A stretch of DNA of 64,000 nucleotides from assembly GCF_002005205.3 (NCBI RefSeq), contig NZ_CP019702.2, forward strand, positions 1-64,000, written 5' to 3'. This document shows positions 1-64,000 of this stretch, piece after piece. Position numbers and translations under genes: made by a program. The notes beneath the pieces are model-generated. The model ran no database searches, had not been told where the DNA came from, and was given only the letters and a program-made list of their open reading frames with translations. Position 1 is the stretch's first letter. Each line of letters opens with the position of its first letter. This DNA comes from Rhizobium rhizogenes. GTDB lineage: Bacteria; Pseudomonadota; Alphaproteobacteria; Rhizobiales; Rhizobiaceae.

Positions 1-372
1 CAATAATGGTGCGCTTACAATTATTTATATGTTTTAGGCTTTGCTCTAACTAAATTATATGTTTTGCAAGCGCCGTCCCCTCCCATTTTAACCGCAACCA
101 CCCAATCACCCGCCCCATCCATCAATGGGAAATTTATTCTATCTAAAAAGTATAAATATACAAATATATGTATTAATTGAATTAATATAGTTAAAATATT
201 CCAAAGCGAATGCCTTTCAAAGCATCCATAACTGCAAAAATCCGCTTACGCAGGCAGATGAATCCCCTACGGGCCGCGGCGGTCGGGCGGACGAATATTC
301 AGCCAGTTGCCTGCCTGCAGCCCATCGCCGCTCGGATTTCCCAATCCCCTGATTTCACTATTCACAAATAAG
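1..372. other. AT-rich leader without a recognised gene
   Basis: No open frame here looks like a gene. The first 240 bases are markedly AT-rich, with runs of TA/AT, compared with the GC-rich coding DNA that follows. This fits either an upstream regulatory region of hipBA or the edge of another element. I see no tRNA, terminator or insertion-sequence end. Confidence 0.5.
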
Positions 373-516
373 GGATCATAAGTGCTTCTTTATTTGCATA
401 TTCATCGATTAGGGATCATTTTTGATCCTATGCCTTTCCGCCGCAACGCCTAGTAATAACGGATCACATATGATACGATTACCAAGAATTTCGCTATAAA
501 GGATCACCTATGATTC
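373..516 (+). promoter_or_regulatory. Four-copy HipB-type operator array
   Basis: Four copies of a palindrome of the form GGATCA-N4-TGATCC begin at 373, 413, 461 and 501. The copy at 413-428 is a perfect inverted repeat. Those at 461 and 501 match 11 of 12 arm bases and the one at 373 matches 10 of 12. Starts are 40, 48 and 40 bp apart, about four helical turns. The last copy contains the ATG at 510, so its occupation would block both transcription and translation initiation. E. coli hipBA also uses four operators bound by HipB; the arm sequence here is different. Operator function is inferred. Confidence 0.75.
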
Positions 517-869
517 CTAATAAAAAATCTCCGACAGGCAGCATCGAAACAACCATGCGTGATCTAGGCACCAGGTTGGCTCGGGTTCGCCTCAGTCGCA
601 ACCTGACCCAAGCACGACTGGCGCAGGAGGCCGGAGCTTCGCTACCGAGCATCAAGCGGTTGGAGGCTGGCCGGAACAGCTCACTCGATACCCTTCTCCG
701 CGTATTGAGAGCACTTAACCTGGGCGATCGCATTCTCGACATCCTCCCCAACCCGGACGTTCGACCGGTCGAGCGAGTCCAGCATGACGGCCACGAGCGG
801 CGGCGCGCACGAACGCAGACAGAAGCCCCAAAAGCCAGCGATTGGGCGTGGGCCGAGGAGGATGAGTAA
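510..869 (+). CDS. hipB: HipB-like XRE-family antitoxin/repressor
   Basis: A 119-residue protein with a Cro/C1-type helix-turn-helix at about residues 19-75. It should bind and neutralise the HipA kinase encoded next and repress the shared promoter. The tail beyond residue 80 is polar and ends with two tryptophans and acidic residues (WAWAEEDE). This resembles the unstructured C-terminal tail that makes E. coli HipB labile, although that function is not shown here. The stop overlaps the hipA start (TAATG), so the two are translationally coupled. The start codon lies inside the fourth upstream palindrome, supporting autoregulation. Confidence 0.85.
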   Translation: MIPNKKSPTGSIETTMRDLGTRLARVRLSRNLTQARLAQEAGASLPSIKRLEAGRNSSLDTLLRVLRALNLGDRILDILPNPDVRPVERVQHDGHERRRARTQTEAPKASDWAWAEEDE

Positions 870-2179
870 TGACGGATGCGACCGTCCGCCTATGGGGTAG
901 AGATATCGGCGCAGTTAGTTGGCTCGACGACAGAGCGATCGGCGTATTCCAATACATGCCTGAGTTCGTCCAAAGCACCATAGAACTGGCACCGATCATG
1001 ATGCCGCTGCACCCCGACCCATACGAATTCCCCGGTTTGCCCCGTGACGCCTTCAAGGGTTTGCCCGGCATGATCGCCGACTCCCTCCCTGACAAATTCG
1101 GCAACGCTCTGATCGATACATGGCTCGTGACCCAAGGAAGGGCACCCGGCAGCTTCAATCCGGTCGAGCGCCTTTGTTATATCGGTACGCGCGGCATGGG
1201 TGCGCTCGAGTTTCATCCCACAATCCTCAAAGGGCCGCGCAAATCCCAGCGCCTTGAGATCGATGCGCTGACTAAACTCACCAACGAAGTCCTCAACAAT
1301 CGCGCCAACCTTGCGGGTATCCTCAAGGGCGATGACGACCAAGAAACCCTGCAGGAGATCCTGCGCGTCGGGACGTCCGCAGGCGGCGCGCGCGCCAAGG
1401 CTATCCTTGCATGGAATGAACAAACCGGCGAATTCCGATCCGGTCAGGTCAAAGCCGGTGAAGGTTTCACCTATTGGCTCATGAAGTTCGACGGCATCTC
1501 CAACAATCGTGACAAGGAGTTGGCCGATCCGCAGGGCTTTGGCCTTATCGAGTACGGCTTCTTTCTCCTGGCTCGCGCCGCCGGCATCGACATGACCGAA
1601 TGCCGCGTCCACCACGAAGGCGGACGATCCCATTTCATGACGCAGCGCTTCGATCGCACCGCCAACGGCCAGAAGCTCCATATGCAGTCGCTCGCAGCCT
1701 TGCGCCACTATGATTTCAACGCGGCGGGAGCTTATTCCTACGAACAGGCCGTCGAGACGATACGGCTCCTCGGCCTTCCCGCTTACGACATCGAGCAACA
1801 GTTTCGCCGAGCGGTTTTCAATATTCTCGTCCGAAATCAGGACGACCACGTCAAGAACATCGCCTTCCTGATGAATAGAAAGGGCGAATGGCGGCTGTCA
1901 CCAGCGTTCGACGTCAGCTATGCCTACAATCCGGATGGAAGCTGGACCCATCAGCACCAGATGAGCCTGAACGGTAAACGCGATCATTTCGAGCTGTCCG
2001 ATCTTATCCAGTTCGGCATTTTCTGCGACCTCAAGCCCAAAAAGGCCGAAGAAATTATCCGCGAAATGCATACGGAGGTCGAAAACTGGCCAGCCTTCGC
2101 GGAACAGGCCGGTGTAGCCGAAAAGACCGCGCAAATTATTCACCGAGTCATGCGGCGAGAAATCATCATTCCAGCCTAA
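869..2179 (+). CDS. hipA: HipA-family Ser/Thr kinase toxin
   Basis: A 436-residue HipA-fold kinase, the usual length for the family. Visible motifs are a glycine-rich loop SAGGARAK near residue 170, a lysine-bearing strand (WLMKFDG) near 205, the catalytic segment RNQDDHVKN near 322 and an LSPAFDV metal-binding segment near 345. In E. coli, HipA phosphorylates glutamyl-tRNA synthetase, stalling translation and causing persistence; the target of this homologue is unknown. All catalytic positions look intact, so it should be active when free of HipB. It overlaps hipB by one base and forms a two-gene operon. Confidence 0.88.
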   Translation: MTDATVRLWGRDIGAVSWLDDRAIGVFQYMPEFVQSTIELAPIMMPLHPDPYEFPGLPRDAFKGLPGMIADSLPDKFGNALIDTWLVTQGRAPGSFNPVERLCYIGTRGMGALEFHPTILKGPRKSQRLEIDALTKLTNEVLNNRANLAGILKGDDDQETLQEILRVGTSAGGARAKAILAWNEQTGEFRSGQVKAGEGFTYWLMKFDGISNNRDKELADPQGFGLIEYGFFLLARAAGIDMTECRVHHEGGRSHFMTQRFDRTANGQKLHMQSLAALRHYDFNAAGAYSYEQAVETIRLLGLPAYDIEQQFRRAVFNILVRNQDDHVKNIAFLMNRKGEWRLSPAFDVSYAYNPDGSWTHQHQMSLNGKRDHFELSDLIQFGIFCDLKPKKAEEIIREMHTEVENWPAFAEQAGVAEKTAQIIHRVMRREIIIPA

Positions 2180-2470
2180 GACACGGGACCTGATCAATCA
2201 CATGCTAAAGAGAGAGATTTCTGCAATCGGCAATCGACCATCCAAAAACAACAGGCCAGCACGACGCGATCCTCATGTCTTACTTACGGAATACCCATCA
2301 AAACCATAATAAAAAACGAATATTTCAGAAACCCTTCGACGAACAAGCTCAGCTTGGCGCCCATGCACCGTGATGCATCGGCGTCACAGCCTGGCGTCAA
2401 CTTCGGCGCCTGTAACTCACCTCCAATGTCTGGCATTGACGCCCGTCAGCCGACCCGGCACCCTCGTCCC

Positions 2471-2791
2471 ATGACCCTGACCAACAGTTTCATTGCCGAG
2501 CTCATCCGCGACGCCAACAGGCTAGATCACCTCGACGGCTATCAGAAGCGGCGTATGCTCGAACGGGCAGTTACAACAATCCGCGACATGCGTGAAACAA
2601 TCGGTATTCCATCCGGGCCCGGCCGTGACAGTCTCGTTGACCTCCACACCGTTGCCCTGTCGATCGAACGCGGATGGCGCAGCGACGAGGAGGTACGAAA
2701 CGCCCTGCTGCAGGCAGCCGCCATGATCCGGGACCTGTATATCGTCCTCGACAGCAAAACCGAAATCAGCTTCGTCAAACCAGCCAGTTGA
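2471..2791 (+). CDS. Hypothetical small helical protein
   Basis: An open frame of about 106 residues from the ATG at 2471, rich in charged helical segments (for example RRMLERAVTTIRDMRETIG) and ending in a hydrophobic stretch. I do not recognise a family. The frame is open further upstream, to a TTG at 2354 and an ATG at 2426, but no candidate start has a convincing Shine-Dalgarno sequence, so the start is uncertain. It sits alone between two toxin-antitoxin modules on the same accessory segment. Confidence 0.4.
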   Translation: MTLTNSFIAELIRDANRLDHLDGYQKRRMLERAVTTIRDMRETIGIPSGPGRDSLVDLHTVALSIERGWRSDEEVRNALLQAAAMIRDLYIVLDSKTEISFVKPAS

Positions 2792-2881
2792 AAGCGTTAC
2801 ATCTTACCTGACCGGCGGCATCAGAGCCGAAACTGCCCCTGAAACCGGTGAGGAACCACAAATGCCGAAACCGGCGCATTC

Positions 2882-3286
2882 CTATGCTTCAGGCGAGATC
2901 AGAGTGACAGTTGGAAAATACGATCGGTAACGAGCCACATCTCGCGTCAACAAGGGAAAGCTTTGTATTGCTGCGTGGGCGCCGATAAAAAAGTCAGGCA
3001 AAACACCGTTACGGGTACCGCCGCCGCGGCGATATCTGGTAAAGGCCTTACCTGCTAGGAATAACGCCGCGCGAGGGAAAGGGGTGAGCTTCAACCCCGC
3101 CTGATCAACAAAAGCATCAAGCGCTTCTATCCGCTCATATCGAACAGATAGTTCTGCGTACACAACGTCATTGATGTACAGCGGACCTGAAACGCTTGCC
3201 AGTTCGAGCTGCTCAATTGACCAGTCGGCCCAAACCGGGTCGTCCGTCACAAGATCAAGCAGGACATTTGTATCGACAAGCGTCAC
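2882..3286 (-). CDS. vapC: VapC-like PIN-domain toxin
   Basis: A 134-residue PIN-domain ribonuclease. The acidic residues expected at the metal site are visible: D5 in the N-terminal VDTN motif, E45 in YAEL, D98 in LPDFF and D116 in LTRDVARY. VapC toxins cut tRNA or rRNA; the target here is unknown. The start overlaps the end of the upstream antitoxin gene by 4 bp (ATGA-type coupling), typical of vapBC operons. Length and motif order are normal, so it should be functional. Confidence 0.88.
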   Translation of the reverse strand: MTLVDTNVLLDLVTDDPVWADWSIEQLELASVSGPLYINDVVYAELSVRYERIEALDAFVDQAGLKLTPFPRAALFLAGKAFTRYRRGGGTRNGVLPDFFIGAHAAIQSFPLLTRDVARYRSYFPTVTLISPEA

Positions 3287-3516
3287 TCGTCACCACGGGT
3301 CAGGGCCATGATGGCGTCAGTACCCAGTCCTTCACCGGCATGTCCGCGCAGTCTGGCAAAACGCGTGAGTGGCTGTTTCTTGTCAGCCCTGACCAGAACA
3401 ATCCGTCCATCGGCAGCCCGGACAAAATCAACCGAGCTCCCTGGCGAAATCCCCAAAAGCTCGCGTACGGCTTTTGGAATGGTGACCTGCCCTTTGGCCG
3501 TTACCGTTGTTGTCAT
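3283..3516 (-). CDS. vapB: VapB-like AbrB/SpoVT antitoxin
   Basis: A 77-residue protein with an N-terminal swapped-hairpin AbrB domain (TAKGQVTIPKAVRELLGI, residues about 6-23). Its C-terminal tail probably wraps around the partner PIN toxin. It should neutralise VapC and repress the operon. A Shine-Dalgarno AGGAG lies at 3523-3527 on the minus strand, directly followed upstream by an 8-bp inverted repeat, which supports the ATG at 3516. It is the first gene of the pair and overlaps vapC by 4 bp. Confidence 0.88.
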   Translation of the reverse strand: MTTTVTAKGQVTIPKAVRELLGISPGSSVDFVRAADGRIVLVRADKKQPLTRFARLRGHAGEGLGTDAIMALTRGDE

Positions 3517-3527
3517 GTCAAACTCCT

Positions 3528-3555
3528 GTAATACCGGCGTAGAAGATGGTATTAC
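3528..3555 (-). promoter_or_regulatory. Inverted-repeat operator of the vapBC pair
   Basis: GTAATACC at 3528-3535 and its exact complement GGTATTAC at 3548-3555 form a perfect 8-bp inverted repeat with a 12-nt spacer. It starts one base upstream of the vapB ribosome binding site. AbrB-type antitoxins usually bind such repeats with their toxin to autoregulate. Binding itself is inferred from position. Confidence 0.6.
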
Positions 3556-3809
3556 TTCCGTGCCTCTTTTTCAACTGGTCTCGTGTCGAAAACGGTCGCT
3601 ACGGCCCAGGCACCAGACCATACCGGCAACATTCAGCCTGCAAATGTTAAGACTTCATTAACCATGCCGGGACACCCTTCTCTCACAGCAACGATGGAGG
3701 TTGGCTATCCGGAAGGGCATGGCAATCAAAGCGAGGAATGCCCAAAGCGGATCACGCGCGGCGGCTCGCATCATGTTTTTGAATGCGCCCCGGGCAAGTC
3801 GCGATCGGT

Positions 3810-4118
3810 TCATGGATACCCTTGCGTGCTGTCGCCACGCTCTCCTGTGCCCGACAGCCCTGGTTCGATCAGATCGGCAAACAGCGCCTTGTCATTGTCG
3901 CGTGTCAAAAAACCCGGCAGTTCGCGACGCAGCCATGCACCGAGTTGTTTGCTGAACTCCTGATCATTCGAGGTCTCAAGGTGATGCAGAACGAGTGACC
4001 CTATCAGGACCTTGCGACGCATATCGTTGTTGCGCTCGGTTTTTGAGAGCCGGGCCTTGAGCGCGGACCGTTGCGCATCCAGTTCAGCCAGGCGTTGTGC
4101 GATGGTTTTCCTTGCCAC
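3810..4118 (-). CDS. TraD/MobC-like mobilisation accessory protein
   Basis: A 102-residue, strongly basic protein. Its N-terminus is probably a coiled helix (residues 5-30), followed by a conserved-looking RRKVLIGSLVLHHLE segment and WLRRELPGFLTRDNDKALF near the C-terminus. This resembles the small TraD/MobC-like relaxosome proteins of rhizobial mobilisable elements, which bind near oriT and help the relaxase. It is encoded about 1.5 kb from the oriT core and points away from it, as accessory genes often do in Ti-type transfer regions. The exact family name is less sure than the role. Confidence 0.6.
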   Translation of the reverse strand: MARKTIAQRLAELDAQRSALKARLSKTERNNDMRRKVLIGSLVLHHLETSNDQEFSKQLGAWLRRELPGFLTRDNDKALFADLIEPGLSGTGERGDSTQGYP

Positions 4119-4303
4119 GATTATTCCTTTCGATTGCGGTCACACCGGAACCGCCGCTGTTGACCACGGCTTCGCTCCTGGAAGACAGACCAGTTTCTAT
4201 GAGGAGATCGACATAGCGATTGAAAGAATAGGTTGGACCCAATGGTTCATGACGCCGCGGCGGCTGTTGCTTGAGCTCAGGATTATTCTGCCACCCGTGA
4301 AGC

Positions 4304-5230
4304 TCAGTCGCTGGAATTTGCGGCTTGTCCCGCGGCCCGTTCAAGGTTTTGGAGATGTTCAGCGCACACCACCTTAACAATGTCGTAGAGCACCGATGCT
4401 CGGCCCATCATCCAAGAGAGACCTTCTTCTGACATCTCATAGTGCTCAGAATACCTAGCTTTCACATACGCCTCATTGAGAAGATTAAACCAGCTCACAT
4501 ATCTGGCTTGGTCGCGAGGCCAAGCGTCGATCAGCCTGACGTCCCGATCCTCGGAAAGTCCTCTTAGGAATTTGAGATTATGGGATGCTGGCGTGTGATT
4601 TGTAAGGGTAAGAAGTAGAGCACCGTACATATGCTCCACTGCTTGGTGCAACTGAAAGGCGGTGCCCGGAAGGTCTCTGTTTTGCAGGCCGAATAGTGAG
4701 AAGTTCACGAAACTATCGATCACCTTGAAACGATTGGCAGCATGCTTTCGCGCCACCTCAAAAGCTTCGTGCGGCATCAAAACTTTCGGCTCGGCGAGTT
4801 CTCTGTCATCAAGTTCGTAGAGCGCAATGCCATCCCGTCGGATATCGCTGAAGAAATATTGCCCTTCCTGCAGGAAATTGCTGATCTCGCGAGCGCCATG
4901 GACAATGAGGCTCACGGGCGTCTCGATCTCCTTGTCCCACATCAGCCGGTCTGTTGTCTTGTCCCAGTATTTGGGATCGGCCAGTTCCTTGTTGCTAACG
5001 ATGACAAGGATGTCGAAATCCGAGCGGTAGCCTTTCGACGTATGCGGTTCATCCACCCAGGTGCCACGCGCGTAAGAACCGAACAGAATGATTTTATAAA
5101 TACGCCCATCCTTCTTGGCGTCAGACTTCGAGCGCTCCACCAGATCAGCAAACTCTTCCTGAATAATTCCGACAACACGCGCGAGCTCGCGTTGCTTTCG
5201 TTCCGGCAAATGTTCAAGGCTGGTCTTCAT
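4304..5230 (-). CDS. Fused nucleotidyltransferase-HEPN protein
   Basis: A 308-residue protein counted from the ATG at 5230, which has a GGAG-type Shine-Dalgarno just upstream; the open frame continues to 5359. Residues 51-56 (GSYARG) and D71/D73 (DFDIL) form the catalytic core of a MNT/pol-beta-type minimal nucleotidyltransferase. The C-terminal half (about 150-300) is helical and HEPN-like. In two-gene MntA-HepT systems, the nucleotidyltransferase AMPylates the HEPN ribonuclease and silences it. Here both halves are in one chain, so cis-acting modification or a different role is possible. It is encoded between oriT and the TraD-like gene, reading away from oriT. Confidence 0.7.
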   Translation of the reverse strand: MKTSLEHLPERKQRELARVVGIIQEEFADLVERSKSDAKKDGRIYKIILFGSYARGTWVDEPHTSKGYRSDFDILVIVSNKELADPKYWDKTTDRLMWDKEIETPVSLIVHGAREISNFLQEGQYFFSDIRRDGIALYELDDRELAEPKVLMPHEAFEVARKHAANRFKVIDSFVNFSLFGLQNRDLPGTAFQLHQAVEHMYGALLLTLTNHTPASHNLKFLRGLSEDRDVRLIDAWPRDQARYVSWFNLLNEAYVKARYSEHYEMSEEGLSWMMGRASVLYDIVKVVCAEHLQNLERAAGQAANSSD

Positions 5231-5642
5231 GTCTGCTCCGCTTCTGGACGGTATCCTGTATGGGCCATTGTAAAGTTCTTTGAAACTCCGATTTTTGGTA
5301 GCCACCAACCGAATGCTTGTCTCCTGTACGCAAAATCTTCCGGCGCGTTGCCTGCGCACCCTTCTGTTTGTTGAGCCGCGTCTGCAATGGTTTCTTCCGC
5401 TCGTCCAGCTCCCTTGTCCCCGATCAGTCGTGCGATCAGCCTGCGCATATCGATCTCGCTGACTGATGCGTTTGATTCCCTATTCAAACACGAGCAATGA
5501 CCGATTGGCGACCACTACTTTTAGTAGTCGAAATGGCTGTTCGCTGCAGCTAACCCTGCTGTCGGCAAACAGACAAGGGCGCACTTACGACTTGCCGCGC
5601 AGTTGAGCGCTGAATTTCCCCGTTGAGGACCGGAGATTTCGT
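5231..5642. other. Non-coding oriT-containing intergenic region
   Basis: This gap of about 410 bp separates the divergent nucleotidyltransferase-HEPN and traA genes. No convincing gene lies in it. It contains a 6-bp stem-loop (ACTACT at 5514-5519, TTT loop, AGTAGT at 5523-5528) and, about 45 bp further on, the oriT nick-type core described separately. Promoters for both divergent genes should also be here. Confidence 0.6.
5571..5590 (-). other. oriT: oriT nick-region core (Ti/IncQ type)
   Basis: On the minus strand this reads TAAGTGCGCCCTTG. It matches the well-known IncQ (RSF1010) and Ti-plasmid nick region, in which the relaxase cuts next to the TAAxTGCGCCCT sequence. It lies 53 bp upstream of the start of traA, the usual position for a Ti-type oriT, and a small stem-loop at 5514-5528 accompanies it. 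The MobA/MobL-type relaxase domain of the adjacent gene is the family that acts on such cores. Confidence 0.78.
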
Positions 5643-8600
5643 TTGGCGATTTATCATCTCAGCACCAAACCTGTCTCGCGCTCATCCGGCCGCAGCGCTG
5701 TCGCGTCCGCCGCCTACCGTTGCGCGGTTCTGCTCACCAATCATCGCGATGGCCTTGTTCATGACTTCACCCGCAAAGAGGGCGTGGAGCATACAGAGAT
5801 CGTGCTGCCGGAAGGCGTGGCTGCCGACTGGGCTTTGGATCGTTCGGCTTTGTGGAACGCTGCCGAGTTTGCAGAAAAGCGCAGGGATGCCCGCGTCGCC
5901 CGCGAATTCGAAATCGCGCTTCCGCATGAGCTTTCGCCAGAAGGGCGACTGAAGGCTGCACGCGCCTTTGCCCAGGATCTGGCAAACCGCTATGGCGCGG
6001 CCGTGGATTTTGCAATCCATTCGCCAAGTGAGCATGGTGACATCAGGAACTACCATGCGCATGTGCTGATGACGACGCGACAGGTTGGCAGAACCCGCCT
6101 TGGCGAGAAAACTTATCTTGAGCACAAGAACGCCAGGCTGCTGGCAAATGGCATGGCGACAACCGACATGCAGCTTCGCGATATCCGGCAATCATGGGAA
6201 GGCATCGCCAACCGTCAGCTTCAGCGCGAAGGCCTGGACGTTCGCATTGATCATCGATCGCATGTGGAGCGCGGTCTTGAGTTGTCGCCGACCGAACATA
6301 TGGGCGTGCATGCCTCACAGATGCAGCAGCAAGGAATGGCAGTCGAGCGCGGCCGGCTGGATGACGAGGCAGCACGGCGAAATGCCGCGCTGATCCGCCA
6401 AAAACCGGAACAGGTTTTGTCGCTGATCAGCAATGAGAAGAGTGTGTTCGATCGGCACGACATTGCCAAAACCTTGCATCGCTACATCAACGATGACGCC
6501 CAAACGTTCCAGAACGCCTTTGCGGCTGTCGTGGCGTCGCCAGCGCTTGTGGAACTCCAGGCTGAGCGCATCGATCCTGAGACAGGCGAAGTTTCCAGTG
6601 CGCGCTATTCGACGCGAGAGATGATTGATCTGGAACTCGCAATGGCGCGATCGGCGAATCGGTTGCATCAAGCGCATTCCCATGGCGTCGATCCTCGTCA
6701 TGTCGCGCGTGCAATGGAGAGGCAGGATCGCTCTATCCGGAAAAGCTCTGGCGGAACGTTTGCTGCGAGCGATCCGTCAACAGGATTATCGGACGAACAG
6801 CGTCACGCGATCAAACATATTACGGGGCCTGAAGGCATCGCGGCTGTGGTCGGGTTCGCTGGTGCGGGAAAGTCCACCATGCTTGCAGCCGCTCGTGAAG
6901 CGTGGGAGGCGCAAGGGTATCAGGTCCATGGTGCGGCACTTGCGGGAAAGGCAGCCGAGGGTCTTGAGGAGAGTTCCGGAATTCAAAGCCGCACCCTTGC
7001 GTCATGGTCTTACAGTTGGAACCACGGCCGGGGCATGATCGGCAGCAGTGACGTGCTTGTCATTGACGAGGCCGGCATGGTCGGGAGCCGTCAGCTTGCC
7101 CGCTTTATCGGCGAGGCTGAAGAGCGCGGTGCAAAGATCGTTCTTGTCGGCGACCATGAGCAGTTGCAGGCAATCGGCGCCGGTGCACCCTTCAGGGCGA
7201 TTGCCGAGCAGATCGGCCATGCCGAACTTTCCGACATTCGCCGCCAGCGCCATGATTGGCAAAGGCAAGCGTCGGTTGCCTTTGCGACCCACAAGGCGGC
7301 CGAGGGCCTTGCCGCCTACCGGGATCACGGCGACATCCACTTTGCGGAAAGCCGCGACGCGGCGATGGCGCAGATCGTGTGTGATTATGTTGCCGACAGT
7401 GAGAAGCATGCCGAGGGCACCCGGGTTGCCATGGCGCATCGCCGCGCCGATGTGCGCGCCCTCAATGTCGCAATCCGTTCCGAACTTCAGAACCGGCAAA
7501 GGCTCGAGCGCAGCCGCGGGCAGAACGCCGGTGCGGACCGTGGAGACCGTGGGGATAGTGACGACGGCCGCGAACTGACCTTCCAGACCAGTAACGGCAA
7601 ACGCGCCTTCGCCCCCGGTGACCGGATTATCTTTCTCGAAAACAACCGCGACCTCGACGTCAAAAACGGCATGCTTGGCACCGTCGAGCATGTCGAGAAG
7701 GGGCGGATCGTTGCCCGGCTCGATGGTCGAAGCGACAGTGTCAGCATTCCAACAGACAGCTACCAGGCGATCGACCACGGCTATGCGACGACGATCCATA
7801 AAAACCAGGGAGCGACGGTCGATCGCGCCTTTGTGCTAGCGTCCAGCACCATGGATCGGCATCTGACCTATGTCGCCATGACCAGGCACCGCGACAGCGT
7901 GCAGCTCCATGCCGACAGCCGGGAGTTCACCAATGCCGGCCGGCTGGTTGATCACGGCGTTGCGCCCTACGACCATAATCCGCAATCACGCGAGAGCTAT
8001 TTCGTGACGCTGGAGAATGACACGGGCGAGCGGCGCACAATGTGGGGCGTCGATCTCAAGCGGGCCATGCAGGAGTCCTCGCCAAAGATCGGGGACAGGA
8101 TTGGCCTTCAGCATGAAGGCGCCACGCCGGTCACGCTTCCGGATGGCACGCAGGCCGAGCGCAATGCATGGCGCGTCGTCAAGGGTGATGAACTCGCCTA
8201 CCAGAAGCTGGCAAGCCGCCTGTCGCGTTCCAGCGCGAAGGAAACCACGCTGGATTACATCAGGGATTTTGCCGAGCGGCGGGGTATAGCGGAGCGGCTC
8301 GGGGTCAGGAGCGAGATTGAACTTGCTTCCGCCCGAGATGAGCGCCAAGAGGTCTTGTCCCGTGCAGCCCATCTGCAACGGGAGCAGCAGGACCGGCCAT
8401 CAGAGCGTCAGCAGGTTTACGAGGAACCTGCAGGCGATCTCGCCGGCCCTGTTCGCCAGCACGATCCGCTCCATGATCTCGCTCCAAAGATCGATGACGG
8501 TCGGCCGGACGACCGGAAAGAGGAAAACAAAGGTTATCGCCGCATTCGGTGGTCCGACCTCATGTCGCAAGACGGCGCCGTCCTCGCCTCCACAGGAGCT

Positions 8601-9386
8601 GCCGGCCAGCAATCGCCGCTGGAACCCTGTAAGCCCAATCCGCTGGTGCCGACGATCACTCGCTACGAACGCAGCATCGAACAAATAGCTCGGGAAAGAG
8701 CGATGTCCATCATCGATCAGCGATTCGACACGGTGGAATCTGTCGCGCGGCACGTGTTCCATGATCCGGTCGAGGTCGCCACGAGACTGCGCACCGCGAT
8801 TACGGAGAAGGAAGGCAACGGGAGGATCATGGCAAAGGCCATGGCGGAGGAGCCGGAGCGGTTCGGGGAGCTACGCGGCAAGTCGGGTGTGTTCGGGAAC
8901 AACAGGGAGCGGAAAGAGGCGCTGCACTATGCCAGGTCTCTCTCTGCCCATATTGGCCATGTCTCCGAGGCATGGGAGCGCCGGCTTGGAGAAGAGCGCG
9001 GGAGCGAACAATGGCAGCGCGAACAGCGTGATGTGATCGAGGTGCCTGGCCTCACGCCGCGCAGCGCCGAAATCATCGCCCAGGTGGAAAAGACGCCAGT
9101 CGAGAAGCGGGGCAAGTTTATCGCGGAGCTGCGATCGTTACCTGAGGGGCAAGCCGCGCTTGATGAGGCCAAGCTGGTGGCCGAAGCACTCACGCGGCGG
9201 TTTGGCAGTTCCGATCCTCGCAGTTTCGCCCGGGAGCTTGAGACACGCACGGAACTCGCAAAACAGGCCGCGCAGATCAGGACAATCGCCCGCATTGTGG
9301 ATCGTACACGCCATGCCGAGCTGGCCCATGACCATACGCTGAAACAGCAACTCAACCGGTCTCAAGGGCTTGGACTGAGTCGATAG
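5643..9386 (+). CDS. traA: Ti-type conjugal transfer relaxase-helicase TraA
   Basis: A 1247-residue two-part protein. Residues 1-250 are a MobA/MobL relaxase with an upstream histidine and H138/H140 in HAHVLMTTR. The middle holds a RecD-like helicase with Walker A GFAGAGKST near 403 and Walker B VLVIDEAGMV near 470. The C-terminus is long and charged. It should nick the adjacent oriT core, stay bound to the 5' end and unwind the strand for transfer. The start appears to be TTG at 5643, with a GGAG about 8 nt upstream. The gene is intact and of family length. No mating-pair genes are nearby, so transfer would need help in trans. Confidence 0.9.
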   Translation: MAIYHLSTKPVSRSSGRSAVASAAYRCAVLLTNHRDGLVHDFTRKEGVEHTEIVLPEGVAADWALDRSALWNAAEFAEKRRDARVAREFEIALPHELSPEGRLKAARAFAQDLANRYGAAVDFAIHSPSEHGDIRNYHAHVLMTTRQVGRTRLGEKTYLEHKNARLLANGMATTDMQLRDIRQSWEGIANRQLQREGLDVRIDHRSHVERGLELSPTEHMGVHASQMQQQGMAVERGRLDDEAARRNAALIRQKPEQVLSLISNEKSVFDRHDIAKTLHRYINDDAQTFQNAFAAVVASPALVELQAERIDPETGEVSSARYSTREMIDLELAMARSANRLHQAHSHGVDPRHVARAMERQDRSIRKSSGGTFAASDPSTGLSDEQRHAIKHITGPEGIAAVVGFAGAGKSTMLAAAREAWEAQGYQVHGAALAGKAAEGLEESSGIQSRTLASWSYSWNHGRGMIGSSDVLVIDEAGMVGSRQLARFIGEAEERGAKIVLVGDHEQLQAIGAGAPFRAIAEQIGHAELSDIRRQRHDWQRQASVAFATHKAAEGLAAYRDHGDIHFAESRDAAMAQIVCDYVADSEKHAEGTRVAMAHRRADVRALNVAIRSELQNRQRLERSRGQNAGADRGDRGDSDDGRELTFQTSNGKRAFAPGDRIIFLENNRDLDVKNGMLGTVEHVEKGRIVARLDGRSDSVSIPTDSYQAIDHGYATTIHKNQGATVDRAFVLASSTMDRHLTYVAMTRHRDSVQLHADSREFTNAGRLVDHGVAPYDHNPQSRESYFVTLENDTGERRTMWGVDLKRAMQESSPKIGDRIGLQHEGATPVTLPDGTQAERNAWRVVKGDELAYQKLASRLSRSSAKETTLDYIRDFAERRGIAERLGVRSEIELASARDERQEVLSRAAHLQREQQDRPSERQQVYEEPAGDLAGPVRQHDPLHDLAPKIDDGRPDDRKEENKGYRRIRWSDLMSQDGAVLASTGAAGQQSPLEPCKPNPLVPTITRYERSIEQIARERAMSIIDQRFDTVESVARHVFHDPVEVATRLRTAITEKEGNGRIMAKAMAEEPERFGELRGKSGVFGNNRERKEALHYARSLSAHIGHVSEAWERRLGEERGSEQWQREQRDVIEVPGLTPRSAEIIAQVEKTPVEKRGKFIAELRSLPEGQAALDEAKLVAEALTRRFGSSDPRSFARELETRTELAKQAAQIRTIARIVDRTRHAELAHDHTLKQQLNRSQGLGLSR

Positions 9387-9621
9387 TAAGGAGCCGACAA
9401 CTACATTAGAGTTTTTTAGCGCTCGCGCCTTGGGAGCGCGCCTTGCTTCCTGATTTCTCTGCCTTTGAGATAGACCTCCAGATACGCGTTGCTATTCTGT
9501 CCACCGCGATCCTAGCTATCCTTGCAGACACGAAGAGGCGTGTCTTTATGACCGGACGAAACCCTACGACAACTCCGGCAGCCAGAAACGCACCCCTGTA
9601 GGGCCATCTGGATCGTAGAGA
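9387..9621. other. Intergenic region downstream of traA
   Basis: No gene recognised. It contains two short hairpins: 9419-9439 (arms GCGCTC/GAGCGC) and 9526-9545 (arms AGACACG/CGTGTCT, followed by TTTA). Neither has a strong T-run, so a terminator call is weak. The second is the better candidate for ending traA transcription. Confidence 0.3.
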
Positions 9622-9867
9622 TCATTTGGTTGCGGGGACCTGATCGACGAAGCGGCGCCCGGCTTTGGTTAGCCGGACGCCGCGCGTGTTACGGTCGAAG
9701 AGGACGATGCCAAGGTCTTCCTCCAGGGTCTTTATACGGGCACTGACGCTCGACTGGCTGGTGCCGAGCGCCAGAGCGGCACGATGGAAGCTGAGATATT
9801 CCGCAACGGCAAGCGTCTGGATCAGCGCAACCATTGGAACTTGGCCGTTCAGCAGTTTGCTTGGCAT
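9622..9867 (-). pseudogene. LysR-family regulator reduced to its helix-turn-helix
   Basis: An 81-residue frame from the ATG at 9867. It contains the complete N-terminal winged helix-turn-helix of a LysR regulator (SFHRAALALGTSQSSVSARI, then LFDRNTRGVRLTKAGRRFV) and then stops. Family members are about 300 residues with an effector-binding domain, which is absent here. The most likely reading is a truncated remnant left by rearrangement at the junction between the transfer block and the catabolic block. A stand-alone DNA-binding domain acting as a dominant repressor cannot be excluded. The open frame continues upstream to 9993. Confidence 0.6.
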
Positions 9868-10038
9868 TCCGTTCTTTGTTTGCCTTCGCCGCATCATTTT
9901 CATATCACGCTGTCGGCGAATAAGCAGTCGTGTCGAATACCTGCACAATGACCACCTACAATTTGAGCTTGCTACAATTCGCCTACCATCCAACTCGCGC
10001 TCCCTATGTGATAGAATACTCTGCCGCTTCTCTTTTCA

Positions 10039-10998
10039 TTACTGACTACCGAACGCATTCATGCCCGTCAGCTCTGCGGAGATTTCCCAGAGATGTGCTG
10101 CTTCGTTCTCATCGACGGCATATGCTTTTACCCCCACCAGTGGCGGCGTACTATCGTCGGCACGAATAGCCACATCACAATCCTCGCAATAGAGGCCGCC
10201 GAACCCTTCAAGCTGTGGCGTCGTTGCTGCCCATACTGCCGTAGCGGCTCCCTGTTCCGGTGATTTAAGTGGAATAAGAGGATTTCCTTCTGCGTCGATC
10301 CAGCCGGCCGCCACCATTTCCTCCATGGTCAGATGACGTTGAAGCGGGGTTGCAATATTTCCCGGATGCACCGAAAAGGCTCTGACACCTTCTTTTCTTC
10401 CCAACAGATCAAGGCGTAATGCAAAGAGCGCGTTGGCGGTCTTGGATTGGCCATAGGCAACCCATTTGTCATAGCCGCCTGCGAAGTGCAGGTCATCCCA
10501 ACGGATCGGCGAGAAATGATGCCCTGCCGATGAAACTGAAACGACCCGGGCACCGCCGGACAGGACCGGCCATAGCCTGTTCGTCAGCGCGAAATGACCC
10601 AGGTGATTAGTAGCAAACTGCATCTCCCAACCCGGTCCGACGCGCGTTTCGGGAGATGCCATGACACCGGCATTGTTCATCAGAATGTCGATATGTCTGC
10701 CCCGTTCGAGGATTTTCTCCGCAAAGGCATTGACGCTTTTCATATCTGACAGATCAAGCGCTTCCACCGTGACATCAGCAATATTGTCTGTCGCGGCGCG
10801 CGCCTCATCGAGATTACGGGACGCGACTATTACTACCGCGCCCGCCTTCGACAAGGCTTTGGTTATTTCGAGACCGAGACCTGAGTGTCCCCCGGTTACG
10901 ATCACCTGTTTCCCGGAAAGGTCGATGTTGGCAATAACATCAGCCGTGGAGCTATCAGTCCCGAACCCCGAGTGAAGCGGCTTTTGATGGTCAGTCAT
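10039..10998 (-). CDS. Short-chain dehydrogenase/reductase
   Basis: A 319-residue SDR enzyme with the NAD(P)-binding loop TGGHSGLG at 35-42, NNAG at 108-111, a serine near 156 and the catalytic YxxxK at Y182/K186. The extended length resembles retinol-dehydrogenase/oxidoreductase-like SDRs that oxidise alcohols or reduce ketones. It is divergent from the AraC regulator at 11120 across a gap of about 120 bp, which probably controls it. Within the block it could oxidise the alcohol released by the esterase; that role is inferred from the mymA-like context. No defects are visible. Confidence 0.8.
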   Translation of the reverse strand: MTDHQKPLHSGFGTDSSTADVIANIDLSGKQVIVTGGHSGLGLEITKALSKAGAVVIVASRNLDEARAATDNIADVTVEALDLSDMKSVNAFAEKILERGRHIDILMNNAGVMASPETRVGPGWEMQFATNHLGHFALTNRLWPVLSGGARVVSVSSAGHHFSPIRWDDLHFAGGYDKWVAYGQSKTANALFALRLDLLGRKEGVRAFSVHPGNIATPLQRHLTMEEMVAAGWIDAEGNPLIPLKSPEQGAATAVWAATTPQLEGFGGLYCEDCDVAIRADDSTPPLVGVKAYAVDENEAAHLWEISAELTGMNAFGSQ

Positions 10999-11119
10999 GT
11001 AAACTCTCCAATAGATGTTGGCTGTATTTTGTGCCTGTCGGAAAAAGATGGAGTGCGCTCATGGAACAATCCATGCTAAATAGTACGGATATCTTTCTTG
11101 ATCGTTCGGATTTGGCGAT

Positions 11120-12061
11120 ATGGACCCTCTGTCAAATGCACTTTCGTTGCTGAAACCCAAGGGAACCCTAACTGTGGGTCTCGATGCCGGCGGGGACTGG
11201 GCAATCAGCTTCCCTGCTCACGAAGGGGTAAAGTTCAACGCGGTGATAAAGGGCAGTTGCTGGCTCATGGTTGAGGGTGAAGCGGAACCACGGCGGATTG
11301 AGGCCGGAGATTGTGTACTGTTTACCCGCGGCTATCCCTTTGTTGCAGCGAATAATCTTGGGTTGCCTGCGATGGGGGCGGCATCAATCTACGAAGGGGC
11401 CAAAAACGGCATGGCGACGTGCAATGGCGGTGGGGATTTTTATCTGATTGGTGGACGCTTTTCCTTTGAGCAGGATCGCTTTGATCACCTGTTTGCATCG
11501 CTGCCCTCTGTGCTTCACATTCGAGGAGACGTCAGAGAGGCAAGCGTGCTGAGATGGTCTCTGGAACAACTCGCGGTGGAATTGGCTCAAAACTCGCCGG
11601 GCAGCAGCCTGATGGCTGAGCATCTGGCACATATCATGTTGTTGCAAGTGCTGCGGCTCTGGCTGGAATCGTCGGTGGATCAGACAGGTTGGCTGGGCGC
11701 ACTCGCGGATGTGCGTCTTTTTCGAGCGATCGCGGGCATGCACGCGGAACCTGCGCGACGTTGGACAGTGGCCGACCTCGCCGGGCTCGCCAGCATGTCC
11801 CGAACGACTTTCGCCGTGCGCTTTCGCGATGTTGTCGGTCAAACGCCGCTCGGCTATCTCACCAACTGGCGCATGCAACTCGCTGCAGATCTACTCCAGT
11901 CGACAGAAAGCGATGTGCGAAAGATAGCCTTTTCTGTCGGATATCTGTCGGAGGCGGCTTTCAGTACCGTCTTCCGACGTGCACTCGGCTACACTCCTGC
12001 TCAGTACAGACGCGCAAAGTCCGCCGCGTTGACCAGTCGCGATCTAAACGGTCTCAGGTGA
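11120..12061 (+). CDS. AraC-family regulator with N-terminal cupin domain
   Basis: A 313-residue regulator. The N-terminal half (residues 10-170) looks like the cupin ligand-binding domain of the AraC cupin-6 subgroup (WAISFPAHEGVKFNAVIKG, then the DCVLFTRGYPF strand pair). The C-terminus (about 215-305) holds the double helix-turn-helix (RRWTVADLAGLASMSRTTFA and the second helix ending in GYTPAQYRR). It is divergent from the SDR gene and convergent with the second AraC gene, overlapping its 3' end by 8 bp. It most likely controls the SDR promoter; the inducer is unknown. Confidence 0.82.
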   Translation: MDPLSNALSLLKPKGTLTVGLDAGGDWAISFPAHEGVKFNAVIKGSCWLMVEGEAEPRRIEAGDCVLFTRGYPFVAANNLGLPAMGAASIYEGAKNGMATCNGGGDFYLIGGRFSFEQDRFDHLFASLPSVLHIRGDVREASVLRWSLEQLAVELAQNSPGSSLMAEHLAHIMLLQVLRLWLESSVDQTGWLGALADVRLFRAIAGMHAEPARRWTVADLAGLASMSRTTFAVRFRDVVGQTPLGYLTNWRMQLAADLLQSTESDVRKIAFSVGYLSEAAFSTVFRRALGYTPAQYRRAKSAALTSRDLNGLR

Positions 12062-13079
12062 TATCGCCCGACCATTCTTTCCCGGACTTTTCGAGGCTTT
12101 TGACAGAGCCAAACCAGCGCCGCCAGGCCCTGTTGAAGCTTGCGGGATCTTCGTATCCCAATCGTGAGGCAATATCGTCGCGGCGGAGCCGGGCATCTTT
12201 GTATTGTATGGCTCGGCGTCGCAATTCGCTATCTAGCAGTTCCCGAAAGCCCGCCCCCACTTCTCGAAGTCGCCGTACCATCGTTCGTCGCGATACACCC
12301 AAGCTGGCGGCTACCATATCCGCGCTTGGACGGCCGTCCGGCGCCGACTGCAGTATTCGCTCTATCCGCGCCAGAAACTGCACAGGATTCTCCCGTCGCC
12401 GCTGCGCGGCGAACTCCAACTCATCGACCGCTCTCTTGTAGAGGACAGGATCAGCAGTGACCGACCGCATCGGCCACCAGGATCGTGGAAATTTCGCCCG
12501 ATTGACCAGCTTACCATATTGCACCTTCCCACCGAGAACCTCACGGGCGCGGGCTTCGTAAGGAGGGGCGGGCACGGTAAATGTGAATTCCAGTTCGGGA
12601 GCCTCAGTGCCCAAAGCGGCACGGACTACGGATCGGATCGCGAGGAAATTAACCTCCATCATTGGCAGCCATTGCGCCTCGGTTAGGGGAACCGTGACCT
12701 CCCAGTCGAGTATCATGTATGCCCCCAGTGGTCTGATGGTTCCTCGCTGGAATGGTGTTCGAGCCGGGCCGTAGCGTGGTAACACTGCTATCCCGTCCCC
12801 GACTGTTGGCGCCGAAATAGCAGCGATTGCGACGGCTCCATGGATAGAGGTGTTCCATATCTCCGGCTTCAGGAACACAAAACCCGGGCCAAAGCGCGCG
12901 ATCATGTTGTCGATCACCCGGACCTGCTGGAAAAGGCTGATTTCTGTCTGAGGGTCGTCAAGATCGCTTTCCGTCAAATTAGTACCTGCCAGAATCTGTT
13001 CGTCTTCCGTCCCGTAGGCGCGGTACGCAAGACGCAGATAACTCGTCGTCATGGGCAGATGAAGCAGTGAATTCTCCAT
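12054..13079 (-). CDS. VirS-like AraC/XylS-family regulator
   Basis: A 341-residue regulator with an N-terminal arabinose-binding-type domain (PF12625-like, about residues 20-210) and a C-terminal AraC helix-turn-helix (SADMVAASLGVSRRTMVRRL, then GYEDPASFNRAWRRWFG). This is the architecture of M. tuberculosis VirS. It is divergent from the monooxygenase at 13241, just as virS is divergent from mymA. A candidate operator lies 4-24 bp upstream of its start codon, suggesting autoregulation as well as control of the catabolic genes. The 3' end overlaps the convergent cupin-AraC gene by 8 bp. Confidence 0.8.
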   Translation of the reverse strand: MENSLLHLPMTTSYLRLAYRAYGTEDEQILAGTNLTESDLDDPQTEISLFQQVRVIDNMIARFGPGFVFLKPEIWNTSIHGAVAIAAISAPTVGDGIAVLPRYGPARTPFQRGTIRPLGAYMILDWEVTVPLTEAQWLPMMEVNFLAIRSVVRAALGTEAPELEFTFTVPAPPYEARAREVLGGKVQYGKLVNRAKFPRSWWPMRSVTADPVLYKRAVDELEFAAQRRRENPVQFLARIERILQSAPDGRPSADMVAASLGVSRRTMVRRLREVGAGFRELLDSELRRRAIQYKDARLRRDDIASRLGYEDPASFNRAWRRWFGSVKSLEKSGKEWSGDIT

Positions 13080-13082
13080 TGG

Positions 13083-13103
13083 CTCAAAATGCCACCTTTT
13101 TGG
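13083..13103 (-). promoter_or_regulatory. Candidate VirS-like operator, copy 1
   Basis: On the minus strand this 21-bp element centres on GTGGCATTTTG and matches the element at 18187-18207 at 18 of 21 positions. It lies between the divergent VirS-like regulator and the monooxygenase, 137 bp before the monooxygenase start and just before the regulator's own start codon. A diverged second half-site, TGGCAGTTTCG, is at 13116-13126 on the plus strand. Regulatory function is inferred from repetition and placement. Confidence 0.5.
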
Positions 13104-13240
13104 CCTGAAGCCAACTGGCAGTTTCGGACTGATGAACTCTATTGTCTATGAACGTCAGTAGATCAATCCACCAATCATAGCTGAAGCACTGGAGGTTGCT
13201 TGAGTGATTTTTGGTTCGTCCTGACGATGGGAGGAAGCAC

Positions 13241-14752
13241 ATGAACGAGCAAACAAGTACCAAAGTGCTGAGCGTGTTTAACGATGATCGGCCAGAAATC
13301 GAGCATTTTGACGTCTTGATTGTCGGAGCAGGCATATCTGGCATCGGCTCTGCGGCACGCCTCGTCAGGGACTGCCCCTGGGCGAGCTTCGCAGTGCTAG
13401 ACGCTCTGGATGGCCATGGCGGCACTTGGCGGTCGAACAGCTTTCCAGGAGCGCGCTCGGACAGCGATCTGTTTACCTATGCCTACAGCTTCAAACCGTG
13501 GGAAGGGCCTCCGATCGCCCGGCGCGATGCGATCCTCGACTATCTGAATGATGTCATCGGCGATTACAGCCTGCATGAGCATATTCGCTACGGCCATAAG
13601 GTATTACGTGCCGTATGGTCGACCACAAAATCTTGCTGGTTCGCCAGCGTTAGAACGGCCAACCACGACATCGTGACGATCAAGGCCAATTTCCTCTGGA
13701 TGTGCCAGGGATATTATCGCCATCTTGAAGGGCACATACCTGATTGGCCGGGCCTGAACGACTTTAGGGGCGATATTATACACCCGCAGCGCTGGCCGAA
13801 GGATTATGCCCATACAGGCAAGCGGATTGTAGTGGTCGGATCCGGAGCTACCGCCGCCACATTGCTTCCTGCCCTTGCTGAAGAAGCTGAACATGTCGTC
13901 CAGCTGCAACGCTCTCCATCCTATTACTTCGCATCGCCGAACGAATATCCTCTGGCGACGCAACTGCGTCAACTGGACATTCCCAAGGAATGGATTCACG
14001 AAATCTTGCGGCAGCAGCTCCAGAAGGAGCACAGCATGTGGGTGCGCCATAGTCTCGACAACCCGGAGGTCGCCGCCAGGGAAATGCTGGACGGCGTCCG
14101 GGAGGCGTTAGGGGGAACCCTGCCAGACGACTTCATCCCCCGATACAAGCCATGGCGCCAGCGGGTCTCCATGATTCCGGACGGCGACTTCTTCAACGCG
14201 ATCAACAGCGGCAAGGCAGATGTCGTCACAGGTGAAATCGAAAGGCTTACTGAATCCGGAATTTTGCTGAAATCCGGTGAGTTGCTTGAAACGGATGTCA
14301 TCATCACGGCAACCGGTTTCAATATCAATCCGTTTGGAGACATCGAGATCGCCAGGGATGGCGATCTGCTCGACATCACCGAGACCGTCACATATCGCGG
14401 ACTTATGTTCACCGACATACCCAATCTTGCCTGGATAGCGGGTTATTTTCGATCTGCCTCCTACACGATGAGAACGGAGCTCGTCGGCGACCTTGTCACT
14501 AGGCTGTTGAACGAGATGCACGAGAAGGACCTCAAATCAGTGGTGCCAAAGTTGCGGGAAGAGGACCAGGACATGAAGTTTGTGCCGTTCCTCGACACCG
14601 AGGAGTGGCGCCCCGGTTATGTTGTTCGTGCCGGTGACACGCTGCCAAAGAGTGGCAATCGCGACCCCTGGCGTCACACCCAGGAATATAACGCGGATAA
14701 AGCTGCCTTTGCGGTGCTTGAATTTGCCACGGAGCCGCTCGTCTTCGAGTGA
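13241..14752 (+). CDS. Baeyer-Villiger flavin monooxygenase (MymA-like)
   Basis: A 503-residue class B flavoprotein monooxygenase. Visible motifs are the FAD-binding GAGISGIG at 29-36, the Baeyer-Villiger fingerprint FRGDIIHPQRWP at 175-186 (a full match to FxGxxxHxxxWP) and the NADPH-binding GSGATA at 200-205. It should convert a ketone to an ester using O2 and NADPH. The start at 13241 is chosen for the GGAGG about 8 nt upstream. It is followed after 51 bp by an esterase that would hydrolyse the ester product. Gene order and the divergent VirS-like regulator match the mycobacterial mymA locus. The natural ketone is unknown. Confidence 0.88.
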   Translation: MNEQTSTKVLSVFNDDRPEIEHFDVLIVGAGISGIGSAARLVRDCPWASFAVLDALDGHGGTWRSNSFPGARSDSDLFTYAYSFKPWEGPPIARRDAILDYLNDVIGDYSLHEHIRYGHKVLRAVWSTTKSCWFASVRTANHDIVTIKANFLWMCQGYYRHLEGHIPDWPGLNDFRGDIIHPQRWPKDYAHTGKRIVVVGSGATAATLLPALAEEAEHVVQLQRSPSYYFASPNEYPLATQLRQLDIPKEWIHEILRQQLQKEHSMWVRHSLDNPEVAAREMLDGVREALGGTLPDDFIPRYKPWRQRVSMIPDGDFFNAINSGKADVVTGEIERLTESGILLKSGELLETDVIITATGFNINPFGDIEIARDGDLLDITETVTYRGLMFTDIPNLAWIAGYFRSASYTMRTELVGDLVTRLLNEMHEKDLKSVVPKLREEDQDMKFVPFLDTEEWRPGYVVRAGDTLPKSGNRDPWRHTQEYNADKAAFAVLEFATEPLVFE

Positions 14753-14803
14753 GTCCTGCGATCGCCACGGAACATTGGGCTATAGGCCCGACCACCTGAA
14801 AGG

Positions 14804-15859
14804 ATGCGCGCAATCATTCTGGCCGCACCGCGTCCCACACAAACAGCCGTAGAGGAGGCCGTGGCCATGGTCCGCGACGCCGTATTTCCGCCTGTCATTC
14901 GGCAAGACGTCCAGAACTTCCTGGACAATGCCAACAGCATACCGGGTCCAAAACTGTACGAAATGGAGCCTCAGGAGGCACGTGCCCGCTTTCTTGAGGA
15001 TATACGCCTTACCGACCTGCCTATCGAGAAACTGCCGGTCATACGCGACCTCGCCATTCCGGCTGCAGCTGGTTTTATCCCTGCGCGGATATATGATCGA
15101 CGTGAACAGAAGAGGGAAGACCCAACGCCGACGGTCGTTTTCTTTCACGGCGGCGGGTTTGTCATTGGCAATCTTGATTCTCACGCCGGTTTCTGCGCAG
15201 AGATGGCGCGTTCGCTCGATCTTCCGGTCGTCGCGATTGATTACCGGTTGGCGCCGGAGGCGAAATGGCCGGCTGCACCAGATGATTGCGAGGTTGCCGC
15301 GCGCTGGGTAGCCGAAAGCCCGGCGGCACTCGGTTTTGATGTGTCCGGACTGATTCTCGTTGGCGATTCTGCCGGGGGGAATCTTGCAATCGTCAGTGCG
15401 CTCGCCTTGCGAGATCGTCCGGCTAAAGTGCCGGTACTGATACAGGCGCCTATTTATCCGGCCACCGATATCAGTCGCCCTTATCCGAGTGCCAGGGAAT
15501 TTGCCGAAGGATTTCTGCTGACCGCACCGATGCTGGACTGGTTTATCACGTGCTATGGCGCTGATGCACAAGACCACCGTACCTCACCGGTACTTGCAGA
15601 TCTCGACGGCTTACCATCCGCCATTGTCGTCACTGCAGGACTTGATCCACTTCGCGACCAGGGACGGGCTTATGCGACAGCGCTGGCGGAAGCAGGCGTA
15701 GACGTCTGGTTTCACGAAGCAGAAGGGAATGTCCACGGTTTTGTTGCGCTGAGGCAGGCAATCCCGTCCGCAACTGCCGATGTGGCGTGGATTTTGACGA
15801 TGCTGCGCACAGAAATCCATCGGATCGCTGCGCAAAATTTACCGGCGGATATACGCTGA
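14804..15859 (+). CDS. Alpha/beta-hydrolase esterase, HSL family (LipR-like)
   Basis: A 351-residue hydrolase with the oxyanion-hole motif HGGGF at 115-119, the nucleophile elbow GDSAG (serine 189), an acid in AGLDPLRD (D281 or D285) and the catalytic histidine in NVHGF (H311). These define the hormone-sensitive-lipase group of carboxylesterases. Encoded 51 bp after the monooxygenase, it probably cleaves the ester that enzyme makes into an alcohol and an acid; lipR holds the same place in the mymA operon. The catalytic set is complete. Confidence 0.87.
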   Translation: MRAIILAAPRPTQTAVEEAVAMVRDAVFPPVIRQDVQNFLDNANSIPGPKLYEMEPQEARARFLEDIRLTDLPIEKLPVIRDLAIPAAAGFIPARIYDRREQKREDPTPTVVFFHGGGFVIGNLDSHAGFCAEMARSLDLPVVAIDYRLAPEAKWPAAPDDCEVAARWVAESPAALGFDVSGLILVGDSAGGNLAIVSALALRDRPAKVPVLIQAPIYPATDISRPYPSAREFAEGFLLTAPMLDWFITCYGADAQDHRTSPVLADLDGLPSAIVVTAGLDPLRDQGRAYATALAEAGVDVWFHEAEGNVHGFVALRQAIPSATADVAWILTMLRTEIHRIAAQNLPADIR

Positions 15860-15968
15860 GACGACACAGGCACCTGCAAGCGTCAATCGACTGAACCTGA
15901 CCGTCCAGACCTCCGGCTCTGCACTACAACTTACTTCACCAAACCAGGAGGAAACAGCACTGCGCGGT

Positions 15969-17157
15969 ATGATGATGAATGTTCCCCTGTTGATTTCATC
16001 AATACTGGATCATGCGGTCGAAAACCATGGTGATACAGAAATTGTTTCACGCGCGACCGAGGGCAGAATTCACAGATATGTTCCATGTCAACGCTTGGGG
16101 TATTCCTTTCTCGGCACTGATTGTGGGGGCCAAGCTAGTCATGCCTGGCGCAAATCTCGATGGAGCAAGCCTGTATTCTCTGTTCGAAAGCGAAGGCGTC
16201 ACAATTGCCGGCGGTGTCCCGACCGTTTGGATGGCGCTGCTGGACTGGATGGATGCAAATGCTCGGTCCTTTTCCAGCCTTCAACGAATTGCCGTAGGTG
16301 GGTCAGCGCCTCCGCTCGATATGATCAACCGCTTCCAAAGCCGAAACATCATGGTACGACATGCGTGGGGCATGACAGAGACGAGCCCTATCGGCTTGGT
16401 ATCAGCAAAACTGCCAAAACATCAGAATCTCTCGTCGGAAAAGCAAGCGCTCAATCTGACCAAGCAGAGCCGACCGATTTACGGTGTGGAAATTCGTGTT
16501 GACCGCGCTGACGGCAAACCCATCCCACGTGACGGCAAGGCTATGGGCAACCTGCTGGTTCGTGACCCCTGGATTGCATCCGACTACTTTGACAATGGAC
16601 AAAACTCTACACATGAAGACAATGGTTGGTTTGACACGAATGATGTCGTCACGGTCGATGCAGACAATATCGTTCAGATCGTTGATCGCACCAAAGACTT
16701 GATCAAGTCCGGCGGAGAGTGGATCAGTTCAATTGAACTGGAAAACAGTGCGCAGGCGCATCCCTCAATGAAAGAGGCGGCGGCGGTTGCGAAACTGGAT
16801 CAACGTTGGGGAGAGCGGCCCGTTCTCGTCGTGCAGCTGCAACCCAATGCGCTATTCACATACGACGATATGGTTTCGCTCTATTCCGGCAAGGTTGGTA
16901 AGTGGAGCATTCCGGACGAAGTCATCATCGTTGATGAACTTCCCCACAATGCCACCGGAAAACTCTTGAAATCAGCCATCCGCGAACTTGTCACCGCTCG
17001 CTTGGGGCCGGCAAGGCAAACGCGGCGGATGACGACTAAAAGACCTTTACCATTCTCTTGCCGACGTTTTCTCCTGCAAGCAGGCCAACCAAGGCACTCG
17101 GGAGAGAATCAAAGCCTTCCAGAACATCTTCGCAAACCTCTATCTGACCTGTATTGA
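15969..17157 (+). pseudogene. FadD13-like acyl-CoA ligase with large internal deletion
   Basis: Two pieces of one acyl-CoA synthetase gene joined out of frame. The first, from the ATG at 15969 with an AGGAGG upstream, encodes a normal N-terminus (about 36 residues, to IHRY). It then meets, at about 16077, a segment in another frame that resumes at MFHVNAWG and carries the rest of the adenylation and C-terminal domains (AWGMTETSP, DRTKDLIKSGGEWIS, PHNATGKLLK). About 180 residues, including the P-loop TSGTTGxPK motif, are missing. The frame also runs past the expected end into the 3' end of the convergent oxidoreductase. The protein cannot be an active ligase. Confidence 0.85.
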
Positions 17158-18034
17158 CCCAGCCGCTTAGTTCGGAGATTACGCGCTCTTGCTCCCCAAG
17201 AAAGTCAAACAGGAGGAAACCACGGATGGTAAGGCTCTTCAATATAGCCTGACCCGGAAAACCGCTTGGGCCAGCACCCGGAGTACCCGCATCATATTGG
17301 GAAACTGCCCCGCAGCAAACGATCCGCCCATATTGTGCCATATTGGCCAAGCAGGCATCCAGCACCTCTCCTCCGGTATTATCGAAATAAACATCGATAC
17401 CGTCTGGGCAGGCAGACTTTAGATCTTCCAGGAGATTACCGGCCTTGTAGTCGACAGCTGCGTCAAAGCCCAACTCCCCCGTCAACAAAGCACATTTTGC
17501 GTGGCCGCCAGCAATACCAACGACACGGCAACCCTTGATCCGGGCGATCTGACCGGCAATGGAGCCAACCGCACCACCGGCGGCGGATATGACGACCGTG
17601 TCACCCGGCTCCGGTTGGCCGCATTCCAGCAGACCGAAATAGGCCGTGAGACCAGGAACGCCGTAGATGCTGACCAGATGGCTCAACGGCTCAATTCTGG
17701 GTAGCTTGGTAAGGGTCTGTGCCGGGACGACGGCAAAAACCTGCCAGCCCGTTTCCGTGAAGACAAGATCGCCAGGCGCCAGGTTGGACGAGCGCGACTC
17801 GATCACTTCTGCCAGCGACATGCCGGCCATGAGATCGCCGCTCGCAAGGCCGGCCCGATACGTGGCCCCGTGCATCCACGCTCGACTTGCGGCATCTAAA
17901 GCCACGTACAACGTTCGGAGAAGAACTTCTCCCTCTGCCGGAACAGGACGTTCAGTTTCACGTATCTCAAAATGATCTGCAGAAAGCTTGCCTTGCGGAA
18001 GCCTCGACAGAATGATTTGGCGGTTGGTTACCAT
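17036..18034 (-). CDS. MDR-family NADP-dependent oxidoreductase
   Basis: A 332-residue medium-chain reductase without zinc ligands, of the leukotriene-B4/curcumin-reductase type. The nucleotide-binding segment is AAGGAVGSIAGQIARIKG near 150-167, with GLTAYFGL before it. Such enzymes reduce the C=C of enones. The ATG at 18034 is chosen because GAGGAAA lies just upstream; the frame is open to 18100. It converges on the broken acyl-CoA ligase and overlaps its extended frame. A copy of the VirS-like element lies about 150 bp upstream, suggesting that it belongs to the same regulon although it is separately transcribed. Confidence 0.82.
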   Translation of the reverse strand: MVTNRQIILSRLPQGKLSADHFEIRETERPVPAEGEVLLRTLYVALDAASRAWMHGATYRAGLASGDLMAGMSLAEVIESRSSNLAPGDLVFTETGWQVFAVVPAQTLTKLPRIEPLSHLVSIYGVPGLTAYFGLLECGQPEPGDTVVISAAGGAVGSIAGQIARIKGCRVVGIAGGHAKCALLTGELGFDAAVDYKAGNLLEDLKSACPDGIDVYFDNTGGEVLDACLANMAQYGRIVCCGAVSQYDAGTPGAGPSGFPGQAILKSLTIRGFLLFDFLGEQERVISELSGWVNTGQIEVCEDVLEGFDSLPSALVGLLAGENVGKRMVKVF

Positions 18035-18186
18035 GTTTCCTCGGCTGTCGTAATTAAATCCGCAACGAATTGGCGCTTTGAAACGCAATTCCCATTGCAA
18101 TGCAGCTGCTGCTCACAAGCGCACTTAGCGAGTAGAGCGTCGCGATAGTTACGGTGATTGCCTCCTTGTTGGGAGTAGACGACACG

Positions 18187-18207
18187 CCAATAAAGTGGCA
18201 TTTTGCG
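18187..18207 (+). promoter_or_regulatory. Candidate VirS-like operator, copy 2
   Basis: This 21-bp element, centred on GTGGCATTTTG, matches the element at 13083-13103 at 18 of 21 positions. It is 152 bp upstream of the oxidoreductase start at 18034. Relative to its gene it has the same orientation as copy 1 has relative to the monooxygenase, and nearly the same distance. That argues for a true operator over chance, but binding is not shown. Confidence 0.5.
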
Positions 18208-18365
18208 TCAGACGTTCAAGGTCGGCTCACACGAGGGGGCTCGGGGAGAAGGTAGCTTTAGCGTCACCATTCGGATTTTTATTCTCCGGCTTTTGAGGCC
18301 ATTGATGACTTGCCCAAAAAAATTTCATTCAATTATAGCAACAAGCCTCAGTAGTCCTATCTGCT
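18208..18365. other. Intergenic junction before ICE remnants
   Basis: No gene is recognised between the oxidoreductase promoter region and the relaxase fragment that starts at 18366. It marks the edge between the catabolic block and a degenerate conjugative-element block. The sequence around 18320-18360 is AT-rich. Confidence 0.4.
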
Positions 18366-18725
18366 TCAAATTGAGATGCCTTTACTCCGCCACAACTGCC
18401 ACGGCACCGAACCGCCCTTAACCTCACGGCCAAGCTGGCGGTCAATGACCGGCCGCCATGGGACAAGAATGAACTCGCGCACCTTCTCGACGATGACAAA
18501 CTTGCTGCTGGCGAGTTGCACGGTGCCGGTGAACTTGCCACTCACGCTGTGGCCGTCCGTGGCGGCGCGGAATGGCAACGCCTTGCTCGTGGCGATCTCC
18601 GCGCCGACGCTGGCAACTTCGCGCTCGCGCAGCGTGGCGAGAAGGCTGCGCTGGTAGAAGATGCGACCATCCTGCGTTCGGGTGGCATCGCCCTGTTCGA
18701 TATGATGCTCGCGCCGCTTGTCCAT
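18366..18725 (-). pseudogene. C-terminal fragment of a DUF3363-type ICE relaxase
   Basis: An open frame of about 119 residues resembling the extreme C-terminus of the long VirD2-like/DUF3363 relaxases of proteobacterial integrative conjugative elements. Recognisable pieces include MDKRREHHIEQG, LATLREREVA, ALPFRAATDG and VPWRPVIDRQLGRE. Similarity seems to extend a little upstream, to about 18770, before an in-frame stop. The relaxase domain itself is absent. The end is followed by unrelated sequence, so this is a remnant of an element different from the traA block. Confidence 0.65.
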
Positions 18726-18829
18726 GGCGTCGCGTACCTGTGGCCGAAGCCGGCCGGAGCGCGATCCGATGCGTTAGGCGTCACGAGCCGCTGATCGAGC
18801 TAGGTCGCCCCATCGGACCCGATCTGGCT

Positions 18830-19153
18830 TTCCAGATTGAAAGTCGAGGTTTTACCGGGCGTGTTCACATGCTCACGCTTTATCGGGAACGCACCATCGT
18901 TCCGGCCGAGCCATCCGATGCCGAGAACGCACCGGACTATGGCACTCATCACGGCACTAATGATGGTCCCGAGATCGGAGCTGCGTGGAAGCGTACCGGC
19001 GAGAGGGCGGACAAGTATCTCTCCGTGCTGCCCGACGATCCCGCTTTACTCCAGGCGATCAGCGCAAATCTGTTCCGCGACGACGCCGGCGGGACCCCGT
19101 GGTCCCTGCACTGGAATCCGACCGCGACCGCGCGAAGATCGGGACTGACATGA
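18830..19153 (+). pseudogene. DUF736-family ICE protein, 5'-truncated
   Basis: The frame contains features of the small DUF736 proteins carried by conjugative elements: GFTGRVHMLTLYRE, VPAEPSDAENAPDY, GPEIGAAWKRTGE and NLFRDD near the end, about 105 residues in all. The open frame runs in from upstream with no suitable start codon and no Shine-Dalgarno at the expected position. It appears to have lost its first residues. It is divergent from the DUF3363 relaxase fragment, supporting a shared ICE origin. Function of DUF736 is unknown. Confidence 0.6.
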
Positions 19154-19214
19154 TGGGATCCCGCGCTCTTTTCCTCTTTACGGCCCTGCCGTCGCTTGGC
19201 TGTTCGTCGTGTAA

Positions 19215-19946
19215 TCAACCGGTGACGCGAGCGCGTCGATTGCGCCGCCAAGAGACACCCAAACGACCAGCCCATTGCGTGGTCCGGTCGAAGATGAACC
19301 GCATGGCGGTGACATTTTCGTTGCCCGTGCAAGTGATGGGAATACGCCGTTCCAACTGGCGCAGATCGGCAAACAGGTCTGCAAGCAGCTTACACATTGC
19401 CGACGAGAGATCGTTGGATTGATCTTCGACAGCTTGCGACAGGTCGACCTTGAATAGGCCCGCGCCTTGGCGCAGTGCGATCCCGTATTCGAGGTAGAAA
19501 GCTCGCATCTGATTGATCAGACACGTTCTCGTTCCGATCATCTGATCTCGGACCCTGTTGTGTAAAGCCTGAAGGTCGGCTTGTTCCTCGCTCTTGAGTG
19601 CAGCAAATCGCATTGTTGGACGTGTGGCAGCCTCAGCGATCGCTTCCGCATCGATGATGTCGCTCTTGTTCGACTTTACGTAGGGCTTCACGAACTGCGC
19701 GGGGATCAAGCGCACCTTATGTCCAAGCGCCTGTATCTTACAGGCAATCCACTGAGATCCTGCACACGCTTCCATCCCTACGATCGCCGGCGCCGCACGC
19801 TCGAAGAACTGTAGCAGCGTGTCGCGTCGGAAACGAACCCTCTGGACTGGGACGCCATCGCTTCTGAGGCCGACAACATGAAAGATGTTCTTGCCAATAT
19901 CAATTCCGTAGGCAGCCGCTGGGCGCGGCATATTGCGCTGTGGCAT
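19215..19946 (-). pseudogene. IS110-family transposase, C-terminally truncated
   Basis: 243 residues from the ATG at 19946. The N-terminal RuvC-like DEDD domain is recognisable (YGIDIGKNIFHVVGL, VGMEACAGSQWIA, KSNKSDIIDAEAIAEA). Full IS110 transposases have 320-400 residues with a C-terminal transposase-20 domain. Here similarity fades after about residue 195 and the domain is missing, so the element is dead. It abuts the ICE remnants on one side and an IS3 remnant on the other. Confidence 0.75.
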
Positions 19947-20036
19947 TGCAACCTCCTTCGATTTGGGCGCCTCATGATGCGGCAGGAGGACGAGGCGGAC
20001 CATCCCATTGATGGTGACGCCCGGCGCAAGGCGAGA

Positions 20037-20880
20037 TGTGGTGGCCCATGTCTGCAAGGAGCACGACGTGAACCAGCGCCGGGCGTGTGCGATCCTGTCC
20101 GTTGATCGGTCTAATGTGCGATATTCCAGCGTTCGGCCGAACGATGCGTCCATTCGGAGGCCATGAGGCAGGTTGCGTCCGGGCGCCGCCGCTTCGGCTA
20201 TCGCCGTATCCATGTGATGCTGGATCGGCAGGGTATTGTCATAAACTTAAAGAAGCTGCATCGCCTCTACCGGGAAGAGAAGCCTGCGGTTCGTAAGCGT
20301 GGTGGCCGTAAGCGGGCCTTGGGAGCGCGACGGCCCATCGCGCTGCCGTCACGGGCCAACGAGCAGTGGAGCCTTGACTTCGTCAGCGATGCATTCACCG
20401 ATGGACGGCGGTTCCGCGTCTTAGCCATTGTCGACGACTTTACCCGAGAATGCCTGGCGCTGGTCGCCGACACAACCCTTTCGGGCCTGCGTGTTACGCG
20501 GGAACTCGATATCGCCATGGCCCGACGCAGACGACCTCGAACAATTGTCTCGGATAACGGAACCGAACTGACCTTGATGGCAATTCTCAGATGGTGCCAA
20601 CAGACACGTGTCGAATGGCATTACATCGCACCGGGAAAGCCGATGCAGAACGGATATATCGAATCCTTCAACGGCCGCATGCGTAACGAGCTGCTGAACG
20701 AGAGCTTGTTCTTCGGGCTCGGCCACGCCCGCAGTGCCATTTCCAAGTGGGTCGACGATTACAATACATCCGGCCGCATTCGTCGCTCAGATACCACACC
20801 CCGACAGCCTATGCCGGGACCATCGCCGCAACCGGCTCCAACGCTGCGCCAATTGGCGTAACGAAAACCGTCGAGGCTCT
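20037..20880 (+). pseudogene. IS3-family OrfB transposase with two frameshifts
   Basis: The DDE integrase core is clear: D in WSLDFV, D in SDNGTE, E in ESFNGR. The longest frame, from 20163, begins with [14 protein letters not shown]. Upstream, a segment in another frame (VCKEHDVNQRRACAILSVDRS) is the expected N-terminal part; one missing G near 20155 separates them. Near 20765 the frame shifts again, because the expected RPHSSL-type ending is in a different frame. The element is therefore inactive. It lies next to the truncated IS110. Confidence 0.75.
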
Positions 20881-20925
20881 AATCGCCGCTGGGTGAAAGT
20901 TCAGTGGCAGGTCACCAGCACCAGC

Positions 20926-21035
20926 CCTTCAGCGCATTCTTGCATGAATAGCCCATGGCGAATGGTCGCTTTCGCACGCTTGCCCAGCTTGATGTAAAGC
21001 GCAACTGCTCGCATCCGGTCTTCGTAGGAATACAT
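20926..21035 (-). pseudogene. Fragment of an IS3-family OrfA
   Basis: A short stretch from the ATG at 21035 encodes MYSYEDRMRAVALYIKLGKR, the typical start of an IS3 OrfA helix-turn-helix protein. After about 25 residues the frame shifts (the expected GY-KNALKGW segment is in another frame) and the gene ends. It belongs to a second IS3 remnant beside the OrfB remnant at 20037-20880, in the opposite orientation. Confidence 0.6.
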
Positions 21036-21198
21036 GAACCACCTCCCTGATAGTCCAAGTTTTCGTCCGAATGCCCGAATATGATGGGGATGACCAGAAG
21101 GTTGCGGAATGTCCATGCCAGCAGCCGTCGATCACGATGATTGCCATGGGTTGTCGAAAACTCTCATCGAAGACATCGGGAGATTTTTCGCAATAGGG

Positions 21199-22548
21199 TC
21201 AACAGTTTGGAAAGTGTATTACGACCGCCAATCCGGGAGCGTTGTCCTTAAGCTCTATCTTCGCCTCATGGAGCTCTGCTATAGCTTTTACCAAACTGAG
21301 GCCAAGGCCGGTTCCATTCGAAGTCCTGCTCTTTTCCAGCCGATAGAACCGGTCAAAAACACGGTGTCGCTCCGCCACCGGTATTCCCGGTCCATCATCG
21401 CAAACCGCCAGACAAATGGCTCCCCGTTCCTGCGAAACATTGATAGTTATTGAGGAACCGGAAGGGGTATGATGCATCGCGTTGGCGACAAGATTTGCCA
21501 ACATCTGTCGAATGAGATCAATATCACCGTTGACACAACAACAGGCAGGCGTGCTTTTAAAATTGAGTCGATACCCTTCCTCGCAGGCACTTGCTTCATA
21601 GGTTTCGTAAATGTCGCGACACAGCCCCGTGAGGTCAATCATCGCAAACTTGGTGGTTCGATTACGCGACTCAATGCGTGCAATTCTTAGGAGTGCATCG
21701 AAAGTATCAGCAATCGACCCTAATTCAGCAAGCGCAATCTCAACGGAAATTTTGGCATCCCCGACAGTCTCGGCTTGCAACGCCTCGTCCAGCACAAGGA
21801 ATGTCCGGCTGATAGGTGTTTTCAAGTCGTGGGCAATATCGGTTGTCACCTGCTTCATACCCGTAACGCTGACTTCCAATCGCGTGAGTGCGACGTTAAT
21901 TTCGCTTGAAAGAATATCTATTTCGTCCTTTCTTGTAGAAATTGGGAGGCGTCTTGACAGTTCTCCATGACCAATCGCGTGAGCGGTCTTCGTAAGTACA
22001 GATATCCGACGCCTGGTACGATATCGCAGTACAGCAGCCCCACCCAATCCAACAGCAAAGACGATGGCTGTCGTCCAACCCAAGCTGACTAGCACGATCC
22101 GAGCAAGCTCGTCACTGCCTCCAGAGCTGATACCGACGACGAGATCATTCTCTCCCAATCGTCCACGGAATAATTTGTAACTCGGTTGGCCGCCGCGTTG
22201 CCCACTGGGAGAGAACGTAGAAAATCCTAGCGGTGAACCGAGCAACGTAGCGTTCCCGGCAATCACGACTCCCGAAGAATCGCAAAGCGTATAGATGGTC
22301 TCCTCACCTCGAATTGCAGGGCCATGGCTGTTGATCATATCGATCGCCCCAGAAAGCCCGCGATCCTCGTAAGCCGTCTCGATCTCACGGTAGCGTTCCA
22401 TCACAATGGAATTGAGATGATCATTCAGAAAATTCAGCACCATCTTGGATGCGATGATGTTCGCCCCAAGATACGAGATGACAAAGAAGGAGATGTAAAT
22501 GATCGTAATTCGTACCGCTGAGCTTTTGAAGAAACTACCGTCGGCCAT
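21199..22548 (-). CDS. Membrane sensor histidine kinase (copper-type)
   Basis: A 449-residue sensor kinase. Transmembrane helices at about 12-34 and 151-174 flank a periplasmic sensing loop of about 115 residues. A HAMP domain follows (about 175-230), then a HisKA dimerisation domain with phospho-acceptor H240 in DIAHDLKTPIS. The HATPase domain shows NLVANAMHHTP, DDGPGIP and GTGLGLSLVKAI. It should phosphorylate the regulator whose gene overlaps its start by 14 bp. Its position beside copper-resistance genes suggests periplasmic copper or silver as signal; the sensing residues are not identified. Confidence 0.88.
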   Translation of the reverse strand: MADGSFFKSSAVRITIIYISFFVISYLGANIIASKMVLNFLNDHLNSIVMERYREIETAYEDRGLSGAIDMINSHGPAIRGEETIYTLCDSSGVVIAGNATLLGSPLGFSTFSPSGQRGGQPSYKLFRGRLGENDLVVGISSGGSDELARIVLVSLGWTTAIVFAVGLGGAAVLRYRTRRRISVLTKTAHAIGHGELSRRLPISTRKDEIDILSSEINVALTRLEVSVTGMKQVTTDIAHDLKTPISRTFLVLDEALQAETVGDAKISVEIALAELGSIADTFDALLRIARIESRNRTTKFAMIDLTGLCRDIYETYEASACEEGYRLNFKSTPACCCVNGDIDLIRQMLANLVANAMHHTPSGSSITINVSQERGAICLAVCDDGPGIPVAERHRVFDRFYRLEKSRTSNGTGLGLSLVKAIAELHEAKIELKDNAPGLAVVIHFPNC

Positions 22549-23212
22549 GCAGCGTATAACCCGTGTTGCGAATGGTATGCAGCAACTGGAATTCGAAGGG
22601 CTTATCGATCTTTGCTCGTAGTCGACTGATATGCGTCTCGACGACCGAACTTTGAGGGTCGAAATTAAAATTCCAAATTCGCTCCAGCAACATGGTTTTG
22701 GTGAGGACTCGACCTTCGTTTCGCATTAGGAGTTCCAGCAGAGAAAACTCACGGGGCAAGAGATCAATCGTGGTCTCGCCACGTATAGTGGTCCGTCTGA
22801 CCAGATCAATCTCAAGGTCGCTGACTCGCAGCTTGGTTTTCTCCAGCGTTATCGGTGGACGTCTCACCAACGCGTTCATTCGCGCCATCAATTCCGAAAA
22901 GGCGAAAGGCTTCACTAGATAGTCGTCGCCACCAGCTTCCAAACCTTCGACACGATCATCCACATCACTCATCGCCGTGAGAAACAGCACCGGAGTTCTA
23001 ATGGTGGCCGCGCGTAGGCTTTTGACTAACGTCAGGCCATCCAATCCCGGAACCATGCGGTCGACGATCAGTACATCATATGCGGCGTCCAGACCAGCCG
23101 CTAGGCCTTCTCTGCCATCTCCTACCCAATCGACAACATGACCGGCCGAGGTCAGGCCTTTGACGACATAACTGCCCGTTCTCTGATCGTCTTCGATAAG
23201 AAGAATCTTCAT
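22535..23212 (-). CDS. OmpR-family response regulator (CopR/CusR-like)
   Basis: A 225-residue regulator with a receiver domain (D8/D9, phosphorylation site D51, conserved K101 in LVKPF) and a C-terminal winged-helix DNA-binding domain ending in VVETHISRLRAKID and GYTLHGRR. It is co-transcribed with the downstream kinase (14-bp overlap). A CopR-box-like palindrome lies 108 bp upstream, between it and the divergent secreted-protein gene. It most likely activates both directions and perhaps the copper operon from 24043. Confidence 0.88.
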   Translation of the reverse strand: MKILLIEDDQRTGSYVVKGLTSAGHVVDWVGDGREGLAAGLDAAYDVLIVDRMVPGLDGLTLVKSLRAATIRTPVLFLTAMSDVDDRVEGLEAGGDDYLVKPFAFSELMARMNALVRRPPITLEKTKLRVSDLEIDLVRRTTIRGETTIDLLPREFSLLELLMRNEGRVLTKTMLLERIWNFNFDPQSSVVETHISRLRAKIDKPFEFQLLHTIRNTGYTLHGRR

Positions 23213-23319
23213 GCATTGCCTCTAATAAAGCACCAGCCTCTAAAGTGGGGCAGCCTGTAAGACAGCACAAATGCATGAGACGGTTATTGTTCATAACACT
23301 AACGGCAACGCGACCTCAC

Positions 23320-23335
23320 CTTACAAAAATGTAAA
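23320..23335. promoter_or_regulatory. CopR-box-like operator
   Basis: CTTACAAAAATGTAAA contains the perfect palindrome TTACA-AAAA-TGTAA (23321-23334). It matches the CopR/CzcR-type box as I recall it (CTTACNNAAATGTAAT) at every fixed position but the last. It sits between the divergent response-regulator gene and the small secreted-protein gene at 23413. Binding is inferred. Confidence 0.6.
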
Positions 23336-23412
23336 GTAAGCGAAAAGCGGCCGACAATGGCTTGTCCCAATGTCCTTTAGCAGCACAACAACGGCTTCGA
23401 AGAGGATACATC

Positions 23413-23685
23413 ATGAAGACCACGCTTACTATCGTATCATTCGTTCTCTTTTCGGGGACTTCGGCAGTAATGGCATTCGAGCCGTTGCCAGAAGGAACAT
23501 CGAAACTGAATGCTATTGTCAGGGGGCATGGCGAGCTTGGCGATACCGTTATCTCCACTTCCAATCCCGACGTCTCGTTCCGTTTACTTGAAAACGGCGT
23601 CGTTGAACGGACAAACAGCCGTTACAACACCGTCACCTATTCCCGCCCAGAGGAAGAAGCGCGACGGTTTCGCAACCGTCGCTAA
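23413..23685 (+). CDS. Small periplasmic protein beside copper regulator
   Basis: A 90-residue protein with a clear Sec signal peptide (MKTTLTIVSFVLFSGTSAVMA, cleaved near residue 21). The mature part is polar and basic, ending in RRFRNRR. It has no cysteine and few methionines or histidines, so direct copper binding is not evident. The ATG at 23413 is preferred over an in-frame start at 23362 because it begins the signal peptide. It is 78 bp from the CopR-box-like site and divergent from the regulator, so it is probably copper-induced. Family not recognised. Confidence 0.65.
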   Translation: MKTTLTIVSFVLFSGTSAVMAFEPLPEGTSKLNAIVRGHGELGDTVISTSNPDVSFRLLENGVVERTNSRYNTVTYSRPEEEARRFRNRR

Positions 23686-24042
23686 CAACAATCCACGGCT
23701 GCGGTGTTGTACCCTGATACCTGGAGTTTGGCGGACATCTCAAGATGAGCCGACTTGGTCCGCGGCAGATAAGCGGCGGCGACTATCGTGAGAAGATGGG
23801 CACCATCAGCGAAGAGAGCGTTAAAAGTTCGCCAAGCGCAAGCGCGGTGTCTTCCTTTGGTTTTGCCATCTCGCGATCACCGCAGCCCGTGGATTTGTGA
23901 ATGAGTCTGGGCACTGTAAACAAGGCCCCACCCGGTTCTGCCCTCGAACAGCTCAACGCAACGCCAGTTGGGTGTAATTTCTTATGTCGATAGTCGAGCA
24001 ACAAAATCGGCGCAACCATGATCTTATTCCCGGATTTTCACC
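23686..24042. other. Intergenic region before the copper operon
   Basis: No gene recognised in 357 bp. It must contain the promoter of the operon that starts at 24043 unless transcription continues from 23413. I find no second CopR-type palindrome. Short open frames here on the minus strand resemble nothing known. Confidence 0.4.
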
Positions 24043-24267
24043 ATGAAACGTTTGTTCCTGGTGGTTGCCCTGCCGCTTTTTGCGGGCGGATGCGCAGCCA
24101 CCTTACCTGAAGTCGTCGTATCGACCGACAGCCCCGACACCGTCTCCAGCATCAGGCCCATTCCCTACCAAAACCCGATCGGAGCTTACACGCACCGCGT
24201 TCCCGTCAATCCGAAACCCTGGCGTGGTCTGAACGACGCACAGGCGCCGGCAAAGGGAGGCGCATGA
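24043..24267 (+). CDS. Small outer-membrane lipoprotein of the copper operon
   Basis: A 74-residue protein with a lipoprotein signal (LFAGGC, lipidated cysteine near residue 17) followed by about 57 proline-rich residues (IRPIPYQNPIGAYTHRVPVN). It overlaps the next gene, encoding a TolC-like lipoprotein, by 4 bp (ATGA), so they are translationally coupled. It may be an accessory subunit of that channel. Family not recognised, but the signal and the coupling make the gene real. Confidence 0.7.
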   Translation: MKRLFLVVALPLFAGGCAATLPEVVVSTDSPDTVSSIRPIPYQNPIGAYTHRVPVNPKPWRGLNDAQAPAKGGA

Positions 24268-25727
24268 TGATCGTACGCCATATCAGGCTGGTATCCTCCC
24301 TCGTGCTTCCGCTTATCGCGGCTGGCTGCGTGACGACCGACTATGCCGCCAAGGATGCGGGCTTTGCCGATGCGACATTGAAAAGCGCCGAGGCAACCGG
24401 CAAGCAGACTGTCTGGGTGCAGAACCTGCAGCAGGCGCAGGTGGTGCGCGACCGCGTCAAGGCGCTGATGGCCAAAAAGACCATCGACGTCGAAACCGCC
24501 GTTCAGGTCGCATTGCTGAACAACAAGGGGCTGCAGGCATCCTATGCGGATCTCGGCGACAGCGCCGCCGATGCCTGGCAGACGCAACTCTCCGTCTTTC
24601 CGACCTTTTCCGTCAGCCTGAACGGCATCGGAACGCCCGGGCTTGGCATGTATCGCGTGCTTGAAGGGGCCGTCACCGCCAATATTCTCGCTTTGGCGAC
24701 CTATGACAAGAATATCAGGCTGGCGGATACGCGCTTCCGTCAGGCACAGGTCAACGCGGCGATCGCCACCGTATCGCTTGCCGCGGAAACCCGCCGGGCA
24801 TGGATAAACGCCGTGGCCGCCTGGGAAAACGTCGCCTATCTCAATCAGGCGAAGGTCGCGGCCGACGCCTCTTCGGAACTTGCGAAAAAGATCGGCGAAG
24901 CGGGTTCGATGCCCAAGGCCAATCAGGCCCGCGAGCATGTGTTTTATGCGGAACTGACGGGAGAAACGGCAAAGGCGCGACTGGCGGCAAAACTCGCCAA
25001 GGAAGAGCTGATCCGGCTGATGGGCCTTTCCGGCACGGACGCCGAGTTCCAGATACCCAACCGGCTTCCTTCCCTGCCGAAGACCCTGATAGCGCGCAAC
25101 GATATCGAGGCGGAAGCAATTCACAAACGCATGGATTTGCAGGTCGCCCGCCTCGAATTGCACGCAACCGCGCAATCCTATCGCCTGGAAGACGCCACCC
25201 GCATCGTCACCGATATCGAGCTGGCCGGAAATTGGGAGAAGGAACGCGAGCGCGAGGACGGTGCCACCCGTTCGGACATTGCAAGAACCGGCTCGCTGTC
25301 CTTCACGATCCCGATCTTCGATTCCGGGCAGGCGCGTCTGCGCAAGGGCGAACTTGCCTATATGCGGGCGGCCAACCAGCTGGCCGGGCTGGCCGTCGAC
25401 ATCCGTTCGCAGGCCCGTTCCGCCCATCTGGCCTACAGGTCGAATTACGACATTGCCCGTCACTACCGCAACAATGTCCTGCCCCTGCGCAGCGCGATCG
25501 AGGAGCAATCGCTGCTGTCCTATAACGGCATGATTACCAGCACCTTCGAGCTGATCGCCGATACCCGCGAAAAAGTCGAATCCACCATCCTCGCAGTCAA
25601 CGCCAAGCGCGACTTCTGGCTGGCCGAAGCCAACCTTGCCCCCGTCATCTATGGCGGAAGCACCGGCAGTGCCGCGGCCGAAACCGAAGTCGCGACGTCC
25701 GAAGCCCCGGCTGGCGGCGGTCATTGA
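24264..25727 (+). CDS. TolC-family outer-membrane efflux lipoprotein
   Basis: A 487-residue outer-membrane factor. The N-terminus has a lipobox (IAAGC near residue 22), as in CusC-type proteins. Two long helical repeats typical of TolC follow: the first around ETAVQVALLNNKGLQASYA and the second around VAFR-type segments ending in NYDIARHYRNNVLPLR. It would form the exit duct of a tripartite pump. No RND or membrane-fusion gene lies in the operon, so partners must be elsewhere or it exports by another route. The end overlaps no gene; the multicopper oxidase starts 15 bp on. Confidence 0.82.
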   Translation: MMIVRHIRLVSSLVLPLIAAGCVTTDYAAKDAGFADATLKSAEATGKQTVWVQNLQQAQVVRDRVKALMAKKTIDVETAVQVALLNNKGLQASYADLGDSAADAWQTQLSVFPTFSVSLNGIGTPGLGMYRVLEGAVTANILALATYDKNIRLADTRFRQAQVNAAIATVSLAAETRRAWINAVAAWENVAYLNQAKVAADASSELAKKIGEAGSMPKANQAREHVFYAELTGETAKARLAAKLAKEELIRLMGLSGTDAEFQIPNRLPSLPKTLIARNDIEAEAIHKRMDLQVARLELHATAQSYRLEDATRIVTDIELAGNWEKEREREDGATRSDIARTGSLSFTIPIFDSGQARLRKGELAYMRAANQLAGLAVDIRSQARSAHLAYRSNYDIARHYRNNVLPLRSAIEEQSLLSYNGMITSTFELIADTREKVESTILAVNAKRDFWLAEANLAPVIYGGSTGSAAAETEVATSEAPAGGGH

Positions 25728-25741
25728 GAAAGGAAACGGGA

Positions 25742-27100
25742 ATGTTCAGCAGAAGACAATTGCTTGGAGCAGGCGCCGCCGGCGCGGCGCTCGTCTCCTC
25801 CAAAACCTGGGCGCAGACGTCCAATATGGGCCTGCCGGAAGCAGCCAGCATGGAAGGCGCTGCGACCCAGACACCCACCCGCCCCTCAACCGGCCCGGAT
25901 TACAACCCGGTCGTCACCCTCAACGGATGGACACTGCCCTTCCGGATGAACAATGGCGTCAAGGAGTTCCACCTCGTTGCCGAACCGGTGGAACGCGAGA
26001 TGGCCGAGGGCATGACCGCCTATCTGTGGGGTTACAACGGCCAGTCCCCCGGCCCGACCATCGAGGCTGTGGAGGGTGACCGGGTGCGTATCTTCGTCAC
26101 CAACAAATTGCCCGAACATACGACGGTTCACTGGCACGGCATGATCCTGCCTTCGGGCATGGACGGTGTCGGCGGCCTGTCGCAGCCGCATATCCCTGTC
26201 GGCAAAACCTTCGTTTACGAGTTCGATCTCGTGAAATCCGGCACCTTCATGTACCACCCGCATTCCGACGAGATGGTGCAGATGGCCATGGGGATGATGG
26301 GCTTTTTCGTCGTACATCCCAAGGACCCGGCGTTCATGCCGGTGGACCGGGACTTCGTGTTCCTGCTCAGCGCCTTCGACATCGACCCGGGAAGTTACGT
26401 GCCCCGTGTCATGGAGATGACCGATTTTAATCTCTGGACCTGGAATAGCCGGGTGTTTCCCGGCATCGATCCGCTGGTCGTGTCGAAAAACGACAGGGTG
26501 CGGGTGCGGGTCGGCAACCTGACCATGACCAACCACCCGATCCACATGCATGGTTACGACTTCGAGGTCACCTGCACCGATGGCGGCTGGGTGCGACCCG
26601 AGGCGCGGTGGCCGGAAGTCAGCATCGACATTCCCGTCGGCGCGATGCGCGCTTACGAGTTCGACGCCAAATATGAGGGCGACTGGGCGATCCATTGCCA
26701 CAAGTCGCATCACACCATGAACGCCATGGGTCATGAAATCCCGACATTCATCGGTGTCGACAAAAAGGAAGTCGCCAAGAAAATCCGGCAGATCCGCCCC
26801 GAATATATGCCGATGGGCACAGCCGGCATGGCTGACATGGCCGAGATGTCGATGGAGATACCCGAAAACACCGTGCCCATGATGACCGGCTGGGGTCCGC
26901 ACGGCCCCATCGAAATGGGCGGCATGTTCTCGGTGGTGAAGGTCCGCGAAGGTATCTCCGCGGGCGATTACGCCGATCCGGGCTGGTATGAAAACCCGCC
27001 CGGCACACAGGCCTTTGAGTGGACGGGCAACCTGCCCGACGCGCCCAAAGCCAAAGATGCAAGCACACAGCCCCCATCTGCCCATTCGAACCACGGCTGA
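25742..27100 (+). CDS. Periplasmic multicopper oxidase (CopA/CueO-like)
   Basis: A 452-residue oxidase with a twin-arginine signal (FSRRQLLGAGAAG), exported folded. The four copper motifs are complete: HWHGM (H130/H132), HPHSDEMVQM (H172/H174), HPIHMHGYDF (265-274) and HCHKSHHTMNAM near 318-329, a full HCHxxxHxxxxM site. It should oxidise Cu(I) or phenols in the periplasm. A methionine-rich stretch near the C-terminus (about 365-385) may bind copper. It is shorter than PcoA/CopA (about 600). The ATG at 25742 with AAAGGAAA upstream is preferred to the TTG at 25724. Confidence 0.88.
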   Translation: MFSRRQLLGAGAAGAALVSSKTWAQTSNMGLPEAASMEGAATQTPTRPSTGPDYNPVVTLNGWTLPFRMNNGVKEFHLVAEPVEREMAEGMTAYLWGYNGQSPGPTIEAVEGDRVRIFVTNKLPEHTTVHWHGMILPSGMDGVGGLSQPHIPVGKTFVYEFDLVKSGTFMYHPHSDEMVQMAMGMMGFFVVHPKDPAFMPVDRDFVFLLSAFDIDPGSYVPRVMEMTDFNLWTWNSRVFPGIDPLVVSKNDRVRVRVGNLTMTNHPIHMHGYDFEVTCTDGGWVRPEARWPEVSIDIPVGAMRAYEFDAKYEGDWAIHCHKSHHTMNAMGHEIPTFIGVDKKEVAKKIRQIRPEYMPMGTAGMADMAEMSMEIPENTVPMMTGWGPHGPIEMGGMFSVVKVREGISAGDYADPGWYENPPGTQAFEWTGNLPDAPKAKDASTQPPSAHSNHG

Positions 27101-27133
27101 CCGTCAATCCTCCCAAACGAAAAGGAAAACAAC

Positions 27134-27613
27134 ATGAACACTGCAATTCTTGGCCTTGTGCTGGCAGCACTTGCGACCCCCGCTCTGGCGGCCGGCAGCC
27201 ATGCTGGCGGACACAGCGAGGTCATGGCCGTCGGCGAACCCGGCGACGCCACGAAAGTCACCCAGATCATCCGCGTCAGCATGAAAGAGACGCCGGATGG
27301 CAAGATGATCTTCACGCCCAACAACTTCAAGGTCCGCAAGGACCAGACCATCCGCTTCACCGTCAAGAACGAAGGCGAGCTCGATCATGAATTCGTTCTC
27401 GATGAAGAAGCGAAGGTCATGGAGCACAAGGCGCTGATGGAGAAATTCCCCGAGATGGAACATGCCGATCCGAACGCCATCCGTCTGGCACCCGGCAAGA
27501 CGGGGGAAATCGTCTGGAGGTTCACCAATGACGGCGTCTTCAAGGTCGCCTGCCTTGTGCCCGGACATTACGACGCCGGCATGCACGGCGATGTCACCGT
27601 TGCCAAAAAGTAA
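27134..27613 (+). CDS. Periplasmic cupredoxin (CopI/plastocyanin-like)
   Basis: A 159-residue secreted blue-copper protein. A signal peptide ends near residue 19. The type 1 copper ligands are visible: H85 in LDHEF, and C140, H145 and M150 in the loop ACLVPGHYDAGM. A His- and Met-containing region lies near residues 23-31 and 96-110. It probably binds or shuttles periplasmic copper for the oxidase encoded just upstream (33-bp gap). This family is known from copper-tolerance operons of proteobacteria. Confidence 0.85.
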   Translation: MNTAILGLVLAALATPALAAGSHAGGHSEVMAVGEPGDATKVTQIIRVSMKETPDGKMIFTPNNFKVRKDQTIRFTVKNEGELDHEFVLDEEAKVMEHKALMEKFPEMEHADPNAIRLAPGKTGEIVWRFTNDGVFKVACLVPGHYDAGMHGDVTVAKK

Positions 27614-27633
27614 GCAAACAAGGAAACCGATCC

Positions 27634-27918
27634 ATGAAAACAATCATCAACACCACCCTCGCCGCAGCCCTCTTTCTCGCCTCTGCCGCCGGCGCCTTCG
27701 CGCAGGAATTCACCGCCGGCACGGTGAAGAAACTCGATACCAAGGCCAAGAAGGTCACGCTTATCCATGAGGAACTGAAAAACCTGGACATGCCGGCAAT
27801 GACCATGGTCTTCGACGTCAAGGACGAAGCCATGCTGGCGAAATTGCAAGAAGGCGCGAAAGTGCAATTCGTCGCCGAGCGGGTGAACGGCAAGCTGACC
27901 GTGACGCAGCTGAAATAA
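27634..27918 (+). CDS. CusF-like periplasmic copper-binding protein
   Basis: A 94-residue protein with a signal peptide (to about residue 23) and an OB-fold CusF-type domain. The metal-binding positions align as H45, M53, M56 and M58 (segment NLDMPAMTMVF). In E. coli CusF the second position is a tryptophan that caps the Cu(I) site; here it is methionine (M53), suggesting altered affinity. CusF hands Cu(I) to CusCBA pumps. Encoded 20 bp after the cupredoxin, it is the last gene of the copper operon. Confidence 0.85.
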   Translation: MKTIINTTLAAALFLASAAGAFAQEFTAGTVKKLDTKAKKVTLIHEELKNLDMPAMTMVFDVKDEAMLAKLQEGAKVQFVAERVNGKLTVTQLK

Positions 27919-27931
27919 CTGCAGCGATGTG

Positions 27932-27963
27932 ATGGGACGCATCCAATCGTGAACACGTCCCAT
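27932..27963. terminator. Stem-loop after the copper operon
   Basis: ATGGGACG (27932-27939) and CGTCCCAT (27956-27963) form a perfect 8-bp stem with a 16-nt loop, 14 nt past the last copper gene. There is no T-run after it, so it may be a processing or Rho-associated structure and not an intrinsic terminator. Confidence 0.35.
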
Positions 27964-28037
27964 ACTCGCGCCAAGCGGTCGGCGAGGAACACCAACTCAC
28001 TTTTTTCTGTTCGGAGACGAAGAATATTACATCACCT

Positions 28038-29294
28038 TTGAATCCCTTGGCCCCTCAATGGGACACCGCTCGCAAAGTCCGTTCAATCTTTTTGCGTTTC
28101 GTTGCTTTCGTCATTTTACTCACCAACTTCATCCTCGGAGGCAGTATGGGAGCCGAACGCACCCCCCTCGCCGTCCCCGTCATCTATTTTACGATCAGCA
28201 TCGCCTTAGTCGCAGCAACACGATTATTACCCAATCGTACATGGCTTAAAATCGTCTTCGTAGTTTTTGACGCTACCTTGATGACGTTAGTTCTCTACGC
28301 ACATATCCTGAGCAGGCAAGCCAGCGAAAACCACAATCTTACAACCACCGGCCTGGTCATTGCGTTTATCCTGCTCACCCAGGTGGCCCTTGAACTTGAT
28401 CGTAAACTGATCGTTATTTTCTCTGGACTTGTTCTTACTTCCTGGGTCGCCATGCTTGCGACCATCGCAGTCAGACACCGCACGGGTGATACCGCCTCCG
28501 TCATTGGATCGTTTTTTAATCGTGACCTTGGTCTGACAGTTAGCTTCGCATTCGCCGCCTTCGCAATTTACCTACTAGCGAGGGATCATGACCACACGCG
28601 CAAAGAAGGCCTCAGAGCCGACAAGCGACGCCTTAACCTTTCCGGGTTTTTCTCCCCACTTGTTGTTGAGCAACTTCAAGAGACGGGTAGCAATCTTGGC
28701 CTTGAACGCCGCGATGCAGCGATCATGTTCATAGATTTGCGTGATTTCACCCGTTTCGCAGAAACTGCATCTGCTGATGAACTGACCTTCACCCTCACAA
28801 AGTATCGTCAACTAGTCTCCCGAACAATCATCGAATATGGCGGGACCATAGACAAATTCATCGGAGACGGCGTTATGGTAGTCTTTGGACAACCACAGCC
28901 CAGCAAGTACGATGCAGATCGCGCAATTGCATGTGCCCTGGAACTAGTGAACGTATTAAGCAACTGGAGGAACTACTGCCTGGACAATGGCTATCCTTCC
29001 TTGGAAGCTGGCATCGGCCTGCACTACGGAACCGTGATCAGCGGTGTTTTGGATAGTGGCTGCCATAATGAGTTTACAGTCGTTGGCGACGCCGTCAATG
29101 TCGCTGAGCGGTTGGAATCTCTTGCAAAATCTCTCGGAGCGCTGCTTGTCGTTTCGTGCGATCTAATGCTTCGATTGAGGGTACCAATTCCTCCGGCCGA
29201 GTGGCTCTCACAAAGTTCTGTTGCCTTACCGGGGCGACGACTATTGATTAACGTCAGATACATTTGCCGCTTGCCGTACCAAAAATACCCGTAA
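28038..29294 (+). CDS. Membrane-bound class III adenylate/guanylate cyclase
   Basis: A 418-residue protein. The N-terminal 190 residues hold about six transmembrane helices (for example LRFVAFVILLTNFILGG). The C-terminus is a class III cyclase homology domain with metal-binding aspartates in MFIDLRDF and IGDGVMVVFG and the motif VVGDAVNVAERLE near 345. It should make cAMP (or cGMP) in response to a membrane signal. The start is a TTG at 28038 with a weak ribosome site; an internal ATG at 28146 would lose a helix. It follows the copper operon by 119 bp on the same strand, but a shared function is not evident. Confidence 0.82.
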   Translation: MNPLAPQWDTARKVRSIFLRFVAFVILLTNFILGGSMGAERTPLAVPVIYFTISIALVAATRLLPNRTWLKIVFVVFDATLMTLVLYAHILSRQASENHNLTTTGLVIAFILLTQVALELDRKLIVIFSGLVLTSWVAMLATIAVRHRTGDTASVIGSFFNRDLGLTVSFAFAAFAIYLLARDHDHTRKEGLRADKRRLNLSGFFSPLVVEQLQETGSNLGLERRDAAIMFIDLRDFTRFAETASADELTFTLTKYRQLVSRTIIEYGGTIDKFIGDGVMVVFGQPQPSKYDADRAIACALELVNVLSNWRNYCLDNGYPSLEAGIGLHYGTVISGVLDSGCHNEFTVVGDAVNVAERLESLAKSLGALLVVSCDLMLRLRVPIPPAEWLSQSSVALPGRRLLINVRYICRLPYQKYP

Positions 29295-29424
29295 AAGTTA
29301 CGGTATGATCCAAGTAAACGACGCAGGCTCCATATGAATAGATGGTGTGGTTGTCGCTCTACCCACCCGACACGTTCTGTCAGAGGATAGTCGAGTTAAA
29401 TCCAATGGGTGGAAGGATGGCAGC

Positions 29425-29660
29425 ATGGCATACAACACGATGATTGGGATCGATCTGGCGAAGAACGTTTTCCAGGTTCATGGAACTTTGCTTTCCGGAG
29501 AGGTCAAGTTTCGGCGGAAGCTATCCCGGCAGCATTTTCGTAGATTTATGGCCGGGCAAGGCGCTTCGATCGTCGTGATGGAGGCGTGCGGGAGTGCTCA
29601 TTACTGGTCACGCGAGATGACGAAACTCGGTCATGCAGTACGGCTGATAGCGCCACAGTG
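29425..29660 (+). pseudogene. IS110-family transposase, N-terminal piece
   Basis: From the ATG at 29425 about 78 residues of a DEDD transposase are readable (MIGIDLAKNVFQVHG, IVVMEACGSAHYWSREM, HAVRLIAPQCV). The similarity stops abruptly at about 29658, where sequence with a group II intron 5' signature (GTGCG) begins. The remainder of the gene is not found downstream, so it is a truncated remnant. Confidence 0.7.
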
Positions 29661-29985
29661 CGTGCGTCCATTAGGGTCCCGGAACCGGGCAAGGCGAAAC
29701 CTGGCTCGTGTTTGGTCGCAATGAACGCGGCGGCCCTGTCGGGAAAGCGCTGCAACGGCTTGTCTCAAGCCCCAAGGCGCAATTCCGGTGGCGCAATCCG
29801 GAGGGAAACCCATACATCTTCCGGCTTGAAGACCGCAGTACCGTCACATCAAACTATCATGACGTTGCTATGGCCATGGGCCAAGCTTGAATAGAGAGCC
29901 GTATGCGCTGAAAGGTGCACGTACGGTTCGGGGAGGAGAAGCGCATCCGCGCTTCTTACTCCACTCCGGACCTGTGAGGGCTTCG
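29658..29985 (+). ncRNA. Group II intron remnant with intact domain V
   Basis: Positions 29896-29929 form a 34-nt hairpin matching bacterial group II intron domain V: GAGCCGTATGCG at the 5' side, a GAAA loop and GCACGTACGGTTC at the 3' side, with only about three differences from the usual sequence. A domain VI-like hairpin follows (arms GAAGCGC and GCGCTTC around 29938-29953). A GTGCG start consensus occurs at 29658 and again at 29662. The normal intron is about 2 kb with a reverse-transcriptase gene in domain IV; here no such gene exists and the whole is about 330 nt, so it is deleted or an ORF-less derivative. The 3' end is uncertain. Confidence 0.68.
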
Positions 29986-30011
29986 CGTATCTGGCCCACG
30001 CGACAAATGCT

Positions 30012-30255
30012 TCGCATTTGCACTGATGTCATCGATCTCTATTCCCGCCGGGTGATCGATTGGGCAATGCAGAGCCGCCAAACCACCGACGTCGTGTTGC
30101 AGGCTCTGCTCATGGCGGTGTGGCGGCGCAAGCCGAAGAACAAGGTGCTGATCCACTCGGATCAGGGCTCCCAGTTCACCAGCATGGACTGGGCCTCGTT
30201 CCTCAGGCACCACAATCTGGTTCACTCGATGAGCCGACGCGGCAACTGCCATGAC
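30012..30255 (+). pseudogene. IS3-family OrfB, central part (left of IS110)
   Basis: The frame encodes VIDLYSRRVIDWAMQSRQ, then KVLIHSDQGSQFTSMDW and SMSRRGNCHD, which is the central DDE core of an IS3 OrfB. The beginning of the gene is missing, replaced by intron-like sequence. It ends at 30255, where an intact IS110 element is inserted; the same protein resumes at 31514. Confidence 0.75.
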
Positions 30256-31513
30256 TGTGAATGTGCTATAGCAGCCTGATGGCCTGACCCATGCTATGAT
30301 TGATCGCGTGTCATTGCGTTGACGTGTCGTCCATCAGGTTGCCCCGGCAGCGGGCGAGACGTGACTTCATAGGAGCTTGACGGTCAGCGTACCATCACAG
30401 TCCTGTCCTCTTCGATCGGTGCCCGGGCTATTTTAACCGAAGGGCACCCAATGGATCATATCATCGTCGGCGTCGATACCCACAAGGCCAACCATGTTGC
30501 CGTTGCCATCAATGCACACGGCGCTCGTTTAGGCACCATCACTATACCAGCGACACGAAAAGGATACTCGAGCTTGGAGACCTGGGCATCCAGGCTCGGC
30601 CATATCAAGGCATTCGGCATAGAGGGGACCGGCTCCTATGGAGCAGGTTTGTCCCGGGAACTGTTGGCTCAAGGACATACGGTTCTCGATGTGATGCGCC
30701 CCAACCGACAAATCCGCTACCTTCACGGCAAATCCGACAGTCTCGATGCCGAAAGCGCAGCGCGTTCGGTTCTGAATGGTCAAGCCACAGCTTTGGCGAA
30801 AGCTCAAACAGGGTCATCGGAAATGATCAGGCATATCAAAGTCGCCCGCGACAGCGCTGTAAAGGCCAAGTCGCAGGCAATGATCACTTTGCGAACGTTG
30901 ATAATAAACGCACCGTCCGATCTGCGTGATGCGCTCGACCAGATCAAAGGGCCAATCGCCTTGATCCGTCACATCGCCGCGTTTCGACCAGGCGAGATTT
31001 TATCGCCGAGTTCGTCGGCAAAAGTTGCCATGCGGGCCATCGCCCGTCGTTGGTTGATGCTGCACGAGGAAATTGCGGAACACGAGTGTGAGCTCGAACG
31101 CATGGTGATCAGCAAAGCTCCTGCATTGATGAAGTCGTTCGGCATATCAACGATAACCGTCGCCGAGATGTTGATCCTGATCGGTGACAATCCCGAACGC
31201 ATCAAATCGGAATCTGCCTTGGCAAAAATGTGCGGTGTATGCCCAATTCCGGCCTCCAGCGGCAAGACCAACCGAATGCGCCTCAATCGAGGCGGCAATC
31301 GACAGGCTAATGCCGCCATTTATCGTGTTGCGGTCGTTCGAATGCGTGATGACGACAGAACGAAAACATACGCGGCGCGCCGAACTGCGGAAGGCAAAAC
31401 CAGGCGGGAAATCGTTCGATGCCTAAAACGATATATCATCAGGGAGATATATCGCCATCTCTGCACGCCATCTGTTTCCCAGTTCTCTGGGCCTTGACAG
31501 ATATAGGAGCATC
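30256..31513 (+). mobile_element. Intact IS110-family insertion sequence
   Basis: An element of about 1258 bp that interrupts the IS3 OrfB between CATGAC (to 30255) and AATGCGG (from 31514); removing it restores the reading RRGNCHD-NAVAETFFNLL. Ends are known to within 1-2 bp. It carries one intact DEDD transposase (30451-31497). The 195-nt non-coding left end before the gene is where IS110-group elements encode their bridge RNA. Short AGGAGC-containing motifs occur near both ends (about 30370 and 31505). No terminal inverted repeats are seen, as expected. Confidence 0.8.
30451..31497 (+). CDS. IS110-family DEDD transposase
   Basis: A 348-residue recombinase, of full family length. The N-terminal RuvC-like domain shows the first catalytic acid in VGVDTHKANHVAV, the second in FGIEGTGSYG and the DEDD aspartates in SDSLDAESAARSV. 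The C-terminal transposase-20 domain contains CPIPASSGKTNRMRLNRGGNRQANAA with its catalytic serine. IS110 enzymes insert and excise by RNA-guided recombination. It looks intact, so this copy may still be mobile. Confidence 0.88.
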   Translation: MDHIIVGVDTHKANHVAVAINAHGARLGTITIPATRKGYSSLETWASRLGHIKAFGIEGTGSYGAGLSRELLAQGHTVLDVMRPNRQIRYLHGKSDSLDAESAARSVLNGQATALAKAQTGSSEMIRHIKVARDSAVKAKSQAMITLRTLIINAPSDLRDALDQIKGPIALIRHIAAFRPGEILSPSSSAKVAMRAIARRWLMLHEEIAEHECELERMVISKAPALMKSFGISTITVAEMLILIGDNPERIKSESALAKMCGVCPIPASSGKTNRMRLNRGGNRQANAAIYRVAVVRMRDDDRTKTYAARRTAEGKTRREIVRCLKRYIIREIYRHLCTPSVSQFSGP

Positions 31514-31702
31514 AATGCGGTGGCCGAGACCTTCTTCAATCTTCTAAAGCGTGAACGGATACGTCGCAGGGTTTACCGTTCACGCGATGAAGCACGCCAG
31601 GATGTGTTCGACTACATCGAAATGTTCTACAACCCGAAACGCAAGCACGTCAGAAACGGGATGCTGTCGCCCGTCGAGTTCGAGAAGCAGCAGAAAATTT
31701 AA
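31514..31702 (+). pseudogene. IS3-family OrfB, C-terminal part (right of IS110)
   Basis: The continuation of the gene at 30012-30255: NAVAETFFNLLKRERIRRR, then YIEMFYNPKRKHVRNG and the typical ending LSPVEFEKQQKI. It contains the catalytic glutamate (AETFF). The stop is at 31702, followed by sequence like the right end of IS3 elements (GGTGTCTACCAAACTCGGGG). The gene was intact here before the IS110 insertion. Confidence 0.75.
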
Positions 31703-31824
31703 CCCGAGGGGTGTCTACCAAACTCGGGGCTATTCAAAAAGACAAATAACAATCACCTGATTGACGACATATAAATTCCGATCAACGCTGCTTCAACGAC
31801 CTGCTTTTCGCAAGGGCGATGAAC

Positions 31825-32652
31825 TTAAGTGCTGCCGAGCTCATCGCCTATGGAAGGGCCACTCGTCGGTGCTCTGGGCAGGATGACCGGGGTCTGATAG
31901 TCTGGATCCGGCATGATGGCGCACCTCAATCCGAAGACGCGTTCGATTGTCGTTTCCGTCAGTATGTCCCAGGGTTTACCCTGCTCGACGACCGTTCCAC
32001 GATGGACGATGGTTAAATGGCTTGCGTAGCGCGCGGCAAGGGTCAAGTCATGCATCACGGCGATAATCGTTCTGTTGGCGGTGATCAGGCCCCTGCAAAT
32101 TTCAAGCATCTCGATCTGGTGGGCAAGATCGAGATAGGTGGTTGGTTCGTCCAGTAGAAGAATATCGGTTCCTTGGGCGAGAAGCATCGCCAGAGACACT
32201 CTTTGCCTTTGCCCGCCCGAGAGCTGGTTAACCGGCCGCAGCGCGAAGGGCCCGATGGACGTGACGGATATGGCCTCTTCCACGGCTGCCTCATCAGCGC
32301 AAGACCAGAGACGGAACCAACCGTGGTGGGGATGACGGCCGCGCCGAACCAGTTCCAGCGCTGTTGCTCCGTCGGGGAATTGCGCCTGTTGCGGCAGGAG
32401 GCCGACCCTTTTTGCGAAAGCGCGGCGCTCGAGGTGCACAACATCGGTCCCGTCGAGAAACGCGTGTCCCGAGGACGGGGACAGCAGCCTCGCCAGACAG
32501 CGCAGCAAGGTCGATTTGCCCGATGCATTCGGCCCGATAATCGCAGAAAAGGCTCCGCGTGGAAAACGCACATTGACGTCGCGCAAAACCGGGGTGCGGC
32601 CGGGTGCAGCAAAAAGGGCTTCGGTATGAATGGCAGGGTAAGAGGCGTTCAT
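31825..32652 (-). CDS. Siderophore ABC importer ATPase (FecE/FhuC-like)
   Basis: A 275-residue ATPase with Walker A GPNASGKST, signature LSGGQRQRV, Walker B ILLLDEPTT and switch histidine in VMHDLTLA. It powers uptake of a ferric siderophore through the two permeases encoded upstream. Its start overlaps the preceding permease gene by 4 bp. It is the last gene of the receptor-binding protein-permease-permease-ATPase operon. Confidence 0.88.
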   Translation of the reverse strand: MNASYPAIHTEALFAAPGRTPVLRDVNVRFPRGAFSAIIGPNASGKSTLLRCLARLLSPSSGHAFLDGTDVVHLERRAFAKRVGLLPQQAQFPDGATALELVRRGRHPHHGWFRLWSCADEAAVEEAISVTSIGPFALRPVNQLSGGQRQRVSLAMLLAQGTDILLLDEPTTYLDLAHQIEMLEICRGLITANRTIIAVMHDLTLAARYASHLTIVHRGTVVEQGKPWDILTETTIERVFGLRCAIMPDPDYQTPVILPRAPTSGPSIGDELGST

Positions 32653-33674
32653 GCCGCTGCTCCTTTACCGTTTCTCCTGATCCACAACAGTGCGACGAAA
32701 TAAATGCCTCCCAATGCGGCAGTCATTGCCCCCGCAGGTATAATGCGGGGCAGGAACAGAATTCGGCCGGCAATGTCGCTGCTGAGCAAAAACACGGCGC
32801 CGGACAGGCAGGAGGCGAAGAGCGGGATCGAAGCGCTGCCAGTCAGCCAAAAGGCAATCCTTGGTGCAATCAATGCCACGAACCCGACTGGACCGGCCAC
32901 GAAGGTTGCCACCGCCGTCAGAGCCAGTCCGATAACGGCGATCTTCAGTTGCGTTGCCGCAACGTTTTCTCCCAGGCTGGCGGCCCTGTCCTCTCCCAGT
33001 TCGAGGATATGCAAGGGGCGTGCACAGGCCAGCGCCGCAGGCACAAGCAGGCACAGCATCAGCAGGCTCAGGTAAAGTCTGGTCCCATCTGCCCCGTTCA
33101 GTGATCCTGCTTTCCAGTTGGCGGCCGCGAGTGCCATATCGAGTTGTACGGTCATGACGACCCAGTCGTTCAATGCCATGAAGAACGCACCGATCGCTAT
33201 GCCGATCAGAATAATGCGCTCCGTGTCGGTATTGCGGGGGGTGGCAAGACCATAGACGAACCCACCCGCAAGCATTCCTCCTGCCAGGCTTGCGATGGCG
33301 ATCATCACCTGGGAGGCCCCCGCGAGCATGGCCAGCAGCGCGCCTGTGAAGGCGCCGGAATCGAAACCGAGAATGTCGGGGCTTCCGAGCGGATTACGCA
33401 GCAAGGTCTGGAACAGTGCGCCAGCCATGCCGAGCGCCATTCCGGCGAGGATTGCGGCAGCAACGCGTGGTGTGCGCCATTCAAGGACAACGAGCTTGAT
33501 AGATGGGTCACCTTCGCCTGACAGAGCGATCACCACCTGCCGCAGGCTGGTCGGAAGCGTCCCCGTAGCCAACGCCACAATGGTCAGGCCAAGGCCCGCA
33601 GCGATAAAAAAGGTGCTCCATCCCGCTCTGCGCAGGGGGACCGGTGAAAAATGCCTCTCCGCAGGCTGCCGCAT
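32649..33674 (-). CDS. FecCD-family siderophore permease (second subunit)
   Basis: A 341-residue integral membrane permease with about nine to ten helices and the conserved GMALGMAGALFQTLLRNPL and LGSPDILGFDSGA segments of FecCD/BtuC transporters. It forms the inner-membrane channel with its homologue encoded 11 bp upstream and the ATPase encoded with a 4-bp overlap. Confidence 0.87.
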   Translation of the reverse strand: MRQPAERHFSPVPLRRAGWSTFFIAAGLGLTIVALATGTLPTSLRQVVIALSGEGDPSIKLVVLEWRTPRVAAAILAGMALGMAGALFQTLLRNPLGSPDILGFDSGAFTGALLAMLAGASQVMIAIASLAGGMLAGGFVYGLATPRNTDTERIILIGIAIGAFFMALNDWVVMTVQLDMALAAANWKAGSLNGADGTRLYLSLLMLCLLVPAALACARPLHILELGEDRAASLGENVAATQLKIAVIGLALTAVATFVAGPVGFVALIAPRIAFWLTGSASIPLFASCLSGAVFLLSSDIAGRILFLPRIIPAGAMTAALGGIYFVALLWIRRNGKGAAA

Positions 33675-33685
33675 CGGTCCGTCCT

Positions 33686-34690
33686 CTAGGCCTGGCGCGT
33701 GGGCTGTCGCCGGCGCGCCATGAAAATGAGAAATGGTGCACCCAGCAAGGCGATCACCACGCTTATGGGGATCTCGTTCGGTGCGATGACAGTGCGTGCT
33801 ATCGCATCCGCCAGAATGACCAGCTCGGCGCCGATGAAGGCCGTAACAGCGAGTGTGGCGCCTTCACCAGCCTGCACCGCCCGTCGTGCGATGTGCGGGG
33901 CGGCAAGTCCGATGAAGGCGATGGGACCGCTGGCTGCCGTGGCACCTCCCGCCAGCAACATCACAGTTATGAGGCTTATGAATCTCGTTCGGTGGACGGA
34001 AACGCCAAGCGATGCCGCCCGGTCGTCGCCGAGGGCGATCAGGCCGATCCGTGGCGCAATCCACAGTGCCACTAGAAAGCCGGGAACGAACACCCAGAGC
34101 GAGGCGAGAACGTTTTTCGCTGTTGCCGCCGCTAGCGATGCAGCGCGCCAGTTGCGGACCAGATCGAAACGGTCCGGATCGGTCAGGGCGATGGCCTGTG
34201 TCAGGCCAAAGCAGAAGGCGCCGACGGCGATGCCGGCCAGCGTGAGGCGCATCGGCGTGGGAAGGCCTGCCAGAGCCTGTACGGTAAAGGCGGCAAGACC
34301 CGCACCGATGGCAGCGAGCCAGAAAGGCGAGGAAATGATGTCGGTTCCCAGAGTTCCTGTTCCGATGATGATCGCCAGCCCGGCGCCGGCATTGAGACCA
34401 AGCAGGCCGGGATCGCCGAGAGGGTTACGGGTGACGGATTGTATGATGCCACCGGAAACGGCCAGGGCAGCTCCCACCAGTGTGGCAAGCGTGACGCGTG
34501 GCAGCCTGATATCCCAGAAGATCAGACTTGCCTCATCGTCGGCCCGGCCGCGTATTGCGTCGAAGACGGTCCCGAAAGGCATATGGCGGGCTCCGGTGGA
34601 AAGACCAAGTAGGACCGTTGCTGACAGAATGAGGCCGCAGCACAGAACGATCAGGATCACACGCAGTCTACTGCCGGCAAGTGGCGTCAT
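33686..34690 (-). CDS. FecCD-family siderophore permease (first subunit)
   Basis: A 334-residue permease from the ATG at 34690, which overlaps the end of the binding-protein gene by 4 bp; the frame is open upstream to 35026 but that part lies inside the neighbour. The family motifs SGGIIQSVTRNPLGDPGLLG and LTLAGIAVGAF are visible. It pairs with the second permease to import the siderophore-iron complex. Confidence 0.87.
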   Translation of the reverse strand: MTPLAGSRLRVILIVLCCGLILSATVLLGLSTGARHMPFGTVFDAIRGRADDEASLIFWDIRLPRVTLATLVGAALAVSGGIIQSVTRNPLGDPGLLGLNAGAGLAIIIGTGTLGTDIISSPFWLAAIGAGLAAFTVQALAGLPTPMRLTLAGIAVGAFCFGLTQAIALTDPDRFDLVRNWRAASLAAATAKNVLASLWVFVPGFLVALWIAPRIGLIALGDDRAASLGVSVHRTRFISLITVMLLAGGATAASGPIAFIGLAAPHIARRAVQAGEGATLAVTAFIGAELVILADAIARTVIAPNEIPISVVIALLGAPFLIFMARRRQPTRQA

Positions 34691-35613
34691 TGCGGTTGCG
34701 CTCTCGCGAAAAGGCGGCGCCAGCCCTCGGCCAAGTACCGTGCCGTGTAAAGTGAACCGAACACGCAGTTTCCATTGATGAGATGAACGTGACCCGCGCA
34801 GACGGCGGGCAACCTTTGCCATAATGGCTCGGCGGATAACTGGTTTGCGCCGCCATTCCCAAAATCGATTAGCAGAATGGCGTCGACATCGCCTAAGACC
34901 TCGCCGAAACATTCCAGTGCCACCTCGCCATAGGGGCCGAGCCGGTCTGCGCCGATCTCCTGTCCGCCGAGTTCCGATAGCACCTGTGCCGGCATGACAA
35001 GACCGTAGCCGGTACCCTGGCTGCAAACCATCGCGCGTCGCTTGACCGTATCGTAATAGAGTGCGGCAAAACGCTGGAGCGACAGCGTATCGGCATGTTG
35101 ATTGCGGATATCCAAGATCAGTCTGTCGTGTTCGCTGAGGCGCTGCTGCACGAGTTGTGTCTTGCCGAGCCAGTTGCCGAGGTCCTGCAGATTAACCTGC
35201 CAGCTATGAAGATGACTGGAGGGCAGAACAGGCGCGATGGACGACAACCGGATCAACGGCCACCAGTCAGAATTTGGTGAGGAGTCCGGACACAAAATCA
35301 GGTCCGGTGCCAGCGTTAGGATCTGTTCGAGGTCCGGCGGAGCCGTCAGCATCGGCACGTTGTCGGGCACGGGAACCCAAGGTCGCGCCCGGCTGTGGCT
35401 GTAACCGGCTATCGGCAGATCGAGAGCCAGCGCCAATTCCAGGCTGATCCGGGAATCGACCGCAAGTACGCGCTGCGGACTTGCGGGGATGTCCACGCGA
35501 CCCAGAGATGTTTCCACCCTTCGTCGCCAGTCCGAGGCAGGCAATGCTGCTGCCGCAGGCAGGGCCATGGATGCGCCAGCCGCCAGAAATGCGCGCCGCG
35601 AAAAGTGAGACAT
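34687..35613 (-). CDS. Siderophore periplasmic binding protein (FecB/FhuD-like)
   Basis: A 308-residue type III binding protein with a twin-arginine-like signal (SRRAFLAAGASMALPAAAA). The two lobes of the TroA/FhuD fold are visible (RVLAVDSRISLELALAL; LTLAPDLILCPDS; a long helix near 150-175). It receives the iron complex from the receptor encoded 16 bp upstream and delivers it to the permeases. The ligand cannot be read from sequence. Confidence 0.83.
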   Translation of the reverse strand: MSHFSRRAFLAAGASMALPAAAALPASDWRRRVETSLGRVDIPASPQRVLAVDSRISLELALALDLPIAGYSHSRARPWVPVPDNVPMLTAPPDLEQILTLAPDLILCPDSSPNSDWWPLIRLSSIAPVLPSSHLHSWQVNLQDLGNWLGKTQLVQQRLSEHDRLILDIRNQHADTLSLQRFAALYYDTVKRRAMVCSQGTGYGLVMPAQVLSELGGQEIGADRLGPYGEVALECFGEVLGDVDAILLIDFGNGGANQLSAEPLWQRLPAVCAGHVHLINGNCVFGSLYTARYLAEGWRRLFARAQPQ

Positions 35614-35629
35614 CAGAAATTCGACCCGA

Positions 35630-38119
35630 TCAAAACTTGAAGGTGGTTGAAATGGTCAGGGCACGAGATGCACTGGGGTACAGAAGATTGAATCCCGGGA
35701 ATGTGCTCCAATAGGCCTCGTTGAAAGCGTTGGTGAGATTCGCCTGGAAGACGATGGGCTGGGCATTCTCCCGCTCCCAGGTATAGCGTGCGCCAAAGTC
35801 GAAGGTGTTCCATCCGGACATTTTCTGCAGATTGGCGGCATCGACATAAGATGAACCCGTGGAATTCATCCGTGCCGACAGGGTCAGGTTCGGAAGGAAC
35901 TCGGGATCCCATTCGGCTCCCAGCGTGACGGTGTAATCCGGCGCGCCGGCAGCCTTCTTACCGTCATAGAGACCATTCGCCGTCTTTGTCGTCTCCGCGT
36001 CAAGAAGAACAAGCCCGCCCAGAACACGAAGCGACGACGTGATTTCGCCTGCCACGTTAAATTCAATGCCGCGATAAACCGTTTCGCCATCGGCCTTGAA
36101 AGTGTTGTTGACACTGTCGGCGACGCCGGAAGCCTGTGTGGTCTGGAAAATACTCAGTGTGGTGAGAATGTCGCCCCAGTCAACCTTCACGCCGGCCTCG
36201 TATTGTTCCGTAACATAGGGTGAAAGCGCCTCGCCGCCATTCGAATAGGTGTCGGGCACGGTTTGGCCGGCGCTGAGACCTTCTATGTAGCTCGCATATA
36301 TTGTGGTGTTGTCCCATGGCTTCACTGACAGGCCGATGACGGGCGTCAGCGCATCACTTTCGTAGGAGCCCGTTTTCGCTCCTGTCACGATGTTGAAATT
36401 GTCGACCTCGACATATTGCTTGCGTAACCCGAGCGTCAGTTGCAGTCGTTCATCGAATGCGGAAAGAGTATCGGACAGTGCAATGCTGGTGAAGGTCGTT
36501 TCACTTTGCAGTCCAATCGGCGTGTCGATGATGGTTGGCGCCGGTGCAAAGACGGGGTTATAGATGTTGGACTGCGTTACCGACAAGACCCGGGTGGTCG
36601 CAGAACTCCGGTCGGCGCGGTAGCCGTTCACGGAAAGCGTGACGTCATGGGACACCGGGCCGGTGTCGAAATTGGCGCGCAAGCCTGCTTCTGCGGACCG
36701 GCGGTCTATATCGATCAGATATCGCCGACCTGTCGCGGTGAAATCACCATTCGGCAGAAGACCGGTTCCTGCTTCTACCGCCTGATTCCAATCCATGGAA
36801 CTCAGGCCGCCCTTTGCGTAAATCGAGAGCTGATCGGAAATGTCAAATTCCGTCGAAACAGCAGCATAGCGGTCGGTGAAATCGCTGTAGTTCCAGGGTG
36901 ATACCCAGCCTTCCTGAGGTTTTGGCGGGCGTGCCAGCGGAACGCCGGGCGCTGCTATTACCGTATTGCTCATCCGCTCGGTATCGAGCACCTGCTGACC
37001 CAGATCCACGGCAAAACGGAAGTGTTCCCCCCTGTAGTCCAGCGCGAGTGTTCCGTTGGACAATTCCTGCGCCTGGTCTGAAATCGATGTATCGCCGTTG
37101 CGATAAAGGATATTGGCACGCGCGCCCCACTCCTTGCCGTCGCCGAAACGGCGGCCGATATCCAGATGCCCGCCAAACTGGCTGTCGGTTGTGTAGGTAC
37201 TTGTAAATTGTGTGAGCGGCTCATCTTCGGCGCGTTTGGGCACGAGATTGATCACGCCTCCGACCCCGCTTGGCGAAAGGCCACCGAGAAAAGCGCCCGG
37301 CCCCTTGAGGATCTCGACACGCTCTATGCCCGCAAGTGTGGTCTGGCTGTTGGGCGCCACACCGAACAGTCCGTTATAAGCGAGTGCACCATTGCCAACC
37401 TGCACGCCGCGGATGATGAAATAATTGCCGTTGCCGACGTTGGTCGGCTCTACGTTGCGGATGGCGGGATCGTTCTTCACAACATCTGCAACGGATTGTG
37501 CGTTCTGGTTCTCAATCAGTTTCGACGTATAGTTCGTAACAGTGAATGGCGTACTCATCACGTCACGATTGCCGAGAACACCGAGCGCTCCGCCGGTTGC
37601 GATCTGACCGCCGGCGTAGACGGGCGGCGAATTCCAGTTGTTGATACGTTCGATCAGGATAGGGTCAAGCAGCGTCGAGCCATCCGCACTGACGCCGCCA
37701 TTGCCGGCCTGCGCGTTTGATCCGGTGATGGTTACGGTGCTGCCGTTGATCCGGTGGTTGAGGCCTGATCCGGTGAGCAGCTGCGCGATTGCCTCGTTAC
37801 GGGTAAACGAGCCCCGGACGCCTGGAGAGTTCTTCCCCCGTGCGAGATTGGCGTCGAGGAAAAGCTGGGTACCGGTTGCGCTGGAATAAGCGACCAGCGC
37901 CCTTGAAAGCGACTGGGACGGGATATCGAACGAAATCCTGCGTTCACGTGCGGTCGTTTGTGTGGATTGTGCATGTGCCGGTAGTAAATGAACTACTGAG
38001 GCGACGATGAGTGCCGTGCTGAGCATCAGGGACCGGGTAAGGAAGGATTTCCGCAGCCGTCGGGCAGGTGCGGAATTATCCATATCCTTACGGTGTCCCG
38101 GGATGTATTCGTTCTGCAT
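35630..38119 (-). CDS. TonB-dependent siderophore receptor with signalling domain
   Basis: An 829-residue outer-membrane transducer. A signal peptide ends near AHAQ, then an STN signalling domain (about residues 59-131, FDIPSQSLSRALVAYSSATG) contacts the FecR-like protein. The plug follows (NDPAIRNVEP, FIIRGVQVGNG, RVEILKGPGAFLGG) and then a 22-strand barrel ending in the terminal phenylalanine TTFKF. FhuA/FpvA-like features suggest a ferric siderophore ligand. I chose the ATG at 38119; 38083 and 38209 are alternatives. The gene precedes the binding-protein gene by 16 bp, forming one uptake operon. Confidence 0.87.
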   Translation of the reverse strand: MQNEYIPGHRKDMDNSAPARRLRKSFLTRSLMLSTALIVASVVHLLPAHAQSTQTTARERRISFDIPSQSLSRALVAYSSATGTQLFLDANLARGKNSPGVRGSFTRNEAIAQLLTGSGLNHRINGSTVTITGSNAQAGNGGVSADGSTLLDPILIERINNWNSPPVYAGGQIATGGALGVLGNRDVMSTPFTVTNYTSKLIENQNAQSVADVVKNDPAIRNVEPTNVGNGNYFIIRGVQVGNGALAYNGLFGVAPNSQTTLAGIERVEILKGPGAFLGGLSPSGVGGVINLVPKRAEDEPLTQFTSTYTTDSQFGGHLDIGRRFGDGKEWGARANILYRNGDTSISDQAQELSNGTLALDYRGEHFRFAVDLGQQVLDTERMSNTVIAAPGVPLARPPKPQEGWVSPWNYSDFTDRYAAVSTEFDISDQLSIYAKGGLSSMDWNQAVEAGTGLLPNGDFTATGRRYLIDIDRRSAEAGLRANFDTGPVSHDVTLSVNGYRADRSSATTRVLSVTQSNIYNPVFAPAPTIIDTPIGLQSETTFTSIALSDTLSAFDERLQLTLGLRKQYVEVDNFNIVTGAKTGSYESDALTPVIGLSVKPWDNTTIYASYIEGLSAGQTVPDTYSNGGEALSPYVTEQYEAGVKVDWGDILTTLSIFQTTQASGVADSVNNTFKADGETVYRGIEFNVAGEITSSLRVLGGLVLLDAETTKTANGLYDGKKAAGAPDYTVTLGAEWDPEFLPNLTLSARMNSTGSSYVDAANLQKMSGWNTFDFGARYTWERENAQPIVFQANLTNAFNEAYWSTFPGFNLLYPSASRALTISTTFKF

Positions 38120-38261
38120 CGCGCCGCCCCTGTGTCCGAAAACCCGCCTGACGGGTTTAGTTTTCGCTCGAGGGTCGCTCTTCGCTGTTGCCCTCATAAT
38201 GTTAGACACCTGGGAAGACCGAGCTAATGATCGGTGTGCTGCATTTTTCTGAATTTTTTGT

Positions 38262-39188
38262 CTATCGGCGATAGATGACCGTTACGTAGCCATTTGCGTT
38301 TAAAATCCTGAGCGGCAAGGTTTCCGCGATTGTTTGCAACGCGATTTCGGTATGCCTTGTGTCAAAGATGGCCGTGACTGGAACGTCGCCGATCGATCGG
38401 TCCATCAGAATGATACGGCCGCGGCGGTAGCGTTCCAGTTCGGCAAGTACCCGCCACAGTGGAACATCCTCGAAAACGATCCGGTCCCGGCGCCAAGCCT
38501 GAACGGTGGCCGCATCTGCCTGTGTCAGCGGCCGGATGCCATCGGCGCCATAATCGAGCTGCCATCCGGACTGGACCACGACGTCATCCGCTCCGGGCGC
38601 CTGAACCACGACAGCATGTTCGATAACCGATACCGTTACCATATCCGGCATGATCTTGACGTCGAATTCGGTTCCGAGCGCCCGTATGCGACCGCTCTCT
38701 GCCTGAACAACAAATGGCCTGTTGATGTCAGCAGCCACCCTGAAGAAAGCCTGGCCGCGATGCAGGATGAGACGTCGTTCACTGCCGGAATATAGCATCG
38801 AAAGGGCGGAATAGCCGCCGAGTTCAACAGTGCTGCCGTCAGGCAGGGTGAATGAGTGACGTTCGGCGACATCAGTTCGGAAATCCGCAAACAGGTCTGC
38901 ATGGGTATAAAGATATGCGACCGGTGCTCCAATCAGTACCGCCAGACCGCCAAGCAGGGCGCCGCGCCTGCCGATTGTCCCCGCCTGCCGCCGCTCGAAC
39001 TCCGGTTTCACCATATCGAAGCGATCCCACAATGCCTGGGCGCGATCATAAGCACTGCGGTGAGACGGATGGGCGGCCAGCCATGTCTCGAAATCAAGCC
39101 AGTCCCTCTCGCTGACCTGCTCGTCCTTCATTTGGACGAACCATTCCAGCGCCTCCATGTAGATTGGATCAGTTTCGTCGTCCTGCAT
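38262..39188 (-). CDS. FecR-like anti-sigma/sigma-regulator
   Basis: A 308-residue membrane signal transducer. The N-terminal cytoplasmic part (residues 1-90, with WLDFETWLAAHPSHRSAYDRA, the FecR/DUF4880-type segment) should bind the sigma factor. One transmembrane helix lies near 94-112, and the periplasmic FecR domain follows (FTLPDGSTVELGGYSAL and the C-terminal STN-like part). It relays receptor occupancy to the sigma factor encoded 113 bp upstream. Receptor, regulator and sigma genes together form a cell-surface signalling system. Confidence 0.86.
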   Translation of the reverse strand: MQDDETDPIYMEALEWFVQMKDEQVSERDWLDFETWLAAHPSHRSAYDRAQALWDRFDMVKPEFERRQAGTIGRRGALLGGLAVLIGAPVAYLYTHADLFADFRTDVAERHSFTLPDGSTVELGGYSALSMLYSGSERRLILHRGQAFFRVAADINRPFVVQAESGRIRALGTEFDVKIMPDMVTVSVIEHAVVVQAPGADDVVVQSGWQLDYGADGIRPLTQADAATVQAWRRDRIVFEDVPLWRVLAELERYRRGRIILMDRSIGDVPVTAIFDTRHTEIALQTIAETLPLRILNANGYVTVIYRR

Positions 39189-39301
39189 AGCAGCCTGTCG
39201 TTTCCCGATTTTATCTATCCATCTGTTGGGTCGGTTTCACGGCTTCGGATCACCAGTAACCTATAGGGCAGATGAGGAAGCGAAACCAATGGAAGCTGCG
39301 G

Positions 39302-39808
39302 TTATTCCGCACGCAGGCGACGATCGAGTTCCGCCATGGCCGCAACCACCTGCGTAATCACGGTGTTGCGGGAAATGTCCATGTGCCGGGCGATTTCGTC
39401 ATAGGAGAGACCCTCGATCCTGTTGAGCACGAAAGCCTGCCTCCGACGCGAAGGCAACTGCGCGATAGCCTTGAGAAGCCTGCGGAGCTCGCTGCGATAA
39501 AGAGCAATCATCTCCGGTGAGGGCTTCGTATCCGGTATATCGTCCGTCACGGCGCCGGCAATCTCCATCTCTGCCCGCCGGCCTGAGTCCCTGAGGTAAT
39601 TGAGGGCCAGATTTCGCACCGCCTGCGTGACATAGGCCGCGTTATGGGGTCTGGAACTGCCGCCGGAGCCGAGGATGTTCGTAAACACCTGTTGGACCAG
39701 ATCTTCGGCCGTATCGGGATTGCGGACTATGCGCCGCACGAATGAGCGAAGCCGATCGTATTCAGTCTCGTAGAGCGTCGTCATGTCCAGCACGGGGCGG
39801 TCATCCAA
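39302..39808 (-). CDS. ECF sigma factor, FecI/PvdS-like
   Basis: A 168-residue extracytoplasmic-function sigma factor. Region 2 contains RLRSFVRRIVRNPDTAEDLVQQVF, and region 4 shows LPSRRRQAFVLNRIEGLSYDEIA with the helix-turn-helix DISRNTVITQ. When released it should transcribe the receptor-uptake operon. A TGA-N9-TCA motif lies 34 bp upstream of its start, suggesting iron repression. Confidence 0.88.
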   Translation of the reverse strand: MDDRPVLDMTTLYETEYDRLRSFVRRIVRNPDTAEDLVQQVFTNILGSGGSSRPHNAAYVTQAVRNLALNYLRDSGRRAEMEIAGAVTDDIPDTKPSPEMIALYRSELRRLLKAIAQLPSRRRQAFVLNRIEGLSYDEIARHMDISRNTVITQVVAAMAELDRRLRAE

Positions 39809-39841
39809 TACAGATTTCGCCGGTTCTATATCAACAAAACA

Positions 39842-39856
39842 TGATAATTCAAGTCA
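39842..39856. promoter_or_regulatory. Candidate RirA iron-responsive operator
   Basis: TGATAATTCAAGTCA fits the rhizobial iron-responsive operator TGA-N9-TCA bound by RirA. It lies 34 bp upstream of the sigma-factor start, where a repressor would act. The pattern is loose and can occur by chance, so support comes mainly from location. Confidence 0.4.
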
Positions 39857-40174
39857 TCTTATTGTTATCGGCCGACCCAAGCGGTATGTCGCTCAATTTG
39901 GGAATTCTTCGGTTCCGGTTGCGTCCGATATTTTGTGCTGTGCTCCAATCGCCAGCTGATGAACACAATAACCAGTGCGCGCCCCGACCGCGATGCTCGC
40001 AAATTATAGGCTGCCCATGAACATTCAAACGTATGGAAATCAAGATAATCCGCAACCACCCGACGTGGCCTTGACGATCGGCAGATAATATCAATGCTTC
40101 AGAGGCCGATCAGGAGGATGAATGTTGTCCCACGACTAAGAAGCACATAGTCACGATCACACGGCCGGAGCGAA
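39857..40174. other. Intergenic region between iron locus and IS3
   Basis: No gene recognised. It holds the upstream side of the sigma-factor promoter and the flank of the IS3 element whose end begins near 40175 (TGAACCGCACCGGG). No repeat or hairpin stands out. Confidence 0.4.
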
Positions 40175-40227
40175 TGAACCGCACCGGGTTTGCCGGAGGC
40201 TCCAACTTCTGAGAGAGTGGAGCCGAT

Positions 40228-40554
40228 ATGAGCAAGACAACGAACAAGTTTTCACCTGAAGTCCGCCAACGCGCCATCCGCATGGTGCTGGATCACGAGG
40301 CAGAGCACCCGTCGCGGTGGGCAGCCGTTTCATCTATTGCGGGCAAGATCGGTTGCTCGCCAGCCACGCTGCATGAATGGGTAAAGAAGACAGAGGTCGA
40401 CAGCGGCAAACGAGCAGGCTTGCCGAGCGACGCGGCCGAGAAGATGAAGGCTCTTGAGCGGGAGAACCGCGAGCTTCGTCAGGCCAACGAGATTTTGCGC
40501 AAGGCGTCGGCCTATTTCGCGATGGCGGAGCTCGACCGCCCCTTCAAACGATGA
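40228..40554 (+). CDS. IS3-family OrfA
   Basis: A 108-residue DNA-binding protein with a helix-turn-helix ([17 protein letters not shown] to [13 protein letters not shown]) and a C-terminal leucine-zipper-like coiled coil ([20 protein letters not shown]). It overlaps orfB by 4 bp, as in IS3 elements that make the transposase by frameshifting. It is complete, but its partner is truncated. Confidence 0.82.
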
Positions 40555-40804
40555 TCTCGTTCATTGACGAACACCGTAGCGTGTTCGGGGTCGAGCCGAT
40601 CTGCAGGCTTTTGCCGATTGCCCCATCAACCTACTACGAGAACGTCGCCAAGCGCCTGGATGTGGACCGCTTGTCGATCCGCGCCCGCAGCGATATCAGC
40701 CTGAAGATAGAGATAAGGCGTGTCTTCGAGCAGAACTTTCGCGTCTATGGCGTTCGCAAGGTCTGGCGGCAATTGCAGCGGGAGGGCTTCGACGCTGCCT
40801 GTCA
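40551..40804 (+). pseudogene. IS3-family OrfB, N-terminal third
   Basis: About 83 residues of OrfB ([43 protein letters not shown]) before the IS21 insertion at about 40803 replaces the rest. The DDE domain is absent. Confidence 0.78.
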
Positions 40805-40917
40805 ATCGGTGTCGTAACGGGACCCCTTCCTCTGGTTGCCTTGGGTCAGCGCGCGTAGGCCCGGAGCTTTCCATTTAGCGCAGGGCCTTCGGGCGCGGGT
40901 TGTTTGTCTTTTCGGCT

Positions 40918-41652
40918 TTAGCTTTGAGAGCGGTTCTTGAAGCGCCAGGATTCATTTCCGGTTTCGATGATCTCGCAATGATGAGTGAGCCTGTCGAGGA
41001 GAGCGGCGGTCATCTTTGCGTCTCCGAAGACGGCTGGCCATTCGCCGAAGGCCAGGTTCGTTGAGACGATGATCGAGGTGCGCTCGTAGAGCCTGCTGAT
41101 GAGATGGAAGAGAAGCTGTCCGCCGGCCTGTGCGAAGGGCAGATATCCCAGTTCGTCCATGATGACGAAGTCGAGCCTGGAGATGAAGTCGGCGAGCCGT
41201 CCCTGCTTGCCGTTGCGTGCTTCTGTTTCGAGCCGATTGACGAGATCGACGACATTGTAAAAGCGTCCGCGCATGCCGTTGCGGATCAGGGCGCGGGCGA
41301 GCGCTATGGACAGATGGGACTTTCCCGTTCCGGTCCCGCCGACCAGCACGACGTTATGCTGCTCAGTGAGGAATGCGCCTGTCGCGAGTTGACGCACCAG
41401 CCCTTCGTTGACGGGCGTGCCGGTGAAGTGGAAGTCGTCGATGTCCTTGGCCAGCGGCAGCTTGGCCAGCGTGATCTGGTATTTGATCGAGCGCGCCTGC
41501 TTCTCGGATATCTCGGACTGAAGCAGGTCACCGACGATCTTCGGCGGTTCATGCTGGCGCTTGATGCTGGAGGCCATGATCTCGTCATAGGCGGTGCGCA
41601 TGCCGTAAAGCTTCAGCGAGCCCATCATGTCGAGGATGTGAGAACGTTCCAT
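40918..41652 (-). CDS. istB: IstB-like ATP-binding helper of IS21
   Basis: A 244-residue AAA+ ATPase related to DnaA/DnaC, with Walker [11 protein letters not shown] (residues about 105-114) and Walker [13 protein letters not shown]. It assists the IstA transposase in target capture. It starts one base after the istA stop region and is full length, ending in WRFKNRSQS. Confidence 0.87.
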
Positions 41653-41653
41653 G

Positions 41654-43152
41654 TCAGCTTGCCCTCCTTAGGCTATCGTAACGGGCGCAGTCGGCTAAGG
41701 GCTCAAGGGTCAGGCGAAGCGCGTCGGGGATGGAAAGAATGGCGGCCGGCTGCGGGTCACGCTTACGGGCCAGAATGTTGATGATGACGGCGGATGAGAA
41801 CACACCCTCATCGAGCGCCTCCTGGCAGGCCGCCTCGACGGCAAGAAGACTATCGATGCCGACGCATTCGAGGATCGACACCATCTGCCGATCACCGTCA
41901 TGCATGGCCTTGAGCTTGCGGCGCACCTTCTCCATGGCCGCCGGCAGAACCCAGTCGTGGAATGGCGCACCGTTCCTCAGCGCACCCGGCTTGCGGGAAA
42001 GAACCGGCACGTAATGCCATGGGTTATAGATTGTCTCGCCACGACCGAAGCAGCGCTTGTGCCGGCCGATCTCGACGCCGTTTTGCCGGATGACGATGTG
42101 GTCGGCATAGGCGTGGACTTCGGCCGGACGACCGACCGCGGTGGAGACCACCGAGTACTTGTTGTTGTCAAAACGCACGAGGCAGGTCTTGCCGATCGCA
42201 GCCTGCATGGCATGGAAACCATCGAACTTGCCAGGGTAGCTGACCAGGTGCGGCCGCTCTGCTTCAAATATCTCCCAGATCGTGTGCTGCTGTTGGTCGA
42301 CATGCTTATGGGCGCGAGCATGAGCGATGCACCTGTCCAGCAGCCAGCCATTCAACTCGTCATAGGATTTGAAGCGCAGCCGTGGCGTGAAGAAGCGTTC
42401 GCGCACCAGGCCGACCTGATTCTCGACCTGCCCCTTCTCCCAGCCGGACGCCGGTGTGCAGGCCACCGGCTCGACAAGGAAATGGCTGCACATCTGAAGG
42501 AAGCGGCGATTATATTGCCGGTCCTTGCCAACAAAGACCGTCTCCACAGCCGTCTTCATATTGTCGTAGATACCGCGTGTGCAGCCCCCCCGAAGAAGCC
42601 GAACGCCCGGTCATGCGCGTCGAAGACCATCTCCTGGCTCTCGCGGGGATAGGCCCTAATGTACATCATCCGGCTGTGGCAGAGCCGGACATGCGCCACC
42701 TTCACCGGCGTCGTCACGCCGTTCAAAACAACGATCTCGTGGCTCCAGTCGAACTGGTAGGCCTCGCCCGGCGCGTAGTAGAGCGGAACATAGGCTTGCG
42801 CCGTCACCGCCCCGCGCTCTTTCGACCAGGTCCTCGCATAGCGCCGGACGGTGTCGTAACCGCCTTCGTAGCCGAGATCGCGTAAATCCTCATATATCCG
42901 GATAAGCGTTAGCCGTTCGCGGGAAGACTTCGCCTCATTGGCAAGAAGTAAACCGTCGAGTTGATCGCACCAGGGACCAAGCTTCGGCTGAGGCTGGCGG
43001 TGCCGTTCATATTTGAACGCCGTTTCGTCTGAACGCAAAACCTTGCGAACCACCTTGCGCGATATGCCAAGCTCCCGGCAGATCGCCTTGATCGACTTAC
43101 CCTGAACATGGGAAAGCCGCCGTATCTTTAAAATTGTCTCCACAACAAGCAT
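41654..43152 (-). pseudogene. istA: IS21-family IstA transposase, frameshifted
   Basis: The two halves of a transposase of about 500 residues lie in different frames. The first (43152 to 42556) has the helix-turn-helix region (ICRELGISRKVVRKVL) and the first catalytic aspartate (YQFDWSHEIV). The second (42559 to 41654) continues with GIYDNMKTAV in its upstream part and the catalytic glutamate in KGQVENQVGL. The shift maps to a run of seven Cs at 42585-42591 (GGGGGGG on the coding strand); six would restore the frame. It may be a mutation, a sequencing error or programmed slippage. Confidence 0.85.
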
Positions 43153-43227
43153 CCAAATAAAAAGCCTCCGATAAAACCGGAGGCTGTTGTAACCCCATTG
43201 TCAGAAGGGGTCCCGTTTGGACGCCGA

Positions 43228-43560
43228 TCACCCCGCTAACGGGGTCCTTATTCCATGCCGAAGCACAGCCAAGATCAGCCGATCGTGCTCTTTCAGCCCA
43301 ATCTCGGCCGTTGAAATCAAGCCCTGGGCGATGACAAGCAATCGGATCTCGCGATTGCGATGCCGGCGCCGATCGCCAGGGATGGTCTTGAGCCCGAGAT
43401 TGATCGCGGCGAGATGGGCTCCGGTGGTAACGCCCAACTGCCGGAGGATCGAGGAGGCAAGCAACCAGCCAAGCCAGGGCCCGTGCTGCAGGCCGGAAAT
43501 CTCGTTCCAAGTATCGAGGGCGACGATCGCCTGCAGCACCGCCGGCAGGTTTTCGGCCTA
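43228..43560 (-). pseudogene. RHE_PE00001/DUF1612-type gene fragment (copy 1)
   Basis: About 110 residues (NLPAVLQAIVALDTWNE, HGPWLGWLLASSILRQL, AINLGLKTIP, RRRHRNREIRLLVIAQGL). They align with the middle of the larger copy at 45942-47093. The N-terminal part is gone, with a stop just before at about 43558, and the C-terminal helix-turn-helix was removed by the IS21 insertion. Its TGG codon at the position where the other copy has TAG shows that the amber codon there is derived. Confidence 0.65.
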
Positions 43561-43774
43561 GCGCAATCGAGAAGCTGCGTTGGCATACTGCGACGTTGTA
43601 TATCCCTCGAACATATGGCATGGCCGCGCCGGCGGCCTGCCCGCTTTGCACCTGAGGATTTTGGAATTTGTGTTTTATGACGGGGATTTAGCGCTTGATC
43701 GCAGTGCTATGGCGTATTGGATCGTAGTTTTAGGCTACTGCCGGATAGCATGTCGTGCTGTGGAGTGGTTGCGG

Positions 43775-44000
43775 GGGCCAGCCTTCGCGCTTGATAAGGA
43801 TATGCACACGCCTGTAGCCGTAGCGTACCCGCGTCTGGCAGATGTCCTTGATCTTCAGCTTTAGTTCGGCCTGCTCACCGCGCCTGGACTTGTAGATATA
43901 GAGCGACCGGTCGACTTTCAACACCGAGCATGCACGCCGGATCGAAACCTTCCAATCCACTTTCAACGTGTCGACAAGCTTGCGCCTGCGGGCAGGCCTC
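43775..44000 (-). pseudogene. IS3 (IS407-group) OrfB, N-terminal piece
   Basis: The frame reads SIRRACSVLKVDRSLYIYKS and ICQTRVRYGYRRVHILIKRE, the first part of an IS3 OrfB. It ends at about 43775 without the DDE core. It follows the orfA at 43999-44265 in a different frame, as normal for IS3 elements. The element is dead. Confidence 0.7.
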
Positions 44001-44265
44001 AAAGCTTTTTTGAAAGCACATCCTGCAGCATGGCCTTGTCCAGCGACAGGTCCGCCACGATCCGCTTCAGCTTGGCATTCTCCTCCTCGAGCTGCCGCAG
44101 ACGCTTCATCTCCGAGGGCATCAGACCGGCGTATTTTTTGCGCCAGTTGTAAAACGTTGCATCCGAAATGCCCGCCTTGCGGCACACCTCACCGATCGGC
44201 GTTCCATCCTCTGCCTGCTTCAAAACAAACGCGATCTGCGCTTCCGAGAACTTGGACGCTTTCAT
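43999..44265 (-). CDS. IS3 (IS407-group) OrfA
   Basis: An 88-residue helix-turn-helix protein with typical sequence (MKASKFSEAQIAFVLKQAED, GISDATFYNWRKKYAG) and a coiled-coil end (LEEENAKLKRIVADLSLDK). It is complete but part of a truncated IS3 element whose OrfB ends at about 43775. Confidence 0.8.
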   Translation of the reverse strand: MKASKFSEAQIAFVLKQAEDGTPIGEVCRKAGISDATFYNWRKKYAGLMPSEMKRLRQLEEENAKLKRIVADLSLDKAMLQDVLSKKL

Positions 44266-44447
44266 CGAATTCTCCTCTTCTTCCCATCAGGGATCATAAG
44301 TGGAAAATTCCAGTTCAAAATGGCCTAATTTGTTGGGGGCACGTCAAATGCCAAACGACAAACATCAAGCCGACGGCAGCAACAAATCCACACGCGGATG
44401 TAATTTATAAATCTATATTTACTTGTTAGAGAAATCGCGCGTAGAAG

Positions 44448-45080
44448 ATGAATAGATTCAGTGGGCGGGCGAGGCAGATGGGCACATACACTTTCGCAAA
44501 AAGGTCGGTCGAGTATTCTGCCAGAGCCTTGGCTCGTATTTCGATTCATCATTCGGCTGTAATGGCCTACCGGTCGATCGGATACGTTGCCGCTCTTGCG
44601 ACGACGGTGGTGCTCTTTAGCCTTTACACCGGGATCGCACGGCCAAGGACTTGGTGCCACGTTCCCAATTTCAGATTGGGTTACTTCTGGTATGATTTAT
44701 CCCCGTATGTGCTCGTCACATCTTTGATCGTGGGGATTTTTGTGTCTTCATTTCAGGTTCTGCGAGCTGATGCCAACATAGGCCATAGATTTACTGTCCT
44801 CACCTTGATCTATGCGATGTCGTCCGTCGTTTTCGCGCTCATTTATTTCTCGTTCGGTATCACGATTGACGGCGGGGAAAATGCAGGACAGGTCACGCCC
44901 CACGCTTCTGATTATTTGTATTTCTCGCTCATGAATTCACTAACCTTTCATGAGGCAAAAGGCTTTGTTGAGTGCGATAGCCTGCGATTTATCGTGTTCT
45001 TTCAGAAAATCTGCGGACCGCTGTTTGGCTTCTTCTATTTGAATCTGGCAACAGAAAGCATTAGTGGTCGGAACTCATGA
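44448..45080 (+). CDS. Pore-like membrane protein of unknown family
   Basis: A 210-residue protein with about four transmembrane segments (SIGYVAALATTVVLFSLY, LSPYVLVTSLIVGIFV, FTVLTLIYAMSSVVFALIYF, IVFFQKICGPLFGFFYL). Between the last two lies a re-entrant-like segment, SDYLYFSLMNSLTFHEAKG, placed like the pore loop of two-helix potassium channels (DALYFSLVT-type). The TVGYG selectivity filter is absent. It may be a divergent channel or an unrelated membrane protein. It converges on the EF-hand-like gene with a 27-bp gap. Codon use is less GC-biased than its neighbours. Confidence 0.5.
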   Translation: MNRFSGRARQMGTYTFAKRSVEYSARALARISIHHSAVMAYRSIGYVAALATTVVLFSLYTGIARPRTWCHVPNFRLGYFWYDLSPYVLVTSLIVGIFVSSFQVLRADANIGHRFTVLTLIYAMSSVVFALIYFSFGITIDGGENAGQVTPHASDYLYFSLMNSLTFHEAKGFVECDSLRFIVFFQKICGPLFGFFYLNLATESISGRNS

Positions 45081-45107
45081 TCGGACCTACGACGATGTGC
45101 CACTTCA

Positions 45108-45818
45108 TCAGAAGTAGCGACCTACAATATTATCTCGTGCCTCAACCTCTTGAGAATTCAAGAACCACACGTCCTCCATTCTAACCGTCCCCAACGTTTC
45201 ACTCTCAACGGACCCAACTAACGTGTTGACGCCATAGCCGATGTCCTCTTCAGAGAAGTTGGTATCAATTGACGTTATCTTTAAGTCAGAGACCGACCTG
45301 AACTCGTCAGGCGAGAACTTGGCATCCCCATTGTCGATCCAGAAACCGACCCCATCCAGCTCAACTCCATCGATCACGCCGTTCTCATTGGCGTCGAGAG
45401 CTTGGATCCTTACGAACCCATTTTCGACGGATCCGTCTATGCTATCTCCAAACAGCCATGTTCCATCTATGTCTCGAGGTGGCGTTCCCCTGCGGATATC
45501 TAGAACGAAAGCATCAGTGTTTACTTTCACCCAATCAATCTGATCGAGCTCTCCATCGCCATTGATATCGAAGGATACATACTTCCCCACTGAAAAAACC
45601 GTATAAAGCTTCTGTCGAGATTGAGTATGCCCCGTGATGTCTATCCGGCCGTTACCATTGAGATCAATTATCAATGGGCAGTCGCCCGCTCTGGCGATTG
45701 TCTGCTTCACTGTCGAGACGTAGATCACAATCAAGACAATAGGCATAAGCACAGTTAGTTTCAGGACCAACCGGTCCAGAGAATTAGTGAAGCCAATTCG
45801 GCCCGCTTTTACATGCAT
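45108..45818 (-). CDS. Membrane-anchored EF-hand-like calcium-binding protein
   Basis: A 236-residue protein with one N-terminal transmembrane helix (LVLKLTVLMPIVLIVIYV, about 20-37) and an extracytoplasmic domain with four calcium-loop-like motifs: DLNGNGRIDI, DINGDGELDQ, DANENGVIDG and DNGDAKFSPDE. These follow the DxDxDG EF-hand/dockerin loop pattern, although flanking helices are not obvious. It is probably anchored to the inner membrane with the domain in the periplasm. It is convergent with the pore-like gene. I do not recognise the family. Confidence 0.6.
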   Translation of the reverse strand: MHVKAGRIGFTNSLDRLVLKLTVLMPIVLIVIYVSTVKQTIARAGDCPLIIDLNGNGRIDITGHTQSRQKLYTVFSVGKYVSFDINGDGELDQIDWVKVNTDAFVLDIRRGTPPRDIDGTWLFGDSIDGSVENGFVRIQALDANENGVIDGVELDGVGFWIDNGDAKFSPDEFRSVSDLKITSIDTNFSEEDIGYGVNTLVGSVESETLGTVRMEDVWFLNSQEVEARDNIVGRYF

Positions 45819-45941
45819 ACCCAGACCCCCATCTTAGTTGTACGAAAGAGATCTGCATTTTGCCGTTCCAGTCAAGTATTTTGACTATTCTCCTCAAAAA
45901 TGGCTTTGGCGACTTGGATCCTCTCCGATAACCTGAATCCA

Positions 45942-47093
45942 TCAGAACAGCACATGGGTCTCGTTATAGGATTCCCCCGCTCGAAACCTCCCCCTCCCCG
46001 TCATCTCGCGCAGGCCCAACTCCGTCACGATCCGCCGCGCCGCCTGCGGCGTGACCTCGAGCGTTTTCGCTACCATCCCGGCCGACACCAGCGGTTTTGC
46101 CATAACCAGCTCAACCAGCTCCGGCAGTTTTGATGACGTTCGCCACCCCTCCAGCTTCCGCTCGAACATTTTTCGCGCCAAGACCAGCCGGCCATGTTCC
46201 TTCATGCCGATCTCGGCGGCCGCCAGCAAACCACGGGCGATAGCAAGGAGCCGGGTTTCGCGGGCGCGATGGCGGCGCCGGTCCACGGGAATGGTTTTCA
46301 GGCCAAGATTGATGGCGCAGAGATGGGCGCCTGACGTGATGCCAGCCTCGCGCAGGATCGACGCGACCAGCAGCCGGCCGAGCTAGGGCGCATGTTGAAG
46401 CACGGACAGTTCGTTCCAGGCATCGAGGGCAACGCTCGCTTGCAGCACCGCCGGCAGGTCTTGCACCTGCCGTAACACGCCGCGCCATTCGTCCAGCCGC
46501 TCATCCTCATCCCAGTCGAGATCATAGATCATCGAATCTTTTTCGACCCCGCCGCCGCGGCCAGGTCTTGTCGCGCTTGCGATCGCCGCATCCGATCGGG
46601 CCAGCAGCGCATCGATTGCGGCATAGTCGACGCCGGGTAAATCTTTTTCCTCGTCACCATCATCCCCCACCCCTTCCGCGTCGATCGCCACCGCCGGCCG
46701 AGCAACTCCGACCGTCGTCGCCTCGTCCCCGCCGCCCGACCCAATCTCCGAGGTTTTCCGCAGCGAGCGGATGCCGTCGGCAGAGAGGACCCACTCCGGG
46801 GATTGGTCGGCGATCCGCCGGCGGGTACGCAGAACGTCGCGGGCAATGGTGAGCTCATGGGTGGGCGTGCGGATGTCGCGGGTGGCGTCGTGGAGGACGA
46901 GGTCTTCGAGGTGAACGAGTTCGCCGTCGATCCAGAGTGAGGCGCAGGCGTCTGCAAAGTTTTGACGCTCGAGGAAGCCGGCGCCGACGGGCGAGCGAGA
47001 AATTCGCCCGTCGAGACGCGTCAAAGCGAGACCGGCGTCGAAAGCTGGGTGCATCAGGGCTGTCATGCTGATTTTCGAAAAATCGTAAGCCAT
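45942..47093 (-). pseudogene. RHE_PE00001-type DUF1612/HTH gene with in-frame amber
   Basis: A single frame of 384 codons interrupted only by TAG at 46383-46385 (codon 237). The upstream part has DUF1612-like features ([40 protein letters not shown]). After the amber it continues LGRLLVASILRE, AINLGLKTIP and a C-terminal helix-turn-helix (SAGMVAKTLEVTPQAARRIV, then GRGRFR). The homologous fragment at 43228-43560 has W (TGG) at the amber position, so this is TGG to TAG. The N-terminal half could still be made. Such proteins are typical of rhizobial plasmids; their function is unknown. Confidence 0.8.
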
Positions 47094-47566
47094 TGAAATC
47101 GTGGTAAATGATTTACTAAATGAAATCTATCTAAATATTGTATTTCGCCACACGGTACGGTTTTACGTTGCTTTAACAATCATCGATAATTCTTCAATAT
47201 CAATAATAGATATTTATTTCACTATAATATTATTATAATTATATATCGCCGACTGAAAGCGAAATTTTTACTTTACACTCTCCATTCTAGATAAATTCGA
47301 TCCGAAAATATATTCTCATCATCCAGCACCCATTTGCGAATCCCTCCTTTGAAGCCCAAGCATTCCTGAACATAATCGCGTGGAGAAGAACTCAGTTTGT
47401 CTATCGCTATTGCTTGAGTTCGCGTCTCGACCATCCTCCCAGCGCCCCGAGTGACGGCAATAGCGCGGAGGCGCGTCCGCAGGATTGATCGCACGCATAA
47501 AACCTTACGGGGGCCGCCTGGCCTCCGCAGACAAACTTGTCAGTTGTTGATCCGCCAAGATGCCGA
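47094..47566. other. AT-rich intergenic region, no firm gene
   Basis: The first 180 bp (47094-47272) are strongly AT-rich, unlike the surroundings. A 73-codon frame on the minus strand (47273-47494) ends in a plausible sequence (YVQECLGFKGGIRKWVL) but has no recognisable family, so I do not call it a gene. The rest holds the 3' region of the aldehyde-dehydrogenase gene. Confidence 0.4.
47499..47526 (-). terminator. Possible terminator after the sugar operon
   Basis: On the minus strand GGAGGCC (47526-47520) and GGCCCCC (47515-47509) form a 7-bp stem with one mismatch and an AGGC loop. Six bases later comes TTTT. It lies about 40 bp past the aldehyde dehydrogenase stop, the last gene of the operon. 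The gap before the T-run makes it weak. Confidence 0.35.
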
Positions 47567-49963
47567 TCAGGCTCCGTAGGGCACCCAGATGTTCTTCACT
47601 TGTATGGCCCTGCGCAAATAGTCACGGCCCTGCCCTTGTGTACGGTCAAGCCAATCGGGCTGACGCCCGTTATTGACCCAAGTGGCCTTCAGGTTGCCCG
47701 CAGACGCCCGCTCTACCATCGCGCTTCCATCAGCCGAACCGAAATACCAGATTGCTGCAACGTCATCATGCTCGGCCAGCGTCTTTGCAAGCAGATCGCA
47801 TTCGCCGGTGACAATGTTGATGACCCCGCCGGGCACATCCGAAGTGTCCAGCACTTGATAGAAATCACCGGCAATCAATGGATGGCGCGACGACGGGATG
47901 ACCGCAACGCGATTGCCCATGGCGATTGCCGGCAGCACCAGCGACACCAGCGAGAGGAGCGGCGCCTCATCCGGGCAAACGATACCGACAATGCCCCACG
48001 GCTCGTTCATGGCAAGCGTGACGTGGCGCGACTTGGTGGAGTGTACCGCGCCATCGAACTTATCAGCCTGGGCGGCGTAATAGGAAATACGGCGCAGAGA
48101 TGCGTCAAACTCGTCCTTTGCCTTCTTTTCGCTTACACCGGTACTATCGATGATGCGGACGACAAATTCGTCGCGACGCGCATCGAGGTTCTCTGCCAGA
48201 TAATAGAGCACCTGCGCGCGGTTATGGGCGGTTGCGGAACTCCAGCCCGTTGCCTTGGATGCTGCTTCCACAGCATTTCGGATGTCCTTGCGGTTGCCTA
48301 TTCCGGCCATGCCGATCACGGCGTTGCCCTTGCCGGCCACCGAATAGCTGTAGCCACCGTCGGGGCGGGTTTGCTTGCCGCCGATATAGTTCTTCATGGT
48401 CCGATCAAGGCCGTCGATCGCCATCTTGCTGTCAGCATTCGGCAATGCAGACGGCGTAAAGGCTTCAGCGGGCTTGTTGACCGGCAGGCTCTTTTCCCAG
48501 TCTGCCGCCAGATATTCGTAAAGCCCTTCGCGCGCACCTTCACGGCCGAAACCACTTTCGCGGTAGCCACCAAAACCTGCACCGGCGTCCAGCATATTAG
48601 TGCAGTTGATCCAGACCACGCCTGCCTTGACGCGGGCTGCCAGATCAAGCGCGACATTGATGTTTTCCGACCAGATGGAGGCGGCTAGGCCGTAGCGGGT
48701 GTTGTTGGCCAGCGAAACGGCTTCATCCGGCGTGCGGAATGTGGTTGCCGCAGCAATCGGACCAAAAATCTCAACCTGGCAGACCGTCGACGCCTGATCG
48801 ACATCGGTGAAGAAGCCGGGAGCGACGAAATTGCCGGTGGCCGGCAGCGGGTTGGAACTCTGCCAGAGTTCACCACCCTCCTCCACGCCCTTGCGGACCA
48901 GATCCGTGATGCGTTTCACCTGAGTAGCGGAAACAATCGCGCCGACATCGGTCGACTTGTCGAGCGGATCACCGATCCGCAGGGTTTCCAGCCGCTTTTT
49001 CAGCCGTGCATAAAATTTCTCGGCAATGCCCTCCTGCACCAGCAGGCGGGAACCGGCACAGCAGACTTCGCCCTGGTTGAACCAGATCGCGTCAACAACA
49101 CCTTCAACCGCCGCATCAAGATCGGCGTCCTCGAAAACGATGAAGGGTGACTTGCCCCCCAGTTCCAGAGACAGTTTCTTGCCCGAACCGGCGATCTGCT
49201 CGCGAATAACGCGGCCGACCTTGGTCGAGCCGGTGAAGGCGACCTTATCGACGCCATCATGGCCGCAGATCGCAGCGCCGGTCGAGCCATCGCCCTGGAC
49301 GACATTGACGACACCGGCCGGAAGGCCGACCTCGTGGCAGATTTCCGCAAAGGCGACAGCCGCCAGCGGTGTCAGGTCAGCAGGTTTCAGCACTACGGTA
49401 TTGCCGGCGGCAAGCGCCGGCGCGATCTTCCAGGCCAGCATCAGCAGGGGGAAATTCCAGGGGATTACCTGACCGCAAACACCGACCGGTGAGAAACCAC
49501 GGAACTCGTCTTCCACCATTTCGGCCCACCCGGCGTGATGGTAAAAGTGGCGGGCGACGAGTGGAATGTCGATATCACGGGTTTCGCGAACCGGCTTGCC
49601 GTTGTCCATCGTTTCCAGAACCGAAAGGAAGCGCTCGCGCTTTTGTATATGACGGGCGATGGCGTAGAGATAACGGGCGCGTTCGTGACCCGACAGCTTC
49701 GACCATTTTCCGAAGGCCGTGCGGGCGGCCTTGACCGCCTGATCCACGTCTTCCTCATTGCCGCAAATGATGTCCGCCAGCTTGTCCCCGTTTGCGGGGT
49801 TTGAAACGGCAATCGTCTTGCGGCCATCGGGAGAAACAAACCGGCCGTTGATATAATGACCGAACGAACGTCCGTGAGTGTCGAGCCACTGCTTCACATC
49901 ACCATTGGCTTCGGGGGAAGGTCCATATTCCATGGTTTCCAAAATGTCCTTGATGGGTCGCAT
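47567..49963 (-). CDS. ALDH16-like tandem aldehyde dehydrogenase
   Basis: A 798-residue protein from the ATG at 49963. The first domain (about 35-505) is a complete aldehyde dehydrogenase with NAD-site IPWNFPLLM, catalytic E267 in LELGGK and catalytic C301 in GEVCCAG. The second (about 520-798) resembles an aldehyde dehydrogenase but lacks the glutamate and cysteine, as in the ALDH16 family. Encoded 11 bp after deoC, it probably oxidises an aldehyde released by that aldolase (acetaldehyde or a related compound). It is the last gene of the operon. Confidence 0.85.
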   Translation of the reverse strand: MRPIKDILETMEYGPSPEANGDVKQWLDTHGRSFGHYINGRFVSPDGRKTIAVSNPANGDKLADIICGNEEDVDQAVKAARTAFGKWSKLSGHERARYLYAIARHIQKRERFLSVLETMDNGKPVRETRDIDIPLVARHFYHHAGWAEMVEDEFRGFSPVGVCGQVIPWNFPLLMLAWKIAPALAAGNTVVLKPADLTPLAAVAFAEICHEVGLPAGVVNVVQGDGSTGAAICGHDGVDKVAFTGSTKVGRVIREQIAGSGKKLSLELGGKSPFIVFEDADLDAAVEGVVDAIWFNQGEVCCAGSRLLVQEGIAEKFYARLKKRLETLRIGDPLDKSTDVGAIVSATQVKRITDLVRKGVEEGGELWQSSNPLPATGNFVAPGFFTDVDQASTVCQVEIFGPIAAATTFRTPDEAVSLANNTRYGLAASIWSENINVALDLAARVKAGVVWINCTNMLDAGAGFGGYRESGFGREGAREGLYEYLAADWEKSLPVNKPAEAFTPSALPNADSKMAIDGLDRTMKNYIGGKQTRPDGGYSYSVAGKGNAVIGMAGIGNRKDIRNAVEAASKATGWSSATAHNRAQVLYYLAENLDARRDEFVVRIIDSTGVSEKKAKDEFDASLRRISYYAAQADKFDGAVHSTKSRHVTLAMNEPWGIVGIVCPDEAPLLSLVSLVLPAIAMGNRVAVIPSSRHPLIAGDFYQVLDTSDVPGGVINIVTGECDLLAKTLAEHDDVAAIWYFGSADGSAMVERASAGNLKATWVNNGRQPDWLDRTQGQGRDYLRRAIQVKNIWVPYGA

Positions 49964-49974
49964 TTTTTCAGTCC

Positions 49975-50934
49975 TTATGCGGCAGCGTGATGATGAGCGC
50001 TGGAATAGCGGCCGGTTACGAAATGTTCGAGCTGCCGCTCGATATCGCCAAGCATCGAACTGGCGCCGATGCGGAACAGGTCTGGCTCCAGCCAGCGATT
50101 GCCCAGTTCCTCCTTCATCAGCGTCAGCCATGACAGCGCGTCCTTCGCCGTCTTCAATCCGCCTGCGGGCTTGAAGCCGACCATCTGGCCGGTCAGTTCG
50201 CCGTAATCGCGCAGCGCCCGCACCATGGTCAGACTGACCGGCAGAGTGGCGTTGACCTCCTCTTTGCCGGTGGAGGTCTTGATGAAGTCCGAGCCCGCCT
50301 GCATCGCCACCATCGAGGCTCGATAGACGTTGGTCAGCGTGTTGAGATCGCCCGTCGCGAGGATAGCCTTCATATGGGCGTCGCCGCAGGCTTTACGCAT
50401 CGCGGCAATCTCGTCGTAAAGTGCGGTCCAGTTCTGCGTCAGAACGAACTCGCGGGTTATGACAATATCGATCTCCTTGGCGCCTTGCTCGACCGCATAG
50501 CGGATTTCGGCCAGCCGCTGCGGCAGCGGTGTCAGGCCAGCAGGAAAGCCCGTGGCCACCGATGCGACCGGAATAGCCGAGCCTTCCAGCGCCTTGACGG
50601 CGTGGGGCACCATGGTCGGATAAACGCAGACGGCGCCGGTGGTGATGCCGGCATCCGCAAGGCCGAGTGCCTCGAGAAGGTCTTCCCGGACCGGACGGCG
50701 CGCTTTCGCGCACAGGCGGCGTACGCGACCGGGCGTGTCATCACCAGACAGCGTTGTCAGATCGATGCAGGTGATGGCCTTGATCTGCCAGGCGACCTGG
50801 TATTCCTTCTTAATCGAGCGCCGGGCGGTGATTGTCGCTGCACGCCGTTCGGAGGCACTGCGATTGATCGATACATCTTCAAACCATTCCGGCTTGAGAG
50901 CGGTGCCGTTATTTCTGGGAAATGCTTCGCTCAT
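49975..50934 (-). CDS. deoC: Deoxyribose-phosphate aldolase
   Basis: A 319-residue class I aldolase. The Schiff-base lysine is in DFIKTSTGKEEVNATLPV, and the CIDLTTL and VGFKPAGGLKT segments line the active site. It splits 2-deoxyribose-5-phosphate into acetaldehyde and glyceraldehyde-3-phosphate. The length and N-terminal extension (about 50 residues) match the longer, human-like DERA class. The ATG at 50934 has only a weak ribosome site. It lies 19 bp after the kinase gene and 11 bp before the aldehyde dehydrogenase. Confidence 0.9.
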   Translation of the reverse strand: MSEAFPRNNGTALKPEWFEDVSINRSASERRAATITARRSIKKEYQVAWQIKAITCIDLTTLSGDDTPGRVRRLCAKARRPVREDLLEALGLADAGITTGAVCVYPTMVPHAVKALEGSAIPVASVATGFPAGLTPLPQRLAEIRYAVEQGAKEIDIVITREFVLTQNWTALYDEIAAMRKACGDAHMKAILATGDLNTLTNVYRASMVAMQAGSDFIKTSTGKEEVNATLPVSLTMVRALRDYGELTGQMVGFKPAGGLKTAKDALSWLTLMKEELGNRWLEPDLFRIGASSMLGDIERQLEHFVTGRYSSAHHHAAA

Positions 50935-50953
50935 TTTCTGTCCATTTTTCTGG

Positions 50954-51892
50954 TCAGGCCGCGGCATTGGCATGGTCGCGGCAAAAAGCCTCGAACTCTT
51001 CGATGCTGGCATAGGCCTTCTGTGTTCCGGGACGGGTGATGGAATGCGCCGCGTAAAGCGATGCCTTCTTCAGGGAGGATACGACCTCGCGCGTTTCGGC
51101 GTAAAAGTGGGCAAAGGAGCCAATAAAGGCATCGCCCGCACCCGTGGTGTCCCTGGGCGTTACCTTGACGGGTTCGATGTTGACGATTTCGTTGGAAGTA
51201 ATCATGCGCGCACCACGCCCGCCCAAGGTAACGATGACGGTGCGAATGCCGCGTGCGATCAGCGAGCGGGCGGCGCTGACGATGTCTTCGTCGGTGTCGG
51301 TCGGTAACCCCGACAGCAAGGCAAGCTCGCTCTCGTTCGGCACGAGGAAGGTTACCTGACGGATGCGCTCAGGATCGAGATTGGCAGCGGCAGGCGCGGG
51401 ATTGAGGATCGTCTCGATACCGTTCTGGGCAGCAAGTTCGATGGTATGGTAGACAGTCTCAACCGGCACTTCCATCTGCATCAGGATCAAGCCACACTCT
51501 TTCAGATCTGCGGCCGCCTTGTCGACCTCCGCAGGCAAAAGGTCGGCATTGGCTCCTTTGACGATGAGGATGGAATTCTCGCCTGATTGTTCGACGAAGA
51601 TCGGTGCGACACCGCTGGATTTGCCAGCAACCTTCACCACATGACGCGTATCAACGCCAAAGCTCTCGAGGTTGCGGATGGTGTTATCCGCGAAGACATC
51701 GTCACCGACCCGGGTGACCATCATCACTTCAGCACCAAGGCGCGCCGCGGCAACCGCCTGGTTGGCACCCTTGCCGCCGCACCCCATTTCGAAGGTGGGC
51801 GCCTCAAGTGTCTCGCCCGGTCCGGGCATACGGTCCACATAGGTGATGAGATCGACCATGTTGGAGCCGACGACCCCGATTTTCTTACTCAT
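50954..51892 (-). CDS. rbsK: Ribokinase-family sugar kinase (deoxyribokinase candidate)
   Basis: A 312-residue PfkB-family kinase with GCGGKGANQAVAAARLG near residues 37-53, NPAPA in the middle and the catalytic DTTGAGDAFIGSF with the base aspartate near 253. The ATG at 51892 starts a typical MSKKIGVVGSNMVDL end. RbsK and DeoK share this fold; the neighbouring deoC suggests that 2-deoxyribose is the real substrate. It stands between the DUF4432 gene and deoC in the operon. Confidence 0.88.
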   Translation of the reverse strand: MSKKIGVVGSNMVDLITYVDRMPGPGETLEAPTFEMGCGGKGANQAVAAARLGAEVMMVTRVGDDVFADNTIRNLESFGVDTRHVVKVAGKSSGVAPIFVEQSGENSILIVKGANADLLPAEVDKAAADLKECGLILMQMEVPVETVYHTIELAAQNGIETILNPAPAAANLDPERIRQVTFLVPNESELALLSGLPTDTDEDIVSAARSLIARGIRTVIVTLGGRGARMITSNEIVNIEPVKVTPRDTTGAGDAFIGSFAHFYAETREVVSSLKKASLYAAHSITRPGTQKAYASIEEFEAFCRDHANAAA

Positions 51893-51917
51893 GCCGATAT
51901 TCCCCTGCTTATCTATT

Positions 51918-53000
51918 TTAAAGGGCGCTGATCCTGGCGCCGAACTCATCGGCGGCAGCGCGGTCGAGATAGCCCAGCCGTACCGGAAACACCCTGCGTT
52001 CACCCGGTGATAGTCTCTGCACATTGTTCTTGGCCTTTTCCGCCTGATAGCCTTCCGGCTCGCAGGTGGATGGCAGGGCGAATGCGGCAACCTGCGAATC
52101 CCCGTTGACCAGGATCCAACGCACTGTCTTCGGGAAGGCGGCGAGCGGATAGGAGATGGCAAAGCCATCTCCCTCACGTCGTTGCATCATCAGATGTGTC
52201 AGCCCCTCACCGTCTGCCTGCAGGCCATTGATGTAGAATACCTGTTCAGGGTCGTAACGTTGCGGTTCGTCGAGCACCTCCATGGCGGAAGGCTGACATG
52301 CCAGCGTCTCCAGCAGGGAAAAGTAATCGGGGGTTGGTGTAACGTGGCCGGGTACGGCAGTTCGCACCCTCACTTGCTCCGGCGTGTAGGGCACCGGCTG
52401 AACAATTTGCGCACCCTCGGCATAGGCAAAGTTCACATGGCACATATACATGAGATCCATAGGCGCTGAAGACAGGTTCTGGATGTCCATGACCATGTCA
52501 AAAAGCGTGTCTTCAGCACGCAAAGTCACGCTGGGGCGAGCCAGATAATTGGCACCAAAGCCCATGACATATTCGACTTCCCCGGTTGCACGCACGTAGG
52601 CGCCGCGGGAATCGTGTCCGATGACAAGACCGGCTTTGTCCATGACGGCACAGGGCATTTCGCCATGCAGGGCATGATTATCTTGCGGCGACGGGCAGCC
52701 GTTGCGCAACATGCCGCTATGGAATGCAAAACATCCGTATGTCTCGACGATTGAACCGGCTGGTCGCGGCATCGAAAAGCGGCTTCCCATAGTCAGGTCA
52801 ACGCCGTTGAATTCAACGCTCCAGATCATCTGCCCCATGAATGGCAATAGGACGATCCGGCCGTGGCGGTTCTCCAGTTGCAGCGCTTCAACGCCGGTGG
52901 CATAGCGGAAGGTGGTAACCTTCAGCCCATCGGTTGCGGCTAAAAGATGCGGGACATCGGTGAAGTCTCGGCTGCGGAGATGAAATTCTGTCGCCTGCAT
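51918..53000 (-). CDS. DUF4432 aldose-epimerase-like protein
   Basis: A 360-residue protein of the DUF4432 family, related to galactose mutarotase (aldose 1-epimerase). The pattern includes FMGQMIWSVEFNGVDLTMGS, HALHGEMPC and the beta-rich NLSSAPMDLMYMCHVNF. Its histidines (H in NHALHGE, H in MCHVNF) fit the mutarotase active site. It probably interconverts sugar anomers before phosphorylation. The ATG at 53000 is preferred because the permease gene ends at 53005; the frame is open to 53030. Confidence 0.78.
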   Translation of the reverse strand: MQATEFHLRSRDFTDVPHLLAATDGLKVTTFRYATGVEALQLENRHGRIVLLPFMGQMIWSVEFNGVDLTMGSRFSMPRPAGSIVETYGCFAFHSGMLRNGCPSPQDNHALHGEMPCAVMDKAGLVIGHDSRGAYVRATGEVEYVMGFGANYLARPSVTLRAEDTLFDMVMDIQNLSSAPMDLMYMCHVNFAYAEGAQIVQPVPYTPEQVRVRTAVPGHVTPTPDYFSLLETLACQPSAMEVLDEPQRYDPEQVFYINGLQADGEGLTHLMMQRREGDGFAISYPLAAFPKTVRWILVNGDSQVAAFALPSTCEPEGYQAEKAKNNVQRLSPGERRVFPVRLGYLDRAAADEFGARISAL

Positions 53001-53004
53001 GGGA

Positions 53005-54003
53005 TCACCTGCCGGGGTTTCGCCATGCATTGATGGCGATCACGAGAATGAGGAATGCGCCCCAGATGAAGTCGATCAGGTGGTTGGAGAACCGCATCAT
53101 CTGAAAGCCGGAAGAGAGCAGCATGAGGGCGACAAGCGCAATCGCAACGCCAAGAACGCGCCCTTTCCCGCCCGCCGGGTTTGTGCCCCCGAGAACGGCA
53201 ATCAGCACCGCCTGCAGCAGATAGGACGCGCCGTAGTCGGATTTAGCTGCATTGGTCCGCCCAGACAGAATGATCCCCGCCAGTGACGCCAGCACGCCGG
53301 TAAGCATATATGAATACAGCATCATGCGATCCTTGCGGATGCCAGCAAAGACGGCTGCCCGCGGATTGGTCCCGATCAGCATCAGGTTGATGCCGAGCGT
53401 CGAGCGCGTCAGCAGGATCGCCACGATAATGCACACGGCGATGAACAGCAGGAACGGCGTTGCTATACCGAAGACTTTACCGTTACCGATCCAGTTCCAC
53501 GCGTCAGGAAATCCGACAATTGCCGGACCGCCGGTCAATACCAGCGCCAGCCCCATCAGAATCTGACCTGTGCCGAGTGTCGCCAGGATCGGGGTAATGC
53601 GCAATTTCGCCACCAAAAGGCCGTTGATCAGACCGGACAGTAGGCCAACCACCATCGCGAGCACGATGCCAAGCCCTGTGTAGAACACGATGCCCGACGT
53701 GGAGGATTGCCCTGACTGAACCATGGTGGAATGGAAATAAATGCCGGCGACAATGCCCGCCAGATTGGCAATTCCCACCACGGACAGATCGATGCCACCG
53801 GTCAGCATGGCGATCATCATGGCGATGGAGAGGATCCCCAGTTCAGGCATGATGTAACTGATGGATTCGAAGTTGTAATAGTTCAGGAACTTGCCGGGGT
53901 TCATCCATGTCATCAGGGCAAAAACGATGATGGTGATCAAAAGCAGCTGAACGATGTTGTTGTCGTTGCCGAAAAGCCGACGCATATCGAACGAATTCTT
54001 CAT
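53005..54003 (-). CDS. Ribose-type ABC permease (second subunit)
   Basis: A 332-residue permease of the RbsC family (BPD_transp_2), with about eight to ten helices. Recognisable segments are GGIDLSVVGIANLAGIVAG, GLLSGLINGLLVAKLRITP and ILGGTNPAGGKGRVLG. The ATG at 54003 follows GGGAG; a GTG at 54021 is possible and would overlap the previous gene. It forms a heteromeric channel with the neighbouring permease. Confidence 0.88.
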   Translation of the reverse strand: MKNSFDMRRLFGNDNNIVQLLLITIIVFALMTWMNPGKFLNYYNFESISYIMPELGILSIAMMIAMLTGGIDLSVVGIANLAGIVAGIYFHSTMVQSGQSSTSGIVFYTGLGIVLAMVVGLLSGLINGLLVAKLRITPILATLGTGQILMGLALVLTGGPAIVGFPDAWNWIGNGKVFGIATPFLLFIAVCIIVAILLTRSTLGINLMLIGTNPRAAVFAGIRKDRMMLYSYMLTGVLASLAGIILSGRTNAAKSDYGASYLLQAVLIAVLGGTNPAGGKGRVLGVAIALVALMLLSSGFQMMRFSNHLIDFIWGAFLILVIAINAWRNPGR

Positions 54004-54017
54004 GATGCGCTCTCCCG

Positions 54018-54995
54018 TCACGCTATGCTTTTACGGTCACGCCATGCCGTGATGGCAGTGGCAATGATGATAATCAGGCCGACAACAACGCGCTGCCAGG
54101 TGGTGTCCACCTTCATGATGATCAGGGAATTTTTGACCATCACCAGCATGAACACGCCCATCAATGTGCCGAGAACCGTGCCGCGTCCGCCAAAGATTGA
54201 CGCACCGCCCAAAACCACGGCTGCGATCACGTCGAGTTCGAGCCCGACAAAATCGCGCGGGTTGGCAAGCCAGATCATCGAGGAATGCAGCAGGCCCGAG
54301 AAGCCCGCCAGCGCACCGGCGATGCAGTAGACAAAGAAGATCGTCGCGCCCGTATTGAAGCCAACGCGCTTTGCGGCCTCAGGAGAGCCGCCGTAGGCAT
54401 AAACGCTGCGCCCGATCATGGTGTAGGTGAGGATGAGATGGATGACAAACGCCAGCCCCAAATAGACCAGGAACATCGCGGTCAGGCCGAAAGTCGATCC
54501 CGTGGCCGAGGTCAGAGAGATCACATCGGTCTTGCCGAACTCGATCAGCTCCTTCGGCATCTTGTTGATGTTGACGATGCTGGTGCCGACGAGGCCGAGA
54601 ACAAGACCGCGCACAATCGAACCTGTCCCGAGCGTCACGATCAGCGGGATCATCCTGAAACGGTGAATAATGAAACCGTTAAACGCACCAAGAGCCAGTC
54701 CAATCAGCGTCGCCGCAACGAAGGGAATGAGCACGCCATCATAACCGAGATAGACCATGCTGCGCACAGTCAGATACATCGCGGCAATAGCGAATGCCGT
54801 AAAGGATACGTCGATACCGCCCGAAATCATCACCAGCAATACGCCGAGCGCCATGATGCCAATCACGACATTGGAGCGCAGCAGGCCGAAAATGTTGTCG
54901 AGCGACCAGAAGGCCGGATTTATGAGACCGATAATGACCATGGCCGCGAGCAACACGCAGGCGATAATGGATTCTGTGTTTCTCAGGAGTTTCAT
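54018..54995 (-). CDS. Ribose-type ABC permease (first subunit)
   Basis: A 325-residue RbsC-family permease with ISGGIDVSFTAFAIAAMYL, LGAFNGFIIHRFRMIPLIVT and VLGGASIFGGRGTVLG. It lies 13 bp after the ATPase gene and 14 bp before the second permease. The two permeases plus the two-domain ATPase form one importer. Confidence 0.88.
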   Translation of the reverse strand: MKLLRNTESIIACVLLAAMVIIGLINPAFWSLDNIFGLLRSNVVIGIMALGVLLVMISGGIDVSFTAFAIAAMYLTVRSMVYLGYDGVLIPFVAATLIGLALGAFNGFIIHRFRMIPLIVTLGTGSIVRGLVLGLVGTSIVNINKMPKELIEFGKTDVISLTSATGSTFGLTAMFLVYLGLAFVIHLILTYTMIGRSVYAYGGSPEAAKRVGFNTGATIFFVYCIAGALAGFSGLLHSSMIWLANPRDFVGLELDVIAAVVLGGASIFGGRGTVLGTLMGVFMLVMVKNSLIIMKVDTTWQRVVVGLIIIIATAITAWRDRKSIA

Positions 54996-55008
54996 GACTT
55001 GCGGCCCC

Positions 55009-56508
55009 TCAATTCAGCATCTTGAGCCGGTCATTGACGGCGTCTTCAGTCATGCTCTCCCCCGACAATTCGTCAACGAAACGGCCGCGATGCATGACCA
55101 GCACGCGGTTGCAGTTCTGCACCAGTTCCGGCACATCGTCGGAAATCATCAGCACAGCTAGGCCTTCCTTTTCGGCCAGCCCGCGGATGATGTTGTGGAT
55201 CTGTGCTTTGGAACCGACATCGACGCCGACGGTCGGTCCGTTGAGGATCAGCACGTTGGCGCCCGTCAACAGCCAGCGGGCCAGAACCACGCGCTGCGCG
55301 TTGCCACCGGACAAATGGTTGACCGGCGTGTGCGGCCCCGGCGCCACGATCTGCATGGCCGAGAACATATCGCGGGTCGTCTCATTCGCCTTTTTGCGAT
55401 TGATGAAAAGACCACGGACAAATTTCTCAATCGACGTGACAATGATATTGCGCTCGATCGATTGGGTCAGGAATAGCCCCTCGGTCAGGCGGTCCTCCGG
55501 CACATAAGCGACACCGCAGGCAATAGCTTCTTGCACACTCCTCGGGTGTACCTCGCGGCCTGCAATGCGCATTAAACCGGTAAAATCGGGTCGCATTCCA
55601 AACAGCGCCAATGCAAGTTCGGTACGGCCAGAACCGATCAAGCCCGAAATACCGACGATTTCACCCGGCCTCAATGTAAGGGCGGCATTGTCCACGGAAC
55701 CCGGAACCGTGAGATTGCGCACTTCCAGCACCGGCGTGTCGGCGCCCTCCGGGGCAGCCCACTGGTAGCTGTGGGCAGTCATTTCTTGTCCCGTCATCGC
55801 GCGGGTAATCGCCGGCTCGTCAAATTCGGCAATCGGTCCTTCGGCAGCCTTCTTGCCATTTCGGAAAACTGTCAGGCGCTCGCTGATTTCAAGCATTTCC
55901 CGCATCTTGTGGCTGACGAAGAGCACGGCGATGCCCTGCGCCTGAATATCGCGAACAATCTTGAAGAGGGCATCCACCTCATAGCGCGTCAGCGCCGTGG
56001 TCGGCTCATCCATGATGATCAGGCGCGCATCAGCCATCACAGCGCGGGCTATCGCCACGATCTGCTTCCCCGAAGTTGGCAGGCTTTCGACATCCGCATC
56101 AAGATCGATATTTACGCCCAGGCGGTCCAACGCTTTCTGGGCCAGCTGTCGAACCTGTCGCCAGTCGACCGTCTTGCGACCTTCCATCAGGAGGGTGTTG
56201 ATCGCCAGATTCTCGGCCACCGTCAGGTTTCCAAACAACGAAAAATCCTGATAGATCACCTGGATACCGTGGTGAACGGATTTTACCGGATCGAGTTTGC
56301 CGACGGGCTTCCCGTCGATCAGAATCTCGCCATCCTCAGGCGTGTAAACCCCGGACATGATTTTAATGACGGTGGATTTGCCGGAACCGTTTTCACCTGC
56401 AAGGCAATGGATTTCGCCCGGGCGAATGCTCAGCGATACGTCGTCGAGCGCCTTCACGCCGCCAAACCGCTTGCCGATATGGCGCAGCTCGATCAGATTT
56501 TCAGTCAT
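55009..56508 (-). CDS. Ribose-type ABC ATPase (RbsA-like, two nucleotide domains)
   Basis: A 499-residue fused ATPase from the ATG at 56508. The first domain has Walker A GENGSGKST near 39, signature-like SLPTSGKQ and Walker B LIIMDEPTTAL. The second has a degenerate Walker A (GLIGSGRTELA), signature HLSGGNAQRV and a Walker B altered to VLILNGPTVGVDVG, in which the catalytic DE pair is NG. One-site ATP hydrolysis is expected, as in other RbsA-type proteins. It is separated from the binding-protein gene by a strong terminator hairpin. Confidence 0.9.
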   Translation of the reverse strand: MTENLIELRHIGKRFGGVKALDDVSLSIRPGEIHCLAGENGSGKSTVIKIMSGVYTPEDGEILIDGKPVGKLDPVKSVHHGIQVIYQDFSLFGNLTVAENLAINTLLMEGRKTVDWRQVRQLAQKALDRLGVNIDLDADVESLPTSGKQIVAIARAVMADARLIIMDEPTTALTRYEVDALFKIVRDIQAQGIAVLFVSHKMREMLEISERLTVFRNGKKAAEGPIAEFDEPAITRAMTGQEMTAHSYQWAAPEGADTPVLEVRNLTVPGSVDNAALTLRPGEIVGISGLIGSGRTELALALFGMRPDFTGLMRIAGREVHPRSVQEAIACGVAYVPEDRLTEGLFLTQSIERNIIVTSIEKFVRGLFINRKKANETTRDMFSAMQIVAPGPHTPVNHLSGGNAQRVVLARWLLTGANVLILNGPTVGVDVGSKAQIHNIIRGLAEKEGLAVLMISDDVPELVQNCNRVLVMHRGRFVDELSGESMTEDAVNDRLKMLN

Positions 56509-56543
56509 AATGGCCTCGTGCAAGCCTGGAAAACACGGGGTGT

Positions 56544-56571
56544 AAAAGGAGAGAGGGTTACCCCTCCCTCC
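56544..56571 (-). terminator. Intrinsic terminator inside the sugar operon
   Basis: On the minus strand GGAGGGAGGG (56571-56562) and CCCTCTCTCC (56557-56548) form a 10-bp stem with one G-U wobble and a GTAA loop, followed at once by TTTT (56547-56544). It lies 11 bp past the binding-protein stop and before the ATPase gene. It should terminate most transcripts there and so keep the binding protein in excess over the membrane subunits. Confidence 0.75.
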
Positions 56572-56581
56572 GCGGTTCGGA

Positions 56582-57628
56582 TCAGAAGTCGTACTTGTCC
56601 ATGTTTTCTTTGGTTACGCCGACCCAACCTGCGCCATAGAGCAGATGCGGCTTGGAGGCGTCAGGCACCAGAACGCTTTCGTAACCAGGCAGGCCAAGGT
56701 TCAGGCCGGCCTTGATCTGCTCGTTCTTCTTCTCGAGAACCGCGACAGCCAGCATGTTCATGGCGTAACCGGCAACGGCCGGATCCCAGAACTGAATGTA
56801 CTGGATATTGTCGTTCTTGATATATTCGCCGGCAACGGAAACAAGGCCCGTGCCCGAGAAGAAGACCTTGCCCGACAGACCGCCCTCGGCGATCAGACGA
56901 CCCGCACCCGCGGATGTCGGCATCGGAGCGCCGAGAATACCGGTGATGTCAGGATAGGCGGTCATCGCCTCCTTAAGCTTGGTATAGTCGGTATTAGCGT
57001 CGTCATAGGTTTCCAGCCGCTCGGTCGCCTGCGACATCTCCGGGAAGTTGGCCTTCTGGTATTCGACGGCGCCGTCGATCCATTCCATCTGCGACTTGGA
57101 CGTCAGGCTGCCAACGGTAGCGACATATTTGCCCTTGCCACCCATGGATTTGCCAAGTTCCTTCATAAGGTTCGCACCATAGGCCTTATTGTCGAAGGCT
57201 TCTATGTCGAAATCCACATTCTGGATGTTGGAAGCCTCATGGCTGATGACAACAATGCCGCGATCACGGGCTTTCTTCAGGACCGGCTCCACCGCTTCGA
57301 CCGAGAACGGCACGATGGCAATGGCATCTACGCCCTGCGCGATGAGGTTTTCAACGATCTGCACCTGGGCGGCAGCATCAGCTTGGCTTGGGCCAACCAT
57401 CCAGACATCATTTCCGGTATCACCCTTGAACTGCTCAACACCATCGCGCATGCGGTCAAACCATGCGATGCCATCCACCTTCACGACGGTTGCGATCGTG
57501 TATTTCTTGCCGCTGGCCGCGGTGATCAGCTCCTTGTTGACCTTCGATGTATCGACAGCGCTCTGCGCAAAAACAGCCGACGCGGAAAGCGTCGCAACAA
57601 GCGCGATGGTTGCGAAGATTTTATTCAC
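56582..57628 (-). CDS. Sugar ABC transporter periplasmic binding protein
   Basis: A 348-residue type I binding protein (RbsB/RhaS/LsrB group) with a signal peptide (MNKIFATIALVATLSASAVFA). The pattern VENLIAQGVDAIAIVPFSVE and VISHEASNIQNVDFDIEAFD defines the two-lobe fold, and GILGAPMPTSAGAGRLIAE the hinge region. It captures the sugar for the importer encoded downstream. First gene of the operon, it is separated from the rest by an intrinsic terminator and divergent from the DeoR-family gene. Confidence 0.88.
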   Translation of the reverse strand: MNKIFATIALVATLSASAVFAQSAVDTSKVNKELITAASGKKYTIATVVKVDGIAWFDRMRDGVEQFKGDTGNDVWMVGPSQADAAAQVQIVENLIAQGVDAIAIVPFSVEAVEPVLKKARDRGIVVISHEASNIQNVDFDIEAFDNKAYGANLMKELGKSMGGKGKYVATVGSLTSKSQMEWIDGAVEYQKANFPEMSQATERLETYDDANTDYTKLKEAMTAYPDITGILGAPMPTSAGAGRLIAEGGLSGKVFFSGTGLVSVAGEYIKNDNIQYIQFWDPAVAGYAMNMLAVAVLEKKNEQIKAGLNLGLPGYESVLVPDASKPHLLYGAGWVGVTKENMDKYDF

Positions 57629-57965
57629 GGATAACTCCTCCCTTTAAAATTGCAACGTGCCGGACTTCTATCAATCGCGGCACCCGCTATTGTTCGATCC
57701 CAAACGCCGGCGACCGCTCCTCATGCGTCCAACGCCTCCTCATTCTCCCGGAAAGGCCTCCCACGCCCTGGTAGCCGCGCCTCAATGTGGCCCAGAATCC
57801 TGTTGTTTTCCTCTCCTGATAATGCGAACTATCATGATACAATTCGATCATTATGTTTCGATCGTTTCATATTTGTTATTCTTCTGTCAAGCGCAGAGAG
57901 TGGCGATTGCGAGCAAAGCGACACCGAAATGTGAAGAGCAGCGAGAAACCGAAAGCGAAAACAAA
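57629..57965. other. Divergent promoter region of the sugar operon
   Basis: This gap of about 337 bp lies between the binding-protein and DeoR-family genes, which diverge. It contains the tandem TTCGATC repeat at 57843-57863, a further TTCGATC at 57693-57699 and a 10-bp palindrome TATCATGATA at 57830-57839. The part upstream of the regulator is AT-rich from 57815 to 57890. The regulator frame is open through it, but no good start lies before 57900. Confidence 0.5.
57843..57863. promoter_or_regulatory. Candidate DeoR-family operator repeats
   Basis: TTCGATC occurs twice in tandem at 57843-57849 and 57857-57863, 14 nt apart, in an AT-rich stretch between the divergent genes. A further copy is at 57693-57699 near the binding-protein start. 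DeoR-family repressors often bind direct repeats of this kind. The repeat is short, so this is a suggestion. Confidence 0.35.
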
Positions 57966-58697
57966 GTGAGCAAAATAAGTGCACGCAATGCCAGGTTGGA
58001 CGCGCTGGCCAGGCTGGTCCAGGAAACAGGCGTCCTGAGGCTGCGGGACGCCGCGTCCCGGCTTGGCGTATCCGAAATTACCATTCGTCGCGACATTGCC
58101 GCCGATGGCGAACGATTGAGCTGTCTTGGCGGCTACATCATTCCGGTTCAGGACGGCGCAGTCAGCAGCGACTATGTGCTGGAGCAGGAAAAGGACAGCC
58201 ATGCGGCGGCCAAGATGCGCGCATGCACGCAGGCTGCGGCTTTGATCGAGCCACATGACACTATATTCATCGACTGTGGAACGACGATGCCGCATCTGGC
58301 GCGGCAGATTCCGGTAAATGCACATGTCACCGCCATCTGCTATTCTCTCAATGTTGCCGAGGAGCTGGCAAGCAGAAACGATGTCCGCCTAATCATGCTC
58401 GGCGGACTCTATCATCCGGAGGCGGCCTCGTTCTCGGGGGATGAGGGCTTTGAGGTGCTGAAGCGCGTCAATATCAACAAAGCATTCTTGTCTGCAGGCG
58501 GCGTGGACGGACATCACGGCGTGACTTGTTCGCATTTTCATGAAGTGCCGATCAAACAGATGGTCATGCAACGCTCAATGCAAAAGCATCTTGTGGTTGA
58601 CAGCAGCAAGTTCAGCAAGGTGCGGGCGGCGCGCTATGCTTCCATCGGCGACTTCAATTCAATTGTTTCGGATCAACCCTTACCTTTTGTAAAATAA
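57966..58697 (+). CDS. DeoR/GlpR-family transcriptional repressor
   Basis: A regulator of 243 residues if started at the GTG at 57966; a GTG at 57900 would add 22. The DeoR-type helix-turn-helix is RLRDAASRLGVSEITIRRDI near residue 30. The C-terminal phosphosugar-sensing domain follows, with FIDCGTTMPHLARQIP, TAICYSLNVAEEL and FLSAGGVDGHHGVT. It probably represses the divergent sugar operon until a sugar phosphate, perhaps deoxyribose-5-phosphate, binds. The start is uncertain because neither candidate has a strong ribosome site. Confidence 0.85.
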   Translation: MSKISARNARLDALARLVQETGVLRLRDAASRLGVSEITIRRDIAADGERLSCLGGYIIPVQDGAVSSDYVLEQEKDSHAAAKMRACTQAAALIEPHDTIFIDCGTTMPHLARQIPVNAHVTAICYSLNVAEELASRNDVRLIMLGGLYHPEAASFSGDEGFEVLKRVNINKAFLSAGGVDGHHGVTCSHFHEVPIKQMVMQRSMQKHLVVDSSKFSKVRAARYASIGDFNSIVSDQPLPFVK

Positions 58698-58722
58698 GCG
58701 GAAAATGGCGCGCGTTTCCGCT
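58697..58722 (+). terminator. Stem-loop at the end of the DeoR-family gene
   Basis: AGCGGAAA (58697-58704) and TTTCCGCT (58715-58722) form a perfect 8-bp stem with a 10-nt GC-rich loop, directly at the stop codon. It lacks a following T-run, so termination may need Rho or be weak. Confidence 0.4.
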
Positions 58723-59205
58723 GCTCCTCGAAGGAGGCATCGACTATTACCCATGGCCTTTTCGGGCGGATCATTCGGGGTGTTTTTCTCGGCCTCCCGA
58801 AGCGGGAAATGCTCGAACCTCCCCTGCCCAGGACGGGTTCTATCGATTCCATGATGGCTGGTACAATCTCATCGCAGCTTGACCAGTTGCGGACGTCGAG
58901 CTCCATGCCGGGGGAGGAGGATAACAATTAGCCAAAGATATCTATCTGGCTGACCTCGACCTCCACTTTCGTCAGGCGTTCCAGGAACTCGGCAGTTTCG
59001 TAAACGGCACTGTGGAACATAATGTCCGGCCGTCGGCACATAGGGCTATCGCGACATGCTGGTGAAGGTCTTACCGACATTATGATCCGGTCTGAGGCAA
59101 AGATCCTTGAAAGCTCCCCGTGCCGTCTAGCTGACTTTTCGACGCCCCCCTATCTGATGAGCTTACGATTTTTCTGCATAAACTCCTCCTGTCGATCAAT
59201 CGGGT
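58723..59205. other. Region without a recognised gene
   Basis: About 480 bp with no frame that looks coding along its length. Short stretches such as DYYPWPF (near 58745) and AKDIYLADLDLHFRQAFQEL (near 58933) on the plus strand look like pieces of a decayed gene, but they are broken by stops and I cannot name the family. Confidence 0.35.
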
Positions 59206-59746
59206 TCAGGTTTCAGTTCGCCGTGACAAGCCGGCATATCGAAGCGCGATAAAGGCCATGAGACCGGCAGCAGAGAACGCATTCAGATTGAGAAACGTTG
59301 CAAGATCGCCTGCCGACCAGGATTGCACCCCCGCGCCCAGAAATGTGCGCGAGCAGAAGAACTGCCATCGCATATTGCCAGAGTTTCTCGTCCGCACGGA
59401 ACGAAATGGCCACCAGCATGATGCAGGCCGCAAAGAAAAATTCGGTGCCGGATGCATGGCCGAACATCGCCGTTTCAACCAGGGTATCGAGCCTTCCGAC
59501 AAGAGGAAGCGCCAGGCGCGCAGCCAGATGTGATTTCTTTGCAAGAAACGGAATCGCAGGAAAAAAAGGCAGCGACAGCACGGTAACGAGCGATGCCACA
59601 GCAGCATCGGCGTCGACCAGATACCAGACATAAAGCGGATAAAACGGCTTGTTGAGGATGATGACCCAGGCAACGGTAAGTGTCGCTTTTGTCAGGTCAT
59701 AGGTTACGGCCAAGCCCGTCCGCCTATCGTCCCTTCCAAGTTCCAT
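59206..59746 (-). pseudogene. Frameshifted multi-pass membrane protein
   Basis: The frame from 59746 encodes about 135 residues with hydrophobic helices (TLTVAWVIILNKPFYPLYVW, ASLVTVLSLPFFPAIPFL, GTEFFFAACIMLVAISF). After about 59345 it becomes hydrophilic and cysteine-rich, while the neighbouring frame continues sensibly with SWSAGDLATFLNLNAFSAAG and LMAFIALRYAG. One frameshift in a G/C-rich run near 59340 explains this. The family is a hypothetical membrane protein I cannot name. A sequencing error is possible. Confidence 0.55.
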
Positions 59747-60007
59747 CAGGCCGTCTTCTCCGTTAGCGCCAAGCAGGCTGCTGGCCTAGATACGAAGAAA
59801 AGACTGGTTTGGCTTCAGTCGCGAGACAAAAGTACGATGGTGGTTCCGTAAATCGACGCGCAAGCCGCGCCACTTTGGAAAACCGCACCGAGAATATCCG
59901 CTGTCATCAGAGAACCGCAGAAGCAATCAGCCGCCGCAAGCGGCTTTTCAAGGTATTGTCGCGGCTCGTCTTTATCGATCAGACGCTGATGGTAACTGCT
60001 GTGCCGC
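59747..60007. other. Intergenic region after the glucokinase gene
   Basis: No gene recognised. A stem of AGCCGC (59929-59934) and GCGGCT (59940-59945) with a 5-nt loop is followed by TTT on the plus strand, the wrong orientation for the minus-strand genes around it. Confidence 0.35.
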
Positions 60008-60685
60008 CTACACGACGAGATCCGGGTTCTTCCACAGGCGGAACCCGCCTTCGAAAGCCAGAGCGTTGTCTCCGCGTCTGCACTTCGGCGGCAGATTTTC
60101 GAGCTTCTCCACGTTGCCGCCGCCGATGACGACCTCATCCGGTTCAAGAGCCGCGCTCAGGAGCTCCACAACGTCTTGGACGCGCTTTTGCCATTTCGCG
60201 TTGCCTTTCTTTTCCCGATAAGCCTCGCTGACATAATGCTCGTAGGTTTTGCCCTTGCGGTAAGGAAGATGGGCGATCTCCATCGGCTGGGCAACATTTT
60301 CGACAATCATCGCGGCGCCCAAACCCGTGCCGAGACCGAGAAACAACATGCGTCCGCCCTTGTAAGAACCAATCGCCTGCATGAGCGCATCGTTGACGAT
60401 GCGAACGGGACAATCGAAAACGCCCTCATAGTCATAGCCAACCCAGCCTTCGCCCAGATTGACCGGTTCCCGAAACGGTTTGTTGTGAACGACCGGGCCG
60501 GGATATCCCATGGCGATAACGTCATAGGTCATATCCTTTGCCATGGCGGTTACCGCGGCGACCATTTCCTGTCCCGTCATTGCCTTGCCGCTTTCAACCT
60601 TGCGCTCTTCGCCACCTGTGCTCAAGCGGATCTTCACGTGACTGCCGCCGATATCAATTGCAAGAACGGTTTGATCCTCTGCCAT
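60008..60685 (-). CDS. ROK-family glucokinase, polyphosphate-type
   Basis: A 225-residue kinase with phosphate-binding AIDIGGSHVKIRL at the N-terminus, GYPGPV and the second loop GLGTGLGAAMIV. Its short length and sequence resemble the polyphosphate/ATP glucokinase (PpgK) group, although the phosphoryl donor cannot be decided from sequence. It supplies glucose-6-phosphate to the enzyme encoded 32 bp upstream. It is the last gene of the apparent GH15-gnd-zwf-glucokinase operon. Confidence 0.8.
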   Translation of the reverse strand: MAEDQTVLAIDIGGSHVKIRLSTGGEERKVESGKAMTGQEMVAAVTAMAKDMTYDVIAMGYPGPVVHNKPFREPVNLGEGWVGYDYEGVFDCPVRIVNDALMQAIGSYKGGRMLFLGLGTGLGAAMIVENVAQPMEIAHLPYRKGKTYEHYVSEAYREKKGNAKWQKRVQDVVELLSAALEPDEVVIGGGNVEKLENLPPKCRRGDNALAFEGGFRLWKNPDLVV

Positions 60686-60717
60686 GTACTGGCCTCCGTC
60701 GACTATGCGTGTGGGCG

Positions 60718-62103
60718 TTACTCGGGATCAACCCATCCGCCTGGCGGGCCAAACCCTGCCATTTCCGCCGGACCCCAGCTTCCCACCTCATATGCAGGCG
60801 GCACGGCAGGATCATCGAGGATAGGCTCCACGATCTTCCAAGCCAGTTCCGCCGCATCCTGACGGGTGAAGAGCTGTCGTTCGCCGGCCATCGCATCGCC
60901 GATCAGCCGCTCATAAGGCGCCATATCACCAATACCATCATCGACCGCGCCAAGTTCTACGGCCTCGCCGCACATACCATCGCCAGCAGCCTTGCGGCGC
61001 GCGCCGATTCCAATCGCGATATCCGGCCCCAGACGGAAGCGCACATAATTGGCGGGCGTTGTCTCGACATCGCCAAAGAGCGCAATTGGCGGCCGTTTCA
61101 AGCGGACCAAAACTTCGGTTGCATGCGCTGGCAGGTTCTTGCCGGCGCGGATGAAGAAGGGCACGCCATTCCAGCGCCAGGTGGCGACGCGAAAGCGCAC
61201 GGCGGCGAAGGTTTCCCGGCTAGATGCCGGCGCGACACCCGGCTCGTCCAGATAGCCTCTGAACTGTCCGCGCACCACATCGTTACGAGTGAGCGGCGGC
61301 ATGGCTTTCAGTATCTGTACTTTTTCATCGACGAGATCATCCGAGGCGCTTGTGGCCGGCGGCTCCATGGCCAGCAGCAACAGCACATTGATCAGATGGT
61401 TCTGGATCACGTCGCGGATACATCCGACCTCGTCATAAAACTTGCCGCGCCCCTTGATGCCGAAATCTTCGGCCATGGTGATCTGTACGCTTTCGACATG
61501 GTCGCGGTTCCATACGGGCTCGAGAAAGGCATTAGCAAACCGGAAATAAAGAAGGTTCTGGATGGCCTCCTTACCGAGGAAATGGTCGATGCGGAAAATT
61601 GCATCCTCTGCGAAAACCGCGTGCAGCGCTTCGTTCAACGCTTCGGCGGAGGCAAGGTCACGGCCGAAGGGTTTCTCAACCATCAGCCGCGCCGAAGCGG
61701 CGATGCCCGCCTTGTTGAGGCCGGTTACCACGGTTTCGAAGAGAGACGGCGGAATGGCAAGGTAATAAAGCGGATGCTGGTGCCCGCCAAGCGCCGTGCG
61801 CAGCTTTTCGAATGTCGCTTCGTTGCGATAATCGCCGGAGACATAGGTCAGCTGTTCCGCGAATTTTTCGAAGACGGCTTCATCGATCTTGTCCACATGG
61901 TTGGCGACCGCATCGCGGGCCCGCGCTATCAGCTGCTCACGCGGCCAATCGTCGAAAGCGACGCCAATGATGGGCGTTTGCAGCGCGCCGTGTTTCACCA
62001 TGGCGTAGAGAGAGGGAAAGATCATCTTATAGGCAAGATCGCCCGTGGCGCCGAACACCACCAGCACGTCCGATCGCTGCCTGTCCGTGGCTGAGGTCTT
62101 CAT
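60718..62103 (-). CDS. zwf: Glucose-6-phosphate 1-dehydrogenase
   Basis: A 461-residue enzyme with the coenzyme loop [11 protein letters not shown] near residue 19 and the active-site motif [15 protein letters not shown] near 170. It oxidises glucose-6-phosphate to 6-phosphogluconolactone, making NADPH. Its start overlaps the end of gnd by 4 bp, and the glucokinase gene follows after 32 bp. It is slightly shorter than many proteobacterial Zwf proteins (about 490), but its motifs are complete. No lactonase (pgl) gene is visible next to it. Confidence 0.92.
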
Positions 62104-63104
62104 TTGGCTTTCTCCAGATGGCCACCAAAGGCATTGCGCATGGCCGACAGCACCTTACCGGCGAATTCGGCCTCGCCGCGCGAGGAAAAACGCTCGAAAA
62201 GGGCCGATGCCAAAACGGGGGCCGGCACGCCGGTTTCGACGGCCGCCTGCAGGGTCCAGCGTCCTTCACCGGAATCCGACACGCGCCCGCCATATTGATC
62301 GAGGTTCGGGTCCTGTTTCAGGGCCTGCGCCGTGAGGTCAAGCAGCCACGAGCCGATGACCGAGCCGTGCCGCCAGACCTCCGTAACGGCGGGAAGATCA
62401 ATATCGAACTGGTAATATTGCGGATGGGCGAGAGGGGCGGTTTCGGCGTCCGCCTCGCGGTGTTGTGTGCCCGCATTGGAGGCTTTCAGGATGTTGAGAC
62501 CCTCCGCATAGGCGGCCATGACACCGTATTCGATGCCATTGTGGACCATCTTGACGAAATGCCCGGCTCCCGACGGGCCGCAATGCAGATATCCCATCGG
62601 TGCCGTTCGGGTGACCGGGTCGGCGGCGATCCCCAGACCTGCGCCGGGCGCAAGGGAGGCGAAGATCGGGTCGAGACGCTGGACCGCAGCCACAGGCCCG
62701 CCGATCATCAGGGAGTAACCGCGCTCCAGCCCCCAGACGCCACCGGATGTGCCGGTATCGATGAAATCGATGCTGCGAGGCGCAAATTCGGCGGCGAGAT
62801 CGATCGCGTCGCGGTAAAATGAATTGCCGCCATCGATGATGGCATCGCCCGCCTGAAGTTTGCCCGCAAAGTCCCGCGCGATTTTCCGCGTGATCGCGGC
62901 GGGCAGCATCAGCCACACGGCGCGTGGCGGTGAGAGGCTGGCGACGAGATCGTCCGGCGAGGTTGCGCCCGTTGCGCCTTCTTTCACCAGCGCCGCGACA
63001 TTGTCGGGGTTGACGTCGAAAACCACGCAATCATGCCCGTGTTTCAAAAGGCGGCGCACCATGTTTGCGCCCATCCGCCCAAGCCCAACCATTCCAATCT
63101 GCAT
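62100..63104 (-). CDS. gnd: 6-phosphogluconate dehydrogenase, short decarboxylating form
   Basis: A 334-residue enzyme from the ATG at 63104, chosen for the AAGGAG a few bases upstream. It has the NAD(P) loop [12 protein letters not shown], the [10 protein letters not shown] segment and the catalytic [19 protein letters not shown]. The short form (about 300-340 residues) is usually NAD-dependent, unlike the 470-residue NADP enzyme. It produces ribulose-5-phosphate and CO2. It overlaps zwf by 4 bp and follows the GH15 gene by 36 bp. Confidence 0.9.
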
Positions 63105-63140
63105 CCTGACACTCCTTTTGTGCAACTCGGTATTGCTGGT

Positions 63141-64000
63141 TCATTCACCGAGGCGAACGGTAAAGTCCTCGTTTTCCCACACTCCAGCATCTCGCCAGTA
63201 GAAGGTGAACACAATCGTGCCGCCGGCCGCCAGTTGCTGCACGGGCAAGTCCGCAAAATGCGTGCCGAGACCGGAGGCCGTCGTGCTTGTATCTGTGGTT
63301 GTCGCCCAGCCGTCAGCGCTCCAGTGCACGATGGCATTATCCGCTAGGTCAAGCCGCAGAACCTTGCCGGCGGGCATGGCTGATATCTTGTTGTTGAAGC
63401 ACCAGATTCGAAGATGCGACGGCGTCTTGTTGCGGATGTAGCGCTCCACACCCTGCGGCGGCATGTCGAAAACGGAACCATCGGCAAGCGAACGCAGAAG
63501 CTTGATATGTTCTGCATGCGCCCAGACCAGCGGCATTGCGCTGCCCGACGGGTGGCCATAGAACAGCTCCCTGTCGAGACGATCGGGTTGATCCCAGACC
63601 TGCTCGGGGAAAAGGCCGCTCTGCCCCGCCGATTTTTCCATGGTCGTCAGCAAGGCTTCCGCCGCCCCGCGTCTACCCGCAGCAAGTTCGTAATGGGCAC
63701 GCTCGCCGGTCAGAAGGGGCCATGGCCTGCCCTGACCCGTGCCGTCAAATGCTGTTCCATCAGCATGCTCACCATATCCGTCGCCCGTGTACCTGTACCA
63801 GACCGGCCCCTGCGGCAGGTCGGCGCGCAGGCAATGATCGATCGCCTTGACCGTTGCGACAATATGGGGATCGTCCGGTGCGCGCAGGCCGAAGCGGACC
63901 AGCGCGAGTGCATCAGGGCTGATGACATCGCTTGTTGGCAGGAAAGCGCGATCCGGTGTCTGGTTGAGGATGGGCGTCATGCCCGAGGGCTGAACAGAAT
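63141..64000 (-). CDS. Glycoside hydrolase family 15 (glucoamylase-like), 3' part
   Basis: The C-terminal part, at least 286 residues, of a GH15 enzyme. The frame is open to the window edge, so the start lies beyond 64000. It contains the GH15 pattern GRPWPLLTGERAHYELAAGR, the catalytic-base region LFPEQVWDQ and the conserved GSAMPLVWAHAEHIKLLRSL. Such enzymes release glucose from alpha-glucans or cleave trehalose. Encoded 36 bp before gnd, it fits an operon turning stored or imported glucan into pentose phosphate intermediates. Confidence 0.85.
   Translation of the reverse strand, partial: SVQPSGMTPILNQTPDRAFLPTSDVISPDALALVRFGLRAPDDPHIVATVKAIDHCLRADLPQGPVWYRYTGDGYGEHADGTAFDGTGQGRPWPLLTGERAHYELAAGRRGAAEALLTTMEKSAGQSGLFPEQVWDQPDRLDRELFYGHPSGSAMPLVWAHAEHIKLLRSLADGSVFDMPPQGVERYIRNKTPSHLRIWCFNNKISAMPAGKVLRLDLADNAIVHWSADGWATTTDTSTTASGLGTHFADLPVQQLAAGGTIVFTFYWRDAGVWENEDFTVRLGE

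Follow-up and report, generated by a model that had tools for sequence, protein, structure and literature searches.

The mymA operon of mycobacteria carries a Baeyer-Villiger monooxygenase (BVMO), an esterase and a FadD. The locus described here lies in a window of 64,000 nucleotides of Rhizobium rhizogenes and resembles the VirS/mymA arrangement in that an AraC-type regulator and a BVMO are transcribed divergently, an esterase and a FadD lying close by (the FadD being broken here). It differs in that an ene-reductase occupies a separate convergent transcript and in that the similarity of the two regulators is modest. The VirS literature passages searched yielded no operator letters for VirS. 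A second described regulator, CypR (AraC/XylS; Dietzia, Alcanivorax), is listed as an activator in a review (PMC8784404), which also cites an alkB2 promoter whose well-matching operator gave no response. CypR activates CYP153 alkane hydroxylase genes, and the relatives described below that carry the operator likewise face CYP153 or AlkB genes; unlike in the CypR system, the enzyme at the present locus is of Baeyer-Villiger type and there is a second transcript. A third regulator is APR1 of Acinetobacter venetianus RAG-1, an AraC/XylS activator of almA, the gene of a long-alkane flavin monooxygenase. APR1 is reported to bind the almA promoter and its own promoter, and a passage of that paper suggests a departure from the usual proximity model; the wording "binding site" or "footprint" does not occur in its main text (PMC11784139).

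The gene cluster and its regulator

The genes considered are as follows.
12054-13079, reverse strand: AraC/XylS regulator (CypR/VirS type), Pfam Arabinose_bd plus HTH_18
13241-14752, forward strand: Baeyer-Villiger type flavin monooxygenase, Pfam FMO-like
14804-15859, forward strand: hormone-sensitive-lipase type esterase (Abhydrolase_3), the next gene after the monooxygenase and in the same direction
15969-17055, forward strand: broken acyl-CoA ligase (FadD type), its pieces in different frames
17036-18034, reverse strand: NADPH-dependent double-bond (ene) reductase of the CurA/leukotriene B4 dehydrogenase type, convergent to the other transcript

Approximately residues 20-240 of the 503-residue monooxygenase match cyclohexanone and phenylacetone monooxygenases, and the protein is 65% identical to the product of a gene divergent from a regulator homolog in another locus (L001). 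The C-terminal part of the FadD runs in one frame from 16012 and covers model positions from 228 on, while a different frame holds, from 15969, a short stretch resembling a FadD N-terminus, though without a Pfam hit. Because the FadD is broken, the cluster may be decaying. Taken together, the genes probably serve the breakdown of oily compounds. An RclR-like AraC gene at 11120-12061 adjoins the cluster, and a relaxase, a DUF736 gene and transposases lie near it.

The regulator measures 341 aa from its first ATG (13079) and 332 aa from its second (13052). The earlier start is supported by four homologs (P0005-P0008); the database copy has 332 aa and hence uses the later ATG. A C-terminal helix-turn-helix (PF12833, HTH_18, E 1.1e-10) stands behind a sensor domain (PF12625, E 1.1e-18), as is characteristic of the AraC/XylS family. 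The first-pass annotation had called this protein VirS-like, and relatedness to VirS is borne out by a distant match to chain A of 8rcx (residues 52-326, E 5.7e-13), which is one of two PDB hits. The best curated (NCBIfam) match is instead CypR (NF053784, E 3.8e-35), whose 121.8 bits fall below the equivalog cut-off of 500 bits.

Two tandem operators and their rarity

The same annotation had pointed to a 21-bp element in front of both the monooxygenase and the oxidoreductase, and re-measurement confirmed its layout. The copies at 13083-13103 (reverse complement CCAAAAAGGTGGCATTTTGAG) and 18187-18207 (forward strand, CCAATAAAGTGGCATTTTGCG) are identical at 18 of 21 bases and lie on the strand opposite to the gene each precedes, the first 137 bp from an ATG at 13241 and the second 152 bp from one at 18034. 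The first copy also sits at the regulator's own start, as had been claimed, with 4 bp separating it from the ATG at 13079, or about 30 bp from the alternative one at 13052. The sequence likeness extends past these 21 bases into a 40-bp tandem operator with the consensus TGGCkCAAAATGCCAc-N5-TGGC-N7-sAACtsGC, and the two operators are both directed inward at the cluster.
13080-13119, forward strand: operator 1, TGGCTCAAAATGCCACCTTTTTGGCCTGAAGCCAACTGGC, adjoining the regulator's first ATG
18171-18210, reverse strand: operator 2, TGACGCAAAATGCCACTTTATTGGCGTGTCGTCTACTCCC, upstream of the oxidoreductase
13140-13145, forward strand: candidate -10 box TATTGT of the monooxygenase promoter, at operator positions 61-66
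18146-18151, reverse strand: candidate -10 box TAACTA of the oxidoreductase promoter, weak, at operator positions 60-65

Operator 1 has TGGC at positions 1-4, GCCA at 12-15, TGGC again at 22-25 and CAACTGGC at 33-40. The half-sites are thus direct repeats, with TGGC at 1 and 22 (21 bp apart) and second boxes at 12 and 33. Judged by sequence only, this is the AraC/XylS pattern, in which direct half-sites stand in tandem beside a promoter at a distance of about two helical turns. The araI1-I2 site of araBAD in E. coli K-12 has the same first-box spacing of 21 bp, the other box at 12-15 and a -10 near position 60. It differs in its box letters (TAGC/TCCA there, TGGC/GCCA here), and the ligand of AraC is a sugar. 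Among 22 hand-chosen sites, only two of them from Bradyrhizobium, 15 have a TA at operator positions 59-66, a count equalled in 11 of 5000 shuffles; at the -10 place the TA box is replaced by CATGCT in the Bradyrhizobium sites.

Chance similarity between the two copies was rejected on several grounds. Only 2 of 2000 Markov-1 resamplings of both intergenic regions attained 18 of 21 identities. When the 23-bp consensus of both copies was searched with up to 3 mismatches through the 5.48 Mb genome, exactly these 2 sites were recovered against 0 for the reversed control, and numerous occurrences away from catabolic promoters, the outcome that would have refuted the annotation's proposal, were not seen. 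A 25-bp pattern gave 2 perfect sites plus 7 weak 3-mismatch matches in this genome (control, 3), and its 2 sites here compare with 0 in 396 other genomes sampled from the order. A matrix was trained on 13 of the 35 relatives' sites, those left after removal of sites at least 85% identical, with the window left out. It scored operator 1 at 38.7 bits and operator 2 at 39.5 bits, for which 2.5e-6 and 1.3e-6 chance matches per genome are expected, respectively (60% GC background). The core positions of this matrix are fully conserved because the training sites were picked by a 9-mer; positions 26-40 alone resemble the relatives weakly in operator 1 (P 0.026) and at P 0.001 in operator 2. The 11-base core alone was discarded as evidence, having 2 matches in the genome and 2 for the reversed control. 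Within the family, a 20-bp pattern occurred in 7 of 297 genomes: that of the window, a Phyllobacterium genome (that of locus L016, as identical coordinates indicate) and five others with sites that overlap open reading frames and have no first TGGC box.

The operator beside homologous regulators

Homologous loci were gathered by the regulator protein alone, as the best 80 of 98 from an alignment-based scan; a single-protein scan of genome contigs had found no relative. Among the 37 nearest loci, the motif CAAAATGCC is present in the 200 bp preceding the regulator match in 35, and it is absent from that stretch in all 43 remaining loci; 15 other matches occur in 1.38 Mb. At the score threshold of operator 2, 34 matches in the 80 loci were upstream of the regulator and 1 elsewhere (training sites included). 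De novo, the most common 9-mer was present in 19 of 21 representative upstream regions, taken from the 37, as against at most 6 in 300 random draws. Its presence in 35 of the 37 nearest loci, each time in front of a homologous regulator, indicates that the operator goes with this regulator family. An oxygenase gene faces the regulator in 34 of these 37 loci (27 AlkB, 3 CYP153, 3 AurF-like, 1 BVMO), so that AlkB or CYP153 neighbours account for 30 of 37; the AurF-like diiron proteins belong to L002-L004. At locus L006 the site lacks the first TGGC box, and no oxygenase is listed there.

The regulators themselves show a parallel distinction. Comparison of the 75 of 81 proteins longer than 200 aa found SRR[TS] in the first helix-turn-helix of all 37 regulators that have the operator (those of 36 loci plus the window's own) and in 1 of 38 that lack it; in L007 this recognition helix occurs without a site. 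This co-occurrence may reflect descent, as the operator-bearing regulators look like one clade.

Probable regulation of two transcripts by one protein

The rarity of the sites and the operator upstream of homologous regulators support, at the level of sequence, the proposal of the first-pass annotation that one regulon covers two separated transcripts. The 40-bp elements are very likely tandem operators of the adjacent AraC/XylS-type regulator, driving both facing promoters, and this CypR/VirS-type protein probably activates the BVMO-esterase and ene-reductase transcripts alike. The operator is oriented according to its target gene, which favours activation of the monooxygenase and the oxidoreductase as the principal reading. 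We infer that the regulator would bind as a dimer, each of two subunits occupying one of the direct half-sites, which are spaced by 21 bp and immediately precede the -10 box, in the manner of AraC on araI1-I2. The likely ligand is hydrophobic, an alkane, ketone or fatty-acid-like compound, and the ligand-bound protein would recruit RNA polymerase to two mutually facing promoters. The first transcript would hold the BVMO and a putatively co-transcribed esterase (with the broken FadD) and the second the ene-reductase. From the position of operator 1 at its start, the regulator probably also tunes its own expression.

It is possible, though unlikely, that operator 1 is real and controls the monooxygenase while operator 2 is a relic or silent, the ene-reductase being regulated otherwise. 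Single sites are the rule, as 16 of 24 relatives' genomes have one perfect 20-bp site each and none has two, and five additional 1-mismatch sites in relatives lack a first TGGC box in register. Two-site regulons are therefore unusual, and the ene-reductase site is the less certain of the two. The broken FadD and the neighbouring relaxase, DUF736 gene and transposases would also suit a relic. Against this, the matrix score of operator 2 is no lower than that of operator 1, and its positions 26-40 match better. Recent duplication of a promoter segment was rejected as its origin, since identity falls off outside the operator and position 5 is G in operator 2, as in 14 of 16 non-redundant relatives, and T in operator 1. 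For comparison of the ene-reductase site, no close relative carrying both genes was found. The cluster did not turn up in plasmid searches: one gave 71 records, none covering 80%, another gave 278 records, all below 60% identity, and a third had its best matches in the copper genes instead.

We consider it very improbable that the site mainly represses the regulator's own gene, with the likeness near the oxidoreductase arising by chance. Operator 1 does lie at the regulator's start, as in L001, L004 and L008; but the distance from operator to regulator varies from 14 to 198 bp in the relatives (counted to the tblastn match start, not a proven start codon), while the -10-like TA stays fixed on the divergent-gene side. 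The lone match elsewhere at the operator 2 threshold, in L016, stands downstream of the regulator, between it and an FAD enzyme gene at which it is directed, and the chance expectation for the second site is about 1e-6. Binding by the genome's second Arabinose_bd protein (there are two PF12625 proteins) or by the RclR-like neighbour is hardly credible, since the operator accompanies homologs of 12054-13079 in other genera and the matrix finds no further site in the window, hence none at the 10039-12061 pair.

Activation of both transcripts by the adjacent regulator thus remains the preferred reading, and it supplies a concrete predicted 40-bp operator for a group of alphaproteobacterial CypR-like regulators. 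No description of this operator was found in the literature searched, as judged from lists of matches, and among the matches listed, the papers containing motif fragments seemed unrelated, going by their titles. We regard as evenly balanced the broader proposal of a portable hydrophobe-sensing cassette across Alphaproteobacteria, joined to at least four unrelated oxygenase types (AlkB, CYP153, AurF-like diiron, BVMO), which here would have gained a second promoter and so become a two-operator regulon. The AurF-like genes would then be candidates for an undescribed hydrocarbon oxygenase, and their diiron proteins in L002-L004 possible oxygenases of related substrates. Through the operator, alkane and ketone oxidation regulons may be read from sequence and reporter promoters selected, and the tie of the ene-reductase to the BVMO-esterase pathway becomes a testable prediction.

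Genes and elements of the cluster

The first-pass annotation had described matching 21-bp elements upstream of the monooxygenase and the oxidoreductase (13083-13103 and 18187-18207). Their letters and coordinates, the identity of 18 of 21 bases, the orientation and the distances to the genes were all verified, and when the two intergenic regions were resampled with a Markov model, 2 of 2000 trials attained this identity. Each element is part of a 40-bp tandem site.

12054-13079, minus strand: AraC-type regulator with an Arabinose_bd domain (Pfam)
13080-13119, plus strand: operator 1
13241-14752, plus strand: BVMO-type flavin enzyme
14804-15859, plus strand: HSL-type esterase
15969-17157, plus strand: FadD-type acyl-CoA ligase, broken
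17036-18034, minus strand: ene-reductase of the CurA/LTB4DH type
18171-18210, minus strand: operator 2

The ene-reductase gene is convergent to the BVMO, esterase and FadD genes, and therefore the two elements, one at each outer end of the cluster, point toward its interior. The ligase has its C-terminal part in one frame and a short N-terminus-like stretch in another, with approximately 190 residues absent between them as estimated from model positions. The regulator start at 13079 is favoured by an LPMT-containing N-terminus conserved in several homologues, the alternative at 13052 being that of a 332-aa database copy. The best NCBIfam match of the regulator is CypR, with a score under the cut-off, while VirS is one of its two PDB matches. 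The proposed single VirS-like regulon is well supported at the sequence level, CypR/VirS-type being a better name for its regulator; we infer that the regulator binds the operators, as well as the direction of control, the ligand and autoregulation.

The operator beside homologous regulators

The window's regulator was aligned with 11 homologues, the alignment served as query to fetch loci of homologous regulators by protein sequence alone, and the best 80 of 98 were retained. Among these best 80, 35 of the 37 nearest loci carry CAAAATGCC no more than 200 bp upstream of the regulator-match start, where it reads away from the regulator, and none of the remaining 43 has it at that place; 15 more matches occur elsewhere across the 1.38 Mb of the loci. 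With no motif assumed, CAAAATGCC was the commonest shared 9-mer, present in 19 of 21 representative regions against a maximum of 6 over 300 random draws. One of the two misses, L007, has no site. The other, the Phyllobacterium locus L016, carries the operator after the regulator and before an FAD-dependent enzyme at which it points, indicating that operator direction follows the target gene; both window copies are likewise oriented toward the genes they precede. The first helix-turn-helix reads SRR[TS] in all 37 operator-bearing regulators and, among regulators without the site, in L007 alone, the other 37 differing. The operator-bearing regulators look like one clade, so this association is partly descent.

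Aligned sites display TGGC at positions 1-4, GCCA at 12-15, TGGC at 22-25 and a GAACTSGC-like block at 33-40. The K-12 araI1-I2 site has TAGC, TCCA and TAGC at the same first three places. Of 22 sites, 15 have a TA dinucleotide within positions 59-66 (13 of the 20 from relatives), a number reached in any such bin by 11 of 5000 shuffles; the Bradyrhizobium sites are exceptions, with CATGCT there. The araBAD -10 box occupies positions 59-64 in this numbering. Such an arrangement is consistent with an activator that binds beside RNA polymerase.

PMC11784139 describes an AraC-type activator of almA binding the almA promoter and its own, and PMC13234193 places VirS action in the virS-mymA intergenic region. 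PMC8784404 counts CypR and AlkR as activators and cautions that homology-predicted operators can be silent. Among the papers listed in a literature search, none describes the 40-bp operator.

Rarity and origin of the paired operators

A matrix built from 13 non-redundant relatives' sites, with the window excluded, scored operators 1 and 2 at 38.7 and 39.5 bits (2.5e-6 and 1.3e-6 expected chance occurrences genome-wide under a 60% GC background), its nine core positions being fully conserved by construction because training sites were picked by the 9-mer. Outside positions 6-15 the P values are ~2e-7 and ~1e-7, and for positions 26-40 alone 0.026 and 0.001. No third site of at least 12 bits was detected in the window.

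The first-pass annotation had also proposed a genome search, and the 23-bp consensus at up to 3 mismatches returned just these two sites in 5.48 Mb, with 0 for the reversed control. The 11-base core gave 2 matches, no excess over its reversed control. A 25-bp pattern that includes the upstream box has two occurrences in this genome and none in a sample of 396 others from the order, while L016 and Bradyrhizobium loci, obtained by another route, do have it; at up to 3 mismatches there were 7 more weak matches in the window's genome versus 3 for the control.

Sixteen of 24 relatives' genomes hold one perfect 20-bp site, 3 solely a one-mismatch site beside the regulator and 5 none; a second perfect site was found in none of the 24. 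The window's genome is the sole one observed with two full operators. Operator 2 as a recent copy of operator 1 was rejected.

The surroundings place the cluster in a mobile region, through the relaxase, DUF736 and transposase genes.

5643-9386, plus strand: large MobA/TraI-type relaxase-helicase, BID-domain match of 36.3 bits (Pfam cut-off 29.5)
10039-12061: adjoining divergent pair, short-chain dehydrogenase (minus) and RclR-like AraC regulator with cupin domain (plus); no operator in the matrix scan
18572-20861: DUF736 gene, IS110-type and rve-type transposases
21199-23212: two-component system near the copper genes
24020-27918: TolC-type efflux protein, multicopper oxidase and copper-binding genes, ~80% identical to Agrobacterium plasmids

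Because of these mobility genes, and because the 20-bp pattern is absent from all five same-genus genomes searched, the cluster was probably acquired horizontally.

Facing oxygenases and proposed function

The gene facing the regulator in the 37 nearest loci is AlkB-like in 27, CYP153 in 3, AurF-like in 3, a BVMO in 1 and none of these in 3; AlkB and CYP153 were each named from the PDB match of a single member (E 5e-115 and 2e-186), and AurF from Pfam for L002 and L004. In L002-L004 the AurF-like diiron proteins are divergent from the regulator, behind the operator that in other loci is directed at AlkB or CYP153, and are candidate oxygenases of hydrophobic substrates. A separate observation concerns L079 (Stagnimonas), where a distant AraC-type regulator without the operator is divergent from a BVMO (7279-8664) sharing 37% identity with that of the window, the same gene pairing with a different switch.

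Since the facing genes are mostly AlkB, CYP153, AurF-like and BVMO, the regulator is most likely a sensor of hydrophobic alkane-oxidation substrates or their products. Given the BVMO and esterase of this cluster, its substrate may be a ketone from subterminal oxidation, with saturation of an enone or enal along the pathway as the presumed role of the ene-reductase.
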